From: Entomospira culicis
Lineage (GTDB): Bacteria > Spirochaetota > Spirochaetia > WRBN01
Direction: 5' to 3'
NCBI RefSeq assembly: GCF_028748145.1
Contig: NZ_CP118182.1
Coordinates: 1 to 64,000 of the forward strand
DNA length: 64,000 nt
Both the position numbers and the translations under genes were made by a program. The notes below the pieces were generated by a model. The model made no database searches and had not been told where the DNA came from. It saw only the letters and a list, made by a program, of their open reading frames with translations. Positions within the stretch are counted from its first letter, which is position 1. Each line of letters opens with the position of its first letter. This document shows positions 1-64,000 of this stretch, in pieces.

Positions 1-8
1 AGCAGAGG

Positions 9-1739
9 ATGAGAGGTATCGTTATCGGGATGTTGATTGTGTTCTCTTTATTGATAAGTGGGTGTCAGGTTACCTCAAGGAGTACGCCTGATAGTTACGC
101 AGGCGGGAGCACGGGTGGTGGATCGGGTGCTTCTTCTGGTGATTATGCTGATGAGCGTCAGGCGATGCAGGCAGAGCGTAATCGCTTGGAACGCGCCGAA
201 CAGGAGGCTAAATATCAACGAGAAACGTTAGAACGGGAGCGACGGCGTAATGCACAAGAGGCCGATCGCTTGGCTAAGGAACGCAGTGATTATGAGCGTC
301 AGCAGGAAGAGGAGATCAAAAAAAATAAAGAGGAACAACAGCGTTTAGAGCGTCAGCGTCGTGCGTATGAGCAAGAGAGTCGCCGGTTAGCACGTGAGCA
401 AGAGCGATCACGCGAAGAGGCTAATCGCTTAGAACATGAGCGATCGCTTGCAGAAAGTCGACGCGCTAATGCAAATCAAGATAGAGCCAAAGCCGAGGCT
501 GCCGAAAAAGAACGTCAAGCCGATCGTAATGAAGCCACGCGTCTGGATCTTGCCGAAGCCGATCTTAAGCGCCAACGCCTTGACCTTCAGCGTCAACGTG
601 AATCTAATCATAAAGAACGCCTGCGTCTTGAGCAAGAGCGCAAACAGTACGAGCGCGATCAACGCGATCAATCCCATCAAAATGAGACGCAAAAAAATCA
701 ACTAGAGCAAGCCAAGCGTAGCTATCAACAAGAGAAAGATCGCCTAGAAAAGGAGCGCTCTCGGGCGCAAGAGGAGGAGAGCCGTTTAGCGCGTGAGCGT
801 TCACGCCATGAGCAAGCGCGTAAAGATGCCCAAAGTGGTGCAACTAATGGCAGCTCTGCCCAAGATGTTCAAGCCATAGAGCAAGAGATCGCCGAGGTAA
901 AAAAAGAGCGTGAGGCGCTGGAAAGAGAACGTAAAGCCGACGAAGAAGAGCGACGTCGTTTAGAACGCGAGCGTGCCAATTATGAGCGCGCATCTAAGAA
1001 TCAAGGGCAGCGTAACGATACCCAACGTCAGCAAGAAGAACGACTCCAACAAGAAGAAGAGGCGCTAAACGAAGAGCGAAATCGGGCACAAGCCGAAGAA
1101 GAACGTTTAGAGCGTGAACGCGTATTGGCAAAAGAGCGTCAACGCGAAGAAGATGCTAAGACCACGCCCGCTCCTAACCAAGCTGGAGGTAATACGACCA
1201 CCACGCCTAGTTCGAGCAATGGAAGCAATACCCCAACCCCACCTAGCTCGAGCAATGGAAGTACGCAAGGATCTAGTGGTAGCGGTAGTGCTGGGCAGAA
1301 TTCTCCGCCTAAGCAATCGGGGATTACGCCCCCTACTCCTTCTAAGGATCCCGCTGATACTAAGGATAGCTCTCGGCACACTTCTGATGTAAGCGATGAT
1401 GCCTTTATCCCAATCTACCGCTGGTATGACGATGAGGCACATGCTAGGCGCTTGATGCTTGTGCGTGATTGGCAGTTGATCGAGCAATTTTGGCAATCAT
1501 TCGAGCTGTATGCCGATGAGGTAGAAGACCTGATGAAGGCTAAGGGATTATCCCTTTACAAACGTCCGCCTAAGCCACTTTACACGGTGCTTAGGGTTGC
1601 GCCAATGGATGCATCGTTGCCATGTGCCCAGCAAGAATTTGTCGCTTTTTCCCTCTATGATGCAGGCAATATCGATCAGGCAATACGTCAACGAAGACTC
1701 TATTGGAGTATGACCCAGCGCATCGTATTAGAGAAATAA
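9..1739 (+). CDS. Coiled-coil lipoprotein with shared C-terminal domain (member A)
   Basis: The N-terminus is a hydrophobic stretch ending LISGC, a lipobox, so the product should be a lipoprotein with Cys19 lipidated. Residues about 45-385 are almost all charged (R, E, Q, K in heptad-like runs), predicting a very long alpha-helical coiled coil. A Gly/Ser/Pro/Thr linker follows (about 385-460). The last 110 residues (from PIYRWYDDE) align with the C-termini of the next two genes: an aromatic/hydrophobic patch, W-x-x-I-E-x-F, and E-L-Y-A-D-E-V. The design suggests a stalk that displays or anchors a small domain. The ATG at 9 is almost at the window edge; an in-frame ATG at 30 would leave a shorter signal sequence. 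No family is recognised and function is unknown. Confidence 0.8.
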   Translation: MRGIVIGMLIVFSLLISGCQVTSRSTPDSYAGGSTGGGSGASSGDYADERQAMQAERNRLERAEQEAKYQRETLERERRRNAQEADRLAKERSDYERQQEEEIKKNKEEQQRLERQRRAYEQESRRLAREQERSREEANRLEHERSLAESRRANANQDRAKAEAAEKERQADRNEATRLDLAEADLKRQRLDLQRQRESNHKERLRLEQERKQYERDQRDQSHQNETQKNQLEQAKRSYQQEKDRLEKERSRAQEEESRLARERSRHEQARKDAQSGATNGSSAQDVQAIEQEIAEVKKEREALERERKADEEERRRLERERANYERASKNQGQRNDTQRQQEERLQQEEEALNEERNRAQAEEERLERERVLAKERQREEDAKTTPAPNQAGGNTTTTPSSSNGSNTPTPPSSSNGSTQGSSGSGSAGQNSPPKQSGITPPTPSKDPADTKDSSRHTSDVSDDAFIPIYRWYDDEAHARRLMLVRDWQLIEQFWQSFELYADEVEDLMKAKGLSLYKRPPKPLYTVLRVAPMDASLPCAQQEFVAFSLYDAGNIDQAIRQRRLYWSMTQRIVLEK

Positions 1740-1885
1740 ATGAATATTTTGGAAAAAAATAGCAAATAATCAAAGAATTCTGTACGATAATCAAAGAGAA
1801 TTGCCTCTTTAGGGGGATGAGAAATGTCTTCACAAGATATTCATATTATTTACTTAGTATAGAGTAGGAACAAAGCGAGGAAAAG
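1740..1885. other. Intergenic gap between the two coiled-coil lipoprotein genes
   Basis: Short AT-rich gap. It contains a small dyad (AAAGAG at 1793-1798, CTCTTT at 1805-1810) without a clear T-run, and a possible 16-codon reading frame from ATG 1817 after an AGGGGG stretch. Neither can be called a gene or terminator with confidence. Confidence 0.3.
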
Positions 1886-3265
1886 ATGGGCAAGAGAGTG
1901 AGATACTGGACAATACGTAGTCTGCTATTACTAATAATGATCTCCTTTAGCAGCTGTCTGGTGATTACCGATAGTGGTGCCGGCTCTAGTGGTGAGGGTT
2001 CTGATCAAGCCCCTTCGCAGGATGGTGAGGCTAATCAAGCCGAACGCGAGCGCCAAGAGCGAGAACGTCTTGAGAAAGAGCGCCAAGAGAAGGCGCGTCT
2101 TGAACGAGAACGCCAAGAAAAAGCCCGTTTAGAACGCGAGCGTCAAGAGAAGGCGCGCCTTGAACGTGAGAGGTTAGAAAGAGAAAGGCTTGAGCGCGAA
2201 CGCTTAGAGCGAGAGCGGCTAGAACGTGAACAACAAGAACGCGATCGTGCCAATCAAGGTGGGGCGGCAAGTCAACGCGAGAAGGAGCGCCAAGAGCGTG
2301 AACGACTTGAGCGAGAGCGTCAAGAGAAAGCACGCTTAGAACGCGAGAGATTAGAGCGTGAACGCCAAGAGAAAGAGCGTCAGGAGAAGGCACGTCTTGA
2401 ACGCGAACGCCAAGAAAAAGCCCGTTTAGAACGCGAGCGTCAAGAGAAGGCGCGCTTAGAACGTGAGAGATTAGAGCGTGAACGCCAAGAGAAAGAGCGT
2501 CAAGAGAAAGCACGCTTAGAACGCGAGAGATTAGAGCGTGAACGCCAAGAGAAAGAGCGTCAAGAGAAGGCGCGTTTAGAACGCGAACGTCAAGAACGCG
2601 AGAGACTGGAACGCGAACGCCAAGAGCGTGAAAAAAATCGTGGGCCAGGGAACAACAATGGCAATAATGATAATCGTGGGCCAGGGAACAACAACGGCAA
2701 CAATGATAACCGTGGGTCAGGGAACAACAATGGGAACAATGATAATCGCGGGCCAGGGAACAACAATGGGAACAATGATAATCGCGGGCCAGGGAACAAC
2801 AATGGCAACAATGATAATCGCGGGCCAGGGAACAACAATGGCAACAATGACAATCGTGGGCCAGGCAATAACAATGGCAACACGAACCCCAACCAAAGAC
2901 CGGGAAATAATAATCAGCGAGTAACCCCACCCGTACAACCTGCCTATCAGTGGCTTGACTACCCACGTGAACGGGCGAAGATGATTCAGGAGAGTCAATG
3001 GCAGGCGATTTTGCGTTATTTTGATGCCTTTGAGAAGTATGCCAACGAGGCCGAGCGCGTGATTCGTGCCAATAATCGTAACATCAGCATGCCAAATCGT
3101 CCTCACGCACCTGCGTTGACGGTGCGCAATGTCCCTAGTCAAGATGCCCCGGCCAGACAGCGCAATACGCGTTTCGTCTTCTTCTACGAGAGCGATATGA
3201 ATCGATTGGAGCAGAGCTTACGCGAGATGAAAATTTATATTGAGTCTACACAGAAACTGATGTAG
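1886..3265 (+). CDS. Repeat-rich coiled-coil lipoprotein with shared C-terminal domain (member B)
   Basis: A signal sequence ends in FSSC (lipobox; Cys near residue 24). Residues about 50-250 are R/E/Q/K/L repeats ([10 protein letters not shown]-type units), a predicted continuous charged coiled coil. Residues about 253-340 are tandem 12-residue units of the form [12 protein letters not shown], giving a flexible Asn/Gly linker. The final 110 residues (from [13 protein letters not shown]) align with members A and C, sharing an S-Q-W-Q-A-I...[10 protein letters not shown] core. The likely architecture is lipid anchor, rigid rod, flexible linker, small C-terminal domain. A GAGGAAAAG Shine-Dalgarno precedes the ATG. 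The repeats are nearly identical at DNA level, so length should vary between strains. Function is unknown. Confidence 0.82.
2140..2635 (+). repeat. Degenerate tandem repeats encoding the charged coiled coil
   Basis: Blocks of about 60 bp encoding [20 protein letters not shown]-like units recur several times with very few nucleotide differences, interleaved with 30-bp units. This is in-frame expansion inside the lipoprotein gene. Confidence 0.75.
2642..2893 (+). repeat. 36-bp tandem repeats ([12 protein letters not shown] units)
   Basis: Seven consecutive in-frame 36-bp units, six complete and the last degenerate, each beginning GGGCCAGG (GGGTCAGG in the third). Near-identity points to recent slippage or recombination. 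They encode an Asn/Gly-rich linker and are not CRISPR repeats because there are no unique spacers. Confidence 0.9.
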
Positions 3266-3298
3266 AAGCATAAAAAAGCTTATATTAAGGAGAAGCGT

Positions 3299-3784
3299 AT
3301 GAAGAGAATTTGGATGATAGGATTTTTGGCCTTGGCTACCTTGAGTGTGGCATCGGCTGCACCACAGGTAGAGGTGCGATTGGTGGCGAAGAAAGACGAC
3401 AAGAAGAAACCGCAAGTTCCCCAACCACCAAAGGAGCCATCGTTTCGTTTGGTAGATGTGCCGTTGGTCAATTATGTCTTGATTACCGAGAAGGATTGGC
3501 AGGCGCTTGAAGCCTATTTCGATGCTTTCGACCAATATGCCGAGGATGCCGATCGTGAGCTTGCTAAGATCAAAAAGCTCAAGAAGGAGAAAAAGCGTCC
3601 TAAAGCGCCTCGTTTGAATCTTAGCGCCGTGGCCTCCAATGAGTTGCCTGCCTTATTGCGCAACTCTAAAGAGAAGTATCTCTCCATCAGCGACAGCGAT
3701 CGCCGTACCCTAGAGAGTAACCTCAAGGAGATGCGTGAGTATATTACGGAGACACAACGTCTCTTTAATAGTAATACGAAATAA
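3299..3784 (+). CDS. Exported protein with the shared C-terminal domain (member C, minimal)
   Basis: The product has 161 residues with a cleavable-type signal peptide (MKRIWMIGFLALATLSVASA|AP) and no lipobox Cys. After a short Lys/Pro stretch, almost all of the mature protein is the C-terminal domain of the two upstream lipoproteins: EKDWQALEAYFDAFDQYAE aligns with [19 protein letters not shown] in member B, and the ends align as KEMREYITETQRLF against [14 protein letters not shown]. It is therefore the same domain without a stalk. The AAGGAG Shine-Dalgarno lies 7 bp before the ATG, and the 33-bp gap from the upstream stop suggests co-transcription. It could be a periplasmic partner or competitor of the two lipoproteins (inference). 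Confidence 0.8.
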   Translation: MKRIWMIGFLALATLSVASAAPQVEVRLVAKKDDKKKPQVPQPPKEPSFRLVDVPLVNYVLITEKDWQALEAYFDAFDQYAEDADRELAKIKKLKKEKKRPKAPRLNLSAVASNELPALLRNSKEKYLSISDSDRRTLESNLKEMREYITETQRLFNSNTK

Positions 3785-3796
3785 ATTCATACAAAT

Positions 3797-3831
3797 TACA
3801 TAGTAATTTCATAATAATAGATTACTATGTA
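3797..3831. repeat. Inverted repeat downstream of member C
   Basis: Arms TACATAGTAAT and ATTACTATGTA pair perfectly over 11 bp around a 13-nt loop. There is no T-run directly after, so it may be a 3'-end stabilising hairpin or a binding site rather than a terminator. Confidence 0.5.
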
Positions 3832-3870
3832 TGTAGTTGATACCCTACACTTCATATTGTATGGAGTAAA

Positions 3871-3909
3871 GAGAGCAGGTTGCATCGTTGATGAACTTGC
3901 TCTCTTTTT
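3871..3909. terminator. Probable bidirectional terminator between convergent operons
   Basis: An 11-bp stem (GAGAGCAGGTT with AACTTGCTCTC, one G-T wobble) is followed on the plus strand by TTTTT. On the minus strand the same stem is followed by TTTACTCC. It lies between the plus-strand lipoprotein genes and the minus-strand barrel genes. Confidence 0.75.
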
Positions 3910-3919
3910 ATGAGAAATT

Positions 3920-4588
3920 TTATACGGGAAATTGCACCCATAGGGCGCTAAAACCGACAAATAATCCGATACTAAAGTCGTTTTGGAGATGCTGTTGCTC
4001 GATGCTATCTTTCCAGAGTTTGATATTGCTGGTGCCTCGTAACGCAACATTGACCGTTATCAGGGTTGAACCATCATCGGGGCTAAAGAGCGGGATATTT
4101 CCGCCTAACTCGAGGGCAAAGTAGGGAAAGATCGAGCTGGACAAACTGCCAATATCCCCTTGCTCACTCTTTCCTTGCGTAGCATAGCCCATGCCTAGAC
4201 CATAGCCACTATAGAGCAAGCCCATGATGGTGGTGCGAAACATCACACCGGCGTACATCTCGTGCCAGTTGACTTTAAAGCTTTGCTCATTATCGAGATA
4301 GCCGATGGCGGTGCGGTGGGCGTGATAATAAAATTCTGGCCCAATACTGATGAAGGGAATGGGTAAAAATTCATAAGAGAGACCCAAGCCAAAGCTCCCA
4401 TTGAGACGTTTTAGCGCGATATCGCTGGAGGTGAGACCGATATTTTGATCTAAGGAACCGCCAAAGCGCAAGCTAACGATATGCCCTGAACCGATGCCTA
4501 AGAGACTCTCGGCAAAGAGCGCCGGCGTTACGATAAATAAGCTTACTAGTAGTACTCTTTTTACGAGTGATGTGATGATGTATTGCAT
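3920..4588 (-). CDS. Beta-barrel-like outer membrane protein, paralog 4 of 4
   Basis: A signal peptide (ending PALFAE) is followed by GHIVSLRFGGSLDQNIGL, a start that recurs in the two adjacent upstream genes. The rest alternates hydrophobic and polar residues in short segments separated by Gly/Asn/Asp turns and ends in aromatic/hydrophobic residues (GLFVGFSALWVQFPV), as expected for a small transmembrane beta-barrel of about 200 residues. A conserved middle reads F-x-V-N-W-H-E-x-Y-A-G-V. An AAGGAG ribosome site lies 7 nt before the ATG. It is last in a minus-strand operon with gaps of 12-81 bp. The substrate or porin role is unknown; OMP_b-brl-like is inference from pattern. Confidence 0.72.
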   Translation of the reverse strand: MQYIITSLVKRVLLVSLFIVTPALFAESLLGIGSGHIVSLRFGGSLDQNIGLTSSDIALKRLNGSFGLGLSYEFLPIPFISIGPEFYYHAHRTAIGYLDNEQSFKVNWHEMYAGVMFRTTIMGLLYSGYGLGMGYATQGKSEQGDIGSLSSSIFPYFALELGGNIPLFSPDDGSTLITVNVALRGTSNIKLWKDSIEQQHLQNDFSIGLFVGFSALWVQFPV

Positions 4589-4600
4589 ACTCTTCTCCTT

Positions 4601-5260
4601 TTATGCGCCAAAGCCGGCAAGGGTATCGCCAATATAGAGGCTTACACCCACAAATAACCCGACGCTAAAGTCGTTCTGAAAGTGCCCTGCTTCGGGTTGT
4701 TCTTTCCAGATGATGATGTTGCTCGTGCCACGCAGTGCCAAATGCAAGCCTAAAGTCATGTCATTTTTGCCAAGAGCGCCTAGAAAGATGTAAGGAATGT
4801 GCGTGCCTAGCTCCATGACAAAGTAAGGATAGACCGATGAGCTGACGGCGTAATCGTTTTTATCGAGTTTGGGCGTGAGGGCAAAGCCTGCGCCACCGCC
4901 AATGCCCCAGTAAAAGAGACCCATCAGGTTGAGTTTGAGTTGCCCGCCTACCGAGAGCTCTTGCCAAGAGGCCTTGTAGCTGGTCTCCTCGACGCTAAAA
5001 TTTGCCGTGCGGTTGGCGTGGTAATGAAATTCTGGTGAGATACTAATAAGCGCCACAGGAAAGAAGTCATAGGTGAGCCCCATGGTAAAGTTTCCGCGTA
5101 CGCTGGCGTACTGATAGACCTCGTCGATGCCTTGAATTGCTCCCACATTTCTGTCGACAGCGCCACCAAAGCGCAAGCCAATGATATGATCGAGGGCAAA
5201 AAGCGAGGTACTACTCATCAAGATGAGCCCAATAAGCATACTTTTTTTGATAAATTGCAT
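4601..5260 (-). CDS. Beta-barrel-like outer membrane protein, paralog 3 of 4
   Basis: Signal peptide MQFIKKSMLIGLILMSSTSLFA, then DHIIGLRFGGAVDRNVGA, aligned with its neighbours. The conserved S-W-Q-E-L-S-V-G-G-Q-L segment and the LALRGTSN segment (also LRGTSN in paralog 4) tie it closely to the downstream gene. Gly-rich turns with alternating hydrophobics fit an outer-membrane beta-barrel. AAAGGAG precedes the ATG by 7 nt and the gene starts only 15 bp after the preceding stop, so it is probably co-transcribed. Specific function is not recognisable. Confidence 0.72.
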   Translation of the reverse strand: MQFIKKSMLIGLILMSSTSLFALDHIIGLRFGGAVDRNVGAIQGIDEVYQYASVRGNFTMGLTYDFFPVALISISPEFHYHANRTANFSVEETSYKASWQELSVGGQLKLNLMGLFYWGIGGGAGFALTPKLDKNDYAVSSSVYPYFVMELGTHIPYIFLGALGKNDMTLGLHLALRGTSNIIIWKEQPEAGHFQNDFSVGLFVGVSLYIGDTLAGFGA

Positions 5261-5275
5261 AAATTTCTCCTTTGT

Positions 5276-5953
5276 TTAGTAGTAGTCACTTAAGGGTGAT
5301 GCACTGTCGTCGTAGAGCCACCCGAAGGATAGTCCTACATAGATGCCAAAGTCTTGACGGTTTTGCATCGTGCCTAGGGTCATGGGATTGCGAATGTCAT
5401 AAAGATTGCGCGTGTAGCGGAATGCGATGTGAAAGGCTATCACCGTCGAACCATCCATATCACCAAAGGAGTTACCATTGAGGGGAATGTTGCCGCCAAT
5501 TTCACCCACCAAGTAGGGATAGACCGAGGATTTGGACGCTTGGCTTAGTGCTTGATTACTCTTGGCAACGGTGGCATAACGCACGCCCAATCCTGCTGAC
5601 GTATAGAAGTAACCCAAAGCCGTAAATTTGAGTTGTAAATCTCCTCCCACCTCGTGCCAACTGCTCTTAAGGCTCGAACCATCGACCAAGGTTGCGCGGT
5701 TGGTGCGGTGGATATCGCTATGAAAGCTAGGCGTTAGTGCCAAGAATGGCATGATTAACCAGTCGTAACTTACCCCCACCCCAAAAGATGCGGTATTGCG
5801 TTGCATGGCTAGCGGATTGCTGGCAACCGCTACGAGACCGATGTTCTTATCGATTGAACCGCCTAAGCGAAGGCTAACAATATGCCCCATGGCAAAAAGG
5901 GAGCTCGCTGGCATCAACCATAGCCAAACAAGCACGCCAAAGTATCGTTTCAT
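5276..5953 (-). CDS. Beta-barrel-like outer membrane protein, paralog 2 of 4
   Basis: The signal peptide ends SSLFA; the mature protein begins MGHIVSLRLGGSIDKNIGL, matching the two downstream paralogs. It shares the S-S-W-H-E-V-G-G-D-L segment, the SSVYPYLVGEIGGNIPL segment and a terminal FGIYVGLSFGW beta-signal-like aromatic stretch. AAGGAG lies 6 nt before the ATG. The predicted fold is a beta-barrel (pattern only). The ligand is unknown. Confidence 0.72.
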   Translation of the reverse strand: MKRYFGVLVWLWLMPASSLFAMGHIVSLRLGGSIDKNIGLVAVASNPLAMQRNTASFGVGVSYDWLIMPFLALTPSFHSDIHRTNRATLVDGSSLKSSWHEVGGDLQLKFTALGYFYTSAGLGVRYATVAKSNQALSQASKSSVYPYLVGEIGGNIPLNGNSFGDMDGSTVIAFHIAFRYTRNLYDIRNPMTLGTMQNRQDFGIYVGLSFGWLYDDSASPLSDYY

Positions 5954-6034
5954 AATAGCTCCTTACGGTTAAATATACGCTATTTAGCCATCTTTGCCAA
6001 GTATGCGATGAAAAGAAGGAGCTAACGTTATCGA

Positions 6035-6712
6035 TTAGCCAATAACACTTGGCCCCAATACTGCGCCCACAAAGAGATTGATGCTGGCTGGGCTGGCAAA
6101 GACGCCCTTGGCGGGTTTAAAGGCTAATGGATTGATGCTAGCTTTGGTGGCGATGTTGAGATAAATACGATATTCGCGCTGGAGAATAGCAGGACCTACG
6201 GGGATGTTTCCGCCTAGCTCGAGGTGCAGGGTAGGGTGTAACGACCAGACCGAGATGGGATCGGCAGGTAAGAAGGTACTATGAGAGAATTTTGCTTTGG
6301 TGTTGTAGACCACGCCTCCGCCTAACCCAGCATAAAAGATCATCAGCATGTGATATTTGACGGTTGCTTCTAAGCTCATTTCATTCCACTTCGCCTCGAC
6401 AATGCTAGTATCAAGGGCGGTAAAGAAGCTTTTTCTGGCAAAATTAAATTGCATCGCCGAGCCTACCGACCAATGGCCATAACCATTGGGGCTACTCTCA
6501 AAGACCAGATCGTAAAAGAGATTAAAGCCTCCGCTTAGCTTAAAGGGGCTGTCAAAATCCATTGGCGTGGAGAGCAGACAGCTATTACCCCGTCCATTGG
6601 CTAGGTCTAGTGAGCCACGCAAGCCGACATTGTGTCCCAAGATACCTGCGTGTAGCGGTACGGTGGTGAGAAGTAGAAGGGTAAGAAAAAAAGTGGTGTA
6701 GATTTTTTGCAT
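6035..6712 (-). CDS. Beta-barrel-like outer membrane protein, paralog 1 of 4 (most divergent)
   Basis: Start chosen at ATG 6712 (MQKIYTTFF), which gives a proper signal peptide ending PLHAG and an AAGGA site in the right place; the longer frame would run into the upstream gene. The mature start GHNVGLRGSLDLANG is a diverged version of the GHIVSLRFGGS motif of its neighbours, and KWNEMSLEATVKY and LHLELGGNIPVG correspond to their conserved blocks. It begins 19 bp after the cutC-like stop, so the barrel genes are probably transcribed from the same promoter. Function is inferred only as a small outer-membrane barrel. Confidence 0.68.
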   Translation of the reverse strand: MQKIYTTFFLTLLLLTTVPLHAGILGHNVGLRGSLDLANGRGNSCLLSTPMDFDSPFKLSGGFNLFYDLVFESSPNGYGHWSVGSAMQFNFARKSFFTALDTSIVEAKWNEMSLEATVKYHMLMIFYAGLGGGVVYNTKAKFSHSTFLPADPISVWSLHPTLHLELGGNIPVGPAILQREYRIYLNIATKASINPLAFKPAKGVFASPASINLFVGAVLGPSVIG

Positions 6713-6731
6713 GATATTATTCCTTATCGAT

Positions 6732-7406
6732 TTAACATGGATGATTAGCGGGTAAATGAACAATTTTTGTGCCGTGCCACTGCACTCCATAGAGTTGTGG
6801 CTCCAGCTGATGGATGTTTTGATAGGTTACGCCCTTGCCCACGATGAGTGTGATTTTACCTTGGGCATACTCGGCGAGGGCGCGTAAATGTTCAAGGTTC
6901 TCCTCGATGGGATTATTGGCGGGGCTACCGTGGGTAAGCAGATACGCTACGCCTAAATCTTGAAGGAGATCGATGCTCTGCTGTTGCATGGCGGTGGGAA
7001 CGAGGTCGAAGGCCATGTGAAAGGTGGTGGCTTTGGGTTTGATAGCATTAATCAGTAACTGCATGGTGGCGATATCGATGTGGTTCTCTTTGGTGAGCGC
7101 GCCTACGACAAATCCTTTAATGCCATCAAGCTTCTTTAAAAGAGCGATATCTTCAAGCATAATGGCGAGATCGGTATCGTTGTAGCAGAAGGTTCCGCCA
7201 TGCGGACGAATCATCGCGTGGATGGGTTTGTTGGCTTGCAAAGCGCTATCACTGGCATATTGCGCTACGCCGAAGCTTACCGTGGTGCCGCCTAAGGCGA
7301 GATTATCGCAGAGCTCGATGCGACTGACCTTTGGATGCGCCAAGGCTTGAGCTAGTGCTGTATGATTTTCGATACAAATTTCATAAGTCGTCTGATTATC
7401 CACCAA
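6732..7406 (-). CDS. cutC: CutC family protein
   Basis: The TIM-barrel CutC family is recognisable from YEICIENHTALAQA near the N-terminus, RIELCDNLALGGTTVSFG, the MIRPHGGTFCYND block, VVGALTKENHIDIA, TTFHMAFDLVP and the late ITLIVGKGV segment. The family was named for a copper-sensitivity phenotype in E. coli, but its biochemical activity is not settled. No ATG fits. The longest frame opens with a TTG at 7427 lying inside a TATAAT box, so the TTG at 7406, 7 nt after AAGGA, is the likelier start. It is first in the minus-strand operon with the four barrel genes; no functional link is obvious. Confidence 0.82.
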   Translation of the reverse strand: MVDNQTTYEICIENHTALAQALAHPKVSRIELCDNLALGGTTVSFGVAQYASDSALQANKPIHAMIRPHGGTFCYNDTDLAIMLEDIALLKKLDGIKGFVVGALTKENHIDIATMQLLINAIKPKATTFHMAFDLVPTAMQQQSIDLLQDLGVAYLLTHGSPANNPIEENLEHLRALAEYAQGKITLIVGKGVTYQNIHQLEPQLYGVQWHGTKIVHLPANHPC

Positions 7407-7426
7407 TCTTGAATCCTTCTGCAACA

Positions 7427-7469
7427 ATTATAGCAAGTTTTCTCCTTTTTGGGAAGAGTGCCACTTCCC
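7427..7469 (-). promoter_or_regulatory. -10 element of the cutC/barrel operon with an upstream dyad
   Basis: A TATAAT on the minus strand (7432-7427) lies just before the cutC start. The -35 region is poor, but a 6-bp-arm dyad (GGGAAG 7451-7456, CTTCCC 7464-7469) covers that position and could be an operator. Inference only. Confidence 0.4.
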
Positions 7470-7577
7470 CTCTAGTCAAAGGCGAGAGATTTAGCGTATC
7501 TTTAGGACAAGTGGATGATTCCACGGCTTTTACAATTTCTTAATTTTTGTCTTAAAGTAGACGATAGACTAAAAACA

Positions 7578-7596
7578 TATAATAGGTATTAGGAGG
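7578..7596 (+). promoter_or_regulatory. -10 box and strong ribosome site deciding a GTG start
   Basis: TATAAT at 7578-7583 (no convincing -35), then AGGAGG at 7591-7596, 5 nt before GTG 7602 of the P-type ATPase. The strong Shine-Dalgarno supports the GTG start. Confidence 0.5.
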
Positions 7597-7601
7597 ATAG
7601 T

Positions 7602-10265
7602 GTGCAAATAAAGAAAGGGCTCTCTGATAAAGAGGTCGCTGAGTCGCGAGTAAAACACGGTAGCAATGGGTTTGCGCCGGTCAAGCCGATCTCATTTGTA
7701 AGACGTTGGCTAGGTAATTTTGGCGATCCGATGTTGCTGATTCTGTTGGCCGCGCTCTTGGCTAGCAGTGCGATTCAGATCTTGCATTACGTTAAAGGGA
7801 AGGATGTGGAGCTCTTGGAGCTCTTGGGTATTGCGATGGCGATTTTGTTGGCATCATTGACTAGCGCCTTCTTTGAGCATAAAAACGAGAGCTCTTTTCA
7901 GGCGTTGCAAGAGAGCGCCAATAAGGTGGCGGTGAAGGTCTATCGCAACCACAAGGTTAGCCAGATCTTTATCGATGATGTGGTGGTGGGCGATTGGATT
8001 ATGCTGGGCGTGGGCGACAAAATTCCTGCCGATGGCTATATCGTTTGGGGATCGGTTTCGGTGGATCAGAGCATGCTCAACGGCGAGAGCAAAGAGGCAC
8101 ACAAGAGCGAGAGTCCGTTGATTTTGGAGGCCATGGGCGATGATTTACTCGATGCGCATCAGGTGTATCGCGGTACTACGGTGCTTGATGGGCAGGCTCA
8201 TATGGTGGTGTTGGCGGTGGGCGAGGCAACCATTTATGGCTCGATTGCCAAGTCGCTTACCCACACCGAAGAGCGCGATACGCCTTTGAAGGTTAAGCTT
8301 AAGGTTCTTGCTAAGTTGATTAGTCGTATTGGGTACATGGGCGGATTGTTGATGGCGCTCATCTTTTTTTCCCGTCAGGCGATGACGCTGGGCAGTAATT
8401 GGGAGCAGATTAGTACCGTTTATGCCAACGATTTTCCTAAGCTTGTTGACCATATCCTCCAGGCGTTGATGATGGCGGTGGTCTTGATTGTGGTCGCTGT
8501 TCCCGAGGGCTTGCCGTTGATGATCGCGATTGTCAGTGCGATGATGATGCGTCGGATGTTAAAAGATAACGTGTTGGTGCGTACCAATTCGGGCATCGAG
8601 ACGGCGGGTTCGCTTAATATTCTCTTTACCGATAAGACTGGTACCATCACCAAAGGCGCGCTCGAGGTGGTTACGCTCTGGCAGGCTGGTGCTATCCAGA
8701 AGAGTGCCAATAAGATCTTAATTGAGACGATTTTGCATAGTGCGCAGTCAGAGTACTCCGAGGAGCAAGGGGGTGCCATTGGCGGGAATAGCACTGATCG
8801 GGCGTTGCTTAATTGGGTGATGAGCCATTATGCCTCTATGGTCAATACGATTACCGAGCGAAAAATTTTGGATCGGGTGGCATTTAATAGCGATCGGAAG
8901 TGGTCGGCGGTGGTTATCGAGCATAACGGGTCGCCCTTGAGCCTGATTAAGGGTGCGCCTGAGCGCCTTTTACCGCTAGCGATGCATTACTATAATGCCG
9001 AAAATAAGATTCTTGCTTTTGATGAGGAAAAGCGTCAAGAGATGGAGCAATTGATGCATGAGTGGTCTAGCCAGAGCATGCGTATTTTGGCTTTTGCCAC
9101 CCGTGCTGGCGCGGTAGATGGCCAGCATGATCTGGATGGATCGTTGGTGTTGATGGGGCTGATTGCGATTCGTGATGAGATTCGCCCCGAGGTGATCCCT
9201 GCGATTAACCAAGTACGACGCGCTGGCGTGCAGGTGGTGATGGTGACAGGCGATCGCAAAGAGACGGCGGTAGCGATTGCTAAGGAGGCGGGTATTTTGG
9301 ATGAGGATGGCATTGCATTAGATTCAAGCCAACTCAATTTACTTAGCGATGCGGAATTGGTGGAAAATTTACCCAAGTTGGCGGTGGTGGCTCGGGCGTT
9401 ACCTGCCGACAAGAGTCGATTGGTGCGCTTGGCGCAGTCGAAGAATTGGGTGGTGGGCATGACTGGCGATGGGGTCAATGACTCCCCTGCTCTCAAGCTT
9501 GCCGATGTCGGCTTTGCCATGGGTAGCGGAACGGAGGTTGCCAAAGAGGCTGGGGATATTATCATTATGGATGATAATTTTGTCTCGATTAGACAAGCAT
9601 TGCTTTATGGAAGAACGATTTACAAAAACATTCAGCGCTTTATGGTCTTTCAATTGACCATCAACTTATCGGCACTTTTGGTTACCCTCCTCTTTCCGTT
9701 ATTGGGATTCGATCCGCCTTTAACGATTACACAGATGCTCTGGGTAAACTTGGTGATGGATAGCTTAGCTGCCTTGGCCTTTGGTGGCGAAGTTGCGGTA
9801 CGACGCTATCTTAATGAAGCGCCTAAGCGTCGGGATGAGCCGATTTTACGCCCCTTTATGCTCGAGCAGATCACCGTGATTGGCGTGCTGATCTTTGCGA
9901 TTAGTGTTTACATGATTTACTCGGCAGATATTCGTCTCTTCTTCCCTTACGAACAAGATATTCGCAGTAGTTGGTCTACCGCCTACTTTACCTTCTTTGT
10001 ACTGGCAGCATTGGTCAATGCCTTTAATGTACGCACCAATCGCCTCAACCCCTTAAGCGACATCATGGGCAATCTCATGTTTCTTAAAGTGATGGCGGGA
10101 ATTTTGCTCATTCAAATTCTCTTGAGTAGCTTCTCTGGCCCGATTATGCACGGATACGGCATTAGTTTTGTGGGTTGGTTTATCGTGGGTGGCTTAGCAG
10201 GCATGGTCTTTTTGGCTGGCTTGGTGCACAAATTGATTCGCACCCAAGTTCGCAGAAATGAGTAG
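7602..10265 (+). CDS. Cation-transporting P-type ATPase (Ca2+ pump type, P2)
   Basis: 887 residues, normal length for a P2 ATPase. Seen in order: N-terminal cation-ATPase segment (GLSDKEVAESRVKHGSNG), two transmembrane helices, an actuator domain with LNGES near residue 160, the M4 motif VPEGLP near 300 (typical of Ca2+ pumps), the phosphorylation motif DKTGT at about 344 (aspartate is the catalytic residue), the KGAPE nucleotide-binding motif, the hinge TGDGVND near 620, and a C-terminal set of helices. M6 has NLVMDSLAAL where SERCA pumps have NLVTDGLPA, closer to the plasma-membrane type. It should export Ca2+ (or Mn2+) from the cytoplasm. GTG start. The direction of transport and the ion are family inference. 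Confidence 0.93.
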   Translation: MQIKKGLSDKEVAESRVKHGSNGFAPVKPISFVRRWLGNFGDPMLLILLAALLASSAIQILHYVKGKDVELLELLGIAMAILLASLTSAFFEHKNESSFQALQESANKVAVKVYRNHKVSQIFIDDVVVGDWIMLGVGDKIPADGYIVWGSVSVDQSMLNGESKEAHKSESPLILEAMGDDLLDAHQVYRGTTVLDGQAHMVVLAVGEATIYGSIAKSLTHTEERDTPLKVKLKVLAKLISRIGYMGGLLMALIFFSRQAMTLGSNWEQISTVYANDFPKLVDHILQALMMAVVLIVVAVPEGLPLMIAIVSAMMMRRMLKDNVLVRTNSGIETAGSLNILFTDKTGTITKGALEVVTLWQAGAIQKSANKILIETILHSAQSEYSEEQGGAIGGNSTDRALLNWVMSHYASMVNTITERKILDRVAFNSDRKWSAVVIEHNGSPLSLIKGAPERLLPLAMHYYNAENKILAFDEEKRQEMEQLMHEWSSQSMRILAFATRAGAVDGQHDLDGSLVLMGLIAIRDEIRPEVIPAINQVRRAGVQVVMVTGDRKETAVAIAKEAGILDEDGIALDSSQLNLLSDAELVENLPKLAVVARALPADKSRLVRLAQSKNWVVGMTGDGVNDSPALKLADVGFAMGSGTEVAKEAGDIIIMDDNFVSIRQALLYGRTIYKNIQRFMVFQLTINLSALLVTLLFPLLGFDPPLTITQMLWVNLVMDSLAALAFGGEVAVRRYLNEAPKRRDEPILRPFMLEQITVIGVLIFAISVYMIYSADIRLFFPYEQDIRSSWSTAYFTFFVLAALVNAFNVRTNRLNPLSDIMGNLMFLKVMAGILLIQILLSSFSGPIMHGYGISFVGWFIVGGLAGMVFLAGLVHKLIRTQVRRNE

Positions 10266-10337
10266 TATCGGCAGTAAATAAGGAAAGTTAAGTCATTTTT
10301 TAAAAAGGAGATAAAAATTGAGGATTAGGCAAATTGC

Positions 10338-10366
10338 TTGATATTTTTTCGCAAATGATGTATAAT
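10338..10366 (+). promoter_or_regulatory. Sigma70-type promoter of the coiled-coil protein gene
   Basis: TTGATA (10338-10343), 17-bp spacer, TATAAT (10361-10366). The leader before ATG 10433 is about 60 nt and contains AAGGGGA as ribosome site. Confidence 0.75.
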
Positions 10367-10432
10367 CATCAAGAGAAGTCTCTTAATGATAGAGAGATTA
10401 TTTCATACTTATTGTAAAGGGGAATAAAACCA

Positions 10433-10960
10433 ATGAAAAAAATTCTAGCTGGTACTGCTTTATCGTTGTTCTTACTATCGGGTATGGCGTTTGCACAAAC
10501 GGCCGCTATCGACGCGCAACAAGAGCGCCTTGATGGCTTAGTAAAAGAGCTCGAAGAGGCTCAACGCGTTGCAAACGAAAATGCACGCATCGATCAACTC
10601 TCTCGTGAGGCCTTTGAGCAACAGAGCAAGGAGATCAGCGAGCAAGAGAGCCGTGATAACATCGATCGCTACCAACAACAAATTGATCTAGAGAATACTC
10701 GTGCAGAGCGTATCGCTATCGAAATGCAACGCATCGAAGAGCTCATCGAAAAGATCAAAGAAGAGTCCGAAGCCCTTCGCCAAGCTCGCCTTGATGAGTA
10801 CAATCGTCAAATCGAGATCGAGCGCAAGAAGATCGAAGAGATCAAACAGCGTCGTATCGCAGAGCTTCAAGCTCAAATCGATCAACAACAATCTGAGCTC
10901 GAAACCCTTCAAGCCGAACTTGAAGAAGCACAAAATCAAGGAACTGAGACGCAAGAGTAA
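10433..10960 (+). CDS. Secreted periplasmic coiled-coil protein
   Basis: Signal peptide MKKILAGTALSLFLLSGMAFAQ, then 150 residues dominated by E, Q, I, R, K and A in heptads (for example IDQQQSELETLQAELEEAQ), so the mature protein is predicted to be one long coiled coil, free in the periplasm (no lipobox Cys). It has its own strong promoter and a strong terminator, so it is monocistronic and probably abundant. Similar small helical proteins (Skp/OmpH-like chaperones, Lpp-like) exist, but no specific similarity can be claimed. Confidence 0.8.
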   Translation: MKKILAGTALSLFLLSGMAFAQTAAIDAQQERLDGLVKELEEAQRVANENARIDQLSREAFEQQSKEISEQESRDNIDRYQQQIDLENTRAERIAIEMQRIEELIEKIKEESEALRQARLDEYNRQIEIERKKIEEIKQRRIAELQAQIDQQQSELETLQAELEEAQNQGTETQE

Positions 10961-10988
10961 AATCGCATCGATGACTTAGTGGTTTACA

Positions 10989-11015
10989 AGGGAGAGCCTA
11001 GGCTCTCCCTTTTTT
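10989..11015 (+). terminator. Rho-independent terminator
   Basis: A perfect 10-bp stem (AGGGAGAGCC / GGCTCTCCCT, loop TA) is followed by TTTTTT. It ends the coiled-coil gene. Confidence 0.92.
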
Positions 11016-11019
11016 GCTC

Positions 11020-11048
11020 TTTACAAACGAGAAGAAAATTGGTATACT
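11020..11048 (+). promoter_or_regulatory. Promoter placing the start site at the wzm ATG (leaderless candidate)
   Basis: TTTACA (11020-11025), exactly 17 bp, TATACT (11043-11048). The ATG at 11056 is 7 nt past the -10 box, so transcription would begin at or next to the start codon. Confidence 0.65.
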
Positions 11049-11055
11049 CTATCAT

Positions 11056-11913
11056 ATGAGTGAGCAGAGACAAACATTGGTGTTATATAGCCGTAAGCGT
11101 CAAAAAATGAGTTCCCTTCAGACTTATGCCACGATCTTTGCTAATATTTGGAAGCATCGCTGGTTTATTTGGATTCTCTTTGCACGCGACTATTTTATGG
11201 CAAATAAGCGCACCTTTTTAGGGTATGGTTGGCTTTTGTTAGCGCCCCTGCTCTCTTCCATGAGTTGGGTGGCGTTAAACCTTTTGGGCGTTCTTAATAC
11301 CGGTGAGATTAGTGTGCCTTTTCCTCTCTTTGTCTTGATTGGCACCAGCTTTTGGACACTCTTCTTTAATACTTATGCCAATAATGTCGATCTCTTTAGT
11401 ATTGCTAGTGGCATGCTCGGATCGGTTAGTTTTCCGCACGAGACGCTCATTATTGCGCAAACCATGAAAGCTTTAGCGAACTTTTTTATCTCCTCGGTGC
11501 TTAATTTTACCATTTTAATTATTTTTGGAGTCTATCCTACCTTTGCGTGGTTACTTTTGCCCTTCATGTTAATGCCGTTAATCTTTTTAGCTGGTGGGTT
11601 TGGGCTTCTTTTGATGGTAGTGAAACACGCACTTCCCGACTTAGAGCGGGTGTTTGCCTTTTTTCTTCCGATGCTCATGTATATTACGCCGATTGTCTTT
11701 TTACCCACGCAAAAGAGCGAGAAATTCTTCTTTTTGATTAAGTATAATCCCCTCACCTATCTCATTGGTGTACCTAGAGATATTGTCTTATTTGGACACA
11801 GCGATTTTTGGGGGTTTTACGGTTGGGCATCCGTTGCCTCGGCGCTCTTTTTCTTACTGATGGTGAGAGTATTCTACATAGCCGAAGAGTACTTAATTGA
11901 AAAATTATATTAA
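11056..11913 (+). CDS. Polysaccharide ABC exporter, permease subunit (Wzm-like, ABC-2 family)
   Basis: About six hydrophobic helices and the N-terminal signature of ABC-2 polysaccharide permeases: IWILFARDYFMANKRTFLGYGWLLLAP (R/K-x-F/Y near an amphipathic segment, then LG-x-W-L-L-L-x-P). The next gene is the matching ATPase. The pair should carry an undecaprenyl-linked glycan or lipid-linked surface polymer across the inner membrane. Start choice: the longest frame opens at a TTG inside the preceding terminator and is rejected; ATG 11056 fits a leaderless transcript, and ATG 11107 is a second option. It lies 14 kb from the glycan island it may serve (inference). Confidence 0.85.
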   Translation: MSEQRQTLVLYSRKRQKMSSLQTYATIFANIWKHRWFIWILFARDYFMANKRTFLGYGWLLLAPLLSSMSWVALNLLGVLNTGEISVPFPLFVLIGTSFWTLFFNTYANNVDLFSIASGMLGSVSFPHETLIIAQTMKALANFFISSVLNFTILIIFGVYPTFAWLLLPFMLMPLIFLAGGFGLLLMVVKHALPDLERVFAFFLPMLMYITPIVFLPTQKSEKFFFLIKYNPLTYLIGVPRDIVLFGHSDFWGFYGWASVASALFFLLMVRVFYIAEEYLIEKLY

Positions 11914-11923
11914 TGAGGACAAG

Positions 11924-12733
11924 ATGAGCGAGGATATGCACTATTGTAGCGATGAAGAGGCGGTGGTGGTGGTAGAGAAGGTGAGCAAGAAATTTACGCG
12001 TTCTTTACGACGTTCCTTGTTGTACGCTAGTGTGGATATTTTACAGGCGCTGATGCCGATATTTAGTCCCAAAATTAGAGATGATACGCCAGTTTCCTTA
12101 CGTACGGGGGAGTTCTTAGCATTAGACAAGATCTCCTTTCGCTTAAAAAAAGGCGACTCTCTAGCGCTTTTGGGGGTTAATGGATCGGGAAAAACAACAT
12201 TATTACGTTTAATTTATGGAATTTATCCCTTTGATCGTGGGCGCATTGAGGTGCGTGGTAGAATTGGCGCGTTGTTAGCTGCGGGGGTGGGGTTTCACCC
12301 CCAAATGACCGGACGGGAGAACATTTATGTTAATGGTGCAATTTTAGGCATGTCCAAAGAAGAGATTGATCGCCATTTTGACGATATCCTGCAGTTTGCC
12401 GATATTGCCGAATTTATTGATGCGCCTTCGGGTACCTACTCTTCGGGCATGCGGGTTCGCCTTGGTTTTTCCATCGTTATTCATGCGGATGTGGATGTGC
12501 TGATTGCTGATGAGGTCTTGGCGGTAGGCGATGGTGCGTTTCGTGAAAAGTGTTTTACGCGTATTGACGAACTAAAGGCACGTGGTGTCTCGATTATTTT
12601 TGTTTCACACGCCTTAAATCAGGTTAGCAGAGTTTGTGAGAAGTCGCTTTATTTGCAAAAAGGAAAAATGATTGCATTTGGTGATACCGAAGAGATTTTA
12701 GCTCTATACATGGCAGATAATCCTGGGGTTTAG
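11924..12733 (+). CDS. Polysaccharide ABC exporter, ATP-binding subunit (Wzt-like)
   Basis: Motifs in order: Walker A GVNGSGKTTL, ABC signature YSSGMRVRLGFS (the TxxSSGM form typical of polysaccharide exporters), Walker B VLIADEVLAVGD, and the switch His in FVSHAL. GRIGALLAAGVGFHPQMTGRENI is a block characteristic of the TagH/KpsT/Wzt branch. Start is ATG 11924 with GAGGA 5 nt upstream; the longer TTG form overlaps the permease. At about 270 residues it lacks the large C-terminal glycan-binding domain found in O9a-type Wzt, so glycan length control would have to come from elsewhere. Confidence 0.92.
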   Translation: MSEDMHYCSDEEAVVVVEKVSKKFTRSLRRSLLYASVDILQALMPIFSPKIRDDTPVSLRTGEFLALDKISFRLKKGDSLALLGVNGSGKTTLLRLIYGIYPFDRGRIEVRGRIGALLAAGVGFHPQMTGRENIYVNGAILGMSKEEIDRHFDDILQFADIAEFIDAPSGTYSSGMRVRLGFSIVIHADVDVLIADEVLAVGDGAFREKCFTRIDELKARGVSIIFVSHALNQVSRVCEKSLYLQKGKMIAFGDTEEILALYMADNPGV

Positions 12734-12772
12734 CGGTTGGCTTTTTTACGATAGAAGTGAGATAAAAGGTGT

Positions 12773-14350
12773 ATGAAGATGGTAAAAAAATATAAAAAGT
12801 GGTATGTTTTAATAATAATTGCACTCTTCATGGCTTTTCTCCCGGTAAAAGATTGGCTGGAAACAAAGAATCAAAGCATCTTACGCGTGGGTATTCTTGG
12901 CATTCATCAAGCAATTGATCCGCATTTAAGTGATAATGAGTATATTGGGCATATCTATGGGCAGGTGGTAGAGCCTCTCTTTAGGGTGGAAGATGGGGTG
13001 TTGGTGCCGTTATTGCTGGAGAAGATTCCGGTTGTCAGTAGTGATGGGTTGAGTTATCATTTTACGTTGAAAAAGGATATCTTTTTTCATAATGGTTCGC
13101 AGATGAGTAGTTATGATGTGCAGTTCTTTTTTGAGCGAATGTTTTTTACGCACTATCCGGCGGTGAATGTGACCTCTTTTTTATCGATTGCTGGGGCTAG
13201 GGATCTTTTAGCCGGTCATACGCAGCATTTAGCGGGTTTTGAGGTGCTTAATCACTTGGAGTTTATGATCTATTTGGAGCAGGTGGATCCCTTCTTTTTG
13301 TATCGACTGTCAGCGGTGAATACGGGCATTTATTCAATGGAAGCCTTTTTAAACGCGCCGTATCAGTGGGGATTGAGCACACTGATTGGCAGTGGTCCTT
13401 ATCAATTGCTTGAGTATCAACCGCGTAAGTGGATTCATCTGGAGACGTTTGGATCTTATCATCAAGATCGTGATACAGTTTCGCGGGTGGAGTATAAGAT
13501 CTATGATAATAACTTACTGATGCTGGAGGATTATCTTCAGGATAGGATAGCACTTATCCCGCTTGCTTGGCATGAGTATCAGGAGAACAGGCGTAGGATT
13601 TCTCCTAATGAGGTCTTTATGCATGAGCGCCCTGCGGGCTATTCGCTATTGCTTAACCAGAGCCATCCGATCTTATCGGATAAACGGGTGCGTCAGGCGA
13701 TTGCCTACGCCCTAGATCGTCGTGAACTTCATGAGCGATTTTTTGTGCATAATCATCAAATGATCTATAATTTTTTACCAGAAGATTTACTTGGATCTAC
13801 CAGCGAGCGGTTGAGCCCTTTCCGCGACATAGAGAAGTCTAAGGCGCTCTTGCGTGAGGCAGGCTATCCTAATGGGTTTTATCTGGTCGACTATTATACG
13901 AATAGAAGTACTTTTGTGGTAGGTCAAATTCTCCAAGCACAGCTACGCCAAGTGGGTATTAATTTAATCTTACTACATAAAGATTTAGCCGATTGGGATG
14001 CGATTAATCAGCGTGGGGAATTTGCTTTTATGCTCTATACTCCGCAGGTTATCTATATGGATCCGGATAATTTTTTGTATCCGCTTCTGCACTCAAGCAG
14101 TCGCTTATCTAAGATGTTCGAACTGGGTAACCCTGCTTTAGATCAAGCCCTTGAGTGGGCGCGTACTGTGCCTGATGAGCAAGAGCGCAAGTATCTTTAT
14201 CAAGCAATGGAGCGTTTTATTATCGCCGAGGAGCAATTTATAATTCCCCTACTCTTTTTACCGGAGATATTTTTGGTAAAGAAAGAGTGGCAAGATAAGA
14301 TTGGTAAATATCAGCATCCATTTTATCTACGTTATGAGGATATTGCTTAA
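12773..14350 (+). CDS. Peptide/solute-binding protein, SBP family 5, membrane-anchored
   Basis: A 525-residue protein of the OppA/DppA family: YGQVVEPLFRVEDGVLVPLLLEKIP, the SSDGLSYHFTLKKDIFFHNG block, a VRQAIAYALDRRELHERF block and the EAGYPNGF motif are standard for the family. The N-terminus (KKWYVLIIIALFMAFLP) is a single hydrophobic helix with no lipobox Cys, so it may be held by an uncleaved anchor. It follows the Wzt gene by 39 bp and has no permease beside it; an orphan receptor could use the Opp permease at 45-49 kb or act as a sensor (inference). ATG 12779 is an alternative start. Confidence 0.82.
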   Translation: MKMVKKYKKWYVLIIIALFMAFLPVKDWLETKNQSILRVGILGIHQAIDPHLSDNEYIGHIYGQVVEPLFRVEDGVLVPLLLEKIPVVSSDGLSYHFTLKKDIFFHNGSQMSSYDVQFFFERMFFTHYPAVNVTSFLSIAGARDLLAGHTQHLAGFEVLNHLEFMIYLEQVDPFFLYRLSAVNTGIYSMEAFLNAPYQWGLSTLIGSGPYQLLEYQPRKWIHLETFGSYHQDRDTVSRVEYKIYDNNLLMLEDYLQDRIALIPLAWHEYQENRRRISPNEVFMHERPAGYSLLLNQSHPILSDKRVRQAIAYALDRRELHERFFVHNHQMIYNFLPEDLLGSTSERLSPFRDIEKSKALLREAGYPNGFYLVDYYTNRSTFVVGQILQAQLRQVGINLILLHKDLADWDAINQRGEFAFMLYTPQVIYMDPDNFLYPLLHSSSRLSKMFELGNPALDQALEWARTVPDEQERKYLYQAMERFIIAEEQFIIPLLFLPEIFLVKKEWQDKIGKYQHPFYLRYEDIA

Positions 14351-14895
14351 TTTAGGAGAAAGAGCGCGCGGATTTTTTTACTTTTTATCATCACGAGGCA
14401 GGTAAGATAGCCTAAAAATCCGCCATGAAGCATGCCAACAAGGACATCGCTAAAGAAGTGCGCGCTTAAGTAGAGGCGAGAGAGTGCAGTGATCATCGCC
14501 ATACTTAGGGCAATCATCATCCAGCGCATCTTGGGGATAAGGGTTAGGGGCATGGTTAGCGCAAAGACGAAAGAGCTGTGTCCGGAGGGGAAGGAGTAGC
14601 CTTTTGCCAAATGTCCTGCTTGACGGATCCACTCGTAGGTTTGGCTTGGTCGCAAGCGGGTGAAGCTGGGTTTCCAGAGAAATTCCACCAAAAGCAAGGA
14701 GCTTAGACCGGCAACTAAGGATGCGATCGCAAAAAATCGATACTTAGGAACAAAGAGCAAGCCAAGAGAGAACAATACCAAGAGTGCTGGCAAGAGATTC
14801 GTTAAGATAACGAAGCTTTTATCCAACCATGCGGGGGGATTGATTTGGGAAAAAACCGTCAATACTAGCCAGTCAATATCATCGATAATGCGCAT
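14347..14895 (-). CDS. PAP2-family membrane phosphatase
   Basis: Contains the three-part acid phosphatase signature: K-x6-R-P (KPSFTRLRPS), PSGHS, and S-R-x5-H-x3-D (SRLYLSAHFFSD), with five to six hydrophobic segments. Such enzymes dephosphorylate lipid pyrophosphates (undecaprenyl pyrophosphate, phosphatidic acid or PGP). In a genome with lipid-linked glycan export, undecaprenyl-PP recycling is a reasonable role (inference). ATG 14895 is preferred over the upstream TTG because GGAG sits 7 nt before it. It is convergent with, and overlaps by 4 bp, the binding-protein gene. Confidence 0.88.
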   Translation of the reverse strand: MRIIDDIDWLVLTVFSQINPPAWLDKSFVILTNLLPALLVLFSLGLLFVPKYRFFAIASLVAGLSSLLLVEFLWKPSFTRLRPSQTYEWIRQAGHLAKGYSFPSGHSSFVFALTMPLTLIPKMRWMMIALSMAMITALSRLYLSAHFFSDVLVGMLHGGFLGYLTCLVMIKSKKIRALFLLN

Positions 14896-14957
14896 TGTCA
14901 ACTCCTACCCTATTGTAGCAGATCCCACATAGTCTGGCAAGGGCGGCTTTATTTGCG

Positions 14958-14986
14958 TTGACAATACCCGCTCCTTGTGATAGAAT
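14958..14986 (+). promoter_or_regulatory. Promoter of the esterase-acetyltransferase operon
   Basis: TTGACA (14958-14963), 17-bp spacer, TAGAAT (14981-14986). GAGGAG follows before ATG 15005. Confidence 0.75.
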
Positions 14987-15004
14987 TAAACCTAGAGGAG
15001 ATTC

Positions 15005-15796
15005 ATGATGATAGTTAGTGATGTAACCTATAGCGAGGTTCTCGGCTTTGATTGGAATTACTCGCTCTATCTGCCTGAGGATTTTGCCCAACGATCCTAT
15101 CCGATTCTCTATTTATTGCATGGGGCCTTTGGTCATCATAATGATTACGTCTATCATGCGAATTTAAATGAGATGGTCAATCATCTTATGCAAAAAAAGT
15201 TGCTCCCACCGATGATTATCGCCATGCCTGATGGCTTTAATAGCTACTATGTGGATGTGGGATCGCTTAAAATGGAGTCGGCGATTATTCAGAGTTTTAT
15301 TCCTTATATAGAAAATACTTACGGTATTCATGTCTCCAAGGAGGAGCGCTTTATTGCGGGTTTATCCATGGGCGGATATGGGGCTAGTCGCTTTGCTCTT
15401 ACCTATCCTAAGCTTTTTAGTCGCGCCTACCTCTTTTCTCCGGCGGTGTGGGTAGAGCCTAATACGCACTGTGCGGTGCGGGCGAAATTTCATCTTTTCA
15501 CCCAAGGTCGCAAGCCCTTTTGTCAGGAACTTTGGCAAAAATATCATCCCTTATCCCTCTTTGCTAGCTATCAAAAGAGTGCCTCACCGGTGCATTTTTA
15601 TGTGGAGAGTGGCGCGCAAGATGAAATTGTCGCGGTGCATGATGTCAATTTTTTTGTGCAACAGCTCAAACGCGTGGCGCATGTTAGCTATCAAGTGGAT
15701 GATGGATCTGGGCATAGTTGGGATTTTTGGCGGGGGGCAACCCAACGGATGTTCTTAGATATTGGTCAAGTCTTGCAAAAAGAGGCTGAAGCATGA
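15005..15796 (+). CDS. Putative esterase (alpha/beta hydrolase, esterase D-like)
   Basis: 263 residues, no signal peptide, so cytoplasmic. The family pattern is clear: YPILYLLHGAFG (oxyanion region), MPDG, nucleophile elbow GLSMGG with Ser121, then an acidic residue in SGAQDEIV and a His in GSGHSWDFW. This order is that of the putative-esterase family that includes S-formylglutathione hydrolase and mycolyl/feruloyl esterases. The substrate is unknown. It overlaps the acetyltransferase start by 4 bp (ATGA), so the two are translationally coupled. Confidence 0.88.
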   Translation: MMIVSDVTYSEVLGFDWNYSLYLPEDFAQRSYPILYLLHGAFGHHNDYVYHANLNEMVNHLMQKKLLPPMIIAMPDGFNSYYVDVGSLKMESAIIQSFIPYIENTYGIHVSKEERFIAGLSMGGYGASRFALTYPKLFSRAYLFSPAVWVEPNTHCAVRAKFHLFTQGRKPFCQELWQKYHPLSLFASYQKSASPVHFYVESGAQDEIVAVHDVNFFVQQLKRVAHVSYQVDDGSGHSWDFWRGATQRMFLDIGQVLQKEAEA

Positions 15797-16317
15797 GGCT
15801 TGCGGAGGTCTCCTCGGAGTATACGGTGTTACTTAAAGCTTATCAGCAAGCGTTTATTTTAGCCAAAGAGATCTGTCATGGCGCGCCCGAGCTTACCGAT
15901 GGCATGCGTGTGGAGGCGTGGTTGGTTTGGGTCGAAGATCATAAATATGTGGGGACCTTACCGGCAGGTCGCGTGCTCTCGCATAGCTATATTCTACTCA
16001 ACGACAAAGAGGATAAAGTCTTAGGAATTATCAACTTAAGGCACTATCTTAATGATTATTTACGTAATTTTGGTGGACACGTGGGCTACTCGGTGGCACC
16101 CGATGCACGTGGGCGAGGCTACGCGAAGCTGATGGTAGCGCAGTTACGACCGCTTGCAGTTGAATTTGGTTTAGATAGGTTGCTACTCACCTGTGAGGAG
16201 TCTAATGTGGCTTCGCTTGCGGTGATTAGATCGACGGGTGCATGCTATGAGGATCGCCGTTTGGATGGCAATCGCCGTTGGATTTTACGCTACTGGTTGA
16301 CAATCAGCGAGCAATAG
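15793..16317 (+). CDS. GNAT-family N-acetyltransferase
   Basis: 174 residues. The acetyl-CoA-binding motif A is visible as GYSVAPDARGRGYAKLM (R-G-R-G-Y-A) with the preceding beta-strand LGIINLRHYLN, followed by LTCEESNVASLAVIRSTGA, the family's motif B asparagine region. The N-terminal part (DGMRVEAWLVWVEDHK) suggests a small metabolite acetyltransferase rather than a ribosomal-protein type. Coupled to the esterase, so both may act on a common acyl compound (inference). Confidence 0.85.
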   Translation: MRLAEVSSEYTVLLKAYQQAFILAKEICHGAPELTDGMRVEAWLVWVEDHKYVGTLPAGRVLSHSYILLNDKEDKVLGIINLRHYLNDYLRNFGGHVGYSVAPDARGRGYAKLMVAQLRPLAVEFGLDRLLLTCEESNVASLAVIRSTGACYEDRRLDGNRRWILRYWLTISEQ

Positions 16318-16341
16318 AGTAGACTTTAAGCGGAGGAGATT

Positions 16342-16956
16342 ATGCGTAGGTTAGGCTATTTGGTGAGCATCTTTCTACTCTTTTCCATCCCGATTTCGGC
16401 ACAAGCGATGCAACAGAGCGAGGATCTCAAGAAGATCTATTTATATACCATGCTTATCTTTATGGATAATATTGAGAGCGAATATCGTCTTGATGCGCGT
16501 GCGCCACAGAGCTGGCAATTATTGGATAAGTTGCATCAAGAGCGTATTGGCTACTCGGCGCAAAAGGGTGATTATCTTGGGCAAGAGGCGCAATTTACCG
16601 CGGAGATTGTCAAACACTTTAGCCCCGAACAGGTCAAGATATTGAAGAAAAAAGGTCTGCTTGACGTCAACACTATGGCAGGACAGGTGCTTGCTTATGA
16701 ATTAATATACAAAGAGCATCCCCTTGGTGGCTATCACTTTTTAGCAAAGGAGCCTAATCTGCGTCAGCGCTTGCATTTAGCCTTTGGTAGTAAAGAGATG
16801 GGCAACTTTTTGTTAGATCAAGAGGCGATTTGGGGAGAGTATTTAGGGCTGTGGATGCTGATTGTACGTCAGCGTTATGGAGAATTTCAAGCACTGATGA
16901 GTGCGCATGTTCGTGATTATAATGCCGAGCTAATCCGTTTATCCGAAAGAACTTAA
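16342..16956 (+). CDS. Exported protein of unknown function
   Basis: A signal peptide (MRRLGYLVSIFLLFSIPISAQA) precedes about 180 helical-looking residues. GGAGGAG lies 4 nt before the ATG. The C-terminal part (SKEMGNFLLDQEAIWGEYLGLWMLIVRQRYGEFQALMSAHVRDYNAELI) is vaguely like the C-terminal block of the seven-gene exported array at 18.8-25.6 kb (large hydrophobic, then R-Y-x-x-F/L and a late helix), but too weakly to assign. It is probably the last gene of the esterase operon (24 bp gap). No function recognised. Confidence 0.65.
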   Translation: MRRLGYLVSIFLLFSIPISAQAMQQSEDLKKIYLYTMLIFMDNIESEYRLDARAPQSWQLLDKLHQERIGYSAQKGDYLGQEAQFTAEIVKHFSPEQVKILKKKGLLDVNTMAGQVLAYELIYKEHPLGGYHFLAKEPNLRQRLHLAFGSKEMGNFLLDQEAIWGEYLGLWMLIVRQRYGEFQALMSAHVRDYNAELIRLSERT

Positions 16957-16958
16957 TC

Positions 16959-17552
16959 CTATCTATCCCCTCGCTCACTCACTCTAAAAAACGGCTCTAA
17001 ATGTTTGCTACTATAGACAACGCGCGCTAATAGTTTATCGCGATCATTGCCGTCGAGAAAGAGGTAATGTTGGTGCGATCTAAAGGTTGCTTGCGTCATG
17101 CGATAAGCACCAAAACGCTTGCCCTCGGCTTGGGCTTGATACAAATCTTCGCCAAGGGTTACGGTTCCATGACTCTCTTTAATCGCATCGTGATAAAAAT
17201 GAACGGTTACTAAAAGGTTCTTTTGCATATTTATGCATACGCCTTGAATCGTGAGATCCTCTGCATAAAGTATGACGGCTAAGCCTATTTTTCTATAAAT
17301 ATAGAAGAGATGATCCTGCAGATAGTACCAATCATCGGCTCTGCCTAAGCGCTCTAATAAAAGATCTTCCTTGGCGTTAAATGGAAAGGTGTAGACTTTT
17401 TCCTCAAATTGTAACGTAAACCCGTTTGCTTCTAAGTAAAGAAGATAAGAAGATACGTCTTCATGTGTGGTGAGATACGGTTTTTGCGCTGATTTCGTGT
17501 CGGCTTGGGAGGTTGTGAGGAGTAGAAAAATCAGAAGAGCGAATTTGTTCAT
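16959..17552 (-). CDS. Exported protein with an SmpA-like 'LG' module
   Basis: A signal peptide (MNKFALLIFLLLTTSQA) is followed by a module in which a short strand (YTFPFNAKEDLLLERLG) leads to IYRKIGLAVILYAEDLTIQGV. The same order of elements (leucine-rich helix ending L-G, spacer, G-L-x-L-x-[FY], short strand) occurs in the proteins at 43518-44552 and 44545-45177. Periplasmic location is expected; function is unknown. It converges with the gene upstream, leaving only 2 bp. Confidence 0.65.
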   Translation of the reverse strand: MNKFALLIFLLLTTSQADTKSAQKPYLTTHEDVSSYLLYLEANGFTLQFEEKVYTFPFNAKEDLLLERLGRADDWYYLQDHLFYIYRKIGLAVILYAEDLTIQGVCINMQKNLLVTVHFYHDAIKESHGTVTLGEDLYQAQAEGKRFGAYRMTQATFRSHQHYLFLDGNDRDKLLARVVYSSKHLEPFFRVSERGDR

Positions 17553-17627
17553 CGCTTTAGCATAGCCGAATTGAGGCGTTTTGTCAAATTGACTAAGATT
17601 GCTCCTTTTTTGTGCGTAATCTTAAGC

Positions 17628-17656
17628 TAGACAAGAGAATAAAAGTATGTTATGAT
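17628..17656 (+). promoter_or_regulatory. Promoter of the CapA-like gene
   Basis: TAGACA (17628-17633), 17 bp, TATGAT (17651-17656). GGAGAG at 17665 is the ribosome site for ATG 17677. Confidence 0.6.
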
Positions 17657-17676
17657 GAAGTGATGGAGAGAAAAAA

Positions 17677-18750
17677 ATGCAAAAAAGAGTGATGTTACTT
17701 TGGTTTTTATTGAGTCAATTGACCTTTGCCGATGAGTTAAAGCTTCTTTTTGCTGGCGATATTATGGCCCATGACGTTAATATTGTGATGAGAGATTATC
17801 ATTTAATTTATAAAGAAATTAAACCCTATCTCGATACGCATCATTTAAATTTTGCCAACTTTGAGAGCGTGCTTAGCGATACGATTTTGCCGCAGGGTTA
17901 CCCACGCTTTAGTGTTCGTTCGGCATATGCCCAAGCAGCGATTGATGCCGGATTTAATGTCTTTAGCTTGGCAAATAATCATACAGCGGATCATTTTCAT
18001 AAAGGAATTTATGATAGTATAAATTCTTGGAAAAATTTAAAAATGAAGTATCCATGGATTCAATATTCTGGGTTAAAAAAGGCGGAGGATGCTATCGATT
18101 TTGAGATTATTCATGTGAAAGGATTACGCGTTGGTTACGTTGCCATAACTGAATTTTTGAATTGGCAAGAGCATCAAGATGTGGGGCATGAGCTGGTGAA
18201 TGTGCTCAATTTTCGTCGCCGTGCGGAGGTGGATCGCTTGATTACGCAGGTAAAAGCGCTAAAGAATCAGGTGGATATGCTTATTGTTTCGTATCATGGC
18301 GGGGTTGAGTATGTACGCAGTATTGAGGAAGATAAGTTCTTATTTTTTAAGGAGTTAGTTGATGCGGGCGTAGATATTGTTTGGGCGCATCACCCGCATG
18401 TGATACAACCTTGGGTTATGTATAATGAGGGAATTATTATTAATAGTAATGGCAATCTTATCTCTGGACAGACATGGGCAATCCAAAGTCATCAGGCGGA
18501 GAGCGACCTTGCTTATCGTGGCGACTCCCTTCTCTACTCGGTGAAGGTTAACATCTTGGATGATGGTTTGGATATTAAGATGGAACATATTTATGCAGTA
18601 AGCAATTATCGTAAGGCAAATACCGGCATGGTGATTATCGATTTGAGCAAGCTGAAGGAGTACGACTTTTTATCTCCTGCTTGGCTGGCTTATTATGAGC
18701 GTCGGCGCATCCTTATGAAGCCCTTTATGGATGGAGTAATAAGAGCATAG
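17677..18750 (+). CDS. CapA-family protein (poly-gamma-glutamate/metallophosphatase-like)
   Basis: A short signal-like N-terminus, then KLLFAGDIMAHD (metal-binding Asp28), ANFESVLSD, SLANNHTADH (the NH pair of the calcineurin-like fold), VSYHGGVEY, and AHHPHVIQPW (conserved His near the end). This arrangement is that of the CapA family, related to metallophosphatases. CapA proteins act in poly-gamma-glutamate capsule export, but most homologs have unknown substrates, and no capBC genes are nearby. It is likely exported or membrane-attached and monocistronic. Confidence 0.88.
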   Translation: MQKRVMLLWFLLSQLTFADELKLLFAGDIMAHDVNIVMRDYHLIYKEIKPYLDTHHLNFANFESVLSDTILPQGYPRFSVRSAYAQAAIDAGFNVFSLANNHTADHFHKGIYDSINSWKNLKMKYPWIQYSGLKKAEDAIDFEIIHVKGLRVGYVAITEFLNWQEHQDVGHELVNVLNFRRRAEVDRLITQVKALKNQVDMLIVSYHGGVEYVRSIEEDKFLFFKELVDAGVDIVWAHHPHVIQPWVMYNEGIIINSNGNLISGQTWAIQSHQAESDLAYRGDSLLYSVKVNILDDGLDIKMEHIYAVSNYRKANTGMVIIDLSKLKEYDFLSPAWLAYYERRRILMKPFMDGVIRA

Positions 18751-18766
18751 AAGGTTCTATGCTCTT
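18741..18766. repeat. Perfect 12-bp inverted repeat overlapping the capA-like stop
   Basis: AAGAGCATAGAA and TTCTATGCTCTT pair with a 2-nt centre. The stop codon of the CapA-like gene is inside the stem. It lies between convergent genes; the T-run is weak, so terminator status is uncertain. Confidence 0.55.
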
Positions 18767-18777
18767 GAATAGATTGG

Positions 18778-19866
18778 CTAAAGATCTGCGATGATGGTTT
18801 GCATTTGTTGTTCGGCCTCTAAGACGATGAGGACGAGTTCGCGGATTTCAAAAAATTGCAAAGAGTAGTCGTAGCGTGCTTGGAGCTGGGGAAATTGTGC
18901 ATGCAAAAAGGCAACTAGTACGACAAATTCCCAAGCTTTTAGCTCTTGTTCTTTGATGGTCATCGGCAAGTTTGCGTCGGCAAAGCGGGCATCAAATTCT
19001 TGCATAAAGAGATAATCGAAGTCGCCTGCCTCTTGGTTGAAGTGCGTCTTGAGGAGATTGGCTTCTCGGTTGGGTTCAACTTGCGCGCGCTCTTGAAAGA
19101 GGTGGGTCGCTTGAGTTAAGATATCCTGATAAAAAGCATTCATGCGTCGATCCTGAACCAAGGCTTGCATTTTAGGAAAAATCTGATCGGCAATCGCCGT
19201 TACAGGGGCGAGATCTTCTAATAATACGCGGATCTCTTCACGCATCTCTTGTTCGATAGCTTGGTTGCCTTGAGACAGCGGGGCAACCATGAGGCTCCAG
19301 TGATCGAGTTGTTCTTCTAGCGTCCATGCATCTTTTTTTGCACGTTCCATAACGGCCAAGATGAGCGCCATGGGATTATTGGTTGATTGACTCATGATTT
19401 GGCTCTCGTAGGTGAGGTAGATCAAACGGGCAAAGGCATCTAACTCCACGTTCTCTTTGGCGACGATGGAGAGTGGCTTCTGGAGTAATTGATGGATGGC
19501 ATGCTGTGCGATGAGCGGATGGTGAAGCGCCCAAGATCCCTCTAAATCCATAAGCTTAATGAGCATATTGTTACTCAATCCGGTAAAGAAGAGGGTCTCT
19601 AAGAAGGATTCATAGGCGGATTCTGCAATGGTAAAGATCTCCTCTATCTCTGGATAAGGAAGGGGCGATTCTGCCTGTTGCGCTTGAATGTTGGCTAAGC
19701 GCATGTCGATAAGATTGGCAAGTTTGAGAAGCTCTTTTTCTTGGGCAGAAGTTGATGGAACAAAGAGCGTTGCATCGTTGGTTGGCATGAGCAGAGTAGA
19801 TTGGGCGTAGCTAGGTAGGCCAAAACCAATCAGTAAGATAAGTAATCGCGATAAATTTTTCATCAT
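18778..19866 (-). CDS. Exported helical protein, outlying member of the seven-gene array
   Basis: A signal peptide (ending LPSYAQS) precedes about 340 mostly helical, acidic/glutamine-rich residues. It is last in a same-strand array of seven. Its C-terminal region (KAWEFVVLVAFLHAQFPQLQARYDYSL) recalls the conserved G-x-V-V-L-L-x-A block of the array but is more divergent, and no cysteine lipobox exists. TAAGGAG lies just before the two possible ATGs. No domain recognised. Confidence 0.65.
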   Translation of the reverse strand: MMKNLSRLLILLIGFGLPSYAQSTLLMPTNDATLFVPSTSAQEKELLKLANLIDMRLANIQAQQAESPLPYPEIEEIFTIAESAYESFLETLFFTGLSNNMLIKLMDLEGSWALHHPLIAQHAIHQLLQKPLSIVAKENVELDAFARLIYLTYESQIMSQSTNNPMALILAVMERAKKDAWTLEEQLDHWSLMVAPLSQGNQAIEQEMREEIRVLLEDLAPVTAIADQIFPKMQALVQDRRMNAFYQDILTQATHLFQERAQVEPNREANLLKTHFNQEAGDFDYLFMQEFDARFADANLPMTIKEQELKAWEFVVLVAFLHAQFPQLQARYDYSLQFFEIRELVLIVLEAEQQMQTIIADL

Positions 19867-19935
19867 GTTCTCCTTAGTTATATGTTAAATATCGTCTTTA
19901 TAAGAAGATAAATGAATGGTTTTTAAGGGAAAGGC

Positions 19936-19969
19936 AGAAAAAAGCCGATTCTCTAATAAGGATCGGCTT
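19936..19969 (-). terminator. Rho-independent terminator of the exported-protein array
   Basis: Read on the minus strand: an 8-bp stem (AAGCCGAT ... ATCGGCTT, 12-nt loop) followed by a T-run (19941-19938). It sits after the gene ending at 19978. Confidence 0.8.
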
Positions 19970-19977
19970 GGGGTAGA

Positions 19978-20973
19978 TTATTTGGCTTTGGCAGCTTTCT
20001 TTTCTGCTTTGGCGATATCGGCGAGGTACTTTTTGTGGAAGGCGCGAAGATTCTTGATGCTACTGGCCTCGGTTTTAAGGAGCTCTGCAGGAAGATCTTG
20101 AGAAAAGATATCGGCAAAAATATGCTGATAGCGCGTTAAGCGCTCGGTTGGTTGAGGTGATAGCACGGTTGTGGCTAATTGTAAGGTGATAATTCCCAGC
20201 ATTTTGTTCGTTGTAAGGAGTTCTGGGTGTTCGGTTTGCCAGCGGGTGTAGGCCTCTTGCCCAAATGCCTCGACAAGCAGATTACGGTGCTCGGTGGGGT
20301 TGGCAAAGGTCTCATTTGTTACCCAAAAATTGAGTGCGGGGACGATTTTTGTCTCAAAGTCTGGGTGGTTGATGATATCGTTCTTTGCTTTATCAAATTG
20401 CTTAATATTCGCAACAGTATCTAAAATACCTTGCGTTATGAAGTTGTCATACTTGGTGTCAATCATCACTTTTTTTCTACGATCTTGTGCATTGAGTTTG
20501 GTGAGTTCGTGAAGATAGCGATCGAAGAGTTCGAAGCGATTTTGATGTTTTTCCGTACTATCTGATATTAAGTTGTGGACAAAATTCCATCGAAATAAAA
20601 AGTGAAAAAGTGTGCGTTGGTATAAGGAGCCAGATTTATGGCTTAATGCTTCTTCATAAATATAGGCCTCGCGAATGGTAGCATTATTGTTGATAGCTGT
20701 TTCCTGCAGATCTTGTAGGTTCTTTCTTTTGTTCCAAGCGGTTTGGGTTTTCTTATACTTGAGTGTAAAATTACGCTCTATGGGAAGCATGGCAGGGTAG
20801 GCGAGCGCTTTGTCTTTGATTTCTGCGTTTACCTCTCTGCGCGCATTATTTTCGCTATGCGCGAACGAGGCGGCCTCGAGCATGGCAATCGCCTCCTCGC
20901 CCGTTAGCGCGAAAAGGCTAACGGGGAGATTAATGGCAATGGCTAGGAAAAGTAAGGATAAGATTCTCTTCAT
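19978..20973 (-). CDS. Exported protein of the unknown array family (paralog of next gene)
   Basis: A signal peptide (MKRILSLLFLAIAINLPVSLFA) is followed by EEAIAMLEAASFAHSENNARRE, shared with the adjacent gene (EEAIAMLEATSIAQNENESRRE). The middle has F-x-x-F-D-x-Y-L-H-E-L and E-x-R-x-L-L-V-E-A-F-G-Q-E-x-Y-T-R-W. The C-terminal block is MLGIITLQLATTVL, ending in a Lys/Ala tail (KKYLADIAKAEKKAAK). The fold appears all-helical and periplasmic. Function unknown. Confidence 0.75.
   Translation of the reverse strand: MKRILSLLFLAIAINLPVSLFALTGEEAIAMLEAASFAHSENNARREVNAEIKDKALAYPAMLPIERNFTLKYKKTQTAWNKRKNLQDLQETAINNNATIREAYIYEEALSHKSGSLYQRTLFHFLFRWNFVHNLISDSTEKHQNRFELFDRYLHELTKLNAQDRRKKVMIDTKYDNFITQGILDTVANIKQFDKAKNDIINHPDFETKIVPALNFWVTNETFANPTEHRNLLVEAFGQEAYTRWQTEHPELLTTNKMLGIITLQLATTVLSPQPTERLTRYQHIFADIFSQDLPAELLKTEASSIKNLRAFHKKYLADIAKAEKKAAKAK
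19986..20059 (-). repeat. 74-bp direct repeat, copy 1
   Basis: Identical, base for base on reading, to 20990-21063. It encodes the C-terminal tail KNLRAFHKKYLADIAKAEK of two adjacent paralogs, which otherwise differ substantially. Confidence 0.85.
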
Positions 20974-20981
20974 ACGCTTCT

Positions 20982-21995
20982 CTACTTACCTTTGGCAGCT
21001 TTCTTTTCTGCTTTGGCGATATCGGCGAGGTACTTTTTGTGGAAGGCGCGAAGATTCTTGATGGCACCAGCCTCATTTTTGAAGAGTTCTGCGGGCATAT
21101 CATTAGAGAAGAGATCATCAAAGAGACGCTTGTAGCTATCTAGGCGTGCTTTGTCGCCAGAATGAAGAACGTTGGTGGCCAATTGGATAGCGAAGATGCC
21201 AAGCATACGGTTTGCGGTGATGAGATCAGGATGTTCAGTTTCCCAGCGGGTGTAGGTCTCTTGACCAAAGGCCTCGATAAGAAGCTTGCGATGTTCAGAG
21301 GTGTTGGAAAAGGATTCACTATTTGCCCATGTCTCCACGATACGCACTTCTTCGTCAAAATTTTTGTAATTGCTGAAACTTTTTTTTGTGTTTTCATAGT
21401 CGCTGATTTGTGTCGCGTAAATTAAGACCAGAAAACCAGTGAGATTGTTACCAATATCTGCAATTGCTTTTTTTTGACGCTCATTAATATCCATGTCAGC
21501 AAGCTCATGCAGATAGAGATCGAAATGTTCAAAACGGTTGTTGACTTTCTTTCCACTCTCTAAGGGGAGTTTGTAGAGCTCAACATTCTCGAACAGGTCA
21601 AAAAAGGCTCTGGCACCCACATTGCGATAGACGGTGTTGCCAACAGGCACATTGCTAATCTTTCTTAGTGTTAGGTAATAGAGATAGGCATCGCGCATCG
21701 ATCCGTTATTAGGCTTCGCTGTTGCCCCTACACGGGTTAAGATTTCGTGCCAGTTCCAGTTGATGAGCGTACGCTCGTAGTTTTTTTCGAACCCTTTTTC
21801 CACAGGGATCAGGGCAGGATAGGCCATCTTTTTGATACCCGCCTCGCGACGGCTCTCATTTTCGTTTTGGGCAATGGAGGTGGCCTCAAGCATGGCAATC
21901 GCCTCTTCAGCGGTGAGGGCAACGTTCTTTGCAGCCCAAATCTGGGATCCGGCTGTCAACGAAACAATCAATAAAAGGGAGAGAATTCTCTTCAT
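20982..21995 (-). CDS. Exported protein of the unknown array family (paralog)
   Basis: A signal peptide (MKRILSLLLIVSLTAGSQIWA) precedes the same order of elements as its downstream neighbour: EEAIAMLEATSIAQNENESRREAG, FEHFDLYLHELADMDINERQKK, EHRKLLIEAFGQETYTRWETEHPDLITANRMLG, and the Lys/Ala tail. The genes are separated by 8 bp and clearly arose by tandem duplication. Predicted periplasmic and helical. No known domain recognised. Confidence 0.75.
   Translation of the reverse strand: MKRILSLLLIVSLTAGSQIWAAKNVALTAEEAIAMLEATSIAQNENESRREAGIKKMAYPALIPVEKGFEKNYERTLINWNWHEILTRVGATAKPNNGSMRDAYLYYLTLRKISNVPVGNTVYRNVGARAFFDLFENVELYKLPLESGKKVNNRFEHFDLYLHELADMDINERQKKAIADIGNNLTGFLVLIYATQISDYENTKKSFSNYKNFDEEVRIVETWANSESFSNTSEHRKLLIEAFGQETYTRWETEHPDLITANRMLGIFAIQLATNVLHSGDKARLDSYKRLFDDLFSNDMPAELFKNEAGAIKNLRAFHKKYLADIAKAEKKAAKGK
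20990..21063 (-). repeat. 74-bp direct repeat, copy 2
   Basis: Partner of 19986-20059. Recombination between the copies would delete 1,004 bp and leave a single fused gene in frame. Confidence 0.85.
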
Positions 21996-22029
21996 AGTGT
22001 TACTTCCTTGCGTTTTAGGTTAGGCATGA

Positions 22030-23010
22030 TTAGCGATTTTTATTCTTTTCAAATTTAGCGAAAAATCCACTAACAGCTTTAAGCAGTTTGGATTGGGCTC
22101 TTTGCGCCTCTTGCGCGGCCTCTTCGTTGGCATAAATGGCTTGATAGGCGGCAATCTGCTCGGCACGATGATCGGGATGCAGGACCATAACCGCCAGAGA
22201 TAAGGCTAGCTGTCCGGCACTTTCATCAATCGGGCTAATCTGATTCGCCTCTTGCCACTGGGCGATTGCCTCGCCACCAAAAGCACGCTCAAGAAAGTTT
22301 ACATAGAGCTCTTGATTAAACGCACTCTCTTGCTTGCTTAAATCGAGAAGCTGTTGAATGCGGGTTTTAGTCTTTTCGCTTTTACGGATCTCAATCGAGG
22401 CACCATGAAAGCGAGGTGCGACTTTAGCCATCGCGGCCACTAACTTAGCATTTTCGCCTTTAAAGATGTTGCGCATTGCATCTTTACGTACGTCAGGATA
22501 AAAGTCAATAAGAATGAGATAGAGAATAACCTTGTCCATGTAGGTGTGCTCGTAGCTTTTGCCTAGGAGCGCCTTGTTGTTGTCTTGCCAACGCTGATTA
22601 CGACTAAATTGTTGATTGAGTTGATAGTCGTAGAGGGCGAATTTATTGACAATAAAGTTAAGCCCAAAGAGCGCATCATTAACACCCATTTGCTCAAAGA
22701 CGCTGACGGTAAGAAAGTAGGTCTCTGGGGTAACTTCATTGCCTTTAGCCAGATCGATAGCTTCAAGAATATCGGTATGGCTTGCGCTTAATGCCCCGAT
22801 AGTTTTATACTCTTTTTGGGTAGCATCGAGAAGCTTCTGGGCTTCAGGAAAGAGAACTTTTCTGCCAGCACTTTTTGCTTGTTGATTCTCCTTTGTCGCG
22901 GTAAAAATGGCATGGGTATAGTTATGTCCGCTCTCTTGCGTGAGAGATTGCGCATAGCTGATGGGTAATAGGACGATTAGCAGGAAACTGGCTAACCAAA
23001 ATTGTCTCAT
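22030..23010 (-). CDS. Exported protein of the unknown array family
   Basis: A signal peptide (ending PISYAQS) is followed by about 305 residues. The family's C-terminal block is visible: ERAFGGEAIAQWQEANQ (like EAFGQEAYTRWQTEHPE of the paralogs), then SAGQLALSLAVMVLHP and a helix with IYANEEAAQEAQ. The N-terminal half contains a D-I-L-E-A-I-D segment and a V-F-E-Q-M-G-V segment resembling the 24644 gene (FTFLGV). AAGGAG precedes the start, and a TTGACA-18-TATTAT promoter lies upstream (minus strand). Function unknown. Confidence 0.72.
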   Translation of the reverse strand: MRQFWLASFLLIVLLPISYAQSLTQESGHNYTHAIFTATKENQQAKSAGRKVLFPEAQKLLDATQKEYKTIGALSASHTDILEAIDLAKGNEVTPETYFLTVSVFEQMGVNDALFGLNFIVNKFALYDYQLNQQFSRNQRWQDNNKALLGKSYEHTYMDKVILYLILIDFYPDVRKDAMRNIFKGENAKLVAAMAKVAPRFHGASIEIRKSEKTKTRIQQLLDLSKQESAFNQELYVNFLERAFGGEAIAQWQEANQISPIDESAGQLALSLAVMVLHPDHRAEQIAAYQAIYANEEAAQEAQRAQSKLLKAVSGFFAKFEKNKNR

Positions 23011-23046
23011 TGTTTACTCCTTTAAAAATGTTGTTTTATACGTTAT

Positions 23047-23076
23047 ATAATAATGCATTGATGTAATCTTTGTCAA
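23047..23076 (-). promoter_or_regulatory. Promoter (minus strand) before the 22030 gene
   Basis: Read on the minus strand: TTGACA, 18-bp spacer, TATTAT. It overlaps the end of the preceding gene, so the genes downstream have their own start of transcription. Confidence 0.55.
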
Positions 23077-23585
23077 GCGATTTTATCTTTTTTCAAAGGC
23101 TCAATCGTCTTTTCCATCTCTTGGATGAGACGGTTTTGCTCTTGGTAGAGATTGCTTGCCACGGCTTGGTGCTTGTAGACGCGATTGAGGCTTTCGGTGG
23201 CAAGTTGGCGATTTTCTGGGTAAATCAATTTTATCGCGACCAGTAAGACCACGATACCCATTGGGCTGTCCATTGAGACATAAATGCCTTTGGTCTGCCA
23301 GGCTACCACCTCTTTATGGCCATAAGCTTGAGAGAGGAGTTGGTCGTAGCTAGCTTTGTCGCTTTGAATACCCTTGCCTTGCATCTTTTTTACGTAGCCT
23401 AGCTCTTTGGTGAGATTCTTCTCCCATTGGGCTAAGGCTTGATACTCTCTCTTTTTGCTGTCGTGTTTGAGTGCATACGAACTCTCTAGGAGCAGGGTAA
23501 CATCTTCAATTGCTTGCGTACGACTGAGAGAAAAGGCATTTGTTGTATAAGCAATAAATAAAATGCTCATAAAAAAATATTTCAT
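23073..23585 (-). CDS. Small exported protein of the unknown array family
   Basis: Start set at ATG 23585 (MKYFFMSILFIAYTTNAFS), which yields a signal peptide; the longer reading frame would begin inside the terminator upstream. The mature protein of about 150 residues keeps the family's C-terminal half: LSQAYGHKEVVAWQTKG, PMGIVVLLVAIKLIYPENRQ and LNRVYKHQAVASNLYQEQNRLIQEME, nearly the same arrangement as the 23655 gene (PLGMVVLLLALDVEYPNNPQ). It lacks the central domain of the larger members and so appears to be a minimal version. Confidence 0.7.
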   Translation of the reverse strand: MKYFFMSILFIAYTTNAFSLSRTQAIEDVTLLLESSYALKHDSKKREYQALAQWEKNLTKELGYVKKMQGKGIQSDKASYDQLLSQAYGHKEVVAWQTKGIYVSMDSPMGIVVLLVAIKLIYPENRQLATESLNRVYKHQAVASNLYQEQNRLIQEMEKTIEPLKKDKIA

Positions 23586-23608
23586 TTTTATTAATCTCCG
23601 TACTTTTA

Positions 23609-23634
23609 AAAAGGCGACTCCGCAACGGAGTCGC
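23609..23634 (-). terminator. Rho-independent terminator within the array
   Basis: A perfect 9-bp stem (GCGACTCCG / CGGAGTCGC, 3-nt loop) is followed on the minus strand by CTTTTTAAAA. It separates the 23655 gene from the 23073 gene. Confidence 0.85.
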
Positions 23635-23654
23635 ACATTAGGGCTAACGATGCG

Positions 23655-24578
23655 CTACTTGTTGCCTTGTAGCTGGTTGTGCAACGCCTGCATGCCTTGA
23701 ATACTCTTGCTCTTCTGTTGCATGAGCGCCTCTACCACTTGTGGATGTGCGTAGATTTGGTTTAAAGCACTCTCCATCTGTTGTGGGTTATTAGGGTATT
23801 CTACATCTAATGCCAGTAGCAGAACGACCATGCCCAGTGGTTGGGTCGCCTGTAATCCCACCAGTTGCGGAATATCCCCAAAGACGTTATGGATGGTCTC
23901 TTGGAAGATGCGCTCGTTGCTGAAGTAGGGTTTTTGCGCAGCTTCTACATTGCGGGCAATGGCTTTCATGTCTACTTTTGCTCGACGCTTGCTATAGTCT
24001 TGAATTTTGGCAACGACTTTGGTCAGATCTTTACTCAACGCTGTTCCATAGGTAAGACCTACATATTGAGCGCGATTCTTCTTGTCGATCTTCTCCATCT
24101 CCATGAGTGTAAAGAGATGAATATCTAGCAAACTCAACTCACCGGCAACCTGTGGGCGCAATTGCGTGCGACGTGCAAGATAATCATCACGATGCTCTTC
24201 CACTTGCTCTTTAATCGCCTCGGTATTGATCACGCGTAATGCTTGTAGGGTAGCTCCTTGTGCATTTTTAAGACCAAGAGCTTGATAAATTTCGATATCA
24301 ATTAAGAGCTCGCTTAGCTCCACGTTAAGCTCTTTGGCCTGTGCATTAAGCTCCACCAAACCTTGGTGGTTTACTTGCATCGCACGCACATCTTTAAACT
24401 CTTTGTCTAGCGACTTAACCCACTTGGTTACGCGTTTGTCTTGGCTACTGTGCCCCGATAGCACGCTCTGTACCATGCTCTTACTCTGCTCTTTAAGCAC
24501 GCTCTGCATGAGGTTGCTTTGCGCTAAGACTAGCGAACCTGTGAGCAATACAGAGCTAATAATTAGTAAACGTTTCAT
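23655..24578 (-). CDS. Exported protein of the unknown array family
   Basis: A signal peptide (MKRLLIISSVLLTGSLVLAQ) precedes a helical protein with a Q/K-rich N-terminus (VLKEQSKSMVQSVLSGHSS), a central E-I-Y-Q-A-L-G-L segment, HNVFGDIPQLVGLQATQPLGMVVLLLALDVEYP and a closing coiled segment (VVEALMQQKSKSIQGMQALH). These blocks align with the genes on either side. AAGGAG lies 7 nt before the ATG, and TTGACA-17-TACTCT upstream is a probable promoter. Function unknown. Confidence 0.74.
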   Translation of the reverse strand: MKRLLIISSVLLTGSLVLAQSNLMQSVLKEQSKSMVQSVLSGHSSQDKRVTKWVKSLDKEFKDVRAMQVNHQGLVELNAQAKELNVELSELLIDIEIYQALGLKNAQGATLQALRVINTEAIKEQVEEHRDDYLARRTQLRPQVAGELSLLDIHLFTLMEMEKIDKKNRAQYVGLTYGTALSKDLTKVVAKIQDYSKRRAKVDMKAIARNVEAAQKPYFSNERIFQETIHNVFGDIPQLVGLQATQPLGMVVLLLALDVEYPNNPQQMESALNQIYAHPQVVEALMQQKSKSIQGMQALHNQLQGNK

Positions 24579-24608
24579 ACTTGACTCCTTCTATTTGACG
24601 CTACCTTC

Positions 24609-24637
24609 TTAAGAGTAGCAAATTTTATGATTAATGT
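24609..24637 (-). promoter_or_regulatory. Promoter (minus strand) of the 23655 gene
   Basis: Minus-strand TTGACA (24637-24632), 17-bp spacer, TACTCT, followed by a leader with AAGGAG. Confidence 0.55.
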
Positions 24638-24643
24638 CAAATG

Positions 24644-25615
24644 CTAACCAATTTTCATCAGACCACGCATCTCATGACTGATTTCGAGTAATAAGGGCAC
24701 CACCTTAGGGTGCAGATAAACTTTTGTAAGACTTTGCTGAATTTTATTCACATCGCTCTTGTGTTGTAGGGTGCCAGCCATCACCGCGAGGATCATCCCC
24801 ATGTTTTCATCACCTGATGGTAAGGAGAGCGCCTTAACCGTATTTTTCCCAAAGCCACTCTCCAAGAGCGACTGATAGGCGCTAGCACTATAAAAGCTCT
24901 TGAGGTTGCTGATAGTAACCAGTTCGCCAAGCGCTTGTTGCATGCTCTGGAGATGTTTGAACTTGTCGTATTGGGCAATCACTTTGTCGCCAATCTTAAC
25001 CAAAGGAAGAATGCGCTTACTCTTTTCAGCACCAAAGTAGAGGCTAAGGAGGTTCTCTTGTTGACTCTCCGGCAACTTATTGAGCGCCGCCAAAAGGCGT
25101 AAGACGCGCTCCACATGCCCCATCTTGTTGATGCTCTGTGCCTTGTTGAGTAGCCCTACCCCACTAGAGAGTATTGCATTCTCGCCTGTAAGGCTATTAA
25201 GGGAGAGCGTATTAAAGGGATTGGTTTGGTCTTTGCTAGATTTTTGCGCTTTTTTGGAGGCATCCAAGAGCCACATGGTTGGCTCATAGGCATCGTGTAC
25301 GCCAAGAAATGTAAAGGTCTCCTGCATGAGCAGATACTCAAGCATGGTGATATCCTTGCCTTTAAGTTCGGCACTAAGCGCCATCAGTTCGGCTTGTTGA
25401 TCGCGCAGTTGAGGCAAAATAGCCAATTTTTTCTTCCAAGCATCCAAATATGCACTAAGCTCTTTTTCGATAGGATTAAAGAGACTCGGATTCTCCTTGC
25501 TCTCGGCTTTTAACAACGCATTAAGCCAGTCGCCGGCAGAGGTGGGTAGCACTTGCGCACTAAGGCTAAGGGGAGAGAGCATAAAGAGAAGTAATATCTT
25601 CCAATATCGTACCAT
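24644..25615 (-). CDS. Exported protein of the unknown array family, first in the array
   Basis: A signal peptide (ending PLSLSAQ) is followed by LNALLKAESKENPSLFNPIEKELSAYL, AELMALSAELKGKDITMLEYLLMQETFTFLGVHDAYEP (compare AQAKELNVELSELLIDIEIYQALGLKNAQ in the next gene), then LLESGFGKNTVKALSLPSGDENMGMILAVMAGTLQH and VYLHPKVVPLLLEISHEM. It is the promoter-proximal member. A -10-like TATTAT ends 7 nt before the ATG with no Shine-Dalgarno, so the mRNA may be leaderless. Confidence 0.74.
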   Translation of the reverse strand: MVRYWKILLLFMLSPLSLSAQVLPTSAGDWLNALLKAESKENPSLFNPIEKELSAYLDAWKKKLAILPQLRDQQAELMALSAELKGKDITMLEYLLMQETFTFLGVHDAYEPTMWLLDASKKAQKSSKDQTNPFNTLSLNSLTGENAILSSGVGLLNKAQSINKMGHVERVLRLLAALNKLPESQQENLLSLYFGAEKSKRILPLVKIGDKVIAQYDKFKHLQSMQQALGELVTISNLKSFYSASAYQSLLESGFGKNTVKALSLPSGDENMGMILAVMAGTLQHKSDVNKIQQSLTKVYLHPKVVPLLLEISHEMRGLMKIG

Positions 25616-25618
25616 TTC

Positions 25619-25648
25619 TTACATAATAATATAAAAAGCTCGACTGTG
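25619..25648 (-). promoter_or_regulatory. Promoter at the start codon of the first array gene (leaderless candidate)
   Basis: Minus strand: TTGACA, 18 bp, TATTAT, then GTAAGAA and ATG at 25615. A 15-bp spacing to an earlier TATTAT is also possible; either gives almost no leader. Confidence 0.5.
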
Positions 25649-25685
25649 TCAATGCGTGCCGCCGCCCTCTTTATCTAAATGATTG

Positions 25686-25705
25686 TTAGTACAACGTTGT
25701 ACTAA
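25686..25705. promoter_or_regulatory. Palindrome P1 (glycan-island element)
   Basis: Perfect 20-bp palindrome TTAGTACAACGTTGTACTAA. It ends 7 bp upstream of the -35 box of the ugd promoter. Four further copies lie at 34045, 35225, 36409 and 39521. It is likely a binding site for a dimeric DNA-binding protein. Confidence 0.85.
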
Positions 25706-25712
25706 TGTCTTC

Positions 25713-25741
25713 TTGTCTTTTTACTTTAATTTAGCTATACT
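25713..25741 (+). promoter_or_regulatory. ugd promoter
   Basis: TTGTCT (25713-25718), 17 bp, TATACT (25736-25741). AGGGAGG precedes ATG 25773. Confidence 0.7.
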
Positions 25742-25772
25742 AGAGAGGACGATCTTGTAAGGGAGGTAAAGC

Positions 25773-27083
25773 ATGAAGATAACCATTTATGGCGCAGGCT
25801 ATGTGGGGTTGATTGGCGCGGTGGCTTTGGCAAAGGTGGGGCATGATGTCTTACTTTTAGATGTAGATAGCTATAAAGTTGCACAAATTATGCAAGCCAT
25901 CAGTCCGATTTATGAGGAAAATCTCACTCAGATGCTACAGGAGGTTTTATCTGCCAAGCGTCTTCATGCCTCTACTGATGTGGAATTGGGCGTGGCGCAC
26001 AGTCCCCTACAGATGATTTGTGTGGGAACGCCCACCAACAGCGACGGTAATGCTAACCTTACTTATGTAAAGAGTGTGGTCGATGCGATTGTTACGCATA
26101 ATCATGGCAAAGAGAAGAAGATCATTATCGAGAAATCTACCGTTCCAGTGGGTACGCACACGCTGATCCTCCAGTGGATTGAGGCAATCGGTGGTGATCT
26201 TGATCTTTATGAAGTTGCGAGTAACCCCGAATTCTTGCGCGAAGGTAAAGCCCTGTACGACTTTATGCACCCCGATCGTATTGTGGTTGGCGCATCCAGC
26301 AGTTGGGCGCATGGGTTATTTAGCGAGCTTTATCGCCCCTTTACCGAGCAAGGCGCTCCCCTCCTCTTTACGCAGGTTGCCAGTGCCGAGCTCATCAAAC
26401 AGGCGGCCAATAGCTTTTTAGCGATGAAGATAAGCTATGCCAATATGCTTGCCGAAGTCAGCGAGCGCGTGGGTGCAGATGTCGGTGAGGTTACTCAAGG
26501 TATCGGACTGGATAGGCGCATTGGTGCGCAATTTCTGCAGGCAGGCATTGGCTTTGGGGGTAGCTGTTTTCCTAAAGATGTGCAAGCCTTTATCCGTACG
26601 GGCGAGGAGCTGGGCTTGAACCTTGGTCTATTACGCGAGACGCTCCAGATTAATGCCCGTCAGCGCGATCGCCTGATGAGCAAGATTACGCAAGCCTTGG
26701 GATCGTTACACGATAAACGTATCGCCCTCTTGGGCTTAGCCTTTAAGCCCGACACCGACGATGTGCGTGAGACCCCTGCCCTCTATTTGGTGCGCGAACT
26801 CCTCGGGCGTCAGGCTAGCCTCAATCTCTACGACCCTATCGCGATGCCCAACTTTCAAAAGAGTTTTAAAGCCAGCCCTACCCTGCACTACGCAAGCAAT
26901 CTACAAGATGCGCTTAACGGGGTCGATGCCATTATCATGCTTACCGCCTGGGAGGAATTTATCCACGCCGACTACGCCACGCTTACTAAGACAATGCCCA
27001 CCAAGTTTATCTTTGATGCCCGCAATGCCTTAGACGCTAACGTTTTGCGTAAAAACGGTTTTGTGTACTACGGCATGGGCTAA
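25773..27083 (+). CDS. ugd: UDP-glucose 6-dehydrogenase
   Basis: 436 residues, typical length. Rossmann motif YGAGYVGLIGA at the N-terminus binds NAD+, followed by the acidic LLLDVD strand. The UDP-binding and catalytic regions include EKSTVPVGT, SNPEFLREGKA, a K-x-x-x-N motif (IKQAANSFLAMKISY), GIGFGGSCFPKD with the catalytic Cys near 265, and LGLAFKPDTDDVRE. It oxidises UDP-glucose to UDP-glucuronate, a donor for acidic surface polysaccharides, which fits its place at the head of the glycan island. It has its own promoter and the first palindrome. Confidence 0.95.
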   Translation: MKITIYGAGYVGLIGAVALAKVGHDVLLLDVDSYKVAQIMQAISPIYEENLTQMLQEVLSAKRLHASTDVELGVAHSPLQMICVGTPTNSDGNANLTYVKSVVDAIVTHNHGKEKKIIIEKSTVPVGTHTLILQWIEAIGGDLDLYEVASNPEFLREGKALYDFMHPDRIVVGASSSWAHGLFSELYRPFTEQGAPLLFTQVASAELIKQAANSFLAMKISYANMLAEVSERVGADVGEVTQGIGLDRRIGAQFLQAGIGFGGSCFPKDVQAFIRTGEELGLNLGLLRETLQINARQRDRLMSKITQALGSLHDKRIALLGLAFKPDTDDVRETPALYLVRELLGRQASLNLYDPIAMPNFQKSFKASPTLHYASNLQDALNGVDAIIMLTAWEEFIHADYATLTKTMPTKFIFDARNALDANVLRKNGFVYYGMG

Positions 27084-27510
27084 TGAGAGGAAGGATTGTA
27101 GTGCCACATGGCACCAAGCTCTTTATCCAGCTGTTCTCCGTATCGAAAATTAGCTCCAGCCGATGGCGTAAGGGTGATCTCACCAAAATAAATCTTGCCA
27201 TCTATATAGTACCAATCAATACGGGCATAATCAAGTTCTGTCATTAGTTTTTTTGAAAAATCAAGCATTTGATTAAGAGCTGGTAATTGATGTTGATGTA
27301 CTTTAGCATCAAAATTTGCATGGCTTGCGAGTTTGGTTGGCTGATTAAGCTGATTAACAAATAATTGATAACGATAAATATTTTGATTTCCCTGATAGCC
27401 TATATTTAAATCATCATTAAGATAAAACATATATTGAAAAGAGCCATCAGGTTGTTTAAACATGTGGAATTTGTAATCAATTAAAGCCTCGCCATTGCCT
27501 AGTTGCTTGC
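27080..27510 (-). pseudogene. C-terminal half of a TupA-like ATP-grasp gene
   Basis: The reading frame gives EALIDYKFHMFKQPDGSFQYMF, then LDYARIDWYYIDGKIYFGEITLTPSAG, which is the C-terminal half of the TupA-like ATP-grasp family (teichuronopeptide/polysaccharide modification). The N-terminal half, including the first nucleotide-binding subdomain, is missing; upstream of about 27510 the sequence is unrelated and GC-richer. An open frame continues to ATG 27568 with an unrelated leader, but it is unlikely to be functional. A diverged N-terminal half of the same family is at 29423-30118, and the two share about 45 bp at their broken ends. Confidence 0.75.
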
Positions 27511-27739
27511 AATCTCTTCTCACTCGGGTACATAGCCTGCTCCTACCGCCCAGCTCAAGCCTGCCCATTATAGCCCGGTTTCATTGTATTCCCCTTATCT
27601 AGCAAGAGCATAGCACAGCGCGCGCCAAAGACGTTTGCGTATATGGTTTTTTGGGATCTATTTTGGGCGTGGTTAAATTAAACATAATAAATATTTTATT
27701 TTGTTTAATTTTCATTAATTGATATAAAAAATATAACTA
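27511..27739. other. Non-coding region upstream of the GT-B gene
   Basis: No supported gene. The left part (to about 27650) is GC-richer than the surroundings, possibly remnant DNA from the rearrangement. The right part is very AT-rich and holds the inverted repeat at 27675-27711. Confidence 0.5.
27675..27711. repeat. AT-rich inverted repeat, 17-bp arms
   Basis: AAATTAAACATAATAAA (27675-27691) pairs with TTTATTTTGTTTAATTT (27695-27711), one mismatch, 3-nt loop. It lies about 30 bp upstream of the -35 box of the next gene. Confidence 0.6.
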
Positions 27740-27769
27740 TAGACAGATAGCTGCCATTTATGGTATAAT
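27740..27769 (+). promoter_or_regulatory. Promoter of the GT-B glycosyltransferase gene
   Basis: TAGACA (27740-27745), 18 bp, TATAAT (27764-27769). AGGAG at 27794 supports the GTG start at 27810. Confidence 0.6.
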
Positions 27770-27809
27770 CAACCTGCGCTACCATCATGTTACAGGAGAA
27801 AAAGAAGCC

Positions 27810-29168
27810 GTGAAAAGAGAATTTTTTCGCCGATTAAAGGGATTTCTGGTTAATCTTAAGAAATTACCCCATAGAGTAAAGGCGATTCAAGAAGAACTAG
27901 CCTCTATACAACAGCATGAAGCCTCTCTTGGGTATCGTTTGGATTCTCTGGAACAACATGGAGCCTCTCTTGGCTATCGGCTGGATTCTATACAACAGCA
28001 TGCAAACGCCCTTGATCAGAGCATCGTAGGCGTGGCTGGGGACCAGCACGCAATGCTTCGATCCCTATCGAAACTTCACTATCAACTCTTCTTAAATCAA
28101 GTAGCTGCTATCACTTCTCCTAAACCCAAAATAGTATTCATCGCTCAATATGGACATTCTGGTGGGCTTCAAGAATTTCTCTACAAACGCATTCTCTTTT
28201 TTAGCAAGGACTTTCACATCATTTTACTTTCGCCTGTTCACTACAGTGAGTCGACCAAATTATTCAATATGCAAGAGCTTAGCATGCTTTTTTTTACAGA
28301 AGAGTCGATAGATGCTGTTCTTATCAAAACTGTTTTGACTCATGATATCCGCTGGATAGAGGTACATGATGCACAAAATATGCCAGCCATCAACATCTCT
28401 TTACTAAAAAGCCTTGCCCCCCAAAGTCAGATCTCGGTCTTTTTACACTCAGGTCTAGCCTTTTTGGCGCTAATTGAACGGCTAAAAACCCAAGCCGTGG
28501 ATCGCATTTATGTCTACTCCCAAAGCGTATATAACGATCTCTTGGGGCATGTTGCCTGTCCCATTGTGCAGTATCGTCATCCCTATGTGGTGGAGAATAT
28601 CTATCAAACGCCCAAGGAAGGGGAGAATAACATCTTGCTGGTTAGCCGCATCGCCCAAGATAAAGAGGCTTCGCTCTTCAACCTCTTAGATGCGCTTAGC
28701 CAAAGCAGTTGCACCATTTATATCTCAGGTCACATAGTAGGCGATGAGCCACAGGCGATCGTGCAGAAGATTAAAGCACGCTACCCTAATCATGAGATCC
28801 GTTTTATTGGCTACATTGTGGTAGAAGATTACCTTAAAGCCAATATCGGTAAATTCTTATGCATCGCTGGCGTGGGACAGGTCATCGGTGAGGCGCTCTC
28901 CTTTGGCTATCCTGCCTTGATGACAAGCATTAAACCTGATAATCAAGTGCTCTTTATTACCCAAGAGAATTGGCGCAGCTTTTGGGATAGAAATTTCGTC
29001 TTACGCGATTATCCGGAATTCGTCGAGAATGTGAATCACTACCTAGCCAAACTCATCCAGCGCCAACCCCTAGACGACTTACAGATATTTGAGCAGTGGA
29101 AAGAGCATGCCAGCATCGCTAAAATGTATGGCGATCACCTAAAAACCGTACGGGAGTACTACCACTAG
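27810..29168 (+). CDS. GT-B-type glycosyltransferase with N-terminal coiled-coil repeats
   Basis: The N-terminal 30 residues are basic and amphipathic (MKREFFRRLKGFLVNLKKLP). Residues 38-65 hold two near-identical 14-residue units (ASLGYRLDSLEQHG, ASLGYRLDSIQQHA), probably a short coiled coil for oligomerisation. From about 110 on it resembles GT4-like enzymes: KIVFIAQYGHSGGLQEFL, ILLVSRIAQDKEASLFNLLDAL, IRFIGYIVVEDYL, and GVGQVIGEALSFGYPALMTS, the position of the usual E-x7-E donor motif. Cytoplasmic, probably membrane-peripheral. GTG start. The sugar donor and acceptor are unknown. Confidence 0.78.
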   Translation: MKREFFRRLKGFLVNLKKLPHRVKAIQEELASIQQHEASLGYRLDSLEQHGASLGYRLDSIQQHANALDQSIVGVAGDQHAMLRSLSKLHYQLFLNQVAAITSPKPKIVFIAQYGHSGGLQEFLYKRILFFSKDFHIILLSPVHYSESTKLFNMQELSMLFFTEESIDAVLIKTVLTHDIRWIEVHDAQNMPAINISLLKSLAPQSQISVFLHSGLAFLALIERLKTQAVDRIYVYSQSVYNDLLGHVACPIVQYRHPYVVENIYQTPKEGENNILLVSRIAQDKEASLFNLLDALSQSSCTIYISGHIVGDEPQAIVQKIKARYPNHEIRFIGYIVVEDYLKANIGKFLCIAGVGQVIGEALSFGYPALMTSIKPDNQVLFITQENWRSFWDRNFVLRDYPEFVENVNHYLAKLIQRQPLDDLQIFEQWKEHASIAKMYGDHLKTVREYYH

Positions 29169-29365
29169 TTTTTGAGGTACAGGTGGATACTTTCCTGTTG
29201 GGTTTAGAGGCTACTTCTTTCTATGTAGGGATTAATGTCGTTCTTGGTAAGCATGGAATAAGACGTTTAAAAATGTGTCTATTTAGAGCTAATCTTTAAG
29301 ACTTTTTTTCCTTTTTATGGTATACTAAAATTCGAATAATATTCCTATAGAAGGAAAGTAGTATA
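29169..29365 (+). other. Intergenic region with a weak promoter for the broken GT2 gene
   Basis: No gene. A -10 box TATACT (29321-29326) with a weak -35 lies before an AAGGAAAG ribosome site (29351) of the truncated glycosyltransferase. Confidence 0.45.
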
Positions 29366-29443
29366 TTGAAAGTATCGATTATTGTACCATTTTATGATGT
29401 AGAGCCTTACTTTCGGCGTTGTTTAAGCATGTGGAATTTGTAA
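29366..29443 (+). pseudogene. Truncated GT2 glycosyltransferase (first 24 codons)
   Basis: From TTG 29366 the frame reads [20 protein letters not shown], matching the N-terminus of the intact GT2 genes at 30233 and 31682, then changes abruptly to SMWNL and a stop. The switch occurs at GTTGTTTAA, a string also present in the tupA-like sequence (27451-27459). It is a deletion remnant that retains its ribosome site. Confidence 0.85.
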
Positions 29444-30118
29444 TTCAATTAAGGTCTCGCGATTGCCTAGTCGTTTTTCTTCGGTGATGTGTGGGGTTAT
29501 TCTGGCATAGTGCCTTTCATAGCTACCTGTATGTGGACGTTGCATCCATCGTTCTAATGTCTCTTTTAGCGTCTCTAGCTCTAAATTATTTAACGCTTGA
29601 TTGCCTATGAAGAAATTTTGCGCATAACCATGGTTGACTTTAACCACGCTGTTGGTATATTTATCGGGGTTAGCGATATAGGCATCGACAAACGCTTGCG
29701 CACTGGCAAAGTCATCAATAAGGGGGATAAGGTTCTCCTCGCTACCTAGGAGTTTCCTAACATAGGCTCGTACCCGATACTTATCGGCGAGCAACGGATA
29801 TAGCGAGCTACTTTGGCAGGTGGTGTGGATACACTTCAGCACCTTTTCGCTAAATAAAGTTGGGTGCGTAAAATCGGGGTATCGCCCAAAATTTGCATGA
29901 TATCGTTGCAAGCTAGTAACGGCGGTAAAGTGAAAGTATTTCCGACTTAGTAGCTTAGCAGGTACTACTTTTTTGGCAACATGATAATGAAGCCATGTAG
30001 GCAGAGCTGCAAAATTACGAGTTCTATAATTTCTAGGACAATGTTGGATGCTACGCAATGTTTGGCGCAGTTTTGCTGGTAAGATTTTTTTAAATAGAGA
30101 TTTGATTTGTTGCTTCAT
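29423..30118 (-). pseudogene. N-terminal half of a TupA-like ATP-grasp gene
   Basis: Residues about 75-190 match the TupA-like ATP-grasp start: LFSEKVLKC, LADKYRVRAYVRKLLG, NLIPLIDDF, NSVVKVNHGYAQNFFI (the ATP-grasp lysine region). The N-terminus (MKQQIKSLFKKILPAKLRQTLRS) is basic and amphipathic. After NRETLIE the frame is lost by one extra base relative to the homologous segment at 27468-27507 (GEALIDYKF), and then stops inside the GT2 remnant. It therefore lacks the catalytic C-terminal half and is probably inactive. AAGCAACAA-type ATG at 30118; no clear promoter. Confidence 0.78.
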
Positions 30119-30168
30119 GATAGCTTATTTTACTTGATTAATATATAAAAATCAATAGCCATGCTGCC

Positions 30169-30197
30169 TTGTTTTTTCTTCTTACATATGCTATAAT
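30169..30197 (+). promoter_or_regulatory. Promoter of the GT2-GT2-GT8 operon
   Basis: TTGTTT (30169-30174), 17 bp, TATAAT (30192-30197), then AAGGAGG (30215-30221) before ATG 30233. Confidence 0.7.
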
Positions 30198-30232
30198 AGG
30201 GATATTATTCTCGGAAGGAGGTAGGTAGACTT

Positions 30233-31678
30233 ATGCTCGTATCCATTATTGTGCCCTTTTACAATGTAGAGCCCTACTTTCGGCGTTGTTTAGACTCCAT
30301 CATTAATCAAAGTTATCAAAATTTAGAAATCATCTTGATTAATGACTGTTCCCCTGATAATAGCATCGATATTGCCCGTGAATATGCACAAAAAGATTCG
30401 CGTATTCAAATCATTGAGCATGAGAAATCGCTGCATGTCGGTGGTGCGCGGAACAGTGGTATGGCAGTTGCTAAGGGCGAGTATCTTTGGTTTATTGATA
30501 GCGACGATGCAATTGCTACGCCTTATGCTGTAGAGCACTTGGTTTCTATTGCCCAGCGTGATGATAGCGATATCATTTTGTTTAATGCTCAATCTTTGAC
30601 TGAAGATGGCATTTTACACCCATTATATCATTTTTACTCATATGCACATGAGCAAATTTTTAATGAAAAAAATTCTTTCTATACAGCCTTATCGAAGACT
30701 TTATATCATGCGAAACGTGAATATGGATATTTTGGTCCTGAAGTTTGGAGTAAATTATTTCGAGTCCATTTTTTAAAGCAACATAATTTTTTATTTTTAG
30801 AGCATACTGTGCATCAAGATATTCCATCTTTAATACTTTTTCCTTTGGCTAAAAAAGTTAGTGTATCGCCCTATGTTTATTATAATTATTACCAACGTGA
30901 AGGTAGTACCATGCATAGTCAACCACCATCTGATTACTTGGATCATTTTGCTCGTATATTCGACGATATGTGGGAAATTAGTGATAAATATCTTTTTACT
31001 AAGCAGGAAGATAATGTTTTTGTTGTAGCTCTTTTTATGCCAACACTGCTCTACAATATTCCTCGTATTGCTCCCTTGTTGACTGAAAGTGAGCGGGCAT
31101 TTTATTACTTACGTATATATGATTTTTTAAAGAAATATTTATTAGCTCGCTTAGTATTAAAGAATTTTGAGTCTTGGCCATTGGTTATTGGTTACTCTGA
31201 ATTTTGGCAAGATTTATTTAAGAGTTTTACGGAAGATATTTCTGATATAGAGAAAAGACGTATAGTCCATATTCTTTTTTACCCACGTTTGGAGCAAGAA
31301 CGTTTGGAACAAGAACATTTGGAACAAGAACGTTTGGAACAAGAACGTTTGGAGCAAGAACGTTTGGAGCAAGAACGTTTGGAGCAAGAACGTTTGGAAC
31401 AAGAACGTTTGGAGCAAGAACGTTTGGAACAAGAACGTTTGGAACAAGAACGTTTGGAACAAGAACGTTTGGAGCAAGAACGTTTGGAGCAAGAACGTTT
31501 GGAACAAGAACGTTTGGAACAAGAACGTTTGGAGCAAGAACGTTTGGAACAAGAACTAATTGCGCGTCAGTTTAGTTGGAGTAAAGTTTTTCGAAGATTA
31601 AGAAAAGTCATTAAAATGTTGCTACCGCACGGAATAATACGATTTATTCAAATACAAAAAAGCAAGGAGAGAAAATAG
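30233..31678 (+). CDS. GT2 glycosyltransferase with an 18-unit RLEQE repeat
   Basis: Family 2 (GT-A) fold: [29 protein letters not shown] (residues 36-44), GGARNSG, and the metal-binding FIDSDD (87-92). A variable acceptor region follows to about 350. Residues 352-441 are 18 tandem RLEQE units (one HLEQE), predicted as a 90-residue helix. The tail after the repeat ends [21 protein letters not shown], shared with the following enzymes. It probably adds a sugar to a lipid-linked surface glycan at the inner membrane. The last codons contain the AAGGAGAG ribosome site for the next gene, 3 bp away. The neighbour 31682 lacks the repeat, so it is an insertion between catalytic domain and tail. Confidence 0.9.
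31286..31555 (+). repeat. 15-bp tandem repeat, 18 copies
   Basis: Unit CGTTTGGA[A/G]CAAGAA, 270 bp in total, differing almost only at one A/G position and one CGT-to-CAT change. It stays in frame with every unit gained or lost, so it changes length but not reading frame. Confidence 0.95.
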
Positions 31679-31681
31679 TTC

Positions 31682-32872
31682 ATGCTAGTATCGATTATTG
31701 TACCTTTTTATGGGGTAGAACTGTATTTTAGGCGATGTTTAGATTCAATTATTCGTCAAAGTTATCAAAATTTGGAGATTATTTTAGTAGATGACTGTTC
31801 TCCTGATAGTTGTTTAACGATAGCTAAAGAATATGCGCAAAAAGATGTTCGTATTAAAATTATTGAGCATAAAACAAATCTTCGGCAAGGTGGCGGGCGA
31901 AATAGTGGCATGGTCGTAGCTAAAGGCGAGTATATTTGGTTTATTGACAGCGATGATAGTATTGCATCTCCTTACGCTGTAGAACATTTGGTTGCAATAG
32001 CACAACGCGATAGATCGGATATGGTTATATTTAACGCTCAGTCTCTGAATGAAGATGGGATACTTAAAGCCCTTAATCATTTTTATTCTGGAGTGGAAGA
32101 GCGTGTCTTTAATGATAAAAATTTGTTTTATCCAGTAATTTTTGATTTTTTGTATTATAATAAGCGTAAGTTTGGCTATTTTGGTCCTGAAGTTTGGAAT
32201 AAACTATTTCGACGTTCTTTTTTAGAGGAATATCATTTTACTTTTTTAGAAAACACTCTTTATGAAGACATATCTTCTTTAATATTATTTCCTTTGGCGA
32301 GAACTGTCACAGTTGTGCCGTATGTTTACTATAATTATTATCAGCGTGAGGGTAGTAGTTCTCATATCAAGCCTCCATCTAGTTTTTTGAATCATTTTCA
32401 TGCTATTTTAGAGCATATGAGAAAAATATATACTCTTTTTTTAGATAAAAAACTTAAAGATAATACCTTGGTTTTAGCTTTTTTTCTTCCTACGTTGATT
32501 TACAGTTTAAGACAAATGGATTCTGTCTTAACAGATGAAGAATGGAAGATGTATGCATTAAAGACCTATAGTTTTCTTAAAAAAGAGTTATATCCAGATA
32601 TTTCTTTTAAGGACTTTAATCCTTGGCCAAGTTTATTAGGTAATGACGTTGCTTGGGAGCGCCTCTTTCAAAGCTTTGATCAGGAATGTTCTGATAAGAA
32701 AAAAATTGAATATATAGAAAATATTAAATCATATTCTTTTGTTAGTCCGATGGTTAAGGATGAAAACAAAAGACTGCAGATATTTTTTGTTATAAAAAAA
32801 ATATCAAAAATGTTGTTGCCCTACGGGATGGTTCGATTTATTCAAATACAAAAAAGCAAGGAGAGCAGGTAA
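31682..32872 (+). CDS. GT2 glycosyltransferase
   Basis: 396 residues. [36 protein letters not shown] and FIDSDD define a family 2 enzyme. The middle ([40 protein letters not shown]) closely parallels the upstream gene ([20 protein letters not shown]), so the two are recent paralogs. The tail [21 protein letters not shown] is shared. It is translationally linked to both neighbours (3-bp gaps). Likely transfers a hexose or derivative in surface-glycan assembly; the donor is not predictable. Confidence 0.9.
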   Translation: MLVSIIVPFYGVELYFRRCLDSIIRQSYQNLEIILVDDCSPDSCLTIAKEYAQKDVRIKIIEHKTNLRQGGGRNSGMVVAKGEYIWFIDSDDSIASPYAVEHLVAIAQRDRSDMVIFNAQSLNEDGILKALNHFYSGVEERVFNDKNLFYPVIFDFLYYNKRKFGYFGPEVWNKLFRRSFLEEYHFTFLENTLYEDISSLILFPLARTVTVVPYVYYNYYQREGSSSHIKPPSSFLNHFHAILEHMRKIYTLFLDKKLKDNTLVLAFFLPTLIYSLRQMDSVLTDEEWKMYALKTYSFLKKELYPDISFKDFNPWPSLLGNDVAWERLFQSFDQECSDKKKIEYIENIKSYSFVSPMVKDENKRLQIFFVIKKISKMLLPYGMVRFIQIQKSKESR

Positions 32873-32875
32873 ATT

Positions 32876-34048
32876 ATGAGGAAAGGTACATTAGCTGTCG
32901 CACTAGCTATTGATAACAACTATACAAAAATGGCGATGATTGTGTTGGATTCATTGTTTGGTAATTGTCATAAGGGTACGCGTTATGAGTGTTATATTCT
33001 AAATTATCATTTATCTGTATCTAATCGTCAGAAACTGATGTCGTTAGTGCAATTATACGATCAGCATAACCTAACATTTTTAGATATTCGTGAGGATGAC
33101 TATCAGGCACTTAATCACTTCCCAGAGAATCATTTATCAATTTGGAGTTTAGAGATGTTTTTTCGTCTCTATTTGCCAAAATACTTGCCCATGCATGATC
33201 GAATACTTTATTTAGATGCTGATATTATCGTAAGGGCAGATTTGAGCCATTTAGCCTCCATTGATATGCAAAATAAGGCAATTGCTGCTAGCTTGGATAC
33301 GGCGCACTTGGCCCAGTATCCTACACTTATGCGAGGTCTCTATCGTTTAACCTTGCTTTTAAAGGGGGAGATATCATCGGTAGATCGCAAAGAGATTATG
33401 AGTTTAAATCAAATAAATTCTGGTGTCCTCTTGATGAATTTAGATTTTTGGCGAGAGAAACATCTCCTTGAGCGCGCACTTGAAATGATAAAAGAGATAC
33501 AGATTAATGCCGAACAGCTTTTGTTTGCTCCTCATATTTCGTATAATAATCAATATTTACCTCCAGATCAACTATTCCCAGATCAAGACATTATTAATTA
33601 TCTTACCATTATAGAGCATAAAGATGCCATTTGTCATTTGCCTACGTCCTATAATATTCGCGTATTGTATAATCCTGAAGATCATTTACTAGAGAATGCT
33701 TTCAGTGATGAATACCTTGATTTGAATCAAATTGTTTGGAAAGGAGTTACTGATTCTCTTGTTACATGTGACGGAGTGATCTATGACACAATTCAAATTA
33801 TTCATTTTGCTGGAGTGCGCCCGTGGAAAGCTCAATTTAGTAATCATCCAATAACGCCATTTTTTAGTAAATATGCGCAAAAAGTAGGATTAGAGATGGA
33901 GCAGCCAATGGTTCATCAAGAGCAGTCAATGGTTCATCAAGAGCAGAGGCGTAGTTATTGGCGAATCCTTCTATCGCCTAGAAAGATGATTAAAATGCTC
34001 TTGCCCTATGGTGTAGTGCGATTGATTCAAATTATAAAATCTCGTTAG
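32876..34048 (+). CDS. GT8 glycosyltransferase with the common C-terminal tail
   Basis: Family 8 (LgtC/glycogenin-like, GT-A retaining): an early LAVALAIDNNYTKMAMIVLDSL, FFRLYLPKYLP, the DxD motif YLDADIIV (Asp114, Asp116) and QINSGVLLMNLDFWRE are diagnostic, with a final IHFAGVRPWK His motif. Residues about 340-360 have two copies of an 8-residue unit (SMVHQEQ-like), then KMIKMLLPYGVVRLIQIIKSR, the same tail as the GT2 enzymes. GT8 enzymes usually use UDP-galactose or UDP-glucose. The last codon and stop form the edge of palindrome P2. Confidence 0.92.
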   Translation: MRKGTLAVALAIDNNYTKMAMIVLDSLFGNCHKGTRYECYILNYHLSVSNRQKLMSLVQLYDQHNLTFLDIREDDYQALNHFPENHLSIWSLEMFFRLYLPKYLPMHDRILYLDADIIVRADLSHLASIDMQNKAIAASLDTAHLAQYPTLMRGLYRLTLLLKGEISSVDRKEIMSLNQINSGVLLMNLDFWREKHLLERALEMIKEIQINAEQLLFAPHISYNNQYLPPDQLFPDQDIINYLTIIEHKDAICHLPTSYNIRVLYNPEDHLLENAFSDEYLDLNQIVWKGVTDSLVTCDGVIYDTIQIIHFAGVRPWKAQFSNHPITPFFSKYAQKVGLEMEQPMVHQEQSMVHQEQRRSYWRILLSPRKMIKMLLPYGVVRLIQIIKSR

Positions 34049-34071
34049 TACAACGTTGTACGAACGAGATT
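34038..34071. promoter_or_regulatory. Palindrome P2, extended to 34 bp
   Basis: The core at 34045-34064 (TTAGTACAACGTTGTACGAA) matches the island element except one base. Flanks extend the dyad: AATCTCGTT on the left, AACGAGATT on the right. It overlaps the GT8 stop codon and ends 17 bp before the next GT2 gene, too close for a promoter between them. Confidence 0.85.
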
Positions 34072-34088
34072 AAGGAGTAAATTAGGGG

Positions 34089-35228
34089 ATGTTAGTATCT
34101 ATTATTATACCGTTTTACAATGTAGAGCGATACTTTAGAGCGTGCTTAGCTTCGATTGTACATCAAACGTATACAACCCTAGAAATTCTGCTGATTGATG
34201 ACTGCTCACCAGATAACTCCTTAGCTATTGCTAGGGAGTATGCAGAAAAAGATGATCGTATTAAGATTATCCGTCATGAAAAAAATCTTCGTCAAGGTGG
34301 TGCGCGGAACACTGGATTAAAGGTGGCTAGTGGCGAGTATATTTGGTTTATTGATAGTGATGATGAGATAGCTACACCCTATGCAGTGGAACACTTGGTA
34401 CAGGTTGCAAGGCGTGATGAAAGTGATGTTATATTATTTGGAGCCCAGGGTAAATTTTCAGACCATAAAAAAGAGTGTCTTTACGGGGATTATACGTATA
34501 ATAGAGAGTATGTCTTTAACAAAGAAAATCCTTTTTATACAGTTTATATGAATAACATATTGCATGGTGTGCATGATTATACCTGGCTTAGTCCATCACC
34601 ATGGATGAAATTGTTTAAACGCTCTTTTTTAGAAAAGTATCATTTTAAATTTTTAGAGCATACATTGTATGAAGACATTCCCATGTTAGGCTTACTCCCT
34701 TTAGCCGAGCGGGTAACACAACTGCCTTATGTTTTCTATGATTACTATCAGCGAGAAGGTAGTACGATGAGTAGCGGTATTGCTGCGAATTATGTAGAGA
34801 ATTTCGAACGTCTTGCCCAGCAGTTATGGGAAATTCATGATAGCTACTTGACTGAGTACGAAAGGAGTGAGATGATTGTTCCAGTTGTATTAATGCATCA
34901 TTTGCGATATAATACAAGAAGATTGAAAGCCTCTTTGAGTATACCGGCATACGAACAGTGGTTGGTTGAGATGTATGATTTTTTCAAAGAGCAATTGTCT
35001 TATAGGATTGGCCTTGAGGAGCTGAATCCTTGGCCACGGCGTATCGGGGATCAAATGCAGTGGCAGGCAGTGTTTAGAAGTTTTCAAGATAGTGCTGTAG
35101 CTAAACGTACAAAAGTTCAATTAATAGACAATGTGATAACAGTAAAATCTAAAAAGCTTAAAAAGATGGTTAAAATGCTTATGCCCTATGGTGTAGTACG
35201 ATTGATTCAAATCATAAAATCTCGTTAG
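34089..35228 (+). CDS. GT2 glycosyltransferase
   Basis: 379 residues: SIIIPFYNVERYFRACLASI, IDDCSPDNS, GGARNTGL, FIDSDD. The N-terminal 110 residues are almost identical to the next gene (35267), while the acceptor-side half (for example YTWLSPSPWMKLFKRSFLEKYHF) resembles the 30233/31682 pair instead, so it looks mosaic. The tail is KMVKMLMPYGVVRLIQIIKSR. It lies between palindromes P2 and P3. AAGGAG lies upstream, inside the P2 flank. Role: sugar transfer in the surface-glycan pathway; specificity unknown. Confidence 0.9.
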   Translation: MLVSIIIPFYNVERYFRACLASIVHQTYTTLEILLIDDCSPDNSLAIAREYAEKDDRIKIIRHEKNLRQGGARNTGLKVASGEYIWFIDSDDEIATPYAVEHLVQVARRDESDVILFGAQGKFSDHKKECLYGDYTYNREYVFNKENPFYTVYMNNILHGVHDYTWLSPSPWMKLFKRSFLEKYHFKFLEHTLYEDIPMLGLLPLAERVTQLPYVFYDYYQREGSTMSSGIAANYVENFERLAQQLWEIHDSYLTEYERSEMIVPVVLMHHLRYNTRRLKASLSIPAYEQWLVEMYDFFKEQLSYRIGLEELNPWPRRIGDQMQWQAVFRSFQDSAVAKRTKVQLIDNVITVKSKKLKKMVKMLMPYGVVRLIQIIKSR

Positions 35229-35244
35229 TACAGCGTTGTACTAA
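35225..35244. promoter_or_regulatory. Palindrome P3
   Basis: TTAGTACAGCGTTGTACTAA, one mismatch (G for A at base 9). It overlaps the stop codon of the GT2 gene; the next GT2 gene starts 22 bp later. Confidence 0.82.
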
Positions 35245-35266
35245 TATTTGGAGTAAAAAATAGCGT

Positions 35267-36412
35267 ATGTTGATATCCATTATTGTGCCGTTTTACAATG
35301 TAGAGCGATACTTTAGAGCATGCTTAGATTCGATTGTGCATCAAACGTATCGAAATCTAGAGATTCTACTCATTGATGACTGTTCTCCCGATAATAGCAT
35401 CGAGATTGCCAAAGAGTATGCGCAAAAAGATGATCGTATTAAGATTATCCGTCATGAAATGAATCTTCGCCAAGGTGGTGCGCGGAACACTGGATTAAAG
35501 GTGGCAACGGGTGAGTATATTTGGTATATTGATAGCGATGATGGTATCACCACACGCCATGCGGTGCAAGATTTAGTGGAGTTGGCACAAACCAACGACT
35601 ACCCAGAGGTATTACACTTTGGTGTACAAAGAGTCAATAAAGAAGGTATTACTCGGGGGTTTGCTGATGTTCAACGGCTGTTTGAAGATCCTGAAGAGTA
35701 CTGGCACTATTATATGCATCGGGTTTTTGTGGTGCAAGATGATGCAAAAAATCTTGATTATAGCGTGTGTAATAAGTTATATCGGCGACAATTTTTATTA
35801 GATCATCATTGCTACTTTTTAGAAAACACCTATCATGAGGATGTGATTAGTGCGATGTGGCTACCCCTTGCAAAACGAATATTGATTGTGCACGGTGTAT
35901 ATTATGATTATATTAATCGTCCTGATAGTACCATTACTGGGAAAAAACCCGATAACTATTTAGATCATCTTAATCGAGTGGGGCAACAAGTGATAGCATA
36001 CTATGAGCAATGGTGGAAACCAAGAGACCTGCCTCGGTTTGTCCCAGAGATGATGGTGATTCAGCGATATATTATGTGGTATATTCCTAATATATTGAAT
36101 GAAAATAGTAATCCACATCATATATTGGTAGGAATATATGATGATATGCGGGCGTTATTAGGAAAAGAGCCAGCGCTTTTAAGCCTCGATTCATTACCTA
36201 GTTCTATTATGGCTTGGCCTGTAGATAATTTATCATTAGAAGTGCTTTTGAGGAGTTTCCAGAAAGAGATATCAACGCAGAAGAAATATCAATATGCGCG
36301 TAATCTTTATTGTATTTATGGTTATTGTCGTAGATGGAGTGGAAAAAAATTGATAAAAATGCTCCTTCCCTACGGGCTGGTGCGCATAATCCAACGAATC
36401 AATAAGCGTTAG
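35267..36412 (+). CDS. GT2 glycosyltransferase
   Basis: 381 residues. [37 protein letters not shown], and IDSDD (here YIDSDD rather than FIDSDD). Acceptor half: LDYSVCNKLYRRQFLLDHH and ENTYHEDVISAMWLPLAKR. The tail is KLIKMLLPYGLVRIIQRINKR. A segment of more than 80 bp encoding EYAQKDDRIKIIRHE and GGARNTGLKVA is nearly the same in DNA as in the upstream gene, suggesting gene conversion or recent duplication. It is followed by palindrome P4 over its stop codon. Confidence 0.9.
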   Translation: MLISIIVPFYNVERYFRACLDSIVHQTYRNLEILLIDDCSPDNSIEIAKEYAQKDDRIKIIRHEMNLRQGGARNTGLKVATGEYIWYIDSDDGITTRHAVQDLVELAQTNDYPEVLHFGVQRVNKEGITRGFADVQRLFEDPEEYWHYYMHRVFVVQDDAKNLDYSVCNKLYRRQFLLDHHCYFLENTYHEDVISAMWLPLAKRILIVHGVYYDYINRPDSTITGKKPDNYLDHLNRVGQQVIAYYEQWWKPRDLPRFVPEMMVIQRYIMWYIPNILNENSNPHHILVGIYDDMRALLGKEPALLSLDSLPSSIMAWPVDNLSLEVLLRSFQKEISTQKKYQYARNLYCIYGYCRRWSGKKLIKMLLPYGLVRIIQRINKR

Positions 36413-36428
36413 TACAACATTGTACTAA
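36409..36428. promoter_or_regulatory. Palindrome P4
   Basis: TTAGTACAACATTGTACTAA, one central mismatch. It overlaps the GT2 stop codon and ends 8 bp before the -35 box of the next promoter. Confidence 0.82.
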
Positions 36429-36436
36429 GTATCGGC

Positions 36437-36465
36437 TTGTTTTTTTGATGCAAAAAGATTATACT
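36437..36465 (+). promoter_or_regulatory. Promoter of the CDP-glycerol transferase gene
   Basis: TTGTTT (36437-36442), 17 bp, TATACT (36460-36465). GAGGAG precedes ATG 36496. Confidence 0.65.
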
Positions 36466-36495
36466 TAATAACAGCGTCTATGAGGAGAATGCCCG

Positions 36496-37794
36496 ATGCT
36501 TCAAAAGCTAAAAGATAAAATAAAAAATCGCTTGCGCTCCATGTTAGGGATATCTCAACTGGAAGAGGTGCTTGAGCGTCGAGATCAGATGTTAAAGAAC
36601 GCCAGCGATCTTTTATTACGCGAGGCTAACACCTTTGGACTTCCCCTGCGCGTGCTCTTTTTAGTGTATGACATGCGGGTTTGGAATGCCTTAGATGCTG
36701 TTTATCGTATGATGAAAGACGATGATGATTTTACGGTGATAGTGGCAGTCGTTGCTGATGATGAGCGAGGTGTTACATGTCTTGAGGATAATCAAAGAGC
36801 GATAGAGGCTTTAGGCATAGAGTACTTTATTCTTGGTAATCAAACTGCAGATTTGAATTATCTTAAAACATTAAAACTTCATGTCATTGTTCGCCAATAT
36901 CCTTGGCAAGATGCCTATCCAGATATTTATCGTCCTTATAATTTACAATTTGCTCGTATTTGTTATATCCCCTATGCTTTGTCTATTGTTCAGTTTGAAA
37001 CTGTGGATTACTGGAAAATGGAGATGATGCGAGCATCTTGGCTGGTTTTTAAGCCACAATGGTTATTGGCAGAAAATAACGAAAATATATATGCCTCTGT
37101 CGAGAATCCTTTTTATCCGGTGGGTTACCCTAAGTTTGAATCGATTGTTAAAAGCCGTGCTTCTTGGCCTATCGAGAGTGGTGCGCGTAAATTTCGTATG
37201 ATTTGGTCGCCCCACAACTCTATTTCTGAGAATTGGACTTGGTTACAATTTGGTACTTTTCTAGAAAATTATCAAGATTTTTTAGCGTTTGCTCAGGCAC
37301 AACAGGAGCGTGTAGAAATTGTTTTAGCCGCCCATCCGCATTTTATGGAACGTATTGAGAGCGTTACTTCGGTTGCCACCCAGACTAAAGTGCGTCGCTT
37401 TTTTGCAGAGTGGCAGGCGTTGCCTAATACCGCTATCCATCAGGAGTCGAGCTATGGAGGCATTTTCCATGCCAGTGATTTGTTGATTACCGACGGGATT
37501 AGTTGGCTGATGGAGTATCAATTGATGCAAAAGCCGATTATTTTTATCGAACGCGCCGATCACTGGCCCTTTACCAACTTTGGCAATACCATGATTGAGG
37601 CGGTGCACGCCTACCCTACTTTTCCTCAAGCCAAGGAGAAGATTCTCTCTTTTATGCATGGGGAAAAAGATGAAAAGCTGGCACTGATGCAACGTAACCG
37701 TGCGGCTATCTACGAAGAGGGCGCTGCGCAGAAGATTGTGCAAGCGATCAAAGAGCGTTATTTAGCGGAGGTAAAGCGAAAACGGTTAGAGTAA
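36496..37794 (+). CDS. CDP-glycerol glycerophosphotransferase-family protein
   Basis: 432 residues. The N-terminus (MLQKLKDKIKNRLRSMLG) is a basic amphipathic helix for membrane contact. The C-terminal half has the family's hallmarks: WSPHNSISENWTW, AAHPHFMERI, and HASDLLITDGISWLMEYQLMQKPIIFIE (the SD-x-L-I-T-D motif of TagB/TagF-type enzymes; the usual DYSS is here DGIS). Such enzymes transfer glycerol phosphate from CDP-glycerol to a lipid-linked acceptor. The adjacent, convergent cytidylyltransferase (9-bp overlap) makes the donor, supporting the assignment. Glycerol phosphate is therefore a likely decoration of the island's glycan. Confidence 0.82.
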   Translation: MLQKLKDKIKNRLRSMLGISQLEEVLERRDQMLKNASDLLLREANTFGLPLRVLFLVYDMRVWNALDAVYRMMKDDDDFTVIVAVVADDERGVTCLEDNQRAIEALGIEYFILGNQTADLNYLKTLKLHVIVRQYPWQDAYPDIYRPYNLQFARICYIPYALSIVQFETVDYWKMEMMRASWLVFKPQWLLAENNENIYASVENPFYPVGYPKFESIVKSRASWPIESGARKFRMIWSPHNSISENWTWLQFGTFLENYQDFLAFAQAQQERVEIVLAAHPHFMERIESVTSVATQTKVRRFFAEWQALPNTAIHQESSYGGIFHASDLLITDGISWLMEYQLMQKPIIFIERADHWPFTNFGNTMIEAVHAYPTFPQAKEKILSFMHGEKDEKLALMQRNRAAIYEEGAAQKIVQAIKERYLAEVKRKRLE

Positions 37795-38166
37795 ATTTTT
37801 GAGCTGGGTGCTACTCACATCGGGCGTGCGGGGCAGGTAGATAACCTGACAATAGGCTTGCAGAAAATCAAATTTCCCTTGCCAATCATCGCCCATGACA
37901 AAAATATCAATGGCGTTTTTCTGGATATCGTCTATTTTCTGCTCCCACGACTCTTCACAAAGAATCGCATCGATATACTTAATTTGTGAGAGAAATTCGT
38001 AGCGTAAGGCATAGGGATGAACGGTGGTTTTTCCTTTTTCTTGATTAAACCTATCGCTAGAGAGCCCCACCGTAAGATGATCGCCCAACTGTTTTGCGCG
38101 GTTTAGTAGTTGCATGTGGCCATAATGGAAGAGATCGAATGTTCCGTAGGTGAGAACTTTTTTCAT
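37786..38166 (-). CDS. tagD: Glycerol-3-phosphate cytidylyltransferase
   Basis: 127 residues from ATG 38166, the normal length of TagD/GCT; the longer frame adds an unlikely hydrophobic leader. The signature GTFDLFHYGH (the CTP-binding GTFDxxHxGH), GLSSDRFNQEKGK, MGDDWQGKF and the late RTPDVSSTQL (RTxGISTT in TagD) are present. It makes CDP-glycerol from CTP and glycerol-3-phosphate in the cytoplasm. Its 3' end overlaps that of the glycerophosphotransferase on the other strand. Confidence 0.93.
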   Translation of the reverse strand: MKKVLTYGTFDLFHYGHMQLLNRAKQLGDHLTVGLSSDRFNQEKGKTTVHPYALRYEFLSQIKYIDAILCEESWEQKIDDIQKNAIDIFVMGDDWQGKFDFLQAYCQVIYLPRTPDVSSTQLKNLL

Positions 38167-38233
38167 CCTAAATAGTATACTCCATGTCAGTAAAAAAAGC
38201 AATCCTTTCTCCTAAATTTGCCTTGAGGTTCCA

Positions 38234-38262
38234 AGACAAAAGCATCAAGATATGCTACAATA
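38234..38262 (+). promoter_or_regulatory. Weak promoter of the fifth GT2 gene
   Basis: AAGACA, 17 bp, TACAAT upstream of GAAGGGAG and ATG 38291. The -35 matches only four of six consensus bases. Confidence 0.4.
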
Positions 38263-38290
38263 AGTCATTAAAGATAAGAAGGGAGTAGGC

Positions 38291-39478
38291 ATGCGCATAT
38301 CATTGATTGTACCGTTTTATAATGTGGAGGCTTATTTACGCGATTGTTTAGATTCGATTGTGCATCAAACGTATCGTGATTTAGAGATTATCTTGGTGGA
38401 TGATTGCTCACCAGACAACTCTTATGCCATCGCCTGTGAGTATGCTAACAAAGATAGCCGTATTAAAATTATTCGTCATGAGGTAAATAAGGGGTTGGGC
38501 GGTGCGCGTAATAGTGGTGTATGCGCTGCCACCGGCGAGTATGTTTGGTTTATCGATAGTGATGACTATATCTTCTCTTTAACCAGCGTGGAGGAGATTG
38601 TGAAGGAGCTTACGCATGCGCATTTTCCTGAAATGGTCGGCTTTGGTGCTGTCAATCTCTATCCCGATGGATACAAAGAGCTGGTTTTACACGAAGTTCG
38701 AAGCAAAGAACTGTTTAGGGATCCTTTAGCGTTACTGCAATATAAATTACGATTGAATAAGGTGGAACAACCGCACTCTCCCTTAGACGGCTATGCCTGG
38801 CATCGGTGGTTTAAACGCTCGTTTTGGCAACGTATTGGTGTGCATTTTTTAGAGAAAACGCTCTTTGAAGATATGTTTTTAATTAACATGACGGGGTTAG
38901 CGCAAGGATTTCTCGCATTAAGAGCACCCCACTACACCTATCGCAAGCGCTTTGGCAGTATTTTAGCCAGCGGTTATCCTGCCAATTTTGATGCGCATAT
39001 CAACCGTTTTATGGCGCAAATTATCAATCTACAACAAACACATCGACAAGCGCATTTTATCCAGTATTGTAATTATATGAATCTTGGTATGCTCTCTTTA
39101 GGTAGCTTTATCGGTGAAAGTTGGCGAGAGACGCTTGTACATAGCTTAAAAAGAGAGCCACAGCGAGCAAAGGAGCTTTATCTCTCCTTTGTATCCCTCT
39201 TTGGCGATCTGATCGCTAGCGATCCATCGTTAAAAGAAATCGAAGCGCTGGGGGCATTCAAACCAGATGAGCTTCAGCGCTTAGTGGATTTTTTTCAGAT
39301 GATGCACAGAGAAAATCCTAGCATAAATCACTATAAGGTATTAAATCGATTATTTCAACCCAAACGCTATCTTTTGAAAGACGTGATTCGTACGACCTTA
39401 CCTTTTGGCTTGTTAAACATTGTCTTGGAACAACGTGGCTGGCGCGTATTGATTAAAAAGAAAGAGTCTATGCACTAG
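38291..39478 (+). CDS. GT2 glycosyltransferase
   Basis: 395 residues: [42 protein letters not shown]. The acceptor half is its own type (LDGYAWHRWFKRSFWQRIGVHFLEKTLFEDMFLINMTGLAQ) and the C-terminal tail is a diverged form of the island tail (DVIRTTLPFGLLNIVLEQ), so it is the most distant of the five GT2 enzymes. Likely extends or branches the surface glycan. Monocistronic; palindrome P5 follows 42 bp after its stop. Confidence 0.9.
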   Translation: MRISLIVPFYNVEAYLRDCLDSIVHQTYRDLEIILVDDCSPDNSYAIACEYANKDSRIKIIRHEVNKGLGGARNSGVCAATGEYVWFIDSDDYIFSLTSVEEIVKELTHAHFPEMVGFGAVNLYPDGYKELVLHEVRSKELFRDPLALLQYKLRLNKVEQPHSPLDGYAWHRWFKRSFWQRIGVHFLEKTLFEDMFLINMTGLAQGFLALRAPHYTYRKRFGSILASGYPANFDAHINRFMAQIINLQQTHRQAHFIQYCNYMNLGMLSLGSFIGESWRETLVHSLKREPQRAKELYLSFVSLFGDLIASDPSLKEIEALGAFKPDELQRLVDFFQMMHRENPSINHYKVLNRLFQPKRYLLKDVIRTTLPFGLLNIVLEQRGWRVLIKKKESMH

Positions 39479-39520
39479 AAGATTTTTAAGGTGGTAAGTA
39501 GAGATTAGATTAATATATCG

Positions 39521-39540
39521 TTAGTACAACGTTGTACTAA
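39521..39540. promoter_or_regulatory. Palindrome P5
   Basis: Perfect copy of TTAGTACAACGTTGTACTAA. It ends 16 bp upstream of the parA -35 box. Confidence 0.88.
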
Positions 39541-39556
39541 TTTGGGGCATATTGAC

Positions 39557-39585
39557 TTGATATAATGCATAATTTGTGCTATAAT
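39557..39585 (+). promoter_or_regulatory. parAB promoter
   Basis: TTGATA (39557-39562), 17-bp spacer, TATAAT (39580-39585). GAGGGG precedes ATG 39614. Confidence 0.8.
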
Positions 39586-39613
39586 AAGCATATATCATGA
39601 TGAGGGGTGTTCG

Positions 39614-40369
39614 ATGGAAGTGATCACGTTTGCAAATATTAAGGGTGGCGTTGGTAAGACGAGCTTGGCTGCATTAGTCGCCAACTACTTAGCCGCCGCC
39701 GGTAAGCGGATTCTTCTTATCGATCTCGATCCGCAAAATAGTCTCACCAACCTTTATATTGAAGAGGATCAGCGTTTGCAGGAGCAGAATATTCAGCAGG
39801 CGTTTATGCGTGGCGATCTGGTAGCTAATATCCTCTCCACCAACCGTACGCATATCGATATTGTTGGCTCGCAGTTTGAACTTTTCGATCTGCGATCGGT
39901 GCAAGAACACACCCTTGAACGCCTGATTGCACGCAGTAATCTTGTCGATATTTATGCCTATATCATCATCGATACCGGCGGGGCTTGGGATAATTTTGTC
40001 ATTAACGCGGTACACGCCAGCGATATTATTATTAGTCCGGTCGATTTGAGCCACAACACCGTAAAGGCCACGCAATTGTTGGCGCGCAAACTTCAATTAG
40101 AGACGCATAAATATGAACATTGGTTTATTTTAATTAATAATTTTGCCACCAATAATACCCTCACCAATCTCTATATGGAGCAATTTAGAGAAGCCTTTGG
40201 TGAAGAAGTCTTTTTACAGACGCAAATTAAGAGTACCATCGCCGTAAAAAAACATCTGGATGCGAGTATGCCGGTCAACAATAAGGGCGATACCAAGGTG
40301 CTTTTTCAGAGCATTGCCCAATTAGTGATTGAAATTACCGAAGAGCAATTTGCGGTGGAGGTCTTTTAG
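39614..40369 (+). CDS. parA: ParA-family partition ATPase
   Basis: 251 residues with the deviant Walker A motif KGGVGKTS (residues 10-17, including the signature Lys10), LLIDLDPQNSLTN (A' motif), YIIIDTGG (Walker B region) and no N-terminal helix-turn-helix extension, so it is of the small (type Ib or chromosomal-like) class. It should form ATP-dependent dimers on DNA and work with the following ParB. The neighbouring gene starts the base after its stop. A perfect copy of the island palindrome lies upstream of its promoter. Confidence 0.92.
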   Translation: MEVITFANIKGGVGKTSLAALVANYLAAAGKRILLIDLDPQNSLTNLYIEEDQRLQEQNIQQAFMRGDLVANILSTNRTHIDIVGSQFELFDLRSVQEHTLERLIARSNLVDIYAYIIIDTGGAWDNFVINAVHASDIIISPVDLSHNTVKATQLLARKLQLETHKYEHWFILINNFATNNTLTNLYMEQFREAFGEEVFLQTQIKSTIAVKKHLDASMPVNNKGDTKVLFQSIAQLVIEITEEQFAVEVF

Positions 40370-41179
40370 ATGGCAAAACAACGTCCCACATTACGCACGC
40401 TGGAACCCAATCGTGAAGAGACAATGGATGGACAGAATAAGGCGCGCTTATTACCTATCGGCGATCTTAAACTCGAAGAGACGTATGCCTCACTCTTTTC
40501 TATGGATGCCGATGTTTTAGCCGAAATCACTGCCTCGATGCAAAAGGATGGTTATGATCAGGCGCGCCCGATTGTTGTCAATAGTCAGCTGGTGGTGATT
40601 GAGGGACATACCCGTCTACAGGCCGCGAAGCATGCGGGGCTTACTTATGTGCCGGTCTATATTCGCGCGTTTGCATCGGAAACCGAGGCGCTTTACTATG
40701 CCTTACGCGAGCAGACCTCACGGCGTAATCTCACTCCGCACGAATTGCTTAATGCTATCGAAAAGCTGGATAAAATTTATGGCGAAGGTAAGGCGCAAGA
40801 TGGTGCGGGGCGTAGGCTCGATCGCATGGCCAAGGAGCTAGGTGTAGGGGCGAGCACCATTGCCAAGGCGCGCTATGTGCAGAAGCATCTGCCTGAGTTA
40901 GGCGATAATCCGCCGCCACTGAGTAGCATCAATGCGACTTATAAAGAGTTGAAAGCTAAGGAGAAAGGTCAGAAAAGCGCCGAAGATGCTTTGGATGAAG
41001 CACAACACTTTTTAGCGCCTAATGCTACCGCTTCCAGTGAATATGAATTGATTTATCATGAAGAGATGGATAGTTATGCATTTTATCATGAGGGAATTTG
41101 CCTGATCGAATTGCATGCTTCGGAGTCTTATAATCGCGATCAAATCCTCTTACTCCTGATGAAATCGTTTAAAAAGTAA
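40370..41179 (+). CDS. parB: ParB-family DNA-binding protein, divergent
   Basis: 269 residues. The ParB/Srx-like N-domain is visible: LPIGDLKLEETYASLF, then ARPIVVNSQLVVIEGHTRLQAAKHAGLTYVPVYI, where canonical chromosomal ParB has GERRxRA in the CTP-binding box; here it is GHTRLQA. A helix-turn-helix region follows (LDRMAKELGVGASTIAKARYV). The C-terminal 60 residues (EYELIYHEEMDSYAFYHEG) are not familiar. With parA it forms a partition-like operon with a zero-base gap and GGAGG inside parA. Its binding site may be the local palindrome (inference). Confidence 0.85.
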   Translation: MAKQRPTLRTLEPNREETMDGQNKARLLPIGDLKLEETYASLFSMDADVLAEITASMQKDGYDQARPIVVNSQLVVIEGHTRLQAAKHAGLTYVPVYIRAFASETEALYYALREQTSRRNLTPHELLNAIEKLDKIYGEGKAQDGAGRRLDRMAKELGVGASTIAKARYVQKHLPELGDNPPPLSSINATYKELKAKEKGQKSAEDALDEAQHFLAPNATASSEYELIYHEEMDSYAFYHEGICLIELHASESYNRDQILLLLMKSFKK

Positions 41180-41198
41180 GAAGGCTTGATCGCTTAGG

Positions 41199-42224
41199 TT
41201 AGACGCGTTTAAAGCGCGGTTTGAGCGCCTTACGCTCTTCCTCGGTTACTAATCGCATCGTGTGATTTTTTCGGTCGATAGCGTAGAGACCGTGTACGGT
41301 CTTCACTAATAAAATATCCTCTCGTGGAGCGATCCGCTCAATGCCCCCAAGCAAAAAGGTGCCATCCTCTTTAAAGAGCATTTGGCGTACGGGTGCATTG
41401 TGACGTAGAATCTTGAGCAGAGATTGTTGTATGCGGGTGTTTTGTTGCGCAAACATGGTATAAAGAGCCATCATGGATGCGCTGGTATCTTCAAGGAGTT
41501 CGATATTTTTTGTCATTTTTTGGGTGAGGGTCGTGAATTCTTGAAAGACGTTTCGCCACGCTTTGGGTAGTTTGACATTATCTAGGCGATAGTGGGCAAG
41601 GGGCGCATCATTTGGGCTAAATGTTGCATCCAGATGGAAAATACCGTTGCGTTGTGCAAAAGCCCAGAGCTCTTCGGTGCCATCAGTAAAGGTCTCGTGA
41701 ATGGTGAAGCCATCGGCATAGAGGTTGAGCGTACGCGAGGCAAGGTCAGATCGATCCAATTTATTGGTGTTAAAGGGTTTACCCTCTTCATCAAGCCAAA
41801 GCTGGGGCGATTCTGGTGTCGGTGTAAGCGTGAGTCGGATCTCCTCTATGGATGTTTTCTGCTCTAAAAAATCGGCAACATCCACATATCTGGGTAAGAG
41901 CATCATCCCGCGTTGCTGGCTAGTGAAACGGATCGTTGTCTGGTCGTTTTGCCACTGTTGCAACTGCCAAAAAGAGAGCGAAGAGCGCGTAAAGGTGTTG
42001 TTGGGCAGTTGCTCGTGATGCCAAATGCTATCAATAAAGAAGGCATTACCCCAGAAAAATTCTTCTTTTAAGATCAATCCGTCGGGTTGGAGATGTTTCT
42101 CCTGCCATGCGCGAAAGAGCGCCGGCGCAATGAGAAGTTGATACAAGACAAAGGCGATCAGGAAGAGGCTTAGCCCGATAATAACTTGTGCGATACGTTT
42201 TTCTTTAAGCGATGTTGACTTCAT
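41199..42224 (-). CDS. Single-pass membrane protein, unknown function
   Basis: 341 residues with a hydrophobic helix near the N-terminus (VIIGLSLFLIAFVLYQLL) and a large extracytoplasmic-looking domain rich in W/F/Q and short beta-like strands (for example LDEEGKPFNTNKLDRSDLASRTLNLYADGF). The C-terminal part (ILLVKTVHGLYAIDRKNHTMRLVTEEER) looks like one beta-propeller-type strand repeat but is too short to assign. It is last of a five-gene minus-strand cluster; convergent with parB. No known family. Confidence 0.68.
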   Translation of the reverse strand: MKSTSLKEKRIAQVIIGLSLFLIAFVLYQLLIAPALFRAWQEKHLQPDGLILKEEFFWGNAFFIDSIWHHEQLPNNTFTRSSLSFWQLQQWQNDQTTIRFTSQQRGMMLLPRYVDVADFLEQKTSIEEIRLTLTPTPESPQLWLDEEGKPFNTNKLDRSDLASRTLNLYADGFTIHETFTDGTEELWAFAQRNGIFHLDATFSPNDAPLAHYRLDNVKLPKAWRNVFQEFTTLTQKMTKNIELLEDTSASMMALYTMFAQQNTRIQQSLLKILRHNAPVRQMLFKEDGTFLLGGIERIAPREDILLVKTVHGLYAIDRKNHTMRLVTEEERKALKPRFKRV

Positions 42225-42247
42225 GTATGTTCCTTTTATATAGAGAA

Positions 42248-43171
42248 TTAAATATAGTATCCAAGCAAACTTATCACGATAAACAGCGAGCGCAGCAGTG
42301 TTAATTGTGCTTCATACTCCTCTTGGCTGATGGTTAAAAATGCCCGATGGCGCGCCTCTTGATCATGTTTGCGTCGCGCGATAATCCCTCGCCAGTGAAG
42401 CAAGTGCATATCACCTTCTCGCTCTAAAAGTAACTCTAAGTAGCGCCCGCGTATGCGCCAAGCGGTGCGTACGTTGAGTAAAGTTATCACGATGAAGAGC
42501 AAGGATAAGCCGTAGACGGCATAATTGAGGTACATTTGCCAATGATAGGGCAACACTTTTAGCTGAATCACCATGATGATAGGCAATTGAATTTGCCACC
42601 AACGCCGTAGCTTACGCCAAGCATTTTCGCCTATTTCTGTGGAGTTGATCTCTTCTAGCCACGCCTTAGGCTGAAAGACCAGTGGATAACTGGCGTGCGG
42701 GTGGATACGTAAGAGAAAGAGCGCACCAAGGGTAAGAAGGAGCATGCCAAAAAGCACCCAGCCAAAAAATGGCGATCGTTGCCCTTGTAACCCACCACGC
42801 TCTGCTTCGCGATTGCTTTGGCGCTCGCTAGGGGAGGAGGCTTGACTCTCCCCAAAACTTGGCAACCCGTTACTATGCTGTTGCGCCGATCTGCGCGTGG
42901 TTGGCGGTTGCTGGTGTTGTAGGGTATTTTGAAAGTTGAAAAAGAGGAGAATAAGCAGGGGCAGGGTTAATAGCTTAAGGGTAAGCCGTATATCGCGTAA
43001 GCGTTGGAGCGTTGGATGCTCTTTTTTGTTCTCGTTTAGATATAGCTCATCAATATTAAGACGCCGATATTGCGCCTCTAGGCTATAATGAAGGAGCGCT
43101 TGGGCAAGGAGTAAAAGGACGATAGGCAGGAGCACTTGCAGAAAAAAGGGCAGTAATAGTTGACTTTGCAT
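42248..43171 (-). CDS. Multi-pass membrane protein, unknown function
   Basis: 307 residues: N-terminal hydrophobic segment, further segments around 65-85 and 130-152, and a pair in the second half (IIMVIQLKVLPYHWQMYL, VYGLSLLFIVITLLNV), separated by a polar Gln/Ser/Arg loop (residues 90-128). A gap of only 4 bp from the upstream 87-residue membrane gene indicates one transcript. No motif gives a function. Confidence 0.68.
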   Translation of the reverse strand: MQSQLLLPFFLQVLLPIVLLLLAQALLHYSLEAQYRRLNIDELYLNENKKEHPTLQRLRDIRLTLKLLTLPLLILLFFNFQNTLQHQQPPTTRRSAQQHSNGLPSFGESQASSPSERQSNREAERGGLQGQRSPFFGWVLFGMLLLTLGALFLLRIHPHASYPLVFQPKAWLEEINSTEIGENAWRKLRRWWQIQLPIIMVIQLKVLPYHWQMYLNYAVYGLSLLFIVITLLNVRTAWRIRGRYLELLLEREGDMHLLHWRGIIARRKHDQEARHRAFLTISQEEYEAQLTLLRSLFIVISLLGYYI

Positions 43172-43175
43172 CGCG

Positions 43176-43439
43176 TTATTCGGTTGGCGGAGTGAGTTTC
43201 AGATTTTGATGGACAAAGAGCATGAGCAATAATGTCCAAATGGTAATGATGACCATTAAAATTTTACGCACCTTGATGAGTCGTGCAACTTTAAGCGAAA
43301 GTTCGGTATTGTGAGGCTCATTCGCTAGGCGTTTTTGCCAGAGACTCTGCCAAAAGAGCACCACAAAAAAGATGATTGTCAGACCAATCAGCGGACTAAA
43401 AAAGAGGATAAAAAAGGTCAAATAGGCATCTTGAAACAT
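43176..43439 (-). CDS. Small two-helix membrane protein
   Basis: 87 residues with two hydrophobic helices (YLTFFILFFSPLIGLTIIFFVVLFW and ILMVIITIWTLLLMLFVHQ) separated by a basic, polar loop. It lies 4 bp upstream of the next membrane gene. Probably a subunit of a complex with its neighbours (inference). Confidence 0.6.
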   Translation of the reverse strand: MFQDAYLTFFILFFSPLIGLTIIFFVVLFWQSLWQKRLANEPHNTELSLKVARLIKVRKILMVIITIWTLLLMLFVHQNLKLTPPTE

Positions 43440-43517
43440 GATATGATACTCCTCTTGGTCTATACGCTAGGGTATCGCGCAGACTCTTATCTGGTTATTT
43501 TAGGCGATTTTTTGCCT

Positions 43518-44552
43518 TTATGCAATCACCGCTAGCTGCTCCCTTTTAAGGTGCATCGCTTTGCTCGGCGAATCGCCTATTTGGGGATACCCATAGCCAA
43601 GCAGTGCAAAAGTATGGATGTTTGCTTGCAGATAGTCGGCGTAGTTGTAGGTAATTTTTTGTTGCTCATCGTGAATGAGAAGCGGAGGTAAGCGCCGATA
43701 GCGCGTCTCATCACTCAAGAGGATAAGCCACTGCTGGAGCTGATCATCGACAAAGATAAAACGACTGGCAAGCGAAGGGATGGTAAGTATCGTGAAACGA
43801 GGGCGATCCTCGGTAGGCTCGATCTCTTCTATCGTTAGAATATCAGAAGGGGCTAAGTGAGGCTCTACGTGTGCGATGACCTTGGCTAGCGAGAGCCCAA
43901 ATGGGATAGTATCGTGATGATTGAAGGTGATGGCATCATCCAAAAGCGTAACATGTACCACCTCTGCTCCCTGCATCTCGTGGTAGGGGCGAAAGAAGTG
44001 GCTCTGGTAGTGAAGAACTTGCAAGCGCTCTTGCTGGGGCGTGGCATGGAGGGTCAGATAATTCTCGCCAAAGCGCATACGATTCTGCGTGAGCCAAAGC
44101 TCATTAAACGTCGATAATATCTCTTTAACATCTTGTATATTTTGATAAAAAGAGAGCCGTTGCTCATGGATATGCAGTTTGACAAACCCACTGCGTGGCG
44201 TTTGGTAGAGGCTGACTTGCACCAATAAGTCTTGATGATAATGCAAGGTCAAGCCAAGATTCGGGTAGTGTGCCGAGAAAATCTGATAAAAGGGGTGGGC
44301 TTGGCGCGTATAAGAGTTTGCCTGCCCAAGCATGGTTTCTAGCGTATGACGACTTTCGCCAAAGAGAAGCGAGTAGGTATGGTCGTAGCGTTGCAAACTG
44401 ACCCCTTGATGATGAAGATGCGCTTGGATACGCGCGGTTTTTTGGGGCAAGGGCTGGTTTAATGCTTTGGCTTGGGGATAGGCTTGCGCAACGATCGCTG
44501 TAGGCAGGAGTAACAGAAGCATGAAGATAAATAGTGGGCGGGCTTTATCCAT
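43518..44552 (-). CDS. Exported protein with repeated LG module
   Basis: A signal peptide (ending AIVAQA) is followed by 320 residues built from related units: a strand, LLFGESRHTLETMLG, about 20 residues, then NLGLTLHYHQDLLVQVSLY; a later copy ends GLSLAKVIAHVEPHL. The unit order resembles the modules in the next upstream gene and in the 16959 protein. It overlaps the upstream gene by 8 bp. Periplasmic; function unknown. Confidence 0.68.
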   Translation of the reverse strand: MDKARPLFIFMLLLLLPTAIVAQAYPQAKALNQPLPQKTARIQAHLHHQGVSLQRYDHTYSLLFGESRHTLETMLGQANSYTRQAHPFYQIFSAHYPNLGLTLHYHQDLLVQVSLYQTPRSGFVKLHIHEQRLSFYQNIQDVKEILSTFNELWLTQNRMRFGENYLTLHATPQQERLQVLHYQSHFFRPYHEMQGAEVVHVTLLDDAITFNHHDTIPFGLSLAKVIAHVEPHLAPSDILTIEEIEPTEDRPRFTILTIPSLASRFIFVDDQLQQWLILLSDETRYRRLPPLLIHDEQQKITYNYADYLQANIHTFALLGYGYPQIGDSPSKAMHLKREQLAVIA

Positions 44553-45177
44553 AAGAGGGCACCTTATAATCTTGATAGGTGTAAATCACGGCGGTTACGC
44601 GATCTCGCTGGTCGCTGTGGAGCTGTAGGGTGTTGCTATAGAGCAAGAATCGTACTTCGGCGGGGGTATGCTCTTGGAGGCTGGCAACTTTTTGGAGGTT
44701 TTTGGTCATTTTACGAAAGGAGCTCCCAACAAAGCCGGCGTTAAAGCGTACGTGATCGATAGACCACGTACTACCAATGGCAAGCGGGTTGAGCGCATCG
44801 TTAGAGAAGTAGGCAATCACGCGTAAGCCCTCATGCGCATCAAAAAAAAGGGCAAGTCCTAGCTGGCTATAGAGATAAAGTTGTTCATCTAAGAGGGATT
44901 CCATACCTAAGAGATCCCGAACTTGCGATACGGACATGCCAAAGAGCAGGGAGAGAGGTTCTGCCTTACGATCGTTTAGTTGGACTTGCACGCCACTTGG
45001 CTGAAGGGTAAATTTTGGGTTTTGGCGATAAAGATCGCCTCTCACCATAGCCATAATTAACGCAATGAGGGCGACTCCTAATAAAAGGAAGTGAATACTC
45101 TTAAAAAATTTATAAGAGTAATTCTGGGCGTTAGGCACAGGATGCTTGGGATGCTTAAGGTGGCTATCGTCTGGCAT
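44545..45177 (-). CDS. Membrane-anchored protein with LG module, leaderless candidate
   Basis: 211 residues from ATG 45177: a polar N-terminus, one hydrophobic helix (SIHFLLLGVALIALIMAMV), then SLLFGMSVSQVRDLLGMESLL, YLYSQLGLALFFDAHEGLRVIAYF, matching the module in the downstream gene. The frame's TTG at 45213 is part of the -35 box, so ATG 45177 is the only credible start; it lies 6 nt beyond a TATAAT box, so the message may have no leader. First gene of the minus-strand cluster. Function unknown. Confidence 0.7.
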   Translation of the reverse strand: MPDDSHLKHPKHPVPNAQNYSYKFFKSIHFLLLGVALIALIMAMVRGDLYRQNPKFTLQPSGVQVQLNDRKAEPLSLLFGMSVSQVRDLLGMESLLDEQLYLYSQLGLALFFDAHEGLRVIAYFSNDALNPLAIGSTWSIDHVRFNAGFVGSSFRKMTKNLQKVASLQEHTPAEVRFLLYSNTLQLHSDQRDRVTAVIYTYQDYKVPSYG

Positions 45178-45183
45178 GCTCCT

Positions 45184-45213
45184 ATTATACAATGCTTTTG
45201 TTAAATTTGTCAA
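45184..45213 (-). promoter_or_regulatory. Strong minus-strand promoter of the membrane cluster
   Basis: Consensus TTGACA (45213-45208) and TATAAT (45189-45184) with an 18-bp spacer. The ATG follows after AGGAGC, so transcription should start at or a base or two from the start codon. Confidence 0.8.
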
Positions 45214-45275
45214 GTTAAGATGTGAGAATAAAAGATTTTTAGTGCTAAATTAGGCGCTTAAGCCGATACGTCCCC

Positions 45276-45304
45276 TTGACAAAAGCGCCGTATCGTTATA
45301 GACT
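45276..45304 (+). promoter_or_regulatory. Promoter of the candidate small RNA
   Basis: TTGACA (45276-45281), 17 bp, TAGACT (45299-45304). The dyad CGATACG (45264-45270) and CGTATCG (45289-45295) straddles the -35 box and may be an operator. The spacer strongly resembles that of the promoter at 55905. Confidence 0.6.
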
Positions 45305-45310
45305 AGAGGC

Positions 45311-45378
45311 ATAAAGGTTGTTTTATTCCTTAGTGTTGTTTGCCACTCTTAAGCGATTTGCTTGAGGGTGGTTTTTTT
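45311..45378 (+). ncRNA. Candidate small RNA (about 68 nt)
   Basis: A sigma70-like promoter (45276-45304) and a strong terminator hairpin lie only about 70 nt apart with no plausible gene between them. The terminator stem is 12 bp (CCACTCTTAAGC / GCTTGAGGGTGG, with two wobbles, loop GATTT), followed by TTTTTTT (45372-45378). No known RNA family was recognised. It could also be an abortive leader or short peptide gene, but no ATG with a ribosome site is seen inside. Confidence 0.6.
45343..45378 (+). terminator. Rho-independent terminator of the candidate sRNA
   Basis: A 12-bp stem with 5-nt loop followed by seven T residues on the plus strand. No plus-strand protein gene precedes it within 4 kb. 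Confidence 0.85.
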
Positions 45379-45432
45379 GTGGAGAGAAAGAGAAGCAGGA
45401 GCAGATAAGGATCTGCTCCTATCGATAATCGT

Positions 45433-46224
45433 CTAGGTAAAGGCTACCTTGGGAATGGCGTTGAGTAGCGATTTGGTGTAGGCGTGTTGCGGATGGTGGT
45501 AGACTTGGTCGGCATCGCCCATCTCCACGAGATCGCCTTTGTAGATTACGCCGATGCGATCGGAGATATAATTGACCATGGCTAAGTCGTGGCTAATGAA
45601 GATCATACTGAGGTCAAACTCTTTGCGTAGCTTTTTGAGCAGATTGACAATCTGTGCTTGAATCGAGAGATCCAAGGCAGCGATCGATTCGTCGCAAATG
45701 AGTAGCTTAGGGCGATTCATCAAGGCGCGGGCAATCGAGATGCGTTGCCGTTGTCCGCCAGAAAACTCGTGTACATAACGATTTGCATACGCAGGATTTA
45801 ATCCAACTTCTTCCATCATCGCAAAGACGGCGCTCTGCTTTTCGGCACTAGAGAGGCTATTTTGGTGAATGTTGAGCGGTTCTAAGAGCATCTGCATCAC
45901 CGTCCACTTGGGGTTGAGTGCGCTCATCGGGTCTTGAAAGATCATCTGCACATCTTTGGCAGAAATTTTACGCTCTTTGGTAGACATTTTTCGCGTTAAC
46001 TCCTTGCCCTCAAGGCGAATGGAGCCACTTTGCGGACGCACCAAGCGCGCAATGGCGCGCCCCATCGTGCTCTTGCCCGACCCAGATTCACCGACTAAGC
46101 CAAAAATCTCCCCACGCTTCACCATAAAACTGACATGATTAAGCGCTTTAACCACACTCTCTTTCGACTGAACAAAGGATAGGCTGACATCTTCAACCGT
46201 TAATAGAATGATATCATTACTCAT
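45433..46224 (-). CDS. oppF: Oligopeptide ABC transporter ATPase (OppF-like)
   Basis: Walker A GESGSGKST, Q-loop FQDPMSALNPKWTV, signature SGGQRQRISIARAL, Walker B LLICDESIAALD and switch ISHDLAMV. It ends with the oligopeptide-transporter C-terminal segment (YHHPQHAYTKSLLNAIPK) that is typical of OppD/F. Start set at ATG 46224, overlapping the oppD-like stop by 8 bp; the longer frame is only an overlap artefact. It energises uptake through the OppBC pair together with the next ATPase. Confidence 0.93.
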   Translation of the reverse strand: MSNDIILLTVEDVSLSFVQSKESVVKALNHVSFMVKRGEIFGLVGESGSGKSTMGRAIARLVRPQSGSIRLEGKELTRKMSTKERKISAKDVQMIFQDPMSALNPKWTVMQMLLEPLNIHQNSLSSAEKQSAVFAMMEEVGLNPAYANRYVHEFSGGQRQRISIARALMNRPKLLICDESIAALDLSIQAQIVNLLKKLRKEFDLSMIFISHDLAMVNYISDRIGVIYKGDLVEMGDADQVYHHPQHAYTKSLLNAIPKVAFT

Positions 46225-47266
46225 GTTTCTTCTCCATGATGCGCAATTTTTGTATCTGATGGGTAAGATGCGCGGGCATAGCAATGGCTGGTGCGCGCTC
46301 GTCTAAGAGCCAACTCGCCACCCGATGCGTGGGACTTACGGTAAAAAAGGGCGGATCCTCTTCAAAATCGATATCAAGGGCAAACTCACTGCGATAGGCA
46401 AAGAGATCGCCTTTGGGTGGATTGACCAAGAGCGGCGGCGTGCCCTCAATGGTGTAGAGCATCTCGCTTTTGGGTTGAAAATCGACCATCGCACTCAAAA
46501 GCGCCCAGGTATAAGGATGCTTGGGTTGTAAGAAGATCTCCTTGGTGCTGGCATGCTCTACGATGCGCCCCGCATACATAATGGCGATCTCATCGGCCAT
46601 CTGCGAGACAAGCGATAAATCATGACTAATAAAGAGAATAGCCATCGCATACTCTTTTTGCAATGCAATAATCAGATCGATAATCTGTGCTTGTGTGGAA
46701 ACATCCAACGCGGTAGTTGGCTCATCGCAAATCAGCAGTTTTGGTTTAGAACTCAATGCCATGGCAATGGCAATACGCTGACGCATACCCCCAGAGTATT
46801 GATGCGGATAGCTATGATAGCGCTCCATGGTTGGCTCGATGCCCACCTTCTCTAGGTAGATGAGCGCTTGGCTTTTGGCCTCTTTCCAGCTCACTTGTTG
46901 CGAGAGAACGATCGCCTCGCTCAACTGCTTACCAATGCTCATAATCGGATTGAGCGCGTGCATCGGGTCTTGAAAGATCATCGCGATCTCTTTGCCTCGC
47001 AACGATCGCCACTCTTTATCGGTGTACTGCTCAACGGGCTTTTCATTATAATAGACATGCCCCTCCACAATCGACCCGCCAGCAGGTAGAAGCCCCAAGA
47101 GCGTGCGCGCCATCATCGACTTACCCGAGCCCGACTCACCAATCAAGCCAATGGTTTGATGCGCTTTAAAGTTGAGATCAACCCCACGCACCGCCTCTAC
47201 CATCCCTGCTTGCGTCTTAATATGAATATGCAAATTCTCTACCCGTGCAATATACTCTTCACTCAT
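46217..47266 (-). CDS. oppD: Oligopeptide ABC transporter ATPase (OppD-like)
   Basis: 349 residues. Walker A GESGSGKSMMAR, FQDPMHALNPIMSI, signature YSGGMRQRIAIAMAL, Walker B LLICDEPTTALD, ISHDLSLV and the C-terminal HPYTWALLSAMVDF with GTPPLLVNPPKGD, the family's loop before the Fe-S or substrate region (the Cys cluster of some DppD proteins is absent). Pairs with the OppF-like ATPase. Confidence 0.94.
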   Translation of the reverse strand: MSEEYIARVENLHIHIKTQAGMVEAVRGVDLNFKAHQTIGLIGESGSGKSMMARTLLGLLPAGGSIVEGHVYYNEKPVEQYTDKEWRSLRGKEIAMIFQDPMHALNPIMSIGKQLSEAIVLSQQVSWKEAKSQALIYLEKVGIEPTMERYHSYPHQYSGGMRQRIAIAMALSSKPKLLICDEPTTALDVSTQAQIIDLIIALQKEYAMAILFISHDLSLVSQMADEIAIMYAGRIVEHASTKEIFLQPKHPYTWALLSAMVDFQPKSEMLYTIEGTPPLLVNPPKGDLFAYRSEFALDIDFEEDPPFFTVSPTHRVASWLLDERAPAIAMPAHLTHQIQKLRIMEKKHE

Positions 47267-47278
47267 TCTTTGCCTCCT

Positions 47279-48181
47279 TTATCTCGAACCCAAGCGCGGA
47301 TCCAAGGCATCGCGCAGCCTATCGCCAAAGAGGTTAAAGGCCAAGACGCTAATCACCATGATAAATCCTGTCGCTAAGCTATATTGGGGAAAGGTGCGGA
47401 TATTCGGTTGCGCCGCTTGGATCATCTGCCCCCAGCTCGCCGTAGGAATCTGCACGCCAAGACCCAAGTAACTCAAGGTTGCCTCGGCCATAATCGCCCC
47501 CGGAATACCCATTGTCGCCAAGACAATAATACTGGGTAAAACATTTGGCAGTAAGTGTTTGGTCATAATCCAATAGTGGCTTGCCCCCATCATCCAGCTA
47601 GCATCGACAAACTCACGGTGCTTCAAACTCATCACCTGTGTACGAATCACCCTCGCCGTACTTGCCCAAGAGAGCAGACCAATCGCCAAGAAGAGATTGA
47701 TAATGCCCGATCCCATCGCAAACATTAGCGCCATCGCAAAGAGCAGATAAGGGAAGGAGGCAAAGACTTGGATAATAAAGGAGACCACCCGATCGACCCA
47801 GCCACCCATGTAACCGGCGAGAAGACCCATCCAAAAGCCGATAAAGCTCACCAAAATCTGCGCGCCAATCGCCACGCTCATCGAGATTCTTGCGCCGTAA
47901 ATCAGGCGAGAGAGGATATCCCGACCCGACTCATCGGTACCCAGCCAGTGCGCTCCCGAACTCTTCTGTAGCGGTTGCGCCACAATCTCATTAGGCGAAT
48001 AAGGTGCAACCCATGGTGCAAAAATCGCCATAATCAACAATAATGCAATCACCACCATCGAGATTAAGGCCACCGGATCGCTACGTAACAAGCGCCATGT
48101 CCGCCGATAAGGCCCTTCCTTACTGACATTCTCACTGCCTGGCCACTCTTTGGCTTTAATAAGCGCAAATTTATCCTTCAT
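47279..48181 (-). CDS. oppC: Oligopeptide ABC transporter permease (OppC-like)
   Basis: About six helices. N-terminal RTWRLLRSDPVALISMVVIALLL, APYSPNEI, LGTDESGRDILSRLIYGARISM and the EAA-type loop FVDASWMMGASHYWIMTKHLLPNVLP characterise OppC/DppC. It forms the transmembrane channel with the OppB-like protein, whose stop overlaps its start by 11 bp. Confidence 0.94.
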   Translation of the reverse strand: MKDKFALIKAKEWPGSENVSKEGPYRRTWRLLRSDPVALISMVVIALLLIMAIFAPWVAPYSPNEIVAQPLQKSSGAHWLGTDESGRDILSRLIYGARISMSVAIGAQILVSFIGFWMGLLAGYMGGWVDRVVSFIIQVFASFPYLLFAMALMFAMGSGIINLFLAIGLLSWASTARVIRTQVMSLKHREFVDASWMMGASHYWIMTKHLLPNVLPSIIVLATMGIPGAIMAEATLSYLGLGVQIPTASWGQMIQAAQPNIRTFPQYSLATGFIMVISVLAFNLFGDRLRDALDPRLGSR

Positions 48182-49112
48182 CTCGTACTCCTTTCATGCG
48201 TACTCTTGGGTCGATGAACATCGCTAGCCAGTCAACCAAGAGATAGATTCCCACTGATATCACCGTAAGATAGATCACCGTCGCCTGTAATAAGGGAAGA
48301 TCGCGTCCAAGTAAACTGCTAATCGTGAGGCGACCGACCCCCGGTAGACCAAAAATCTGCTCAATCAGCATCGCGCCTGCTAGCATATCGGCAAGCGATC
48401 CACCAATAAAGGTCATAATCGGTAACAACGCATTGCCAAAGGCATGCACCCAAATCAAGCGTAAATTGCCCACGCCCTTGGCCTTCGCCGCCAAAAGATA
48501 CTCCGAAGAGAGCACCTCAAGCATGCTGGTGCGGGTTAAGCGTGCTAACGATGCCATATAGCGTAAGCCCAGCGCAAAGGCCGGTAAGACAAAGTGCATC
48601 GGGGTGCGGTAGCCCGAAATCGGCAACCAGCCCAGCCAAAGTCCAAAAATTAACTGAAGCATCAAGGCAAACCAGAACGATGGCGTAGAAATATTGAGCA
48701 CAGCAAAGCTCATTAAGAGATTATCTACCCATGTTCCCCGATAAATGGCTGCGGTAACGCCAATGAGTAAGCCACCGACCACCGCGATAATAATGGAATA
48801 GAAGGCCAACTTGAGCGTAACCACCGATGCCTCCGCAACTAAGTCGGTAACTGGCATCTTTAGTTGATAGGATCGCCCAAAATCTAATTGAAAAATCTTC
48901 TGCCAAAAGTCGATGTACTGCTCGATTAAGGGCTTATTCAACCCCATTTGCTCGCGAATTTGCGCTAACACTTCGGGATTCACCCGCTCGCCCATCATCA
49001 TCTTTACCGGGTCGCCTGGTAAGATTTGTAAGAGAAAAAATGTTGCACTTACCACCACAAATAACACAGCCAACGACCACAATAACTGTGTTAGGATCTT
49101 GCCTATTTTCAT
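48171..49112 (-). CDS. oppB: Oligopeptide ABC transporter permease (OppB-like)
   Basis: 313 residues, N-terminal hydrophobic helix, FFLLQILPGDPVKMMMG (the conserved P-G-D-P of OppB/DppB), ATAIYRGTWVDNLLM, EYLLAAKAKGVGNLRLIWVHAFGNALLP (EAA loop) and LPGVGRLTISSLLGRDLPLLQA. A complete inner-membrane subunit. It is separated from the oppA-like stop by 130 bp without a clear promoter, so probably one transcript. Confidence 0.94.
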   Translation of the reverse strand: MKIGKILTQLLWSLAVLFVVVSATFFLLQILPGDPVKMMMGERVNPEVLAQIREQMGLNKPLIEQYIDFWQKIFQLDFGRSYQLKMPVTDLVAEASVVTLKLAFYSIIIAVVGGLLIGVTAAIYRGTWVDNLLMSFAVLNISTPSFWFALMLQLIFGLWLGWLPISGYRTPMHFVLPAFALGLRYMASLARLTRTSMLEVLSSEYLLAAKAKGVGNLRLIWVHAFGNALLPIMTFIGGSLADMLAGAMLIEQIFGLPGVGRLTISSLLGRDLPLLQATVIYLTVISVGIYLLVDWLAMFIDPRVRMKGVRDEG

Positions 49113-49242
49113 AACGTCTATCCTATTTTATTGATTTTTGCTTCTCTCCTAATAAGATACGGCATCCATAGTTCTTGCTTCAGAAACTGTCGCCTTTACT
49201 ATTGATGCCGATTTTTTTAGGTTTTTTATCCGAGCTTTTTTA

Positions 49243-50838
49243 CTACTCTTTTAAATCACTCATCCAATACTGACCAATACCGTTAAGGAAGACAGGATTT
49301 TGCACCCGAGGCTGAACCAAGTAGATCTTCTTGATGTTGGCATAAGGATAGACCGCATAATTATCGCCCACCACAATCTGCTCCACCTCTTCGTACATCA
49401 GGCGACGCGCCTCTGGATCGGTAGATTGACGAGCAGTATCAAGCAGCTCATCCACACGATCATTCTTGAGGTTGGAGGACTTCAAATGACTCCAACTACT
49501 GTGAAAGAAGGTGTACATCAAGTCATCGGCATCAGGAAAGGAGGCAATCCACCCAGCGTCTTGCATAATAAGTTCGCCCTTATTGCTAAGCTCGGTGTGC
49601 TGGCCAATGTCCATCTCACGTGCAGTAATATTGAACCCAGCATCTTTAGCTTTAGCCTGAATCAGTGTCCAGAGTTGACGACGCGTTTGGTTGCCCGTGC
49701 GAAAAGAAGCCTCGATATCAATCCCGTTAGGATAGCCAGCTTCATTAAGGAGTTGCTTGGCTTTTTCCGGATTATAGGCAGGAAGCTTGACATTAGGGTT
49801 GCGTCCGGGGATGCCCTTGGGTAAGAAATTATCATTTTTATCGAGAATATTCTTGTACACTTGCTCTACAATAAGATCGCGATCCAAGGCATAGGCAAAG
49901 GCCTCACGGACTTTCACATCACTAAAAGGAGAGTTGGTAAAGCTAACAATAATCATGTACGTTCCCAAGATATCCTTCTTTTGGATATGGCTAGCAAAGC
50001 GTCCACTGGAATACTCTTCATACTTGTCCATAGTCAATTCCACAATATCAATGTTGCCACTCTCATACTCTAAAAGAGCCGTGGTAGGATCATCAAAAAA
50101 GTGGAAGTTGAGTTGATCAATCGCAGGGCGGAAGCCTCCCCAATAATGTTCATTGGCCAAAAGCGTTACGCCATCTTTATGATGATACTGCTTAAAGGTA
50201 TAAGGACCACTGCCAATAAGAGTGGAAATACCCCAGCTCTCTTTATCGGCGGTGTTAAGGTAGGCATTTTTAGAGATAATCCCTGCATAGCTCATGGCGA
50301 GGTTTTGAATAAAAGGCGCAAATGGCATCTCTAATTCGATGCTAAAGGTGCGATCGTCGATGATAGTAAATCCACGCAGATCGCCTGAGGCAGTGCCATT
50401 CATCAACTCTTTTGAGCCGACGATCATGTCATAAGAACCCGAGGCTATAGCAATTTGCCCAGAGACAGATGCGTCAAACATACGCTGAAAGAGAAATTGC
50501 ACATCAGCACTGGTCATGGGGCTACCATCGTGGAAAGTGATACCTTCTTTCAAGGTAAAGGTATAAAGACGCCCATCCTCGCTAATGACAGGATAATCGG
50601 TGGTAAGTAGAGGCACGACGTTAAGATTATCATCATAGGCAAAGAGAGGTTGCACCACGTGATCGGAGATAGACATTAGGTCACTCCACTGATAGAGATG
50701 CATATCTAGCTTGGCGTTGGGATTAATCATCCCGACTCTTAGGATTTTACCCGACTCTTCTTGTTTTGCACTGGGGCAACTGACCAACACAAGGCTCATC
50801 AGCGCCAAGAGAGCAAGGCTAAACACGCTCTTTTTCAT
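49243..50838 (-). CDS. oppA: Oligopeptide-binding lipoprotein (OppA-like, SBP family 5)
   Basis: 531 residues. Signal sequence ending LVLVSCPS gives a lipoprotein (Cys near residue 21). The family blocks are present: VVQPLFAYDDNLNVVPLLTTDYPVISEDGRLYTFTLKEGITFHDGSPM, VREAFAYALDRDLIVEQVYKNI, NEAGYPNG, and a QDAGWIASFPDADDLMYTFFHSS segment near the end, as in dipeptide/oligopeptide receptors. It delivers peptides to the OppBCDF complex downstream on the same strand. It is preceded by a strong promoter and a dyad in its leader. Confidence 0.94.
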   Translation of the reverse strand: MKKSVFSLALLALMSLVLVSCPSAKQEESGKILRVGMINPNAKLDMHLYQWSDLMSISDHVVQPLFAYDDNLNVVPLLTTDYPVISEDGRLYTFTLKEGITFHDGSPMTSADVQFLFQRMFDASVSGQIAIASGSYDMIVGSKELMNGTASGDLRGFTIIDDRTFSIELEMPFAPFIQNLAMSYAGIISKNAYLNTADKESWGISTLIGSGPYTFKQYHHKDGVTLLANEHYWGGFRPAIDQLNFHFFDDPTTALLEYESGNIDIVELTMDKYEEYSSGRFASHIQKKDILGTYMIIVSFTNSPFSDVKVREAFAYALDRDLIVEQVYKNILDKNDNFLPKGIPGRNPNVKLPAYNPEKAKQLLNEAGYPNGIDIEASFRTGNQTRRQLWTLIQAKAKDAGFNITAREMDIGQHTELSNKGELIMQDAGWIASFPDADDLMYTFFHSSWSHLKSSNLKNDRVDELLDTARQSTDPEARRLMYEEVEQIVVGDNYAVYPYANIKKIYLVQPRVQNPVFLNGIGQYWMSDLKE

Positions 50839-50850
50839 AAAAAACCTCCT

Positions 50851-50883
50851 AAATAAGCGCGCAATTGCTGCATAAGCTTATTT
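50851..50883 (-). promoter_or_regulatory. Dyad in the oppA leader
   Basis: AAATAAGC (50851-50858) and GCTTATTT (50876-50883), 17-nt loop. It lies in the predicted 5' leader between the promoter and the AGGAGG (50850-50845) of oppA. It could be an mRNA hairpin or repressor site. Confidence 0.45.
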
Positions 50884-50902
50884 AATTCATATATTTCTTA
50901 CG

Positions 50903-50931
50903 ATTATAACATAAATATGTAATAGCGTCAA
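50903..50931 (-). promoter_or_regulatory. opp operon promoter
   Basis: Minus strand TTGACG (50931-50926), 17-bp spacer, TATAAT (50908-50903), giving a leader of about 55-60 nt. Confidence 0.82.
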
Positions 50932-51012
50932 TTAGATAAAGATAAAAAAAGCGATTTTTTGTGCATAATTATGGAATAGTGGCAGAAGATTTGAGAGAAA
51001 TAAATATATTTT

Positions 51013-51420
51013 TTAATATAAATTGCTAATAAATTCTTCCCAATTCTCTGCGATGGTTGCGTAGATATGCTCTTCGTGTAGCCAATAGACGATGCGATTT
51101 TCTTGGGTGTCGTAGCAGATGTAATTACCAAAGTTGTCGTCCATGAGGGGAAAGAGATGGGGGATGTGATGTTCCTCGATTAGGGCGTTGCGCACACTGT
51201 AGACGCTCTGGGCGCTATCGGGCAGGTAGGAGAGCAGGTAGCCAACTTCATGCTCTTGCCCGTATGGCGAATCGAAACAGCTGGGCGTGGGCGCGCCACC
51301 ATTGTAGGCAAGAATATGCTGGATAATTTCCGTTGGCAAGATAACCTTCTGCGCCTCTAAGTATCTGGTTACGATGCTTGGTTCAGTGATGGGTTCGACA
51401 AAATTCCAAGAAACAGCCAT
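51013..51420 (-). CDS. SMI1/KNR4-family protein (immunity-like)
   Basis: 135 residues of the SMI1/KNR4 fold: an N-terminal helix with LPTEIIQHILAYNGGAPTPSCF, the SYLPDSAQSVYSV loop, and FPLMDDNFGNYICYD (the family's hallmark), then YWLHEEHIYATIAENWEEFISNL. Members often act as immunity proteins against toxins of contact-dependent systems, but here no toxin or secretion gene is next to it, so it may be a solitary immunity gene or have a housekeeping role (inference). ATAAGGAG-type site upstream of ATG 51420. Confidence 0.85.
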   Translation of the reverse strand: MAVSWNFVEPITEPSIVTRYLEAQKVILPTEIIQHILAYNGGAPTPSCFDSPYGQEHEVGYLLSYLPDSAQSVYSVRNALIEEHHIPHLFPLMDDNFGNYICYDTQENRIVYWLHEEHIYATIAENWEEFISNLY

Positions 51421-51445
51421 GCATAACTCCTTTTAGATAAAAAAT

Positions 51446-52063
51446 TTAGCGATAGTCGCCACCGCCACCCCAAATCGATCTTCCCCCCGTGTGCGCGCTC
51501 TTGGCATGAAGATCGCTATCTACCAAAAGCAATAAGCCTAAGGGCGCATCATGATGCCAGGTGTAGCCTTTGGGGCGCTTACCGGCACGAATTTGGGCAA
51601 GTTGATCGGCACTAAATTTCTTTTGCAAATCGACGCTCTTCTCCACCGCCGATTTAAGCTGACTATTGGCATAGGCAAACTGTTTGCTATCGCTGGCTAA
51701 AAAGAGATCTTGGGGCAGGGTAACGCTAAAGAAGTAGTCAAACTGAGGCACCACAATCGCGATATAGTGTCCATTAGGCCCCATGGTTACCACGCGTTCG
51801 TAAGGCACACCGGTCTTCTCGTGCACCTTGCCTGCTAGCGCTTGATTGCGCGAAGAGAGCTCTTCCACCTCTTGCCCATCGGGATTAACAACGCTAGAAG
51901 ATGGCGGGGCGAGGGTTGATGGTTGCTCGGGAAAGAGCTCAAGATCTTGCAAAAAGCTGGGATCAATATAATATAGCGCTGCGCCAAGAATGAGGATAAT
52001 CACCAAAAAGAGCGGGGCAGGCGAAGCTTTTTTGCGTGCTTGTTTGCGTCGTTTGTTTGCCAT
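51446..52063 (-). CDS. Single-pass membrane protein, unknown function
   Basis: 205 residues from ATG 52063 (MANKRRKQARKKASPAPLFLVIILILGAALYYIDPSFLQ): a basic cytoplasmic N-terminus, one membrane helix, then a periplasmic domain with VTMGPNGHYIAIVVPQFDYFFSV and QKKFSADQLAQIRAGKRPKGYTWHHDAPLGLLLLVDSDLH. The late ...GYTWHHD-x-G... segment resembles the HNH/toxin-like 'YTWHH' motif found in WapI/LHH-type nuclease toxins, though catalytic context is partial. GGGAG precedes the ATG by 9 nt. It adjoins the SMI1/KNR4 gene by 25 bp on the same strand. Confidence 0.65.
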   Translation of the reverse strand: MANKRRKQARKKASPAPLFLVIILILGAALYYIDPSFLQDLELFPEQPSTLAPPSSSVVNPDGQEVEELSSRNQALAGKVHEKTGVPYERVVTMGPNGHYIAIVVPQFDYFFSVTLPQDLFLASDSKQFAYANSQLKSAVEKSVDLQKKFSADQLAQIRAGKRPKGYTWHHDAPLGLLLLVDSDLHAKSAHTGGRSIWGGGGDYR

Positions 52064-52153
52064 CGATTCGAATCTCCCTCTAAAATGTCTACGCGAAATC
52101 TTATCCATTATAGTGCAAATCAAAAAAAAGCTCAAGTGTAACCAAAAGAGTGC

Positions 52154-52182
52154 TTGCCAAAAGCCAAAAGCTGTTATATACT
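52154..52182 (+). promoter_or_regulatory. Promoter of the heterodimeric ABC exporter
   Basis: TTGCCA (52154-52159), 17 bp, TATACT (52177-52182). AGGAGG before the GTG at 52242. Confidence 0.65.
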
Positions 52183-52241
52183 AAAAAAGAGTCTTTAAGG
52201 AAAACGATTTTTTCCAGAGGCAAAGAGAGGAGGTTCGCCAG

Positions 52242-53975
52242 GTGCTCACACTTAGCAAGCACATTCGCCAGTATAAAATCGACGCGATCATTACGCCGAT
52301 CTTTGTCATTATTGAGGTGATTGTTGAGGTCTTTATTCCCCTTGTCATGGCCAAACTCATCGACGAGGGCATTAGCGCCGGCAATATGCAGATGGTACGC
52401 CAATTAGGGCTCCTCCTTTTTGGCATGGCCATTATCTCCGCTAGTGGTGGGCTCTTGGCAGGGCGATACTCCGCCAGTGCCGCTACGGGATTGGCAAAGA
52501 ATTTGCGCCTTGCCCAGTTTCGCAAAATCCAGAGCTTTACCTTTAGCCAAATCGATCGCTTCTCTACCTCCAGTCTCATCACCCGCCTCACCAACGACGT
52601 GAATAACGTGCAAAACGCCTTCCAAACCATGATTGGTCTTGCCGTACGCACCCCCATCATGATTACCCTTGCACTCATCGCCGTCTTTAGTATCCACCAA
52701 AAACTATCGCTTATCTTCTTGCTTTTTATGCCTTTACTTCTCATCGGCATGACAATTATCGTTTACTTTGCCCACCCGATGTTCGGCAAGATTATGGGCT
52801 GGAACGATAAGCTCAATAAGCAGGTGCAAGAGAACATTAAAGGCATTCGCGTGGTTAAATCCTTTGTGCAAGAGGAGCAAGAGATTGATCGGATGGCAGA
52901 CATTACTGCGGGGTTGCGCAAGCAGGCGGTGCAGGCCGAGAGCTTAGCGGCGTTTTTTAATCCCTTGGTGCAATTTAGCCTTTATGGTGCAACCTTGATG
53001 GTGGCTTGGTTTGGCGCAAAACTGGTCATTGTCGATGCGTTAAGCACCGGTCAACTGATGAGCTTTTTTGCCTATCTCACCCAAATCTTAATCAATTTGA
53101 TGCTCTTTGCCTTTGTCTTTGTCCAGATGATGTTCTCGCAAGCCTCGATTAAGCGCATTAAAGAGGTGCTGAATCAAGAGGTCGAGCTGGAGAGTCCAGC
53201 CGAGGCAATTAAGGAAGTTCCCCATGGATCGATTCGTTTTGAGAATGTCTCCTTTGGCTACGATGTGGACGATGCAAAAGAGGTGCTTCATGATATCAAC
53301 CTCGATATTCCCGCAGGTAGCACGATAGGCATTCTTGGCGAGACGGGGAGTGGCAAGAGCTCGCTGGTGCAACTGATTGCGCGTCTATACGACGTGAAGA
53401 GCGGGCGCGTCTTGGTTGGCGACCATGATGTGCGTGATTACGATTTAGATGCATTGCGCAATCAAGTAGCGATGGTGCTCCAAAAGAATGAACTCTTCTC
53501 CGGAACAATCGCCCAAAATCTGCGCTGGGGCGATCCAGATGCGGATCTTGAAACCCTACAATCTGCCAGTAACATCGCGCAAGCCGATCCCTTTATCCAA
53601 AAGATGCAACATGGCTATGAGAGCGTGTTAGAGCAGGGGGCAACCAATCTCTCGGGAGGACAACGGCAACGCTTATGCATTGCACGGGCGCTTCTCAAGA
53701 AGCCGAAAATCCTCATTTTAGATGACTCCATGTCGGCGGTGGACACCAAAACCGACGCCCAAATCCGCCAATCGCTCATCGCGCAAGCCAATGGCATGAC
53801 CAAAATCATCATCGCGGGGCGCATTAGCTCGGTCTTACACGCCGACAGGATTATCTATTTAGAGAGAGGCAACATCCTCGATCAAGGTAGCCATGCCGAT
53901 CTCTTAGCGCGTTGTGCTGCCTATCAAGAGCTTTATGCTAGCCAGTCGCAAAAGGAGCCCACCCTCGATGTCTAA
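52242..53975 (+). CDS. ABC exporter half-transporter, degenerate catalytic site (LmrC/BmrC-like)
   Basis: 577 residues, GTG start after AGGAGG. Six-helix membrane domain, then an ATPase: Walker A LGETGSGKSS, signature LSGGQRQRL (intact), Walker B ILILDDSMSAVD. The residue after Walker B is Asp rather than the catalytic Glu, and the switch residue is in IIIAGRISS where other exporters have His (AHR). Both changes are typical of the degenerate half of heterodimeric exporters. It works with the next gene, which overlaps it by 8 bp. Confidence 0.9.
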   Translation: MLTLSKHIRQYKIDAIITPIFVIIEVIVEVFIPLVMAKLIDEGISAGNMQMVRQLGLLLFGMAIISASGGLLAGRYSASAATGLAKNLRLAQFRKIQSFTFSQIDRFSTSSLITRLTNDVNNVQNAFQTMIGLAVRTPIMITLALIAVFSIHQKLSLIFLLFMPLLLIGMTIIVYFAHPMFGKIMGWNDKLNKQVQENIKGIRVVKSFVQEEQEIDRMADITAGLRKQAVQAESLAAFFNPLVQFSLYGATLMVAWFGAKLVIVDALSTGQLMSFFAYLTQILINLMLFAFVFVQMMFSQASIKRIKEVLNQEVELESPAEAIKEVPHGSIRFENVSFGYDVDDAKEVLHDINLDIPAGSTIGILGETGSGKSSLVQLIARLYDVKSGRVLVGDHDVRDYDLDALRNQVAMVLQKNELFSGTIAQNLRWGDPDADLETLQSASNIAQADPFIQKMQHGYESVLEQGATNLSGGQRQRLCIARALLKKPKILILDDSMSAVDTKTDAQIRQSLIAQANGMTKIIIAGRISSVLHADRIIYLERGNILDQGSHADLLARCAAYQELYASQSQKEPTLDV

Positions 53976-55887
53976 AAAAGTTGTGGGCACCATGCCCGAA
54001 AATTTTGATGCCAAAAAAGCTTGGCAAATCACCAAAAATATCCTCGCGATGCTCTGGAAGTACCATAAAGTTGCACTGATTTTTGCGGTGATCTTTTTGC
54101 TCTTTAACGTTACGGCACAGGCGGCGGGATCGCTCTTTCTCAAAAAATTGATCGACGAATACATTGTCCCGATGCATGGTCTATCTCACCCTGATTTTAC
54201 CCCATTATTGCATCTCCTATTCTTGATGGCGGGGATCTATATGCTTGGGCTGATCGGCAATTATCTAGCCCAACGCCTCATGATTAGCACCACTCAACAC
54301 TTCATGCAACGGATGCGTAATCGTCTCTTTACCCACATGCAACGCCTCGGTGTAAGCTACTTTGATGCAAGACAGACTGGTGAGATCATGAGCCACTACA
54401 CCAACGATATGGAGATGATGCGTCAGTTTATCGCCACGGGGTTAGGCATCTCGCTCTCTTCGGTGTTAAATCTTTCTATGGTAACGATTACCATGTTTAT
54501 TATTAGCCCGACGCTTGCCTTAATACAGCTGGGCACTACCGTGATTATTGTGCCTGCCGTTGTCGTGCTGGCAAAGCGAAGTGCGCGGTATTTTCGCCAA
54601 CAACAGGCCGACATGGGGCATCTTAATGGCTATATCGAGGAGATGATTGCCGGGCAGAAGGTGATCAAGGTCTTTTCCCACGAGGAGCAAGCCGTCACCG
54701 ACTTTGCGCGCTACAACGACGCGCTACACGCCAGTGTTACCAAAGCGGTGCGCAATGGTAATATGATCTGGCCGATGCTAGGAAATTTTGGCTACTTTCA
54801 GTATATTACGGTGGCGATGGTGGGTGGTATGTTGGCGCTCTCGGGGGTGGGCGGCTTAACCCTTGGGGCGATTGCCTCGTTCCTCAACTTGAGCCGTAGC
54901 TTTACCTTCCCCATCGCCGAGGCATTTGGGCAGTTCAATATTATTATGATGGCAATTGCTGGAGCTGAACGTATCTTTACGCTATTGGAAGAGAGCGAAG
55001 AAGCGGTGGATGGTCAGGTGCATTTGGTTGCTGTAGAGGTCGATAAAGCCGGTAATTTTCTCCAAGAGAGTACGCATCACACCGAGCATTGGGCGTGGAA
55101 AGAGATCGATCCGCAAGGCAATGCGACATACACACAACTTAGAGGAGAGATTCGCTTTGAGGCGGTCAATTTTAGCTACGTTTCTGGAAAAACCGTGCTG
55201 GAAGCGATCGATTTTGAGGCTAAAGCCGGCCAAAAAGTGGCCTTAGTTGGCTCCACAGGCGCGGGGAAAACAACAATCACCAACCTTCTCAATCGTTTTT
55301 ATGAGATCGACAGTGGGCGCATTCTGTACGATGGCATCGACATTAAACGTATCCACAAGCACGATTTACGCCGATCGCTTGGCATGGTGTTACAAGATAC
55401 GCACCTCTTTAGTGGCAGTATCTACGACAACCTACGCTATGGACGCCTTAGCGCTAGTAATGCAGAGGTGGAAGAGGCTGCAAAACGCGCTGGTGCCGAG
55501 GCATTTATTCTCGCGATGGAAGGTGGGTATGCACACGTCATCGAAGGGGAGAGTAGCGCGCTCTCGCAAGGACAAAAGCAATTGCTCTCGATTGCTCGTG
55601 CCGAAGTCGCCGATCCTCCCGTGATGATCTTGGATGAGGCGACTTCTAGCATCGACACCAAAACCGAAGCCGTGGTACAGCGTGGCATGGATAGCCTGAT
55701 GCAAGGGCGCACCGTCTTTGTCATTGCCCATCGCTTGAGCACCATCCAAAATTCCGATCTCATTCTCGTCATCGAACAGGGAAAAATCGCCGAGTCGGGC
55801 AACCATGAGAGCCTCATGCAAGCAGGTGGCATCTACTATCGCCTTGTAACCCAAAATCTCAACGACACCAGCGAAATCTATAGCTAA
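53968..55887 (+). CDS. ABC exporter half-transporter, canonical catalytic site (LmrD/BmrD-like)
   Basis: 640 residues from ATG 53968, with AAAGGAG 10 nt upstream. Six-helix domain, Walker A VGSTGAGKTT, signature ALSQGQKQLL (the non-consensus LSQGQ seen in such heterodimers), Walker B VMILDEATSSID with the catalytic Glu, and AHRLSTIQ with the switch His. The combination with its partner gives one competent and one impaired ATP site, as in TM287/288. A probable multidrug or lipid exporter; substrates not predictable. Confidence 0.91.
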   Translation: MSKKVVGTMPENFDAKKAWQITKNILAMLWKYHKVALIFAVIFLLFNVTAQAAGSLFLKKLIDEYIVPMHGLSHPDFTPLLHLLFLMAGIYMLGLIGNYLAQRLMISTTQHFMQRMRNRLFTHMQRLGVSYFDARQTGEIMSHYTNDMEMMRQFIATGLGISLSSVLNLSMVTITMFIISPTLALIQLGTTVIIVPAVVVLAKRSARYFRQQQADMGHLNGYIEEMIAGQKVIKVFSHEEQAVTDFARYNDALHASVTKAVRNGNMIWPMLGNFGYFQYITVAMVGGMLALSGVGGLTLGAIASFLNLSRSFTFPIAEAFGQFNIIMMAIAGAERIFTLLEESEEAVDGQVHLVAVEVDKAGNFLQESTHHTEHWAWKEIDPQGNATYTQLRGEIRFEAVNFSYVSGKTVLEAIDFEAKAGQKVALVGSTGAGKTTITNLLNRFYEIDSGRILYDGIDIKRIHKHDLRRSLGMVLQDTHLFSGSIYDNLRYGRLSASNAEVEEAAKRAGAEAFILAMEGGYAHVIEGESSALSQGQKQLLSIARAEVADPPVMILDEATSSIDTKTEAVVQRGMDSLMQGRTVFVIAHRLSTIQNSDLILVIEQGKIAESGNHESLMQAGGIYYRLVTQNLNDTSEIYS

Positions 55888-55904
55888 AAGCAAGAAAAAT
55901 TTCC

Positions 55905-55933
55905 TTGACAACAGCGAAAAGTCGTTATACAAT
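55905..55933 (+). promoter_or_regulatory. Promoter of the sugar-ABC/GH30 operon
   Basis: TTGACA (55905-55910), 17 bp, TACAAT (55928-55933). The spacer (ACAGCGAAAAGTCGTTA) is close to that of the sRNA promoter (AAAGCGCCGTATCGTTA). Confidence 0.78.
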
Positions 55934-56018
55934 AAAAAGTATAAGAGAGAACGTTGACTCGTCTTAAAAGAAAGAAAATCGTTTTTCTTATCTTTTTTGT
56001 CTGTCTAAGGAGATAAAA

Positions 56019-56939
56019 ATGAAGCAACAAGAGCTTAAAGGGTTAGCGCTTATCCGCAAGCAATTACCCTTGCAGTTGATGGTTTGGCCCATGGTGATTT
56101 TTCTGATTATTTTTCATTATATACCGATTTACGGTATTATTATCGCGTTTCAAGACTTTACCATTTTCGACGGATTCTTCGGTAGCAGGTGGGTGGGGCT
56201 AGAGCAATTTCGTGCCTTTTTAGAAGATAGAAATTTTTGGTTAGCCACCCAAAACACCTTGGGAATCAATGCTTTACGTCTGGTTATTGGCTTTCCGGCG
56301 GCGATTATCCTTGCGGTGATGGTCAACGAAATGCGCATGGGATTTTTTCGCAAAAGCACGCAGACGATCTCTTACCTCCCGCACTTTCTCTCTTGGGTTA
56401 TCTTTGGTGGCATGATCATCTCTTGGCTCTCCAGCACCGGCATTGTTAATCAAATTTTGGTGGGTCTTAAGATTATTGAGCGCCCGATTACCTTTTTAAT
56501 TGAACCTCGCTATTATTGGTGGATTGCGGTCTTTTCTGATATTTGGAAAGAAGTAGGTTGGAATACCATTCTCTACCTTGCGGCGATGGCAGGCATCGAT
56601 CCCACGCTCTATGAGGCGGCGACCGTAGATGGCGCGACACGTCTTCAACAAATCATCAAGATTACTATCCCTTCGATTCGCGGAATCATTATCCTCACCT
56701 TCGTCTTGGCGATGGGCGGACTCTTTGGCTCTAACCTCGATCAAACCTTAATTTTACAAAACTCCCTCAACCGCTCCCGCAGTGAGGTCATCTCCTCCTA
56801 TGTCTTTAGGATGGGTATTTCCGGTGGCGATTACTCTTATGCAACGGCGATTGGACTCTTTTTGTCCTTAATCTCTTTGGTCTTAGTACTTAGCACCCAC
56901 TATATCACCAAGCGCATGAACGATCGTTCAATCTTTTAG
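56019..56939 (+). CDS. lplB: Sugar ABC transporter permease (LplB-like)
   Basis: 306 residues, six helices, beginning LPLQLMVWPMVIFLIIFHYIPIYGIIIAFQDF (hallmark of the LplB/polysaccharide-uptake permeases), and the EAA loop IDPTLYEAATVDGATRLQQIIKITIPSI. Partners with the next permease to import oligosaccharides. No ATPase gene is present in this operon, so it probably shares a MsmX-like ATPase encoded elsewhere (established behaviour for this class). Confidence 0.92.
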   Translation: MKQQELKGLALIRKQLPLQLMVWPMVIFLIIFHYIPIYGIIIAFQDFTIFDGFFGSRWVGLEQFRAFLEDRNFWLATQNTLGINALRLVIGFPAAIILAVMVNEMRMGFFRKSTQTISYLPHFLSWVIFGGMIISWLSSTGIVNQILVGLKIIERPITFLIEPRYYWWIAVFSDIWKEVGWNTILYLAAMAGIDPTLYEAATVDGATRLQQIIKITIPSIRGIIILTFVLAMGGLFGSNLDQTLILQNSLNRSRSEVISSYVFRMGISGGDYSYATAIGLFLSLISLVLVLSTHYITKRMNDRSIF

Positions 56940-56948
56940 GAGGATTTT

Positions 56949-57803
56949 ATGGTACACCGACGCTCCATGATGGATCACGTAAACACCGCTTTTATGGCGA
57001 TATTCACCTTGAGTATCTTGATTCCGCTCTTCAATGTGCTGGCGCTCTCCTTTAGCGACCCATTTGCCGTAGATGTCTTTATCTGGCCCAAGGAATTCAC
57101 CACGGAATCTTATAAACAGGTCTTCAACGATCCCCGTATCTATCGCGCGTTTGTTATTTCGATTTTGCGTACGGTTGTCGGGGTGAGCACGAGCATCATC
57201 TTTACCGGCATCGTGGCATACGCGATGAGTAAAAATGATTTATGGGGACGCAGTCTTTATATGAAAATGGGTATTTTAACCATGTTTATCGGCGGTGGCA
57301 TGATCCCGACCTTCTTACTCTATCGACAATTAGGCTTATTAAATAACTTTATGGTTTATATCATTCCAGCGCTCTTTAGCTTTTATAACATGATTATTTT
57401 TATGAACTTTTTCCGTGAGCTACCCAAAGAGCTCGAAGAGTCTGCCCGCATCGACGGCGCAAGTCAATGGACAATCTTCTTTCGGATTATTATTCCGCTC
57501 TCCATTCCCGTCGTCTTAACCATCGCGCTCTTTAACGGCGTAGGACACTGGAACGACTACATGACCGCCAAGCTCTATATCGCCAATAAGGAGAGCATTC
57601 ATCCCATCCAGATGTTCTTATATAACATGATTTTAGCTTCCGCTGCGCGGGATATGCAGAATCTGCCTGTCGAAGTGGGCATGACCACAACCAAATCACT
57701 ACAACTAGCCACCATGGTTATCACCACCGCGCCCATTGTGATGGTTTATCCCTTTATCCAAAAATATTTCATCAAAGGAATGCTGGTTGGCTCTGTAAAA
57801 TAG
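56949..57803 (+). CDS. lplC: Sugar ABC transporter permease (LplC/YtcP-like)
   Basis: 284 residues with the second-permease pattern: FNVLALSFSDPFAVD, EFTTESYKQVF, AYAMSKNDLWGR, GGGMIPTFLLYRQLGLLNNFMVY and the EAA loop ELEESARIDGASQWTIFFRIIIPLS. It begins 9 bp after the lplB-like stop. Ends with VYPFIQKYFIKGMLVGSVK, the family's characteristic terminus. Confidence 0.92.
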   Translation: MVHRRSMMDHVNTAFMAIFTLSILIPLFNVLALSFSDPFAVDVFIWPKEFTTESYKQVFNDPRIYRAFVISILRTVVGVSTSIIFTGIVAYAMSKNDLWGRSLYMKMGILTMFIGGGMIPTFLLYRQLGLLNNFMVYIIPALFSFYNMIIFMNFFRELPKELEESARIDGASQWTIFFRIIIPLSIPVVLTIALFNGVGHWNDYMTAKLYIANKESIHPIQMFLYNMILASAARDMQNLPVEVGMTTTKSLQLATMVITTAPIVMVYPFIQKYFIKGMLVGSVK

Positions 57804-57831
57804 CGTATTTACCCAGAAAAAGGAGTTTTTT

Positions 57832-59430
57832 ATGAAAAAAGGATGGATGCTCGCACTCATCGCGTTGAGTATGATAAGTTGCCAAAAAGGCGAACAAGCC
57901 TCTAAGGAGCTACCGCCATCGCGCTTTAGCGTCAACCCCAATGAGCCCAGTTACAAGCTCCAAGATGAGCAGGGGGTGATCACTTGGTATGTCAACTTTG
58001 ATTGGTATATTCCCCCTACTGGATCGGGGGTGGTCTCGCAAAAAATCCTCACCGATACCAACACGCGTCTACGGGTGATTCGTGGCAATGATGATACGCT
58101 CAATCAGATGATCGCATCGGGGGAGATGCCCGATATCGTTACCGTTGGCACTTGGACATCTTTCCCCAAGATTGCCCACCGCTGGGCGATGCCCCTCAAT
58201 CAGCTTGCCGATGCTTACGACCCTTATTTCTACCAAGTAGCCAAACGCGATACCTTGGCGTGGTATACCGACGATCAGGGCAATATCTACGGCTACCCAG
58301 CCAGCTCTAACGACTACGAAGATTTTTTAGGAGAGGATAGTGTCCTCAATGGTGGCCCCACATTTTTGGTTCGCCAAGATATCTACCGCGCCATTGGCTC
58401 CCCTGATATGCGCACGCCAGAAGGATTTTTACAAGCCTTGCGTGATGCCAAAACCTACGATCCAACGATCATGCCGTTGGTTTTTGGCATTGAGAGCACC
58501 TTTAGTGAGTCGATCATTGAGATGCTTGCCAGCTTTTTGGCGATCCCCACCTTGCAAGATGGCAAGCACTATGAGCGGATCTTTGATGCGGAGTATTTGC
58601 GTTGGATCGAGGTGTTGCGCCAAGCGCATCAGGAGGGGTTAATTCTTGATGATAATTTCACTTACAACAAAATTGAGTACAACGATGGCTTTAATGGCGG
58701 ACAGTATTTTGCCGTCTTTGCCTCTACGCTCAATGCGATTAAGTATCAACTCATCAATAACCACAACCGTAATCCCAATCAGCATTATCTGGCTATCGAT
58801 GGCCCTGCCAATCGCAACTTGGATGCACCGCATCTCACCGCCAGTGGGATTGGTGGCTGGGCGCTAACATTTATTACCCAAGGCAGTCAAAACAAGGAGC
58901 GCGCTATCCAGTTGCTCACCTACCTGATGAGCGAGGAGGGGCACTTCACTAGCCAACTCGGAATTGAGGGCGAAACCTATTACCGCGGAGAAGATGGCTT
59001 ATATCGCTATACGCCGGTCATTCTTGATTTGCAGAACAACGATAATGAAGCCTTTCTCACCCAAACGGAGTTTCCGCTCTTTTGGATGTTGCTGGACAGT
59101 AACTTTTTAGAGCGAAATACGGATATCTCGGTGGCGGAGCTCAACCAAATTTGGCACTGGTCTTTGGGGAAATTTGTACCACAGTTTGCCTTAGAAGAGA
59201 GCGATCCTGATGCGCGCACCGCCGAAGAGCGTAGTTGGATTCACTATCAAGAGGAGCGTATTGAGGCCGTGATTCGGATGATTCGCTCCTCAAGCCCAGA
59301 ACAACTGCAAGCCGAAGTAGAGCGATTGCAAACGTTCTACCAAAGCGAGGCGATTCAACGTGCGATTGCCGTAAAAAATGAAAAAATTGCTCAAAATATC
59401 AAGAAATTAGCCAAAATGGGCTATGCCTAG
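57832..59430 (+). CDS. lplA: Sugar-binding lipoprotein (LplA/LipO-like), copy 1
   Basis: 532 residues. Signal sequence LIALSMISCQK gives a lipoprotein (Cys17). The mature part belongs to the large (about 530-residue) substrate-binding family that pairs with LplB/LplC: NQMIASGEMPDIVTVGTW, PLNQLADAYDPYF, IYGYPASSNDYEDF, FLVRQDIYRAIGSPDMRTPEGFLQALRDAKTY, GWALTFITQGSQNKERAIQLLTYLMSEEGHF. It receives an oligosaccharide for import. Its first 44 codons are almost identical to copy 2; the rest has diverged. Confidence 0.9.
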   Translation: MKKGWMLALIALSMISCQKGEQASKELPPSRFSVNPNEPSYKLQDEQGVITWYVNFDWYIPPTGSGVVSQKILTDTNTRLRVIRGNDDTLNQMIASGEMPDIVTVGTWTSFPKIAHRWAMPLNQLADAYDPYFYQVAKRDTLAWYTDDQGNIYGYPASSNDYEDFLGEDSVLNGGPTFLVRQDIYRAIGSPDMRTPEGFLQALRDAKTYDPTIMPLVFGIESTFSESIIEMLASFLAIPTLQDGKHYERIFDAEYLRWIEVLRQAHQEGLILDDNFTYNKIEYNDGFNGGQYFAVFASTLNAIKYQLINNHNRNPNQHYLAIDGPANRNLDAPHLTASGIGGWALTFITQGSQNKERAIQLLTYLMSEEGHFTSQLGIEGETYYRGEDGLYRYTPVILDLQNNDNEAFLTQTEFPLFWMLLDSNFLERNTDISVAELNQIWHWSLGKFVPQFALEESDPDARTAEERSWIHYQEERIEAVIRMIRSSSPEQLQAEVERLQTFYQSEAIQRAIAVKNEKIAQNIKKLAKMGYA

Positions 59431-59456
59431 TTGGAAAAAGTAGATAAGGAGTTTTT

Positions 59457-61058
59457 ATGAAAAAAGTATGGATGCTTGCACTCATCGCGTTGAGTGTAAT
59501 AAGTTGCCAAAAGGGTGAACAAGCCTCTAAGGAGCTACCGCCATCACGCTTTAGCGTCAACCCCAATGAGCCTAGTTATAAGCTCCAAGACACCGAGGCG
59601 ACGATTGTTTGGTATGTCAATTTTCCGTGGTTTGGTGAGCGTAAAGGTGAGGATTACGCCTCCCATAAGATAAAGCTTGATACCAAAACTACGCTTCATC
59701 TCATCAGTGGAGATGACGATCGCCTCAACCAGATGATTGCTGCTGGACAGTTGCCCGATATCATCACCCTAGATAAGATAAATTTCGCCGTACAAGATGC
59801 GCATCGTTGGGCAGTGCCACTCAATCAGCTTGCCGATGCCTACGATCCCTACTTCTATCAGGTCGCTAAGCCCGATTCCCTTGCTTGGTATACCAATGAC
59901 GCAGGTGATGTCTACGGCTATCCAAGCATGTCTAATAGCTATGCAGATTTTACCGATCCCGACAGCCAGATGGTGGGGGAGCATGGCTTTTTGGTGCGTC
60001 GCGATATCTATAGTGCGATTGGATCGCCTAGCATGCGTACCCCAGAAGGATTTTTACAAGCCTTGCGCGATGCTAAAGCGCTTCAGCCGAATATCGTTCC
60101 CTTGGCGATTTACCGTCTGCGTGATGGTGGGGCGGCCGTGGATGCGATCATGAATTTCTTGGCTATTCCACAAATCAAAGATGGTGCTTACCATGAGCGT
60201 CTCTTTGATGAGGAGTATCTTATCTGGCTGGATGTCTTGCGCCAGGCCTACCAAGAGGGGCTGATTATCGACGATAACTTCGCCTATGTGGAGGATGATT
60301 TTGTCGATGGGCTCAACCAAGGGCGTTTCTTCTCCTTGCTCACCACCGCATTACCTGCCATGAGCGCGCCGATTGCACGCAATGCCCAGCGCAATCCTAA
60401 TCAAAGCTATATCGCCATCGATGGTCCTGCTAATCGCAACATGGACGATCCTGCCTTTTTCACCGAACAGACGGGTATCAGTGGTTGGACGCTTACCATG
60501 GTAACCCAGCACGCCAAAGACAAAGAGCGCGCGATTCAACTCATCACCTATCTCTTAAGCCCTGAAGGACACTTTACCACGACCCTTGGCGTAGAAGGGG
60601 AATCCTACTATCGTGATGAGGCGGGAGTCTACCGCTTTACCGAGGAGTACGCAACGTGGCGCGCGGAGGATATTGATGGTTTTACGCGGGAGACGCAATT
60701 AGGCGAGTTTTGGATGATTGCTGACCCCAGCTTTAAACTACGCTACACCGACACCCAAATGCCTGAAATGAAGCAGATTTTTGGCTGGACGCAAGGAAAA
60801 TTTCGGCCTGAATTTGCTATCGAAATGAGCGATCCCGATCCACGTAGCGCAGAAGCACGCACCATGAAAGCGTATCAAGAGAACCATCGTATCGACACCA
60901 TTGTACGCATGATTCGATCGCCTTCGAAAGAAGCGATGCTTCAAGAGCTTGAGGCATTAAAAGTTGTCTATCAATCGGCGGATATTCAGCGCGCATTTGC
61001 CGTAAAAAACGAAAAAATTCAAGCAAATCTTGCTAAGTTAGCCCGATTTGGTTATTAA
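59457..61058 (+). CDS. lplA: Sugar-binding lipoprotein (LplA/LipO-like), copy 2
   Basis: 533 residues, tandem paralog of the preceding gene (26-bp gap). Lipobox LSVISCQK. It shares PLNQLADAYDPYF, SPSMRTPEGFLQALRDAKAL, GWTLTMVTQHAKDKERAIQLITYLLSPEGHF and the terminal KNEKIQANLAKLARFGY. Differences concentrate in the presumed binding cleft (for example YRLRDGGAAVDAIMNFL), so the two may bind different sugars through one permease pair (inference). Confidence 0.9.
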   Translation: MKKVWMLALIALSVISCQKGEQASKELPPSRFSVNPNEPSYKLQDTEATIVWYVNFPWFGERKGEDYASHKIKLDTKTTLHLISGDDDRLNQMIAAGQLPDIITLDKINFAVQDAHRWAVPLNQLADAYDPYFYQVAKPDSLAWYTNDAGDVYGYPSMSNSYADFTDPDSQMVGEHGFLVRRDIYSAIGSPSMRTPEGFLQALRDAKALQPNIVPLAIYRLRDGGAAVDAIMNFLAIPQIKDGAYHERLFDEEYLIWLDVLRQAYQEGLIIDDNFAYVEDDFVDGLNQGRFFSLLTTALPAMSAPIARNAQRNPNQSYIAIDGPANRNMDDPAFFTEQTGISGWTLTMVTQHAKDKERAIQLITYLLSPEGHFTTTLGVEGESYYRDEAGVYRFTEEYATWRAEDIDGFTRETQLGEFWMIADPSFKLRYTDTQMPEMKQIFGWTQGKFRPEFAIEMSDPDPRSAEARTMKAYQENHRIDTIVRMIRSPSKEAMLQELEALKVVYQSADIQRAFAVKNEKIQANLAKLARFGY

Positions 61059-61066
61059 AAACATCA

Positions 61067-61102
61067 CAGGGAGAAGAGGGTTATCTCTTCTCTCTGCTTT
61101 TT
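61067..61102 (+). terminator. Terminator or attenuator before the GH30 gene
   Basis: Stem CAGGGAGAAGAG / CTCTTCTCTCTG (one mismatch, 6-nt loop) followed by CTTTTT. It may reduce read-through into the GH30 gene, which is otherwise in the same operon. Confidence 0.75.
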
Positions 61103-61122
61103 AAAAAAGGAAAGAGTTATTA

Positions 61123-62430
61123 ATGAAAATTTATGAAACCAAAGAAGAGAGTAACCACCGCCTAAGCGTCGTGGATGCCACCACCGCACAGGATGCAAAC
61201 ATCCTCATTACCTTGCACCCTGAAGAAGAGATGCAAAAAATGATTGGCTTTGGCGGTGCATTCACCGAGTCTACCGCATACAATCTCTCCCGCCTCTCTC
61301 CAGCCAACCAAGAGATCATTATGAAAGCATACTTTGGCGCAGAGGGCAATGACTATCGTCTAGGACGCGCTCACATCCACAGTTGCGACTTCTCGCTGGA
61401 GAACTACACCTACATGAACGATCCCAAAGATACCGAGCTCAAGAGCTTCTCTATCCATCGCGACCACACCTATATTTTACCGTTGATTAAAAAAGCACAG
61501 CGCATGGCCGGTTCTTTAGAACTCTTTGCCAGTCCTTGGAGTCCGCCATCGTTCATGAAGAGCAATAATTTAATGAATCGGGGAGGCAAACTACGCCCTG
61601 AATTTGCCCAGATGTGGGCTGATTATATGGTTAAATTTCTCCAAGAATACAAAAAAGAAGGCATCAATTTCTTTGCCGTTACCGTGCAAAATGAGCCCGA
61701 GGCGCATCAAACGTGGGAGTCTTGTCTCTACACCGGAGAAGAAGAGGCGGCCTTTGTTCGCGACCATTTAGGCCCTACCCTCAAAAAATCAGGTCTCAAC
61801 ACCAGCATCATTCTCTACGATCACAACCGCGATCACGTTTTCGATCGTGCTAAAGTTGCCTACGACAATCCACAAACTGCCCAATATCTCTGGGGTGTGG
61901 GCGTGCATTGGTATGTGGTAGAGCAATTTGAAAATTTAACCAAGGTGCATAACGCCTATCCCGACAAACATATCATCTTTACCGAAGGATGCGTTGAAGG
62001 GGGCTGTGGCTTAGAAGGTAAATGGCGCTTTGGCGAGACCTATGGCTATCACATCATCAATGATCTTAACAACTGGGTAGAGGGTTGGTGCGACTGGAAC
62101 TTAGTTTTAGATGAGATGGGCGGGCCTAATCATGTGGAAAATTACTGTTCTGCGCCCATCATGGCAGATACGGTTAATGATAAAGTGGTCTTCCAAAATT
62201 CCTACTATTATATCGGACACTTCTCCCGCTTCATCAAACCCGGCTACGTGCGTATTGGCCACGAGGTGAGCGCCACCGGGCTCTATGTAACGACGTGGAA
62301 AGGCGATGGGAAGATTGTTATCGTGGTGCTTAATCGTAATGAGGCTGCTCTGCGTTATCGTTTGAGCCTCGCGGATACAAACATCGAAATTGGTGCACAC
62401 GCCATTCAAACTGTGATTATCGATGCATAA
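61123..62430 (+). CDS. Glycoside hydrolase family 30 (glucosylceramidase/endo-glucanase-like), cytoplasmic
   Basis: 435 residues, normal length for a GH30 catalytic domain plus its beta-sandwich. IGFGGAFTESTAYNLSRL, LGRAHIHSCDFSLENYTYMN, FASPWSPPSFMKSNNLMNRGGKL, VTVQNEPEAHQTWESC (acid/base Glu in NEP) and IIFTEGCVEGG (nucleophile Glu) are diagnostic. No signal peptide, so it should hydrolyse an imported beta-linked oligosaccharide or glycoside in the cytoplasm, in line with the adjacent transporter. Specificity (beta-1,6-glucose, beta-glucosyl lipid or xylosyl) cannot be read from sequence alone. Confidence 0.92.
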   Translation: MKIYETKEESNHRLSVVDATTAQDANILITLHPEEEMQKMIGFGGAFTESTAYNLSRLSPANQEIIMKAYFGAEGNDYRLGRAHIHSCDFSLENYTYMNDPKDTELKSFSIHRDHTYILPLIKKAQRMAGSLELFASPWSPPSFMKSNNLMNRGGKLRPEFAQMWADYMVKFLQEYKKEGINFFAVTVQNEPEAHQTWESCLYTGEEEAAFVRDHLGPTLKKSGLNTSIILYDHNRDHVFDRAKVAYDNPQTAQYLWGVGVHWYVVEQFENLTKVHNAYPDKHIIFTEGCVEGGCGLEGKWRFGETYGYHIINDLNNWVEGWCDWNLVLDEMGGPNHVENYCSAPIMADTVNDKVVFQNSYYYIGHFSRFIKPGYVRIGHEVSATGLYVTTWKGDGKIVIVVLNRNEAALRYRLSLADTNIEIGAHAIQTVIIDA

Positions 62431-63052
62431 AGGGCTCTACGCCATGGCAACCACCATCAGTAAGCTCATCATCTTGAGCACGCTGATGGCGATTGCCTCT
62501 ATCCCCATCATGCTCCCTTTTATCTGGCTAGAGCGCCATCGTACGGTCTTGCTTCTCCTGCTGACGCTACCGACGCTCCTCCTCTTTAGCCTATCGACAC
62601 TGCGTGTTATTGTCGATAAAACCGAGCAGGGCATCGCTAAGCACTTTTTTCATTCTCTTATCGATTGGTTAAAGCAAGGAAAGCGTATCCTCCTGCTCCT
62701 TTACATATTAATATTAGCGTGGTATCTCTTAATGATAGCGCAAGCCAGCGCCTCTTGGTACTATCGTCTCTTTATGAGCGCCTTCTACTTTAACCTGATG
62801 CACAACTTAGCACAGCTACACATTCGTTATTCAGCATGGACAATCAAACAGAAAATTCAACTAAGTATCTACTTATTTATTAAGCACTTACCCCGTCAAT
62901 CTCTAAGCATGATCGCCGTGGTATTGTTAGGGATTTTGGGCTTGAAAAATCTCATTTTAACCATTTTTATTCTGCCAGCGTTATTGCTTTGGTTGCTCCA
63001 TATGAGCCAAGCCTCGCTCTATCGCGATGTGGGTGCATTCTTCGACGATTGA
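62423..63052 (+). CDS. YesL-like (DUF624) membrane protein
   Basis: 209 residues, five to six hydrophobic segments (ISKLIILSTLMAIASIPIMLPFIWL, LLLLLTLPTLLLFSL, ILLLLYILILAWYLL, MSMIAVVLLGILGLKNL-type), in the pattern of YesL proteins that accompany LplB/LplC/LplA sugar uptake operons. It overlaps the GH30 stop (ATGCATAA), showing translational coupling. The alternative ATG 62444 is possible. Probably an accessory protein of unknown mechanism; family assignment is from size, context and helix pattern. Confidence 0.68.
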   Translation: MHKGLYAMATTISKLIILSTLMAIASIPIMLPFIWLERHRTVLLLLLTLPTLLLFSLSTLRVIVDKTEQGIAKHFFHSLIDWLKQGKRILLLLYILILAWYLLMIAQASASWYYRLFMSAFYFNLMHNLAQLHIRYSAWTIKQKIQLSIYLFIKHLPRQSLSMIAVVLLGILGLKNLILTIFILPALLLWLLHMSQASLYRDVGAFFDD

Positions 63053-63111
63053 CACAAGGGCATAACTTTGTTATCATCAAGTTAGTAAATCATTGCAGAG
63101 AAGGAGCAATC

Positions 63112-63906
63112 ATGAAGAAGATTTTATGGCTTATCGCCCTTGTTGGCGTAGCCTTAACGACAATGAGTTGTACACAATCGCGCGGGGTAGGGCAAATTTC
63201 GGTAGCAGGACAGGCCGAACTAGAGATCGAACCCGATGAATTTTATATCAATATCCGTATCCGCGAATACTTTACCGAAGAACTCGATCGCAACATCAAC
63301 GACGCCAACTTATTTGTTACTCTCGGGCCAAATATCCTAGAGTTAGAAGATAACCTCATCGCTGAACTCCAGAAATTGGGCATCGAGCGCAAAGAGATTC
63401 GCTTACAAAACGCCGGCAATGAAGTTGTTACCCTCAATCGCAATAATAATTACACCCGCTCTCGCACCGTAGTAAGTACCCGTAATTATCAAGTGATGGT
63501 CAATAGTATGGCGGCAGCCGATCAGGTGCTCACCCTCAAACTCTCCCATGGATCTGGATCCTCCCTCAGCGATATGCGTAATAGTAAAATTGAAGAGTAT
63601 AAGCTTCAAGTAAAACGCATGGCGCTGGATAATGCCGAAACGCGCGCGCAAAATCTCGCCAAAGGACATGGCAAGATTGTCGGGCTCATCTTTGTCAGCG
63701 AGGACGATAGCCGTATCACCCAACAGCAAGGACAAACCGGCATGATGAAGAGCAGTGCCGAGAGTAATAATATGCTACTTATGGATAGTCGTAATAAGGA
63801 ACTCTCAGATAGCGTGGACGGTGAGGGTATGGCCTATCGCGAGGCAGTAGCCGTGCGCAAGATTCTCTTGCGCGCTAGCGTAGATGCGGTTTTTGCCGTA
63901 CAATAA
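63112..63906 (+). CDS. SIMPL-domain (DUF541) lipoprotein
   Basis: 264 residues from ATG 63112 (AAGGAG 5 nt upstream). The longer frame starting in the previous gene is not credible. Signal sequence ALTTMSCTQ gives a lipoprotein. The mature start ISVAGQAELEIEPDEFYINI is the hallmark of the SIMPL family, followed by LQKLGIERKEIRLQN, RNYQVMV, and the late DNAETRAQNLAKGHGKIVGLI. The family has a periplasmic dodecahedral-type or channel-like fold in BP26/OmpA-related examples; its role is not clear. Own operon; terminator follows. Confidence 0.87.
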   Translation: MKKILWLIALVGVALTTMSCTQSRGVGQISVAGQAELEIEPDEFYINIRIREYFTEELDRNINDANLFVTLGPNILELEDNLIAELQKLGIERKEIRLQNAGNEVVTLNRNNNYTRSRTVVSTRNYQVMVNSMAAADQVLTLKLSHGSGSSLSDMRNSKIEEYKLQVKRMALDNAETRAQNLAKGHGKIVGLIFVSEDDSRITQQQGQTGMMKSSAESNNMLLMDSRNKELSDSVDGEGMAYREAVAVRKILLRASVDAVFAVQ

Positions 63907-63926
63907 TTAATCACAGAGCAATAAGA

Positions 63927-63961
63927 CAGCCCAGCTAAGGCTGGGTTGTCGCGCTTTTTTT
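63927..63961 (+). terminator. Rho-independent terminator after the SIMPL gene
   Basis: A 9-bp stem (CAGCCCAGC / GCTGGGTTG with one G-T wobble, 4-nt loop), followed a few bases later by TTTTTTT. Confidence 0.75.
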
Positions 63962-64000
63962 CTAATGAATAAATAGCAGCTTATCTTTTTGATATAAATA

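What the first reader, a model, noticed from the sequence alone, without database searches (positions are those of the whole stretch)
31286..31555. 18 tandem 15-bp repeats (RLEQE) inside a glycosyltransferase
The repeat unit is uniform except for one A/G position, so it is young and expandable. Each unit is in frame, so slippage would tune the length of a helix (about 90 residues) between the catalytic domain and the tail without turning the gene off. A neighbouring paralog (31682) has no repeat. It may be a molecular ruler or a contingency element.
Basis: partly seen in the sequence, partly recalled or inferred. Interest (0 to 1): 0.68.

Follow-up and report, generated by a model that had tools for sequence, protein, structure and literature searches.

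The report
Repeat-built helical arm in glycosyltransferase
In a mosquito-gut spirochaete, a sugar-transferring enzyme carries 18 near-identical five-residue repeats, predicted to form a stiff helical arm between its catalytic part and a membrane-binding tail; this resembles the length-variable Helicobacter fucosyltransferases, but copy number does not differ between the only two (identical) plasmids available.

Summary
The array is real. Eighteen in-frame 15-bp units (31286-31555) encode (R/H)LEQE x18 in an intact GT2 glycosyltransferase of Entomospira culicis plasmid p98. Two positions vary between units, not one. AlphaFold2 makes the array part of one unbroken helix (residues 338-445). It has Leu spread over every heptad position, no hydrophobic seam, a salt-bridge triad at nearly every unit and net charge -19. 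That fits a single alpha-helix spacer better than a leucine-zipper coiled coil. Behind it lies a basic amphipathic tail (+11), shared by five consecutive GT2/GT8 genes and by glycosyltransferases of other spirochaetes. Of 58 GT2-like ORFs examined only this one has such an array, and no other of 296 Spirochaetota genomes has three exact RLEQE units in a row. The layout (catalytic domain, tandem repeats, amphipathic tail) is that of Helicobacter pylori FutA/FutB and, in concept, WbdD, both described as molecular rulers. No LpxC or Wzy/WaaL was found, so any ruler would act on a non-LPS glycan. New variant of a known kind; function unproven.

The parts
30233..31678 (+). GT2 glycosyltransferase gene (481 aa; PVA47_RS07920, WP_167696384.1) that contains the array
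   Evidence: ORF; Pfam PF00535 E 4.4e-36; annotation
30236..30940 (+). GT-A catalytic domain (about residues 2-236), with FIDSDD and downstream Asp196 conserved
   Evidence: alignment; AlphaFold2 model and fold search (5hea GalT1, TarS, TarP, RmlT)
31244..31567 (+). single predicted uninterrupted helix, residues 338-445, containing the array
   Evidence: AlphaFold2, pLDDT 92-95 over residues 361-390, falling towards the end
31286..31555 (+). 18 x 15-bp in-frame tandem repeat encoding [R/H]LEQE, net charge -19
31556..31675 (+). basic amphipathic C-terminal tail (40 aa, charge +11, hydrophobic moment up to 0.70), containing the shared KMLLPxGxxRxIQ motif
31682..32872 (+). GT2 paralog (60% identical in the catalytic region), no array, same tail
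32876..34048 (+). GT8 glycosyltransferase with the same tail
   Evidence: PF01501
33899..33946 (+). different short tandem repeat (21 bp x 2.3) at the same domain/tail junction in the GT8 gene
   Evidence: TRF
34089..35228 (+). GT2 paralog with the same tail
35267..36412 (+). GT2 paralog with the same tail
11056..11913 (+). ABC-2 exporter permease, TarG/Wzm-like (possible exporter of the glycan; 18 kb away, link inferred)
   Evidence: phmmer to 9cfl, 9cfp and 6jbh TarG; weak NCBIfam Wzm match
11924..12733 (+). ABC exporter ATPase, TarH/Wzt-like
   Evidence: phmmer to 6jbh TarH E 1.3e-54 and 6amx/6oih ABC transporter

Best explanation
A recently grown in-frame minisatellite encodes a long, highly charged single alpha-helix (18 x RLEQE, about 135 A if fully helical at 1.5 A per residue) joining the GT-A catalytic domain to a basic amphipathic tail. 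The tail probably holds the enzyme at the cytoplasmic membrane surface, or docks it in the glycan-assembly complex, and the acidic helix works as a stiff, repelling spacer that lets the active site reach acceptors farther from the membrane. Array length therefore sets reach and can change by whole units without breaking the frame or the downstream genes. Shown: the array, its frame, its place between domain and tail, the shared tail, the predicted helix, the lack of a seam. Inferred: membrane binding, spacer function, effect of length on the glycan, change of copy number.
For: Array in frame and intact. One continuous helix predicted, best confidence over its first half. No hydrophobic pairs at i+3 or i+4, 16 alternating salt-bridge triads (i, i+3, i+7), Leu spread over all heptad positions, net hydrophobic moment 0.02; these match published single-alpha-helix criteria (PMC5812594). 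Tail +11 and strongly amphipathic, conserved in five adjacent GT2 and GT8 genes and in glycosyltransferases of two other spirochaete families. Catalytic residues kept, GT fold matches. Known enzymes with the same layout are sensitive to arm length: FutA/FutB and WbdD. The next gene starts 3 bases after the stop, so frame-keeping changes would spare the likely operon.
Against: No experiment. Paralogs with the same tail have no arm, so the arm is not needed for this kind of enzyme in general. No copy-number variant seen. Helix confidence falls to 37-58 near the tail, and AlphaFold2 tends to give long helices for such sequences (own knowledge). No lipid A or O-antigen ligase genes found, so the acceptor is unknown.
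Confidence: 0.45

Rival explanations
1. Neutral growth: the junction between domain and tail tolerates almost any soluble insert, and the array is a recent slippage or unequal-recombination product without effect on function.
For: The junction is variable across paralogs: a ~24-residue unrelated linker in 31682, a different 21-bp repeat in the GT8 gene. The units are almost identical and hence young. Other p98 genes also carry in-frame repeats, e.g. the lipoprotein-like gene 1886-3265.
Against: The unit keeps helix-forming, seam-free composition with one replacement in 18 units and no frameshift or stop; but since the units descend from a few duplications this is weak.
Confidence: 0.35
2. Coiled-coil oligomerisation arm: the repeats zip two or three enzymes together, as suggested for FutA/FutB and described for WbdD.
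For: Long helix; related GT-A enzymes form oligomers (5hea hexamer); FutA/FutB repeats were suggested to dimerise.
Against: 5-residue spacing puts Leu on every heptad position; no hydrophobic pairs at i+3/i+4; moment at 102.9 degrees 0.03 against 0.43 for GCN4.
Confidence: 0.1
3. Contingency locus: copy number changes often and diversifies the surface glycan within populations.
For: Near-identical in-frame units in a glycosyltransferase; FutA/FutB repeats do vary within one host.
Against: Same 18 units in both available isolates; units carry point differences, with longest exact repeat 66 bp. Plasmids identical everywhere, so the test has little power.
Confidence: 0.08

Closest known systems
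Helicobacter pylori FutA/FutB alpha-1,3-fucosyltransferases (GT10), heptad-repeat ruler
   Same: In-frame tandem repeats of a short peptide join the catalytic domain to C-terminal amphipathic helices (PMC4202792); described as a ruler with repeat number following O-antigen size (PMC2583950).
   Different: GT10/GT-B, 7-residue DDLRINY repeat, 2-17 copies in those papers, observed to vary; here GT2/GT-A, 5-residue seam-free repeat, 18 copies, no variation seen, no LPS genes found.
E. coli O9a WbdD coiled-coil ruler
   Same: Cytoplasmic glycan enzyme held away from the membrane by a helical arm with a membrane-interacting C-terminus, in an ABC-exporter pathway (PMC5082667; PMC3482155).
   Different: WbdD is a kinase/methyltransferase terminator with a trimeric coiled coil, not a glycosyltransferase; its arm is not described there as a minisatellite; here no seam.
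Single alpha-helix (SAH) domains
   Same: Long charged monomeric helix as a rigid connector, stabilised by i+3/i+4 salt bridges and lacking hydrophobic seams (PMC5812594).
   Different: Natural SAHs are rich in E, K and R; this has one Leu and one Gln in five, twice as many E as R.
TarS/TarP/RmlT and GalT1 GT-A glycosyltransferases
   Same: Best structural matches of the catalytic part.
   Different: 14-24% identity over the aligned part; sequence matches to these chains cover only the N-terminal catalytic region (searched without the array).

Membership tests
GT2 glycosyltransferase (PF00535) | Family profile and GT-A acidic motif | tested here: met
   E 4.4e-36; FIDSDD and Asp196 conserved
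FutA/FutB-type repeat ruler | Catalytic domain, in-frame tandem repeats, amphipathic basic tail in this order | tested here: met
FutA/FutB-type repeat ruler | Homology to GT10 fucosyltransferases | tested here: not met
   Only GT2-type families match
FutA/FutB-type repeat ruler | 7-residue repeats | tested here: not met
   5-residue unit
FutA/FutB-type repeat ruler | Repeat number varies between isolates | tested here: inconclusive
   Two isolates equal, but whole plasmid identical
FutA/FutB-type repeat ruler | Repeat number follows glycan size | not testable with these tools
   Needs mutants and glycan analysis
Coiled-coil ruler (WbdD-like) | Hydrophobic seam with heptad spacing | tested here: not met
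Single alpha-helix domain | Continuous helix, charged, no hydrophobic seam, salt-bridge networks | tested here: met
   sequence and model only
Single alpha-helix domain | Monomeric and helical in solution | not testable with these tools
   Needs CD and SEC-MALS
Contingency (phase-variable) locus | High-rate copy-number change | tested here: inconclusive
   No variant in the two assemblies; no reads available

The most novel reading that the evidence does not exclude
A GT2 glycosyltransferase whose reach is set by a genetically adjustable single-helix arm: a repeat-encoded ruler that is monomeric (no coiled coil), acts on a non-LPS spirochaete glycan exported by a TarGH/Wzm-Wzt-like transporter, and arose independently of Helicobacter FutA/FutB.
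Probability: 0.15. Interest if true: 0.65.

Novelty: new variant of a known kind. Interest (0 to 1): 0.38.

Why it matters
If length matters, it would show that repeat-built arms evolved more than once as rulers in glycan synthesis, and would allow arm length to be separated from oligomerisation, which FutA/FutB and WbdD do not easily allow. It also gives a handle on the unstudied surface glycan of a mosquito-gut spirochaete.

Tried and rejected
Assembly artefact: rejected (66-bp longest exact repeat, two concordant assemblies). Leucine-zipper coiled coil: not supported. Transfer of the array from the RLERE repeats of the lipoprotein-like gene at 1886-3265: no genome match to the two-unit RLEQE codon pattern outside the array, so judged a separate origin. 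Looking for copy-number variants in other Entomospira species: their plasmids are not in the collections and no congener is held. Array DNA in viral contigs: none. Close relatives in genome contigs: only 29-36% identical glycosyltransferases. O-antigen length control: unlikely, no LpxC or Wzy_C found. Literature searches for other in-frame repeat glycosyltransferases found nothing relevant beyond H. pylori.

Full report
Identity of the window. Bases 27000-42000 match plasmid p98 of Entomospira culicis BR149 (NZ_CP118186.1, 98,591 bp) at 100% and at the same coordinates. The genome the window lies in has contigs of 1,639,587, 98,591, 28,402 and 3,005 bp. The published table gives a 3,005-bp third element for isolate BR151 and 3,028 bp for BR149 (PMC11636382), so the window is most likely BR151 p98. 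That step is an inference from sizes. Both isolates came from Culex pipiens midgut in South Moravia in 1999.

The observation. The gene at 30233-31678 encodes 481 residues, with 18 consecutive units of 15 bases from 31286 to 31555, all in frame. The two-unit pattern, even with three mismatches allowed, never occurs in shuffled sequence. The units differ at two places: a silent GAA/GAG change spread over the array and one Arg-to-His change in unit 3. The order of the silent variants repeats with a shift of 8 units (9 of 10; permutation P about 0.03 over all shifts), suggesting that a 120-bp block was duplicated, so growth was probably not only by single units. The longest exact repeat inside is 66 bp, well within a 150-bp read.

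Variation. The complete p98 of BR149 and of the window's genome are identical, 98,591 of 98,591 bases. Copy number is therefore the same, but with no difference anywhere the pair carries little information on the rate of change. Plasmids of the other two species are not held.

Anatomy of the protein. Residues 2-236 are a GT-A domain (PF00535), with the FIDSDD motif largely and Asp196 fully kept in the aligned relatives. Its best structural matches are GalT1, TarS, TarP and RmlT. AlphaFold2 gives one helix from 338 to 445, with pLDDT 92-95 over residues 361-390, falling to about 37-58 at the far end. The array has net charge -19 and the 40-residue tail +11, with a segment of hydrophobic moment 0.70. 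Leu recurs every five residues, so it visits every heptad position; there are no hydrophobic pairs at i+3 or i+4, and 16 alternating salt-bridge triads at i, i+3, i+7. These are features used to separate single alpha-helices from coiled coils (PMC5812594). I therefore favour a monomeric spacer helix over a zipper.

Neighbours. Five consecutive genes, four GT2 and one GT8, end in the same motif KMLLPxGxxRxIQ, although GT2 and GT8 are different families, and glycosyltransferase-like ORFs of two other spirochaete families end alike. The tail thus looks like an exchangeable module; membrane or complex docking is an inference. The junction before the tail differs in every paralog: 31682 has about 24 unrelated residues, the GT8 gene has 2.3 copies of another 21-bp repeat. 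In the sister-family genome (another genus of the same family) a GT2 enzyme has a diverged NLQxEYN-like seven-residue pattern before its tail (L038). Helical or repeated inserts at this junction therefore recur, which fits both a tolerated linker and a spacer that is used. Among 58 GT2-like ORFs from the fetched loci only the window gene has an array of more than three copies, and none of the other 295 Spirochaetota genomes searched has three exact RLEQE units in a row.

Pathway. p98 also carries a TarG/Wzm-like permease and a TarH/Wzt-like ATPase. In such pathways glycans are built on the cytoplasmic side before export (established knowledge), the setting in which WbdD works as a ruler (PMC5082667). 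The link between exporter and this gene cluster, 18 kb apart, is inferred. LpxC and Wzy_C were not found, while the same searches ring in control genomes, so the product is unlikely to be LPS O-antigen.

Known parallels. In H. pylori FutA/FutB, 2-10 copies of a seven-residue repeat connect the enzyme to two amphipathic helices (PMC4202792); repeat number changes within hosts and correlates with O-antigen size (PMC2583950). The E. culicis gene has the same layout with another catalytic family, another repeat length and probably another helix type. It works like, but is not a member of, that family.

Verdict. Real and unusual, with a sound structural reading and a published parallel; the contingency claim is without support and the ruler claim untested.

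Noticed in passing
27080-30118: A TupA-like ATP-grasp gene seems split: C-terminal part 27080-27568(-) matches PF14305 positions 122-239, and 29423-30118(-) may be its N-terminal part; between them sits a glycosyltransferase-like gene (27810-29168, +).
   Followed up: partly
29369-29428: Remnant of a GT2 gene start, 85% identical to residues 2-21 of the repeat-bearing enzyme, a sign of past recombination among the paralogs.
   Followed up: partly
2636-2882: 36-bp x 6.9 array (93% match) encoding [12 protein letters not shown] in a lipoprotein-like gene 1886-3265, next to degenerate RLERE/ERQEK repeats at 2042-2626.
   Followed up: no
27910-27989: 42-bp x 1.9 repeat (QHEASLGYRLDSLE, two heptads) near the start of a glycosyltransferase-like gene.
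   Followed up: no
39614-41179: ParA/ParB pair; a second ParA/ParB pair and another ParB lie elsewhere on p98, which also carries a gyrA-annotated gene; the plasmid looks like a fused or chromid-like replicon.
   Followed up: no
L038:7598-8950: GT2 enzyme of a genome from the same family (other genus) with a seven-residue NLQxEYN-like pattern between catalytic domain and tail: a possible diverged coiled-coil counterpart of the arm.
   Followed up: partly
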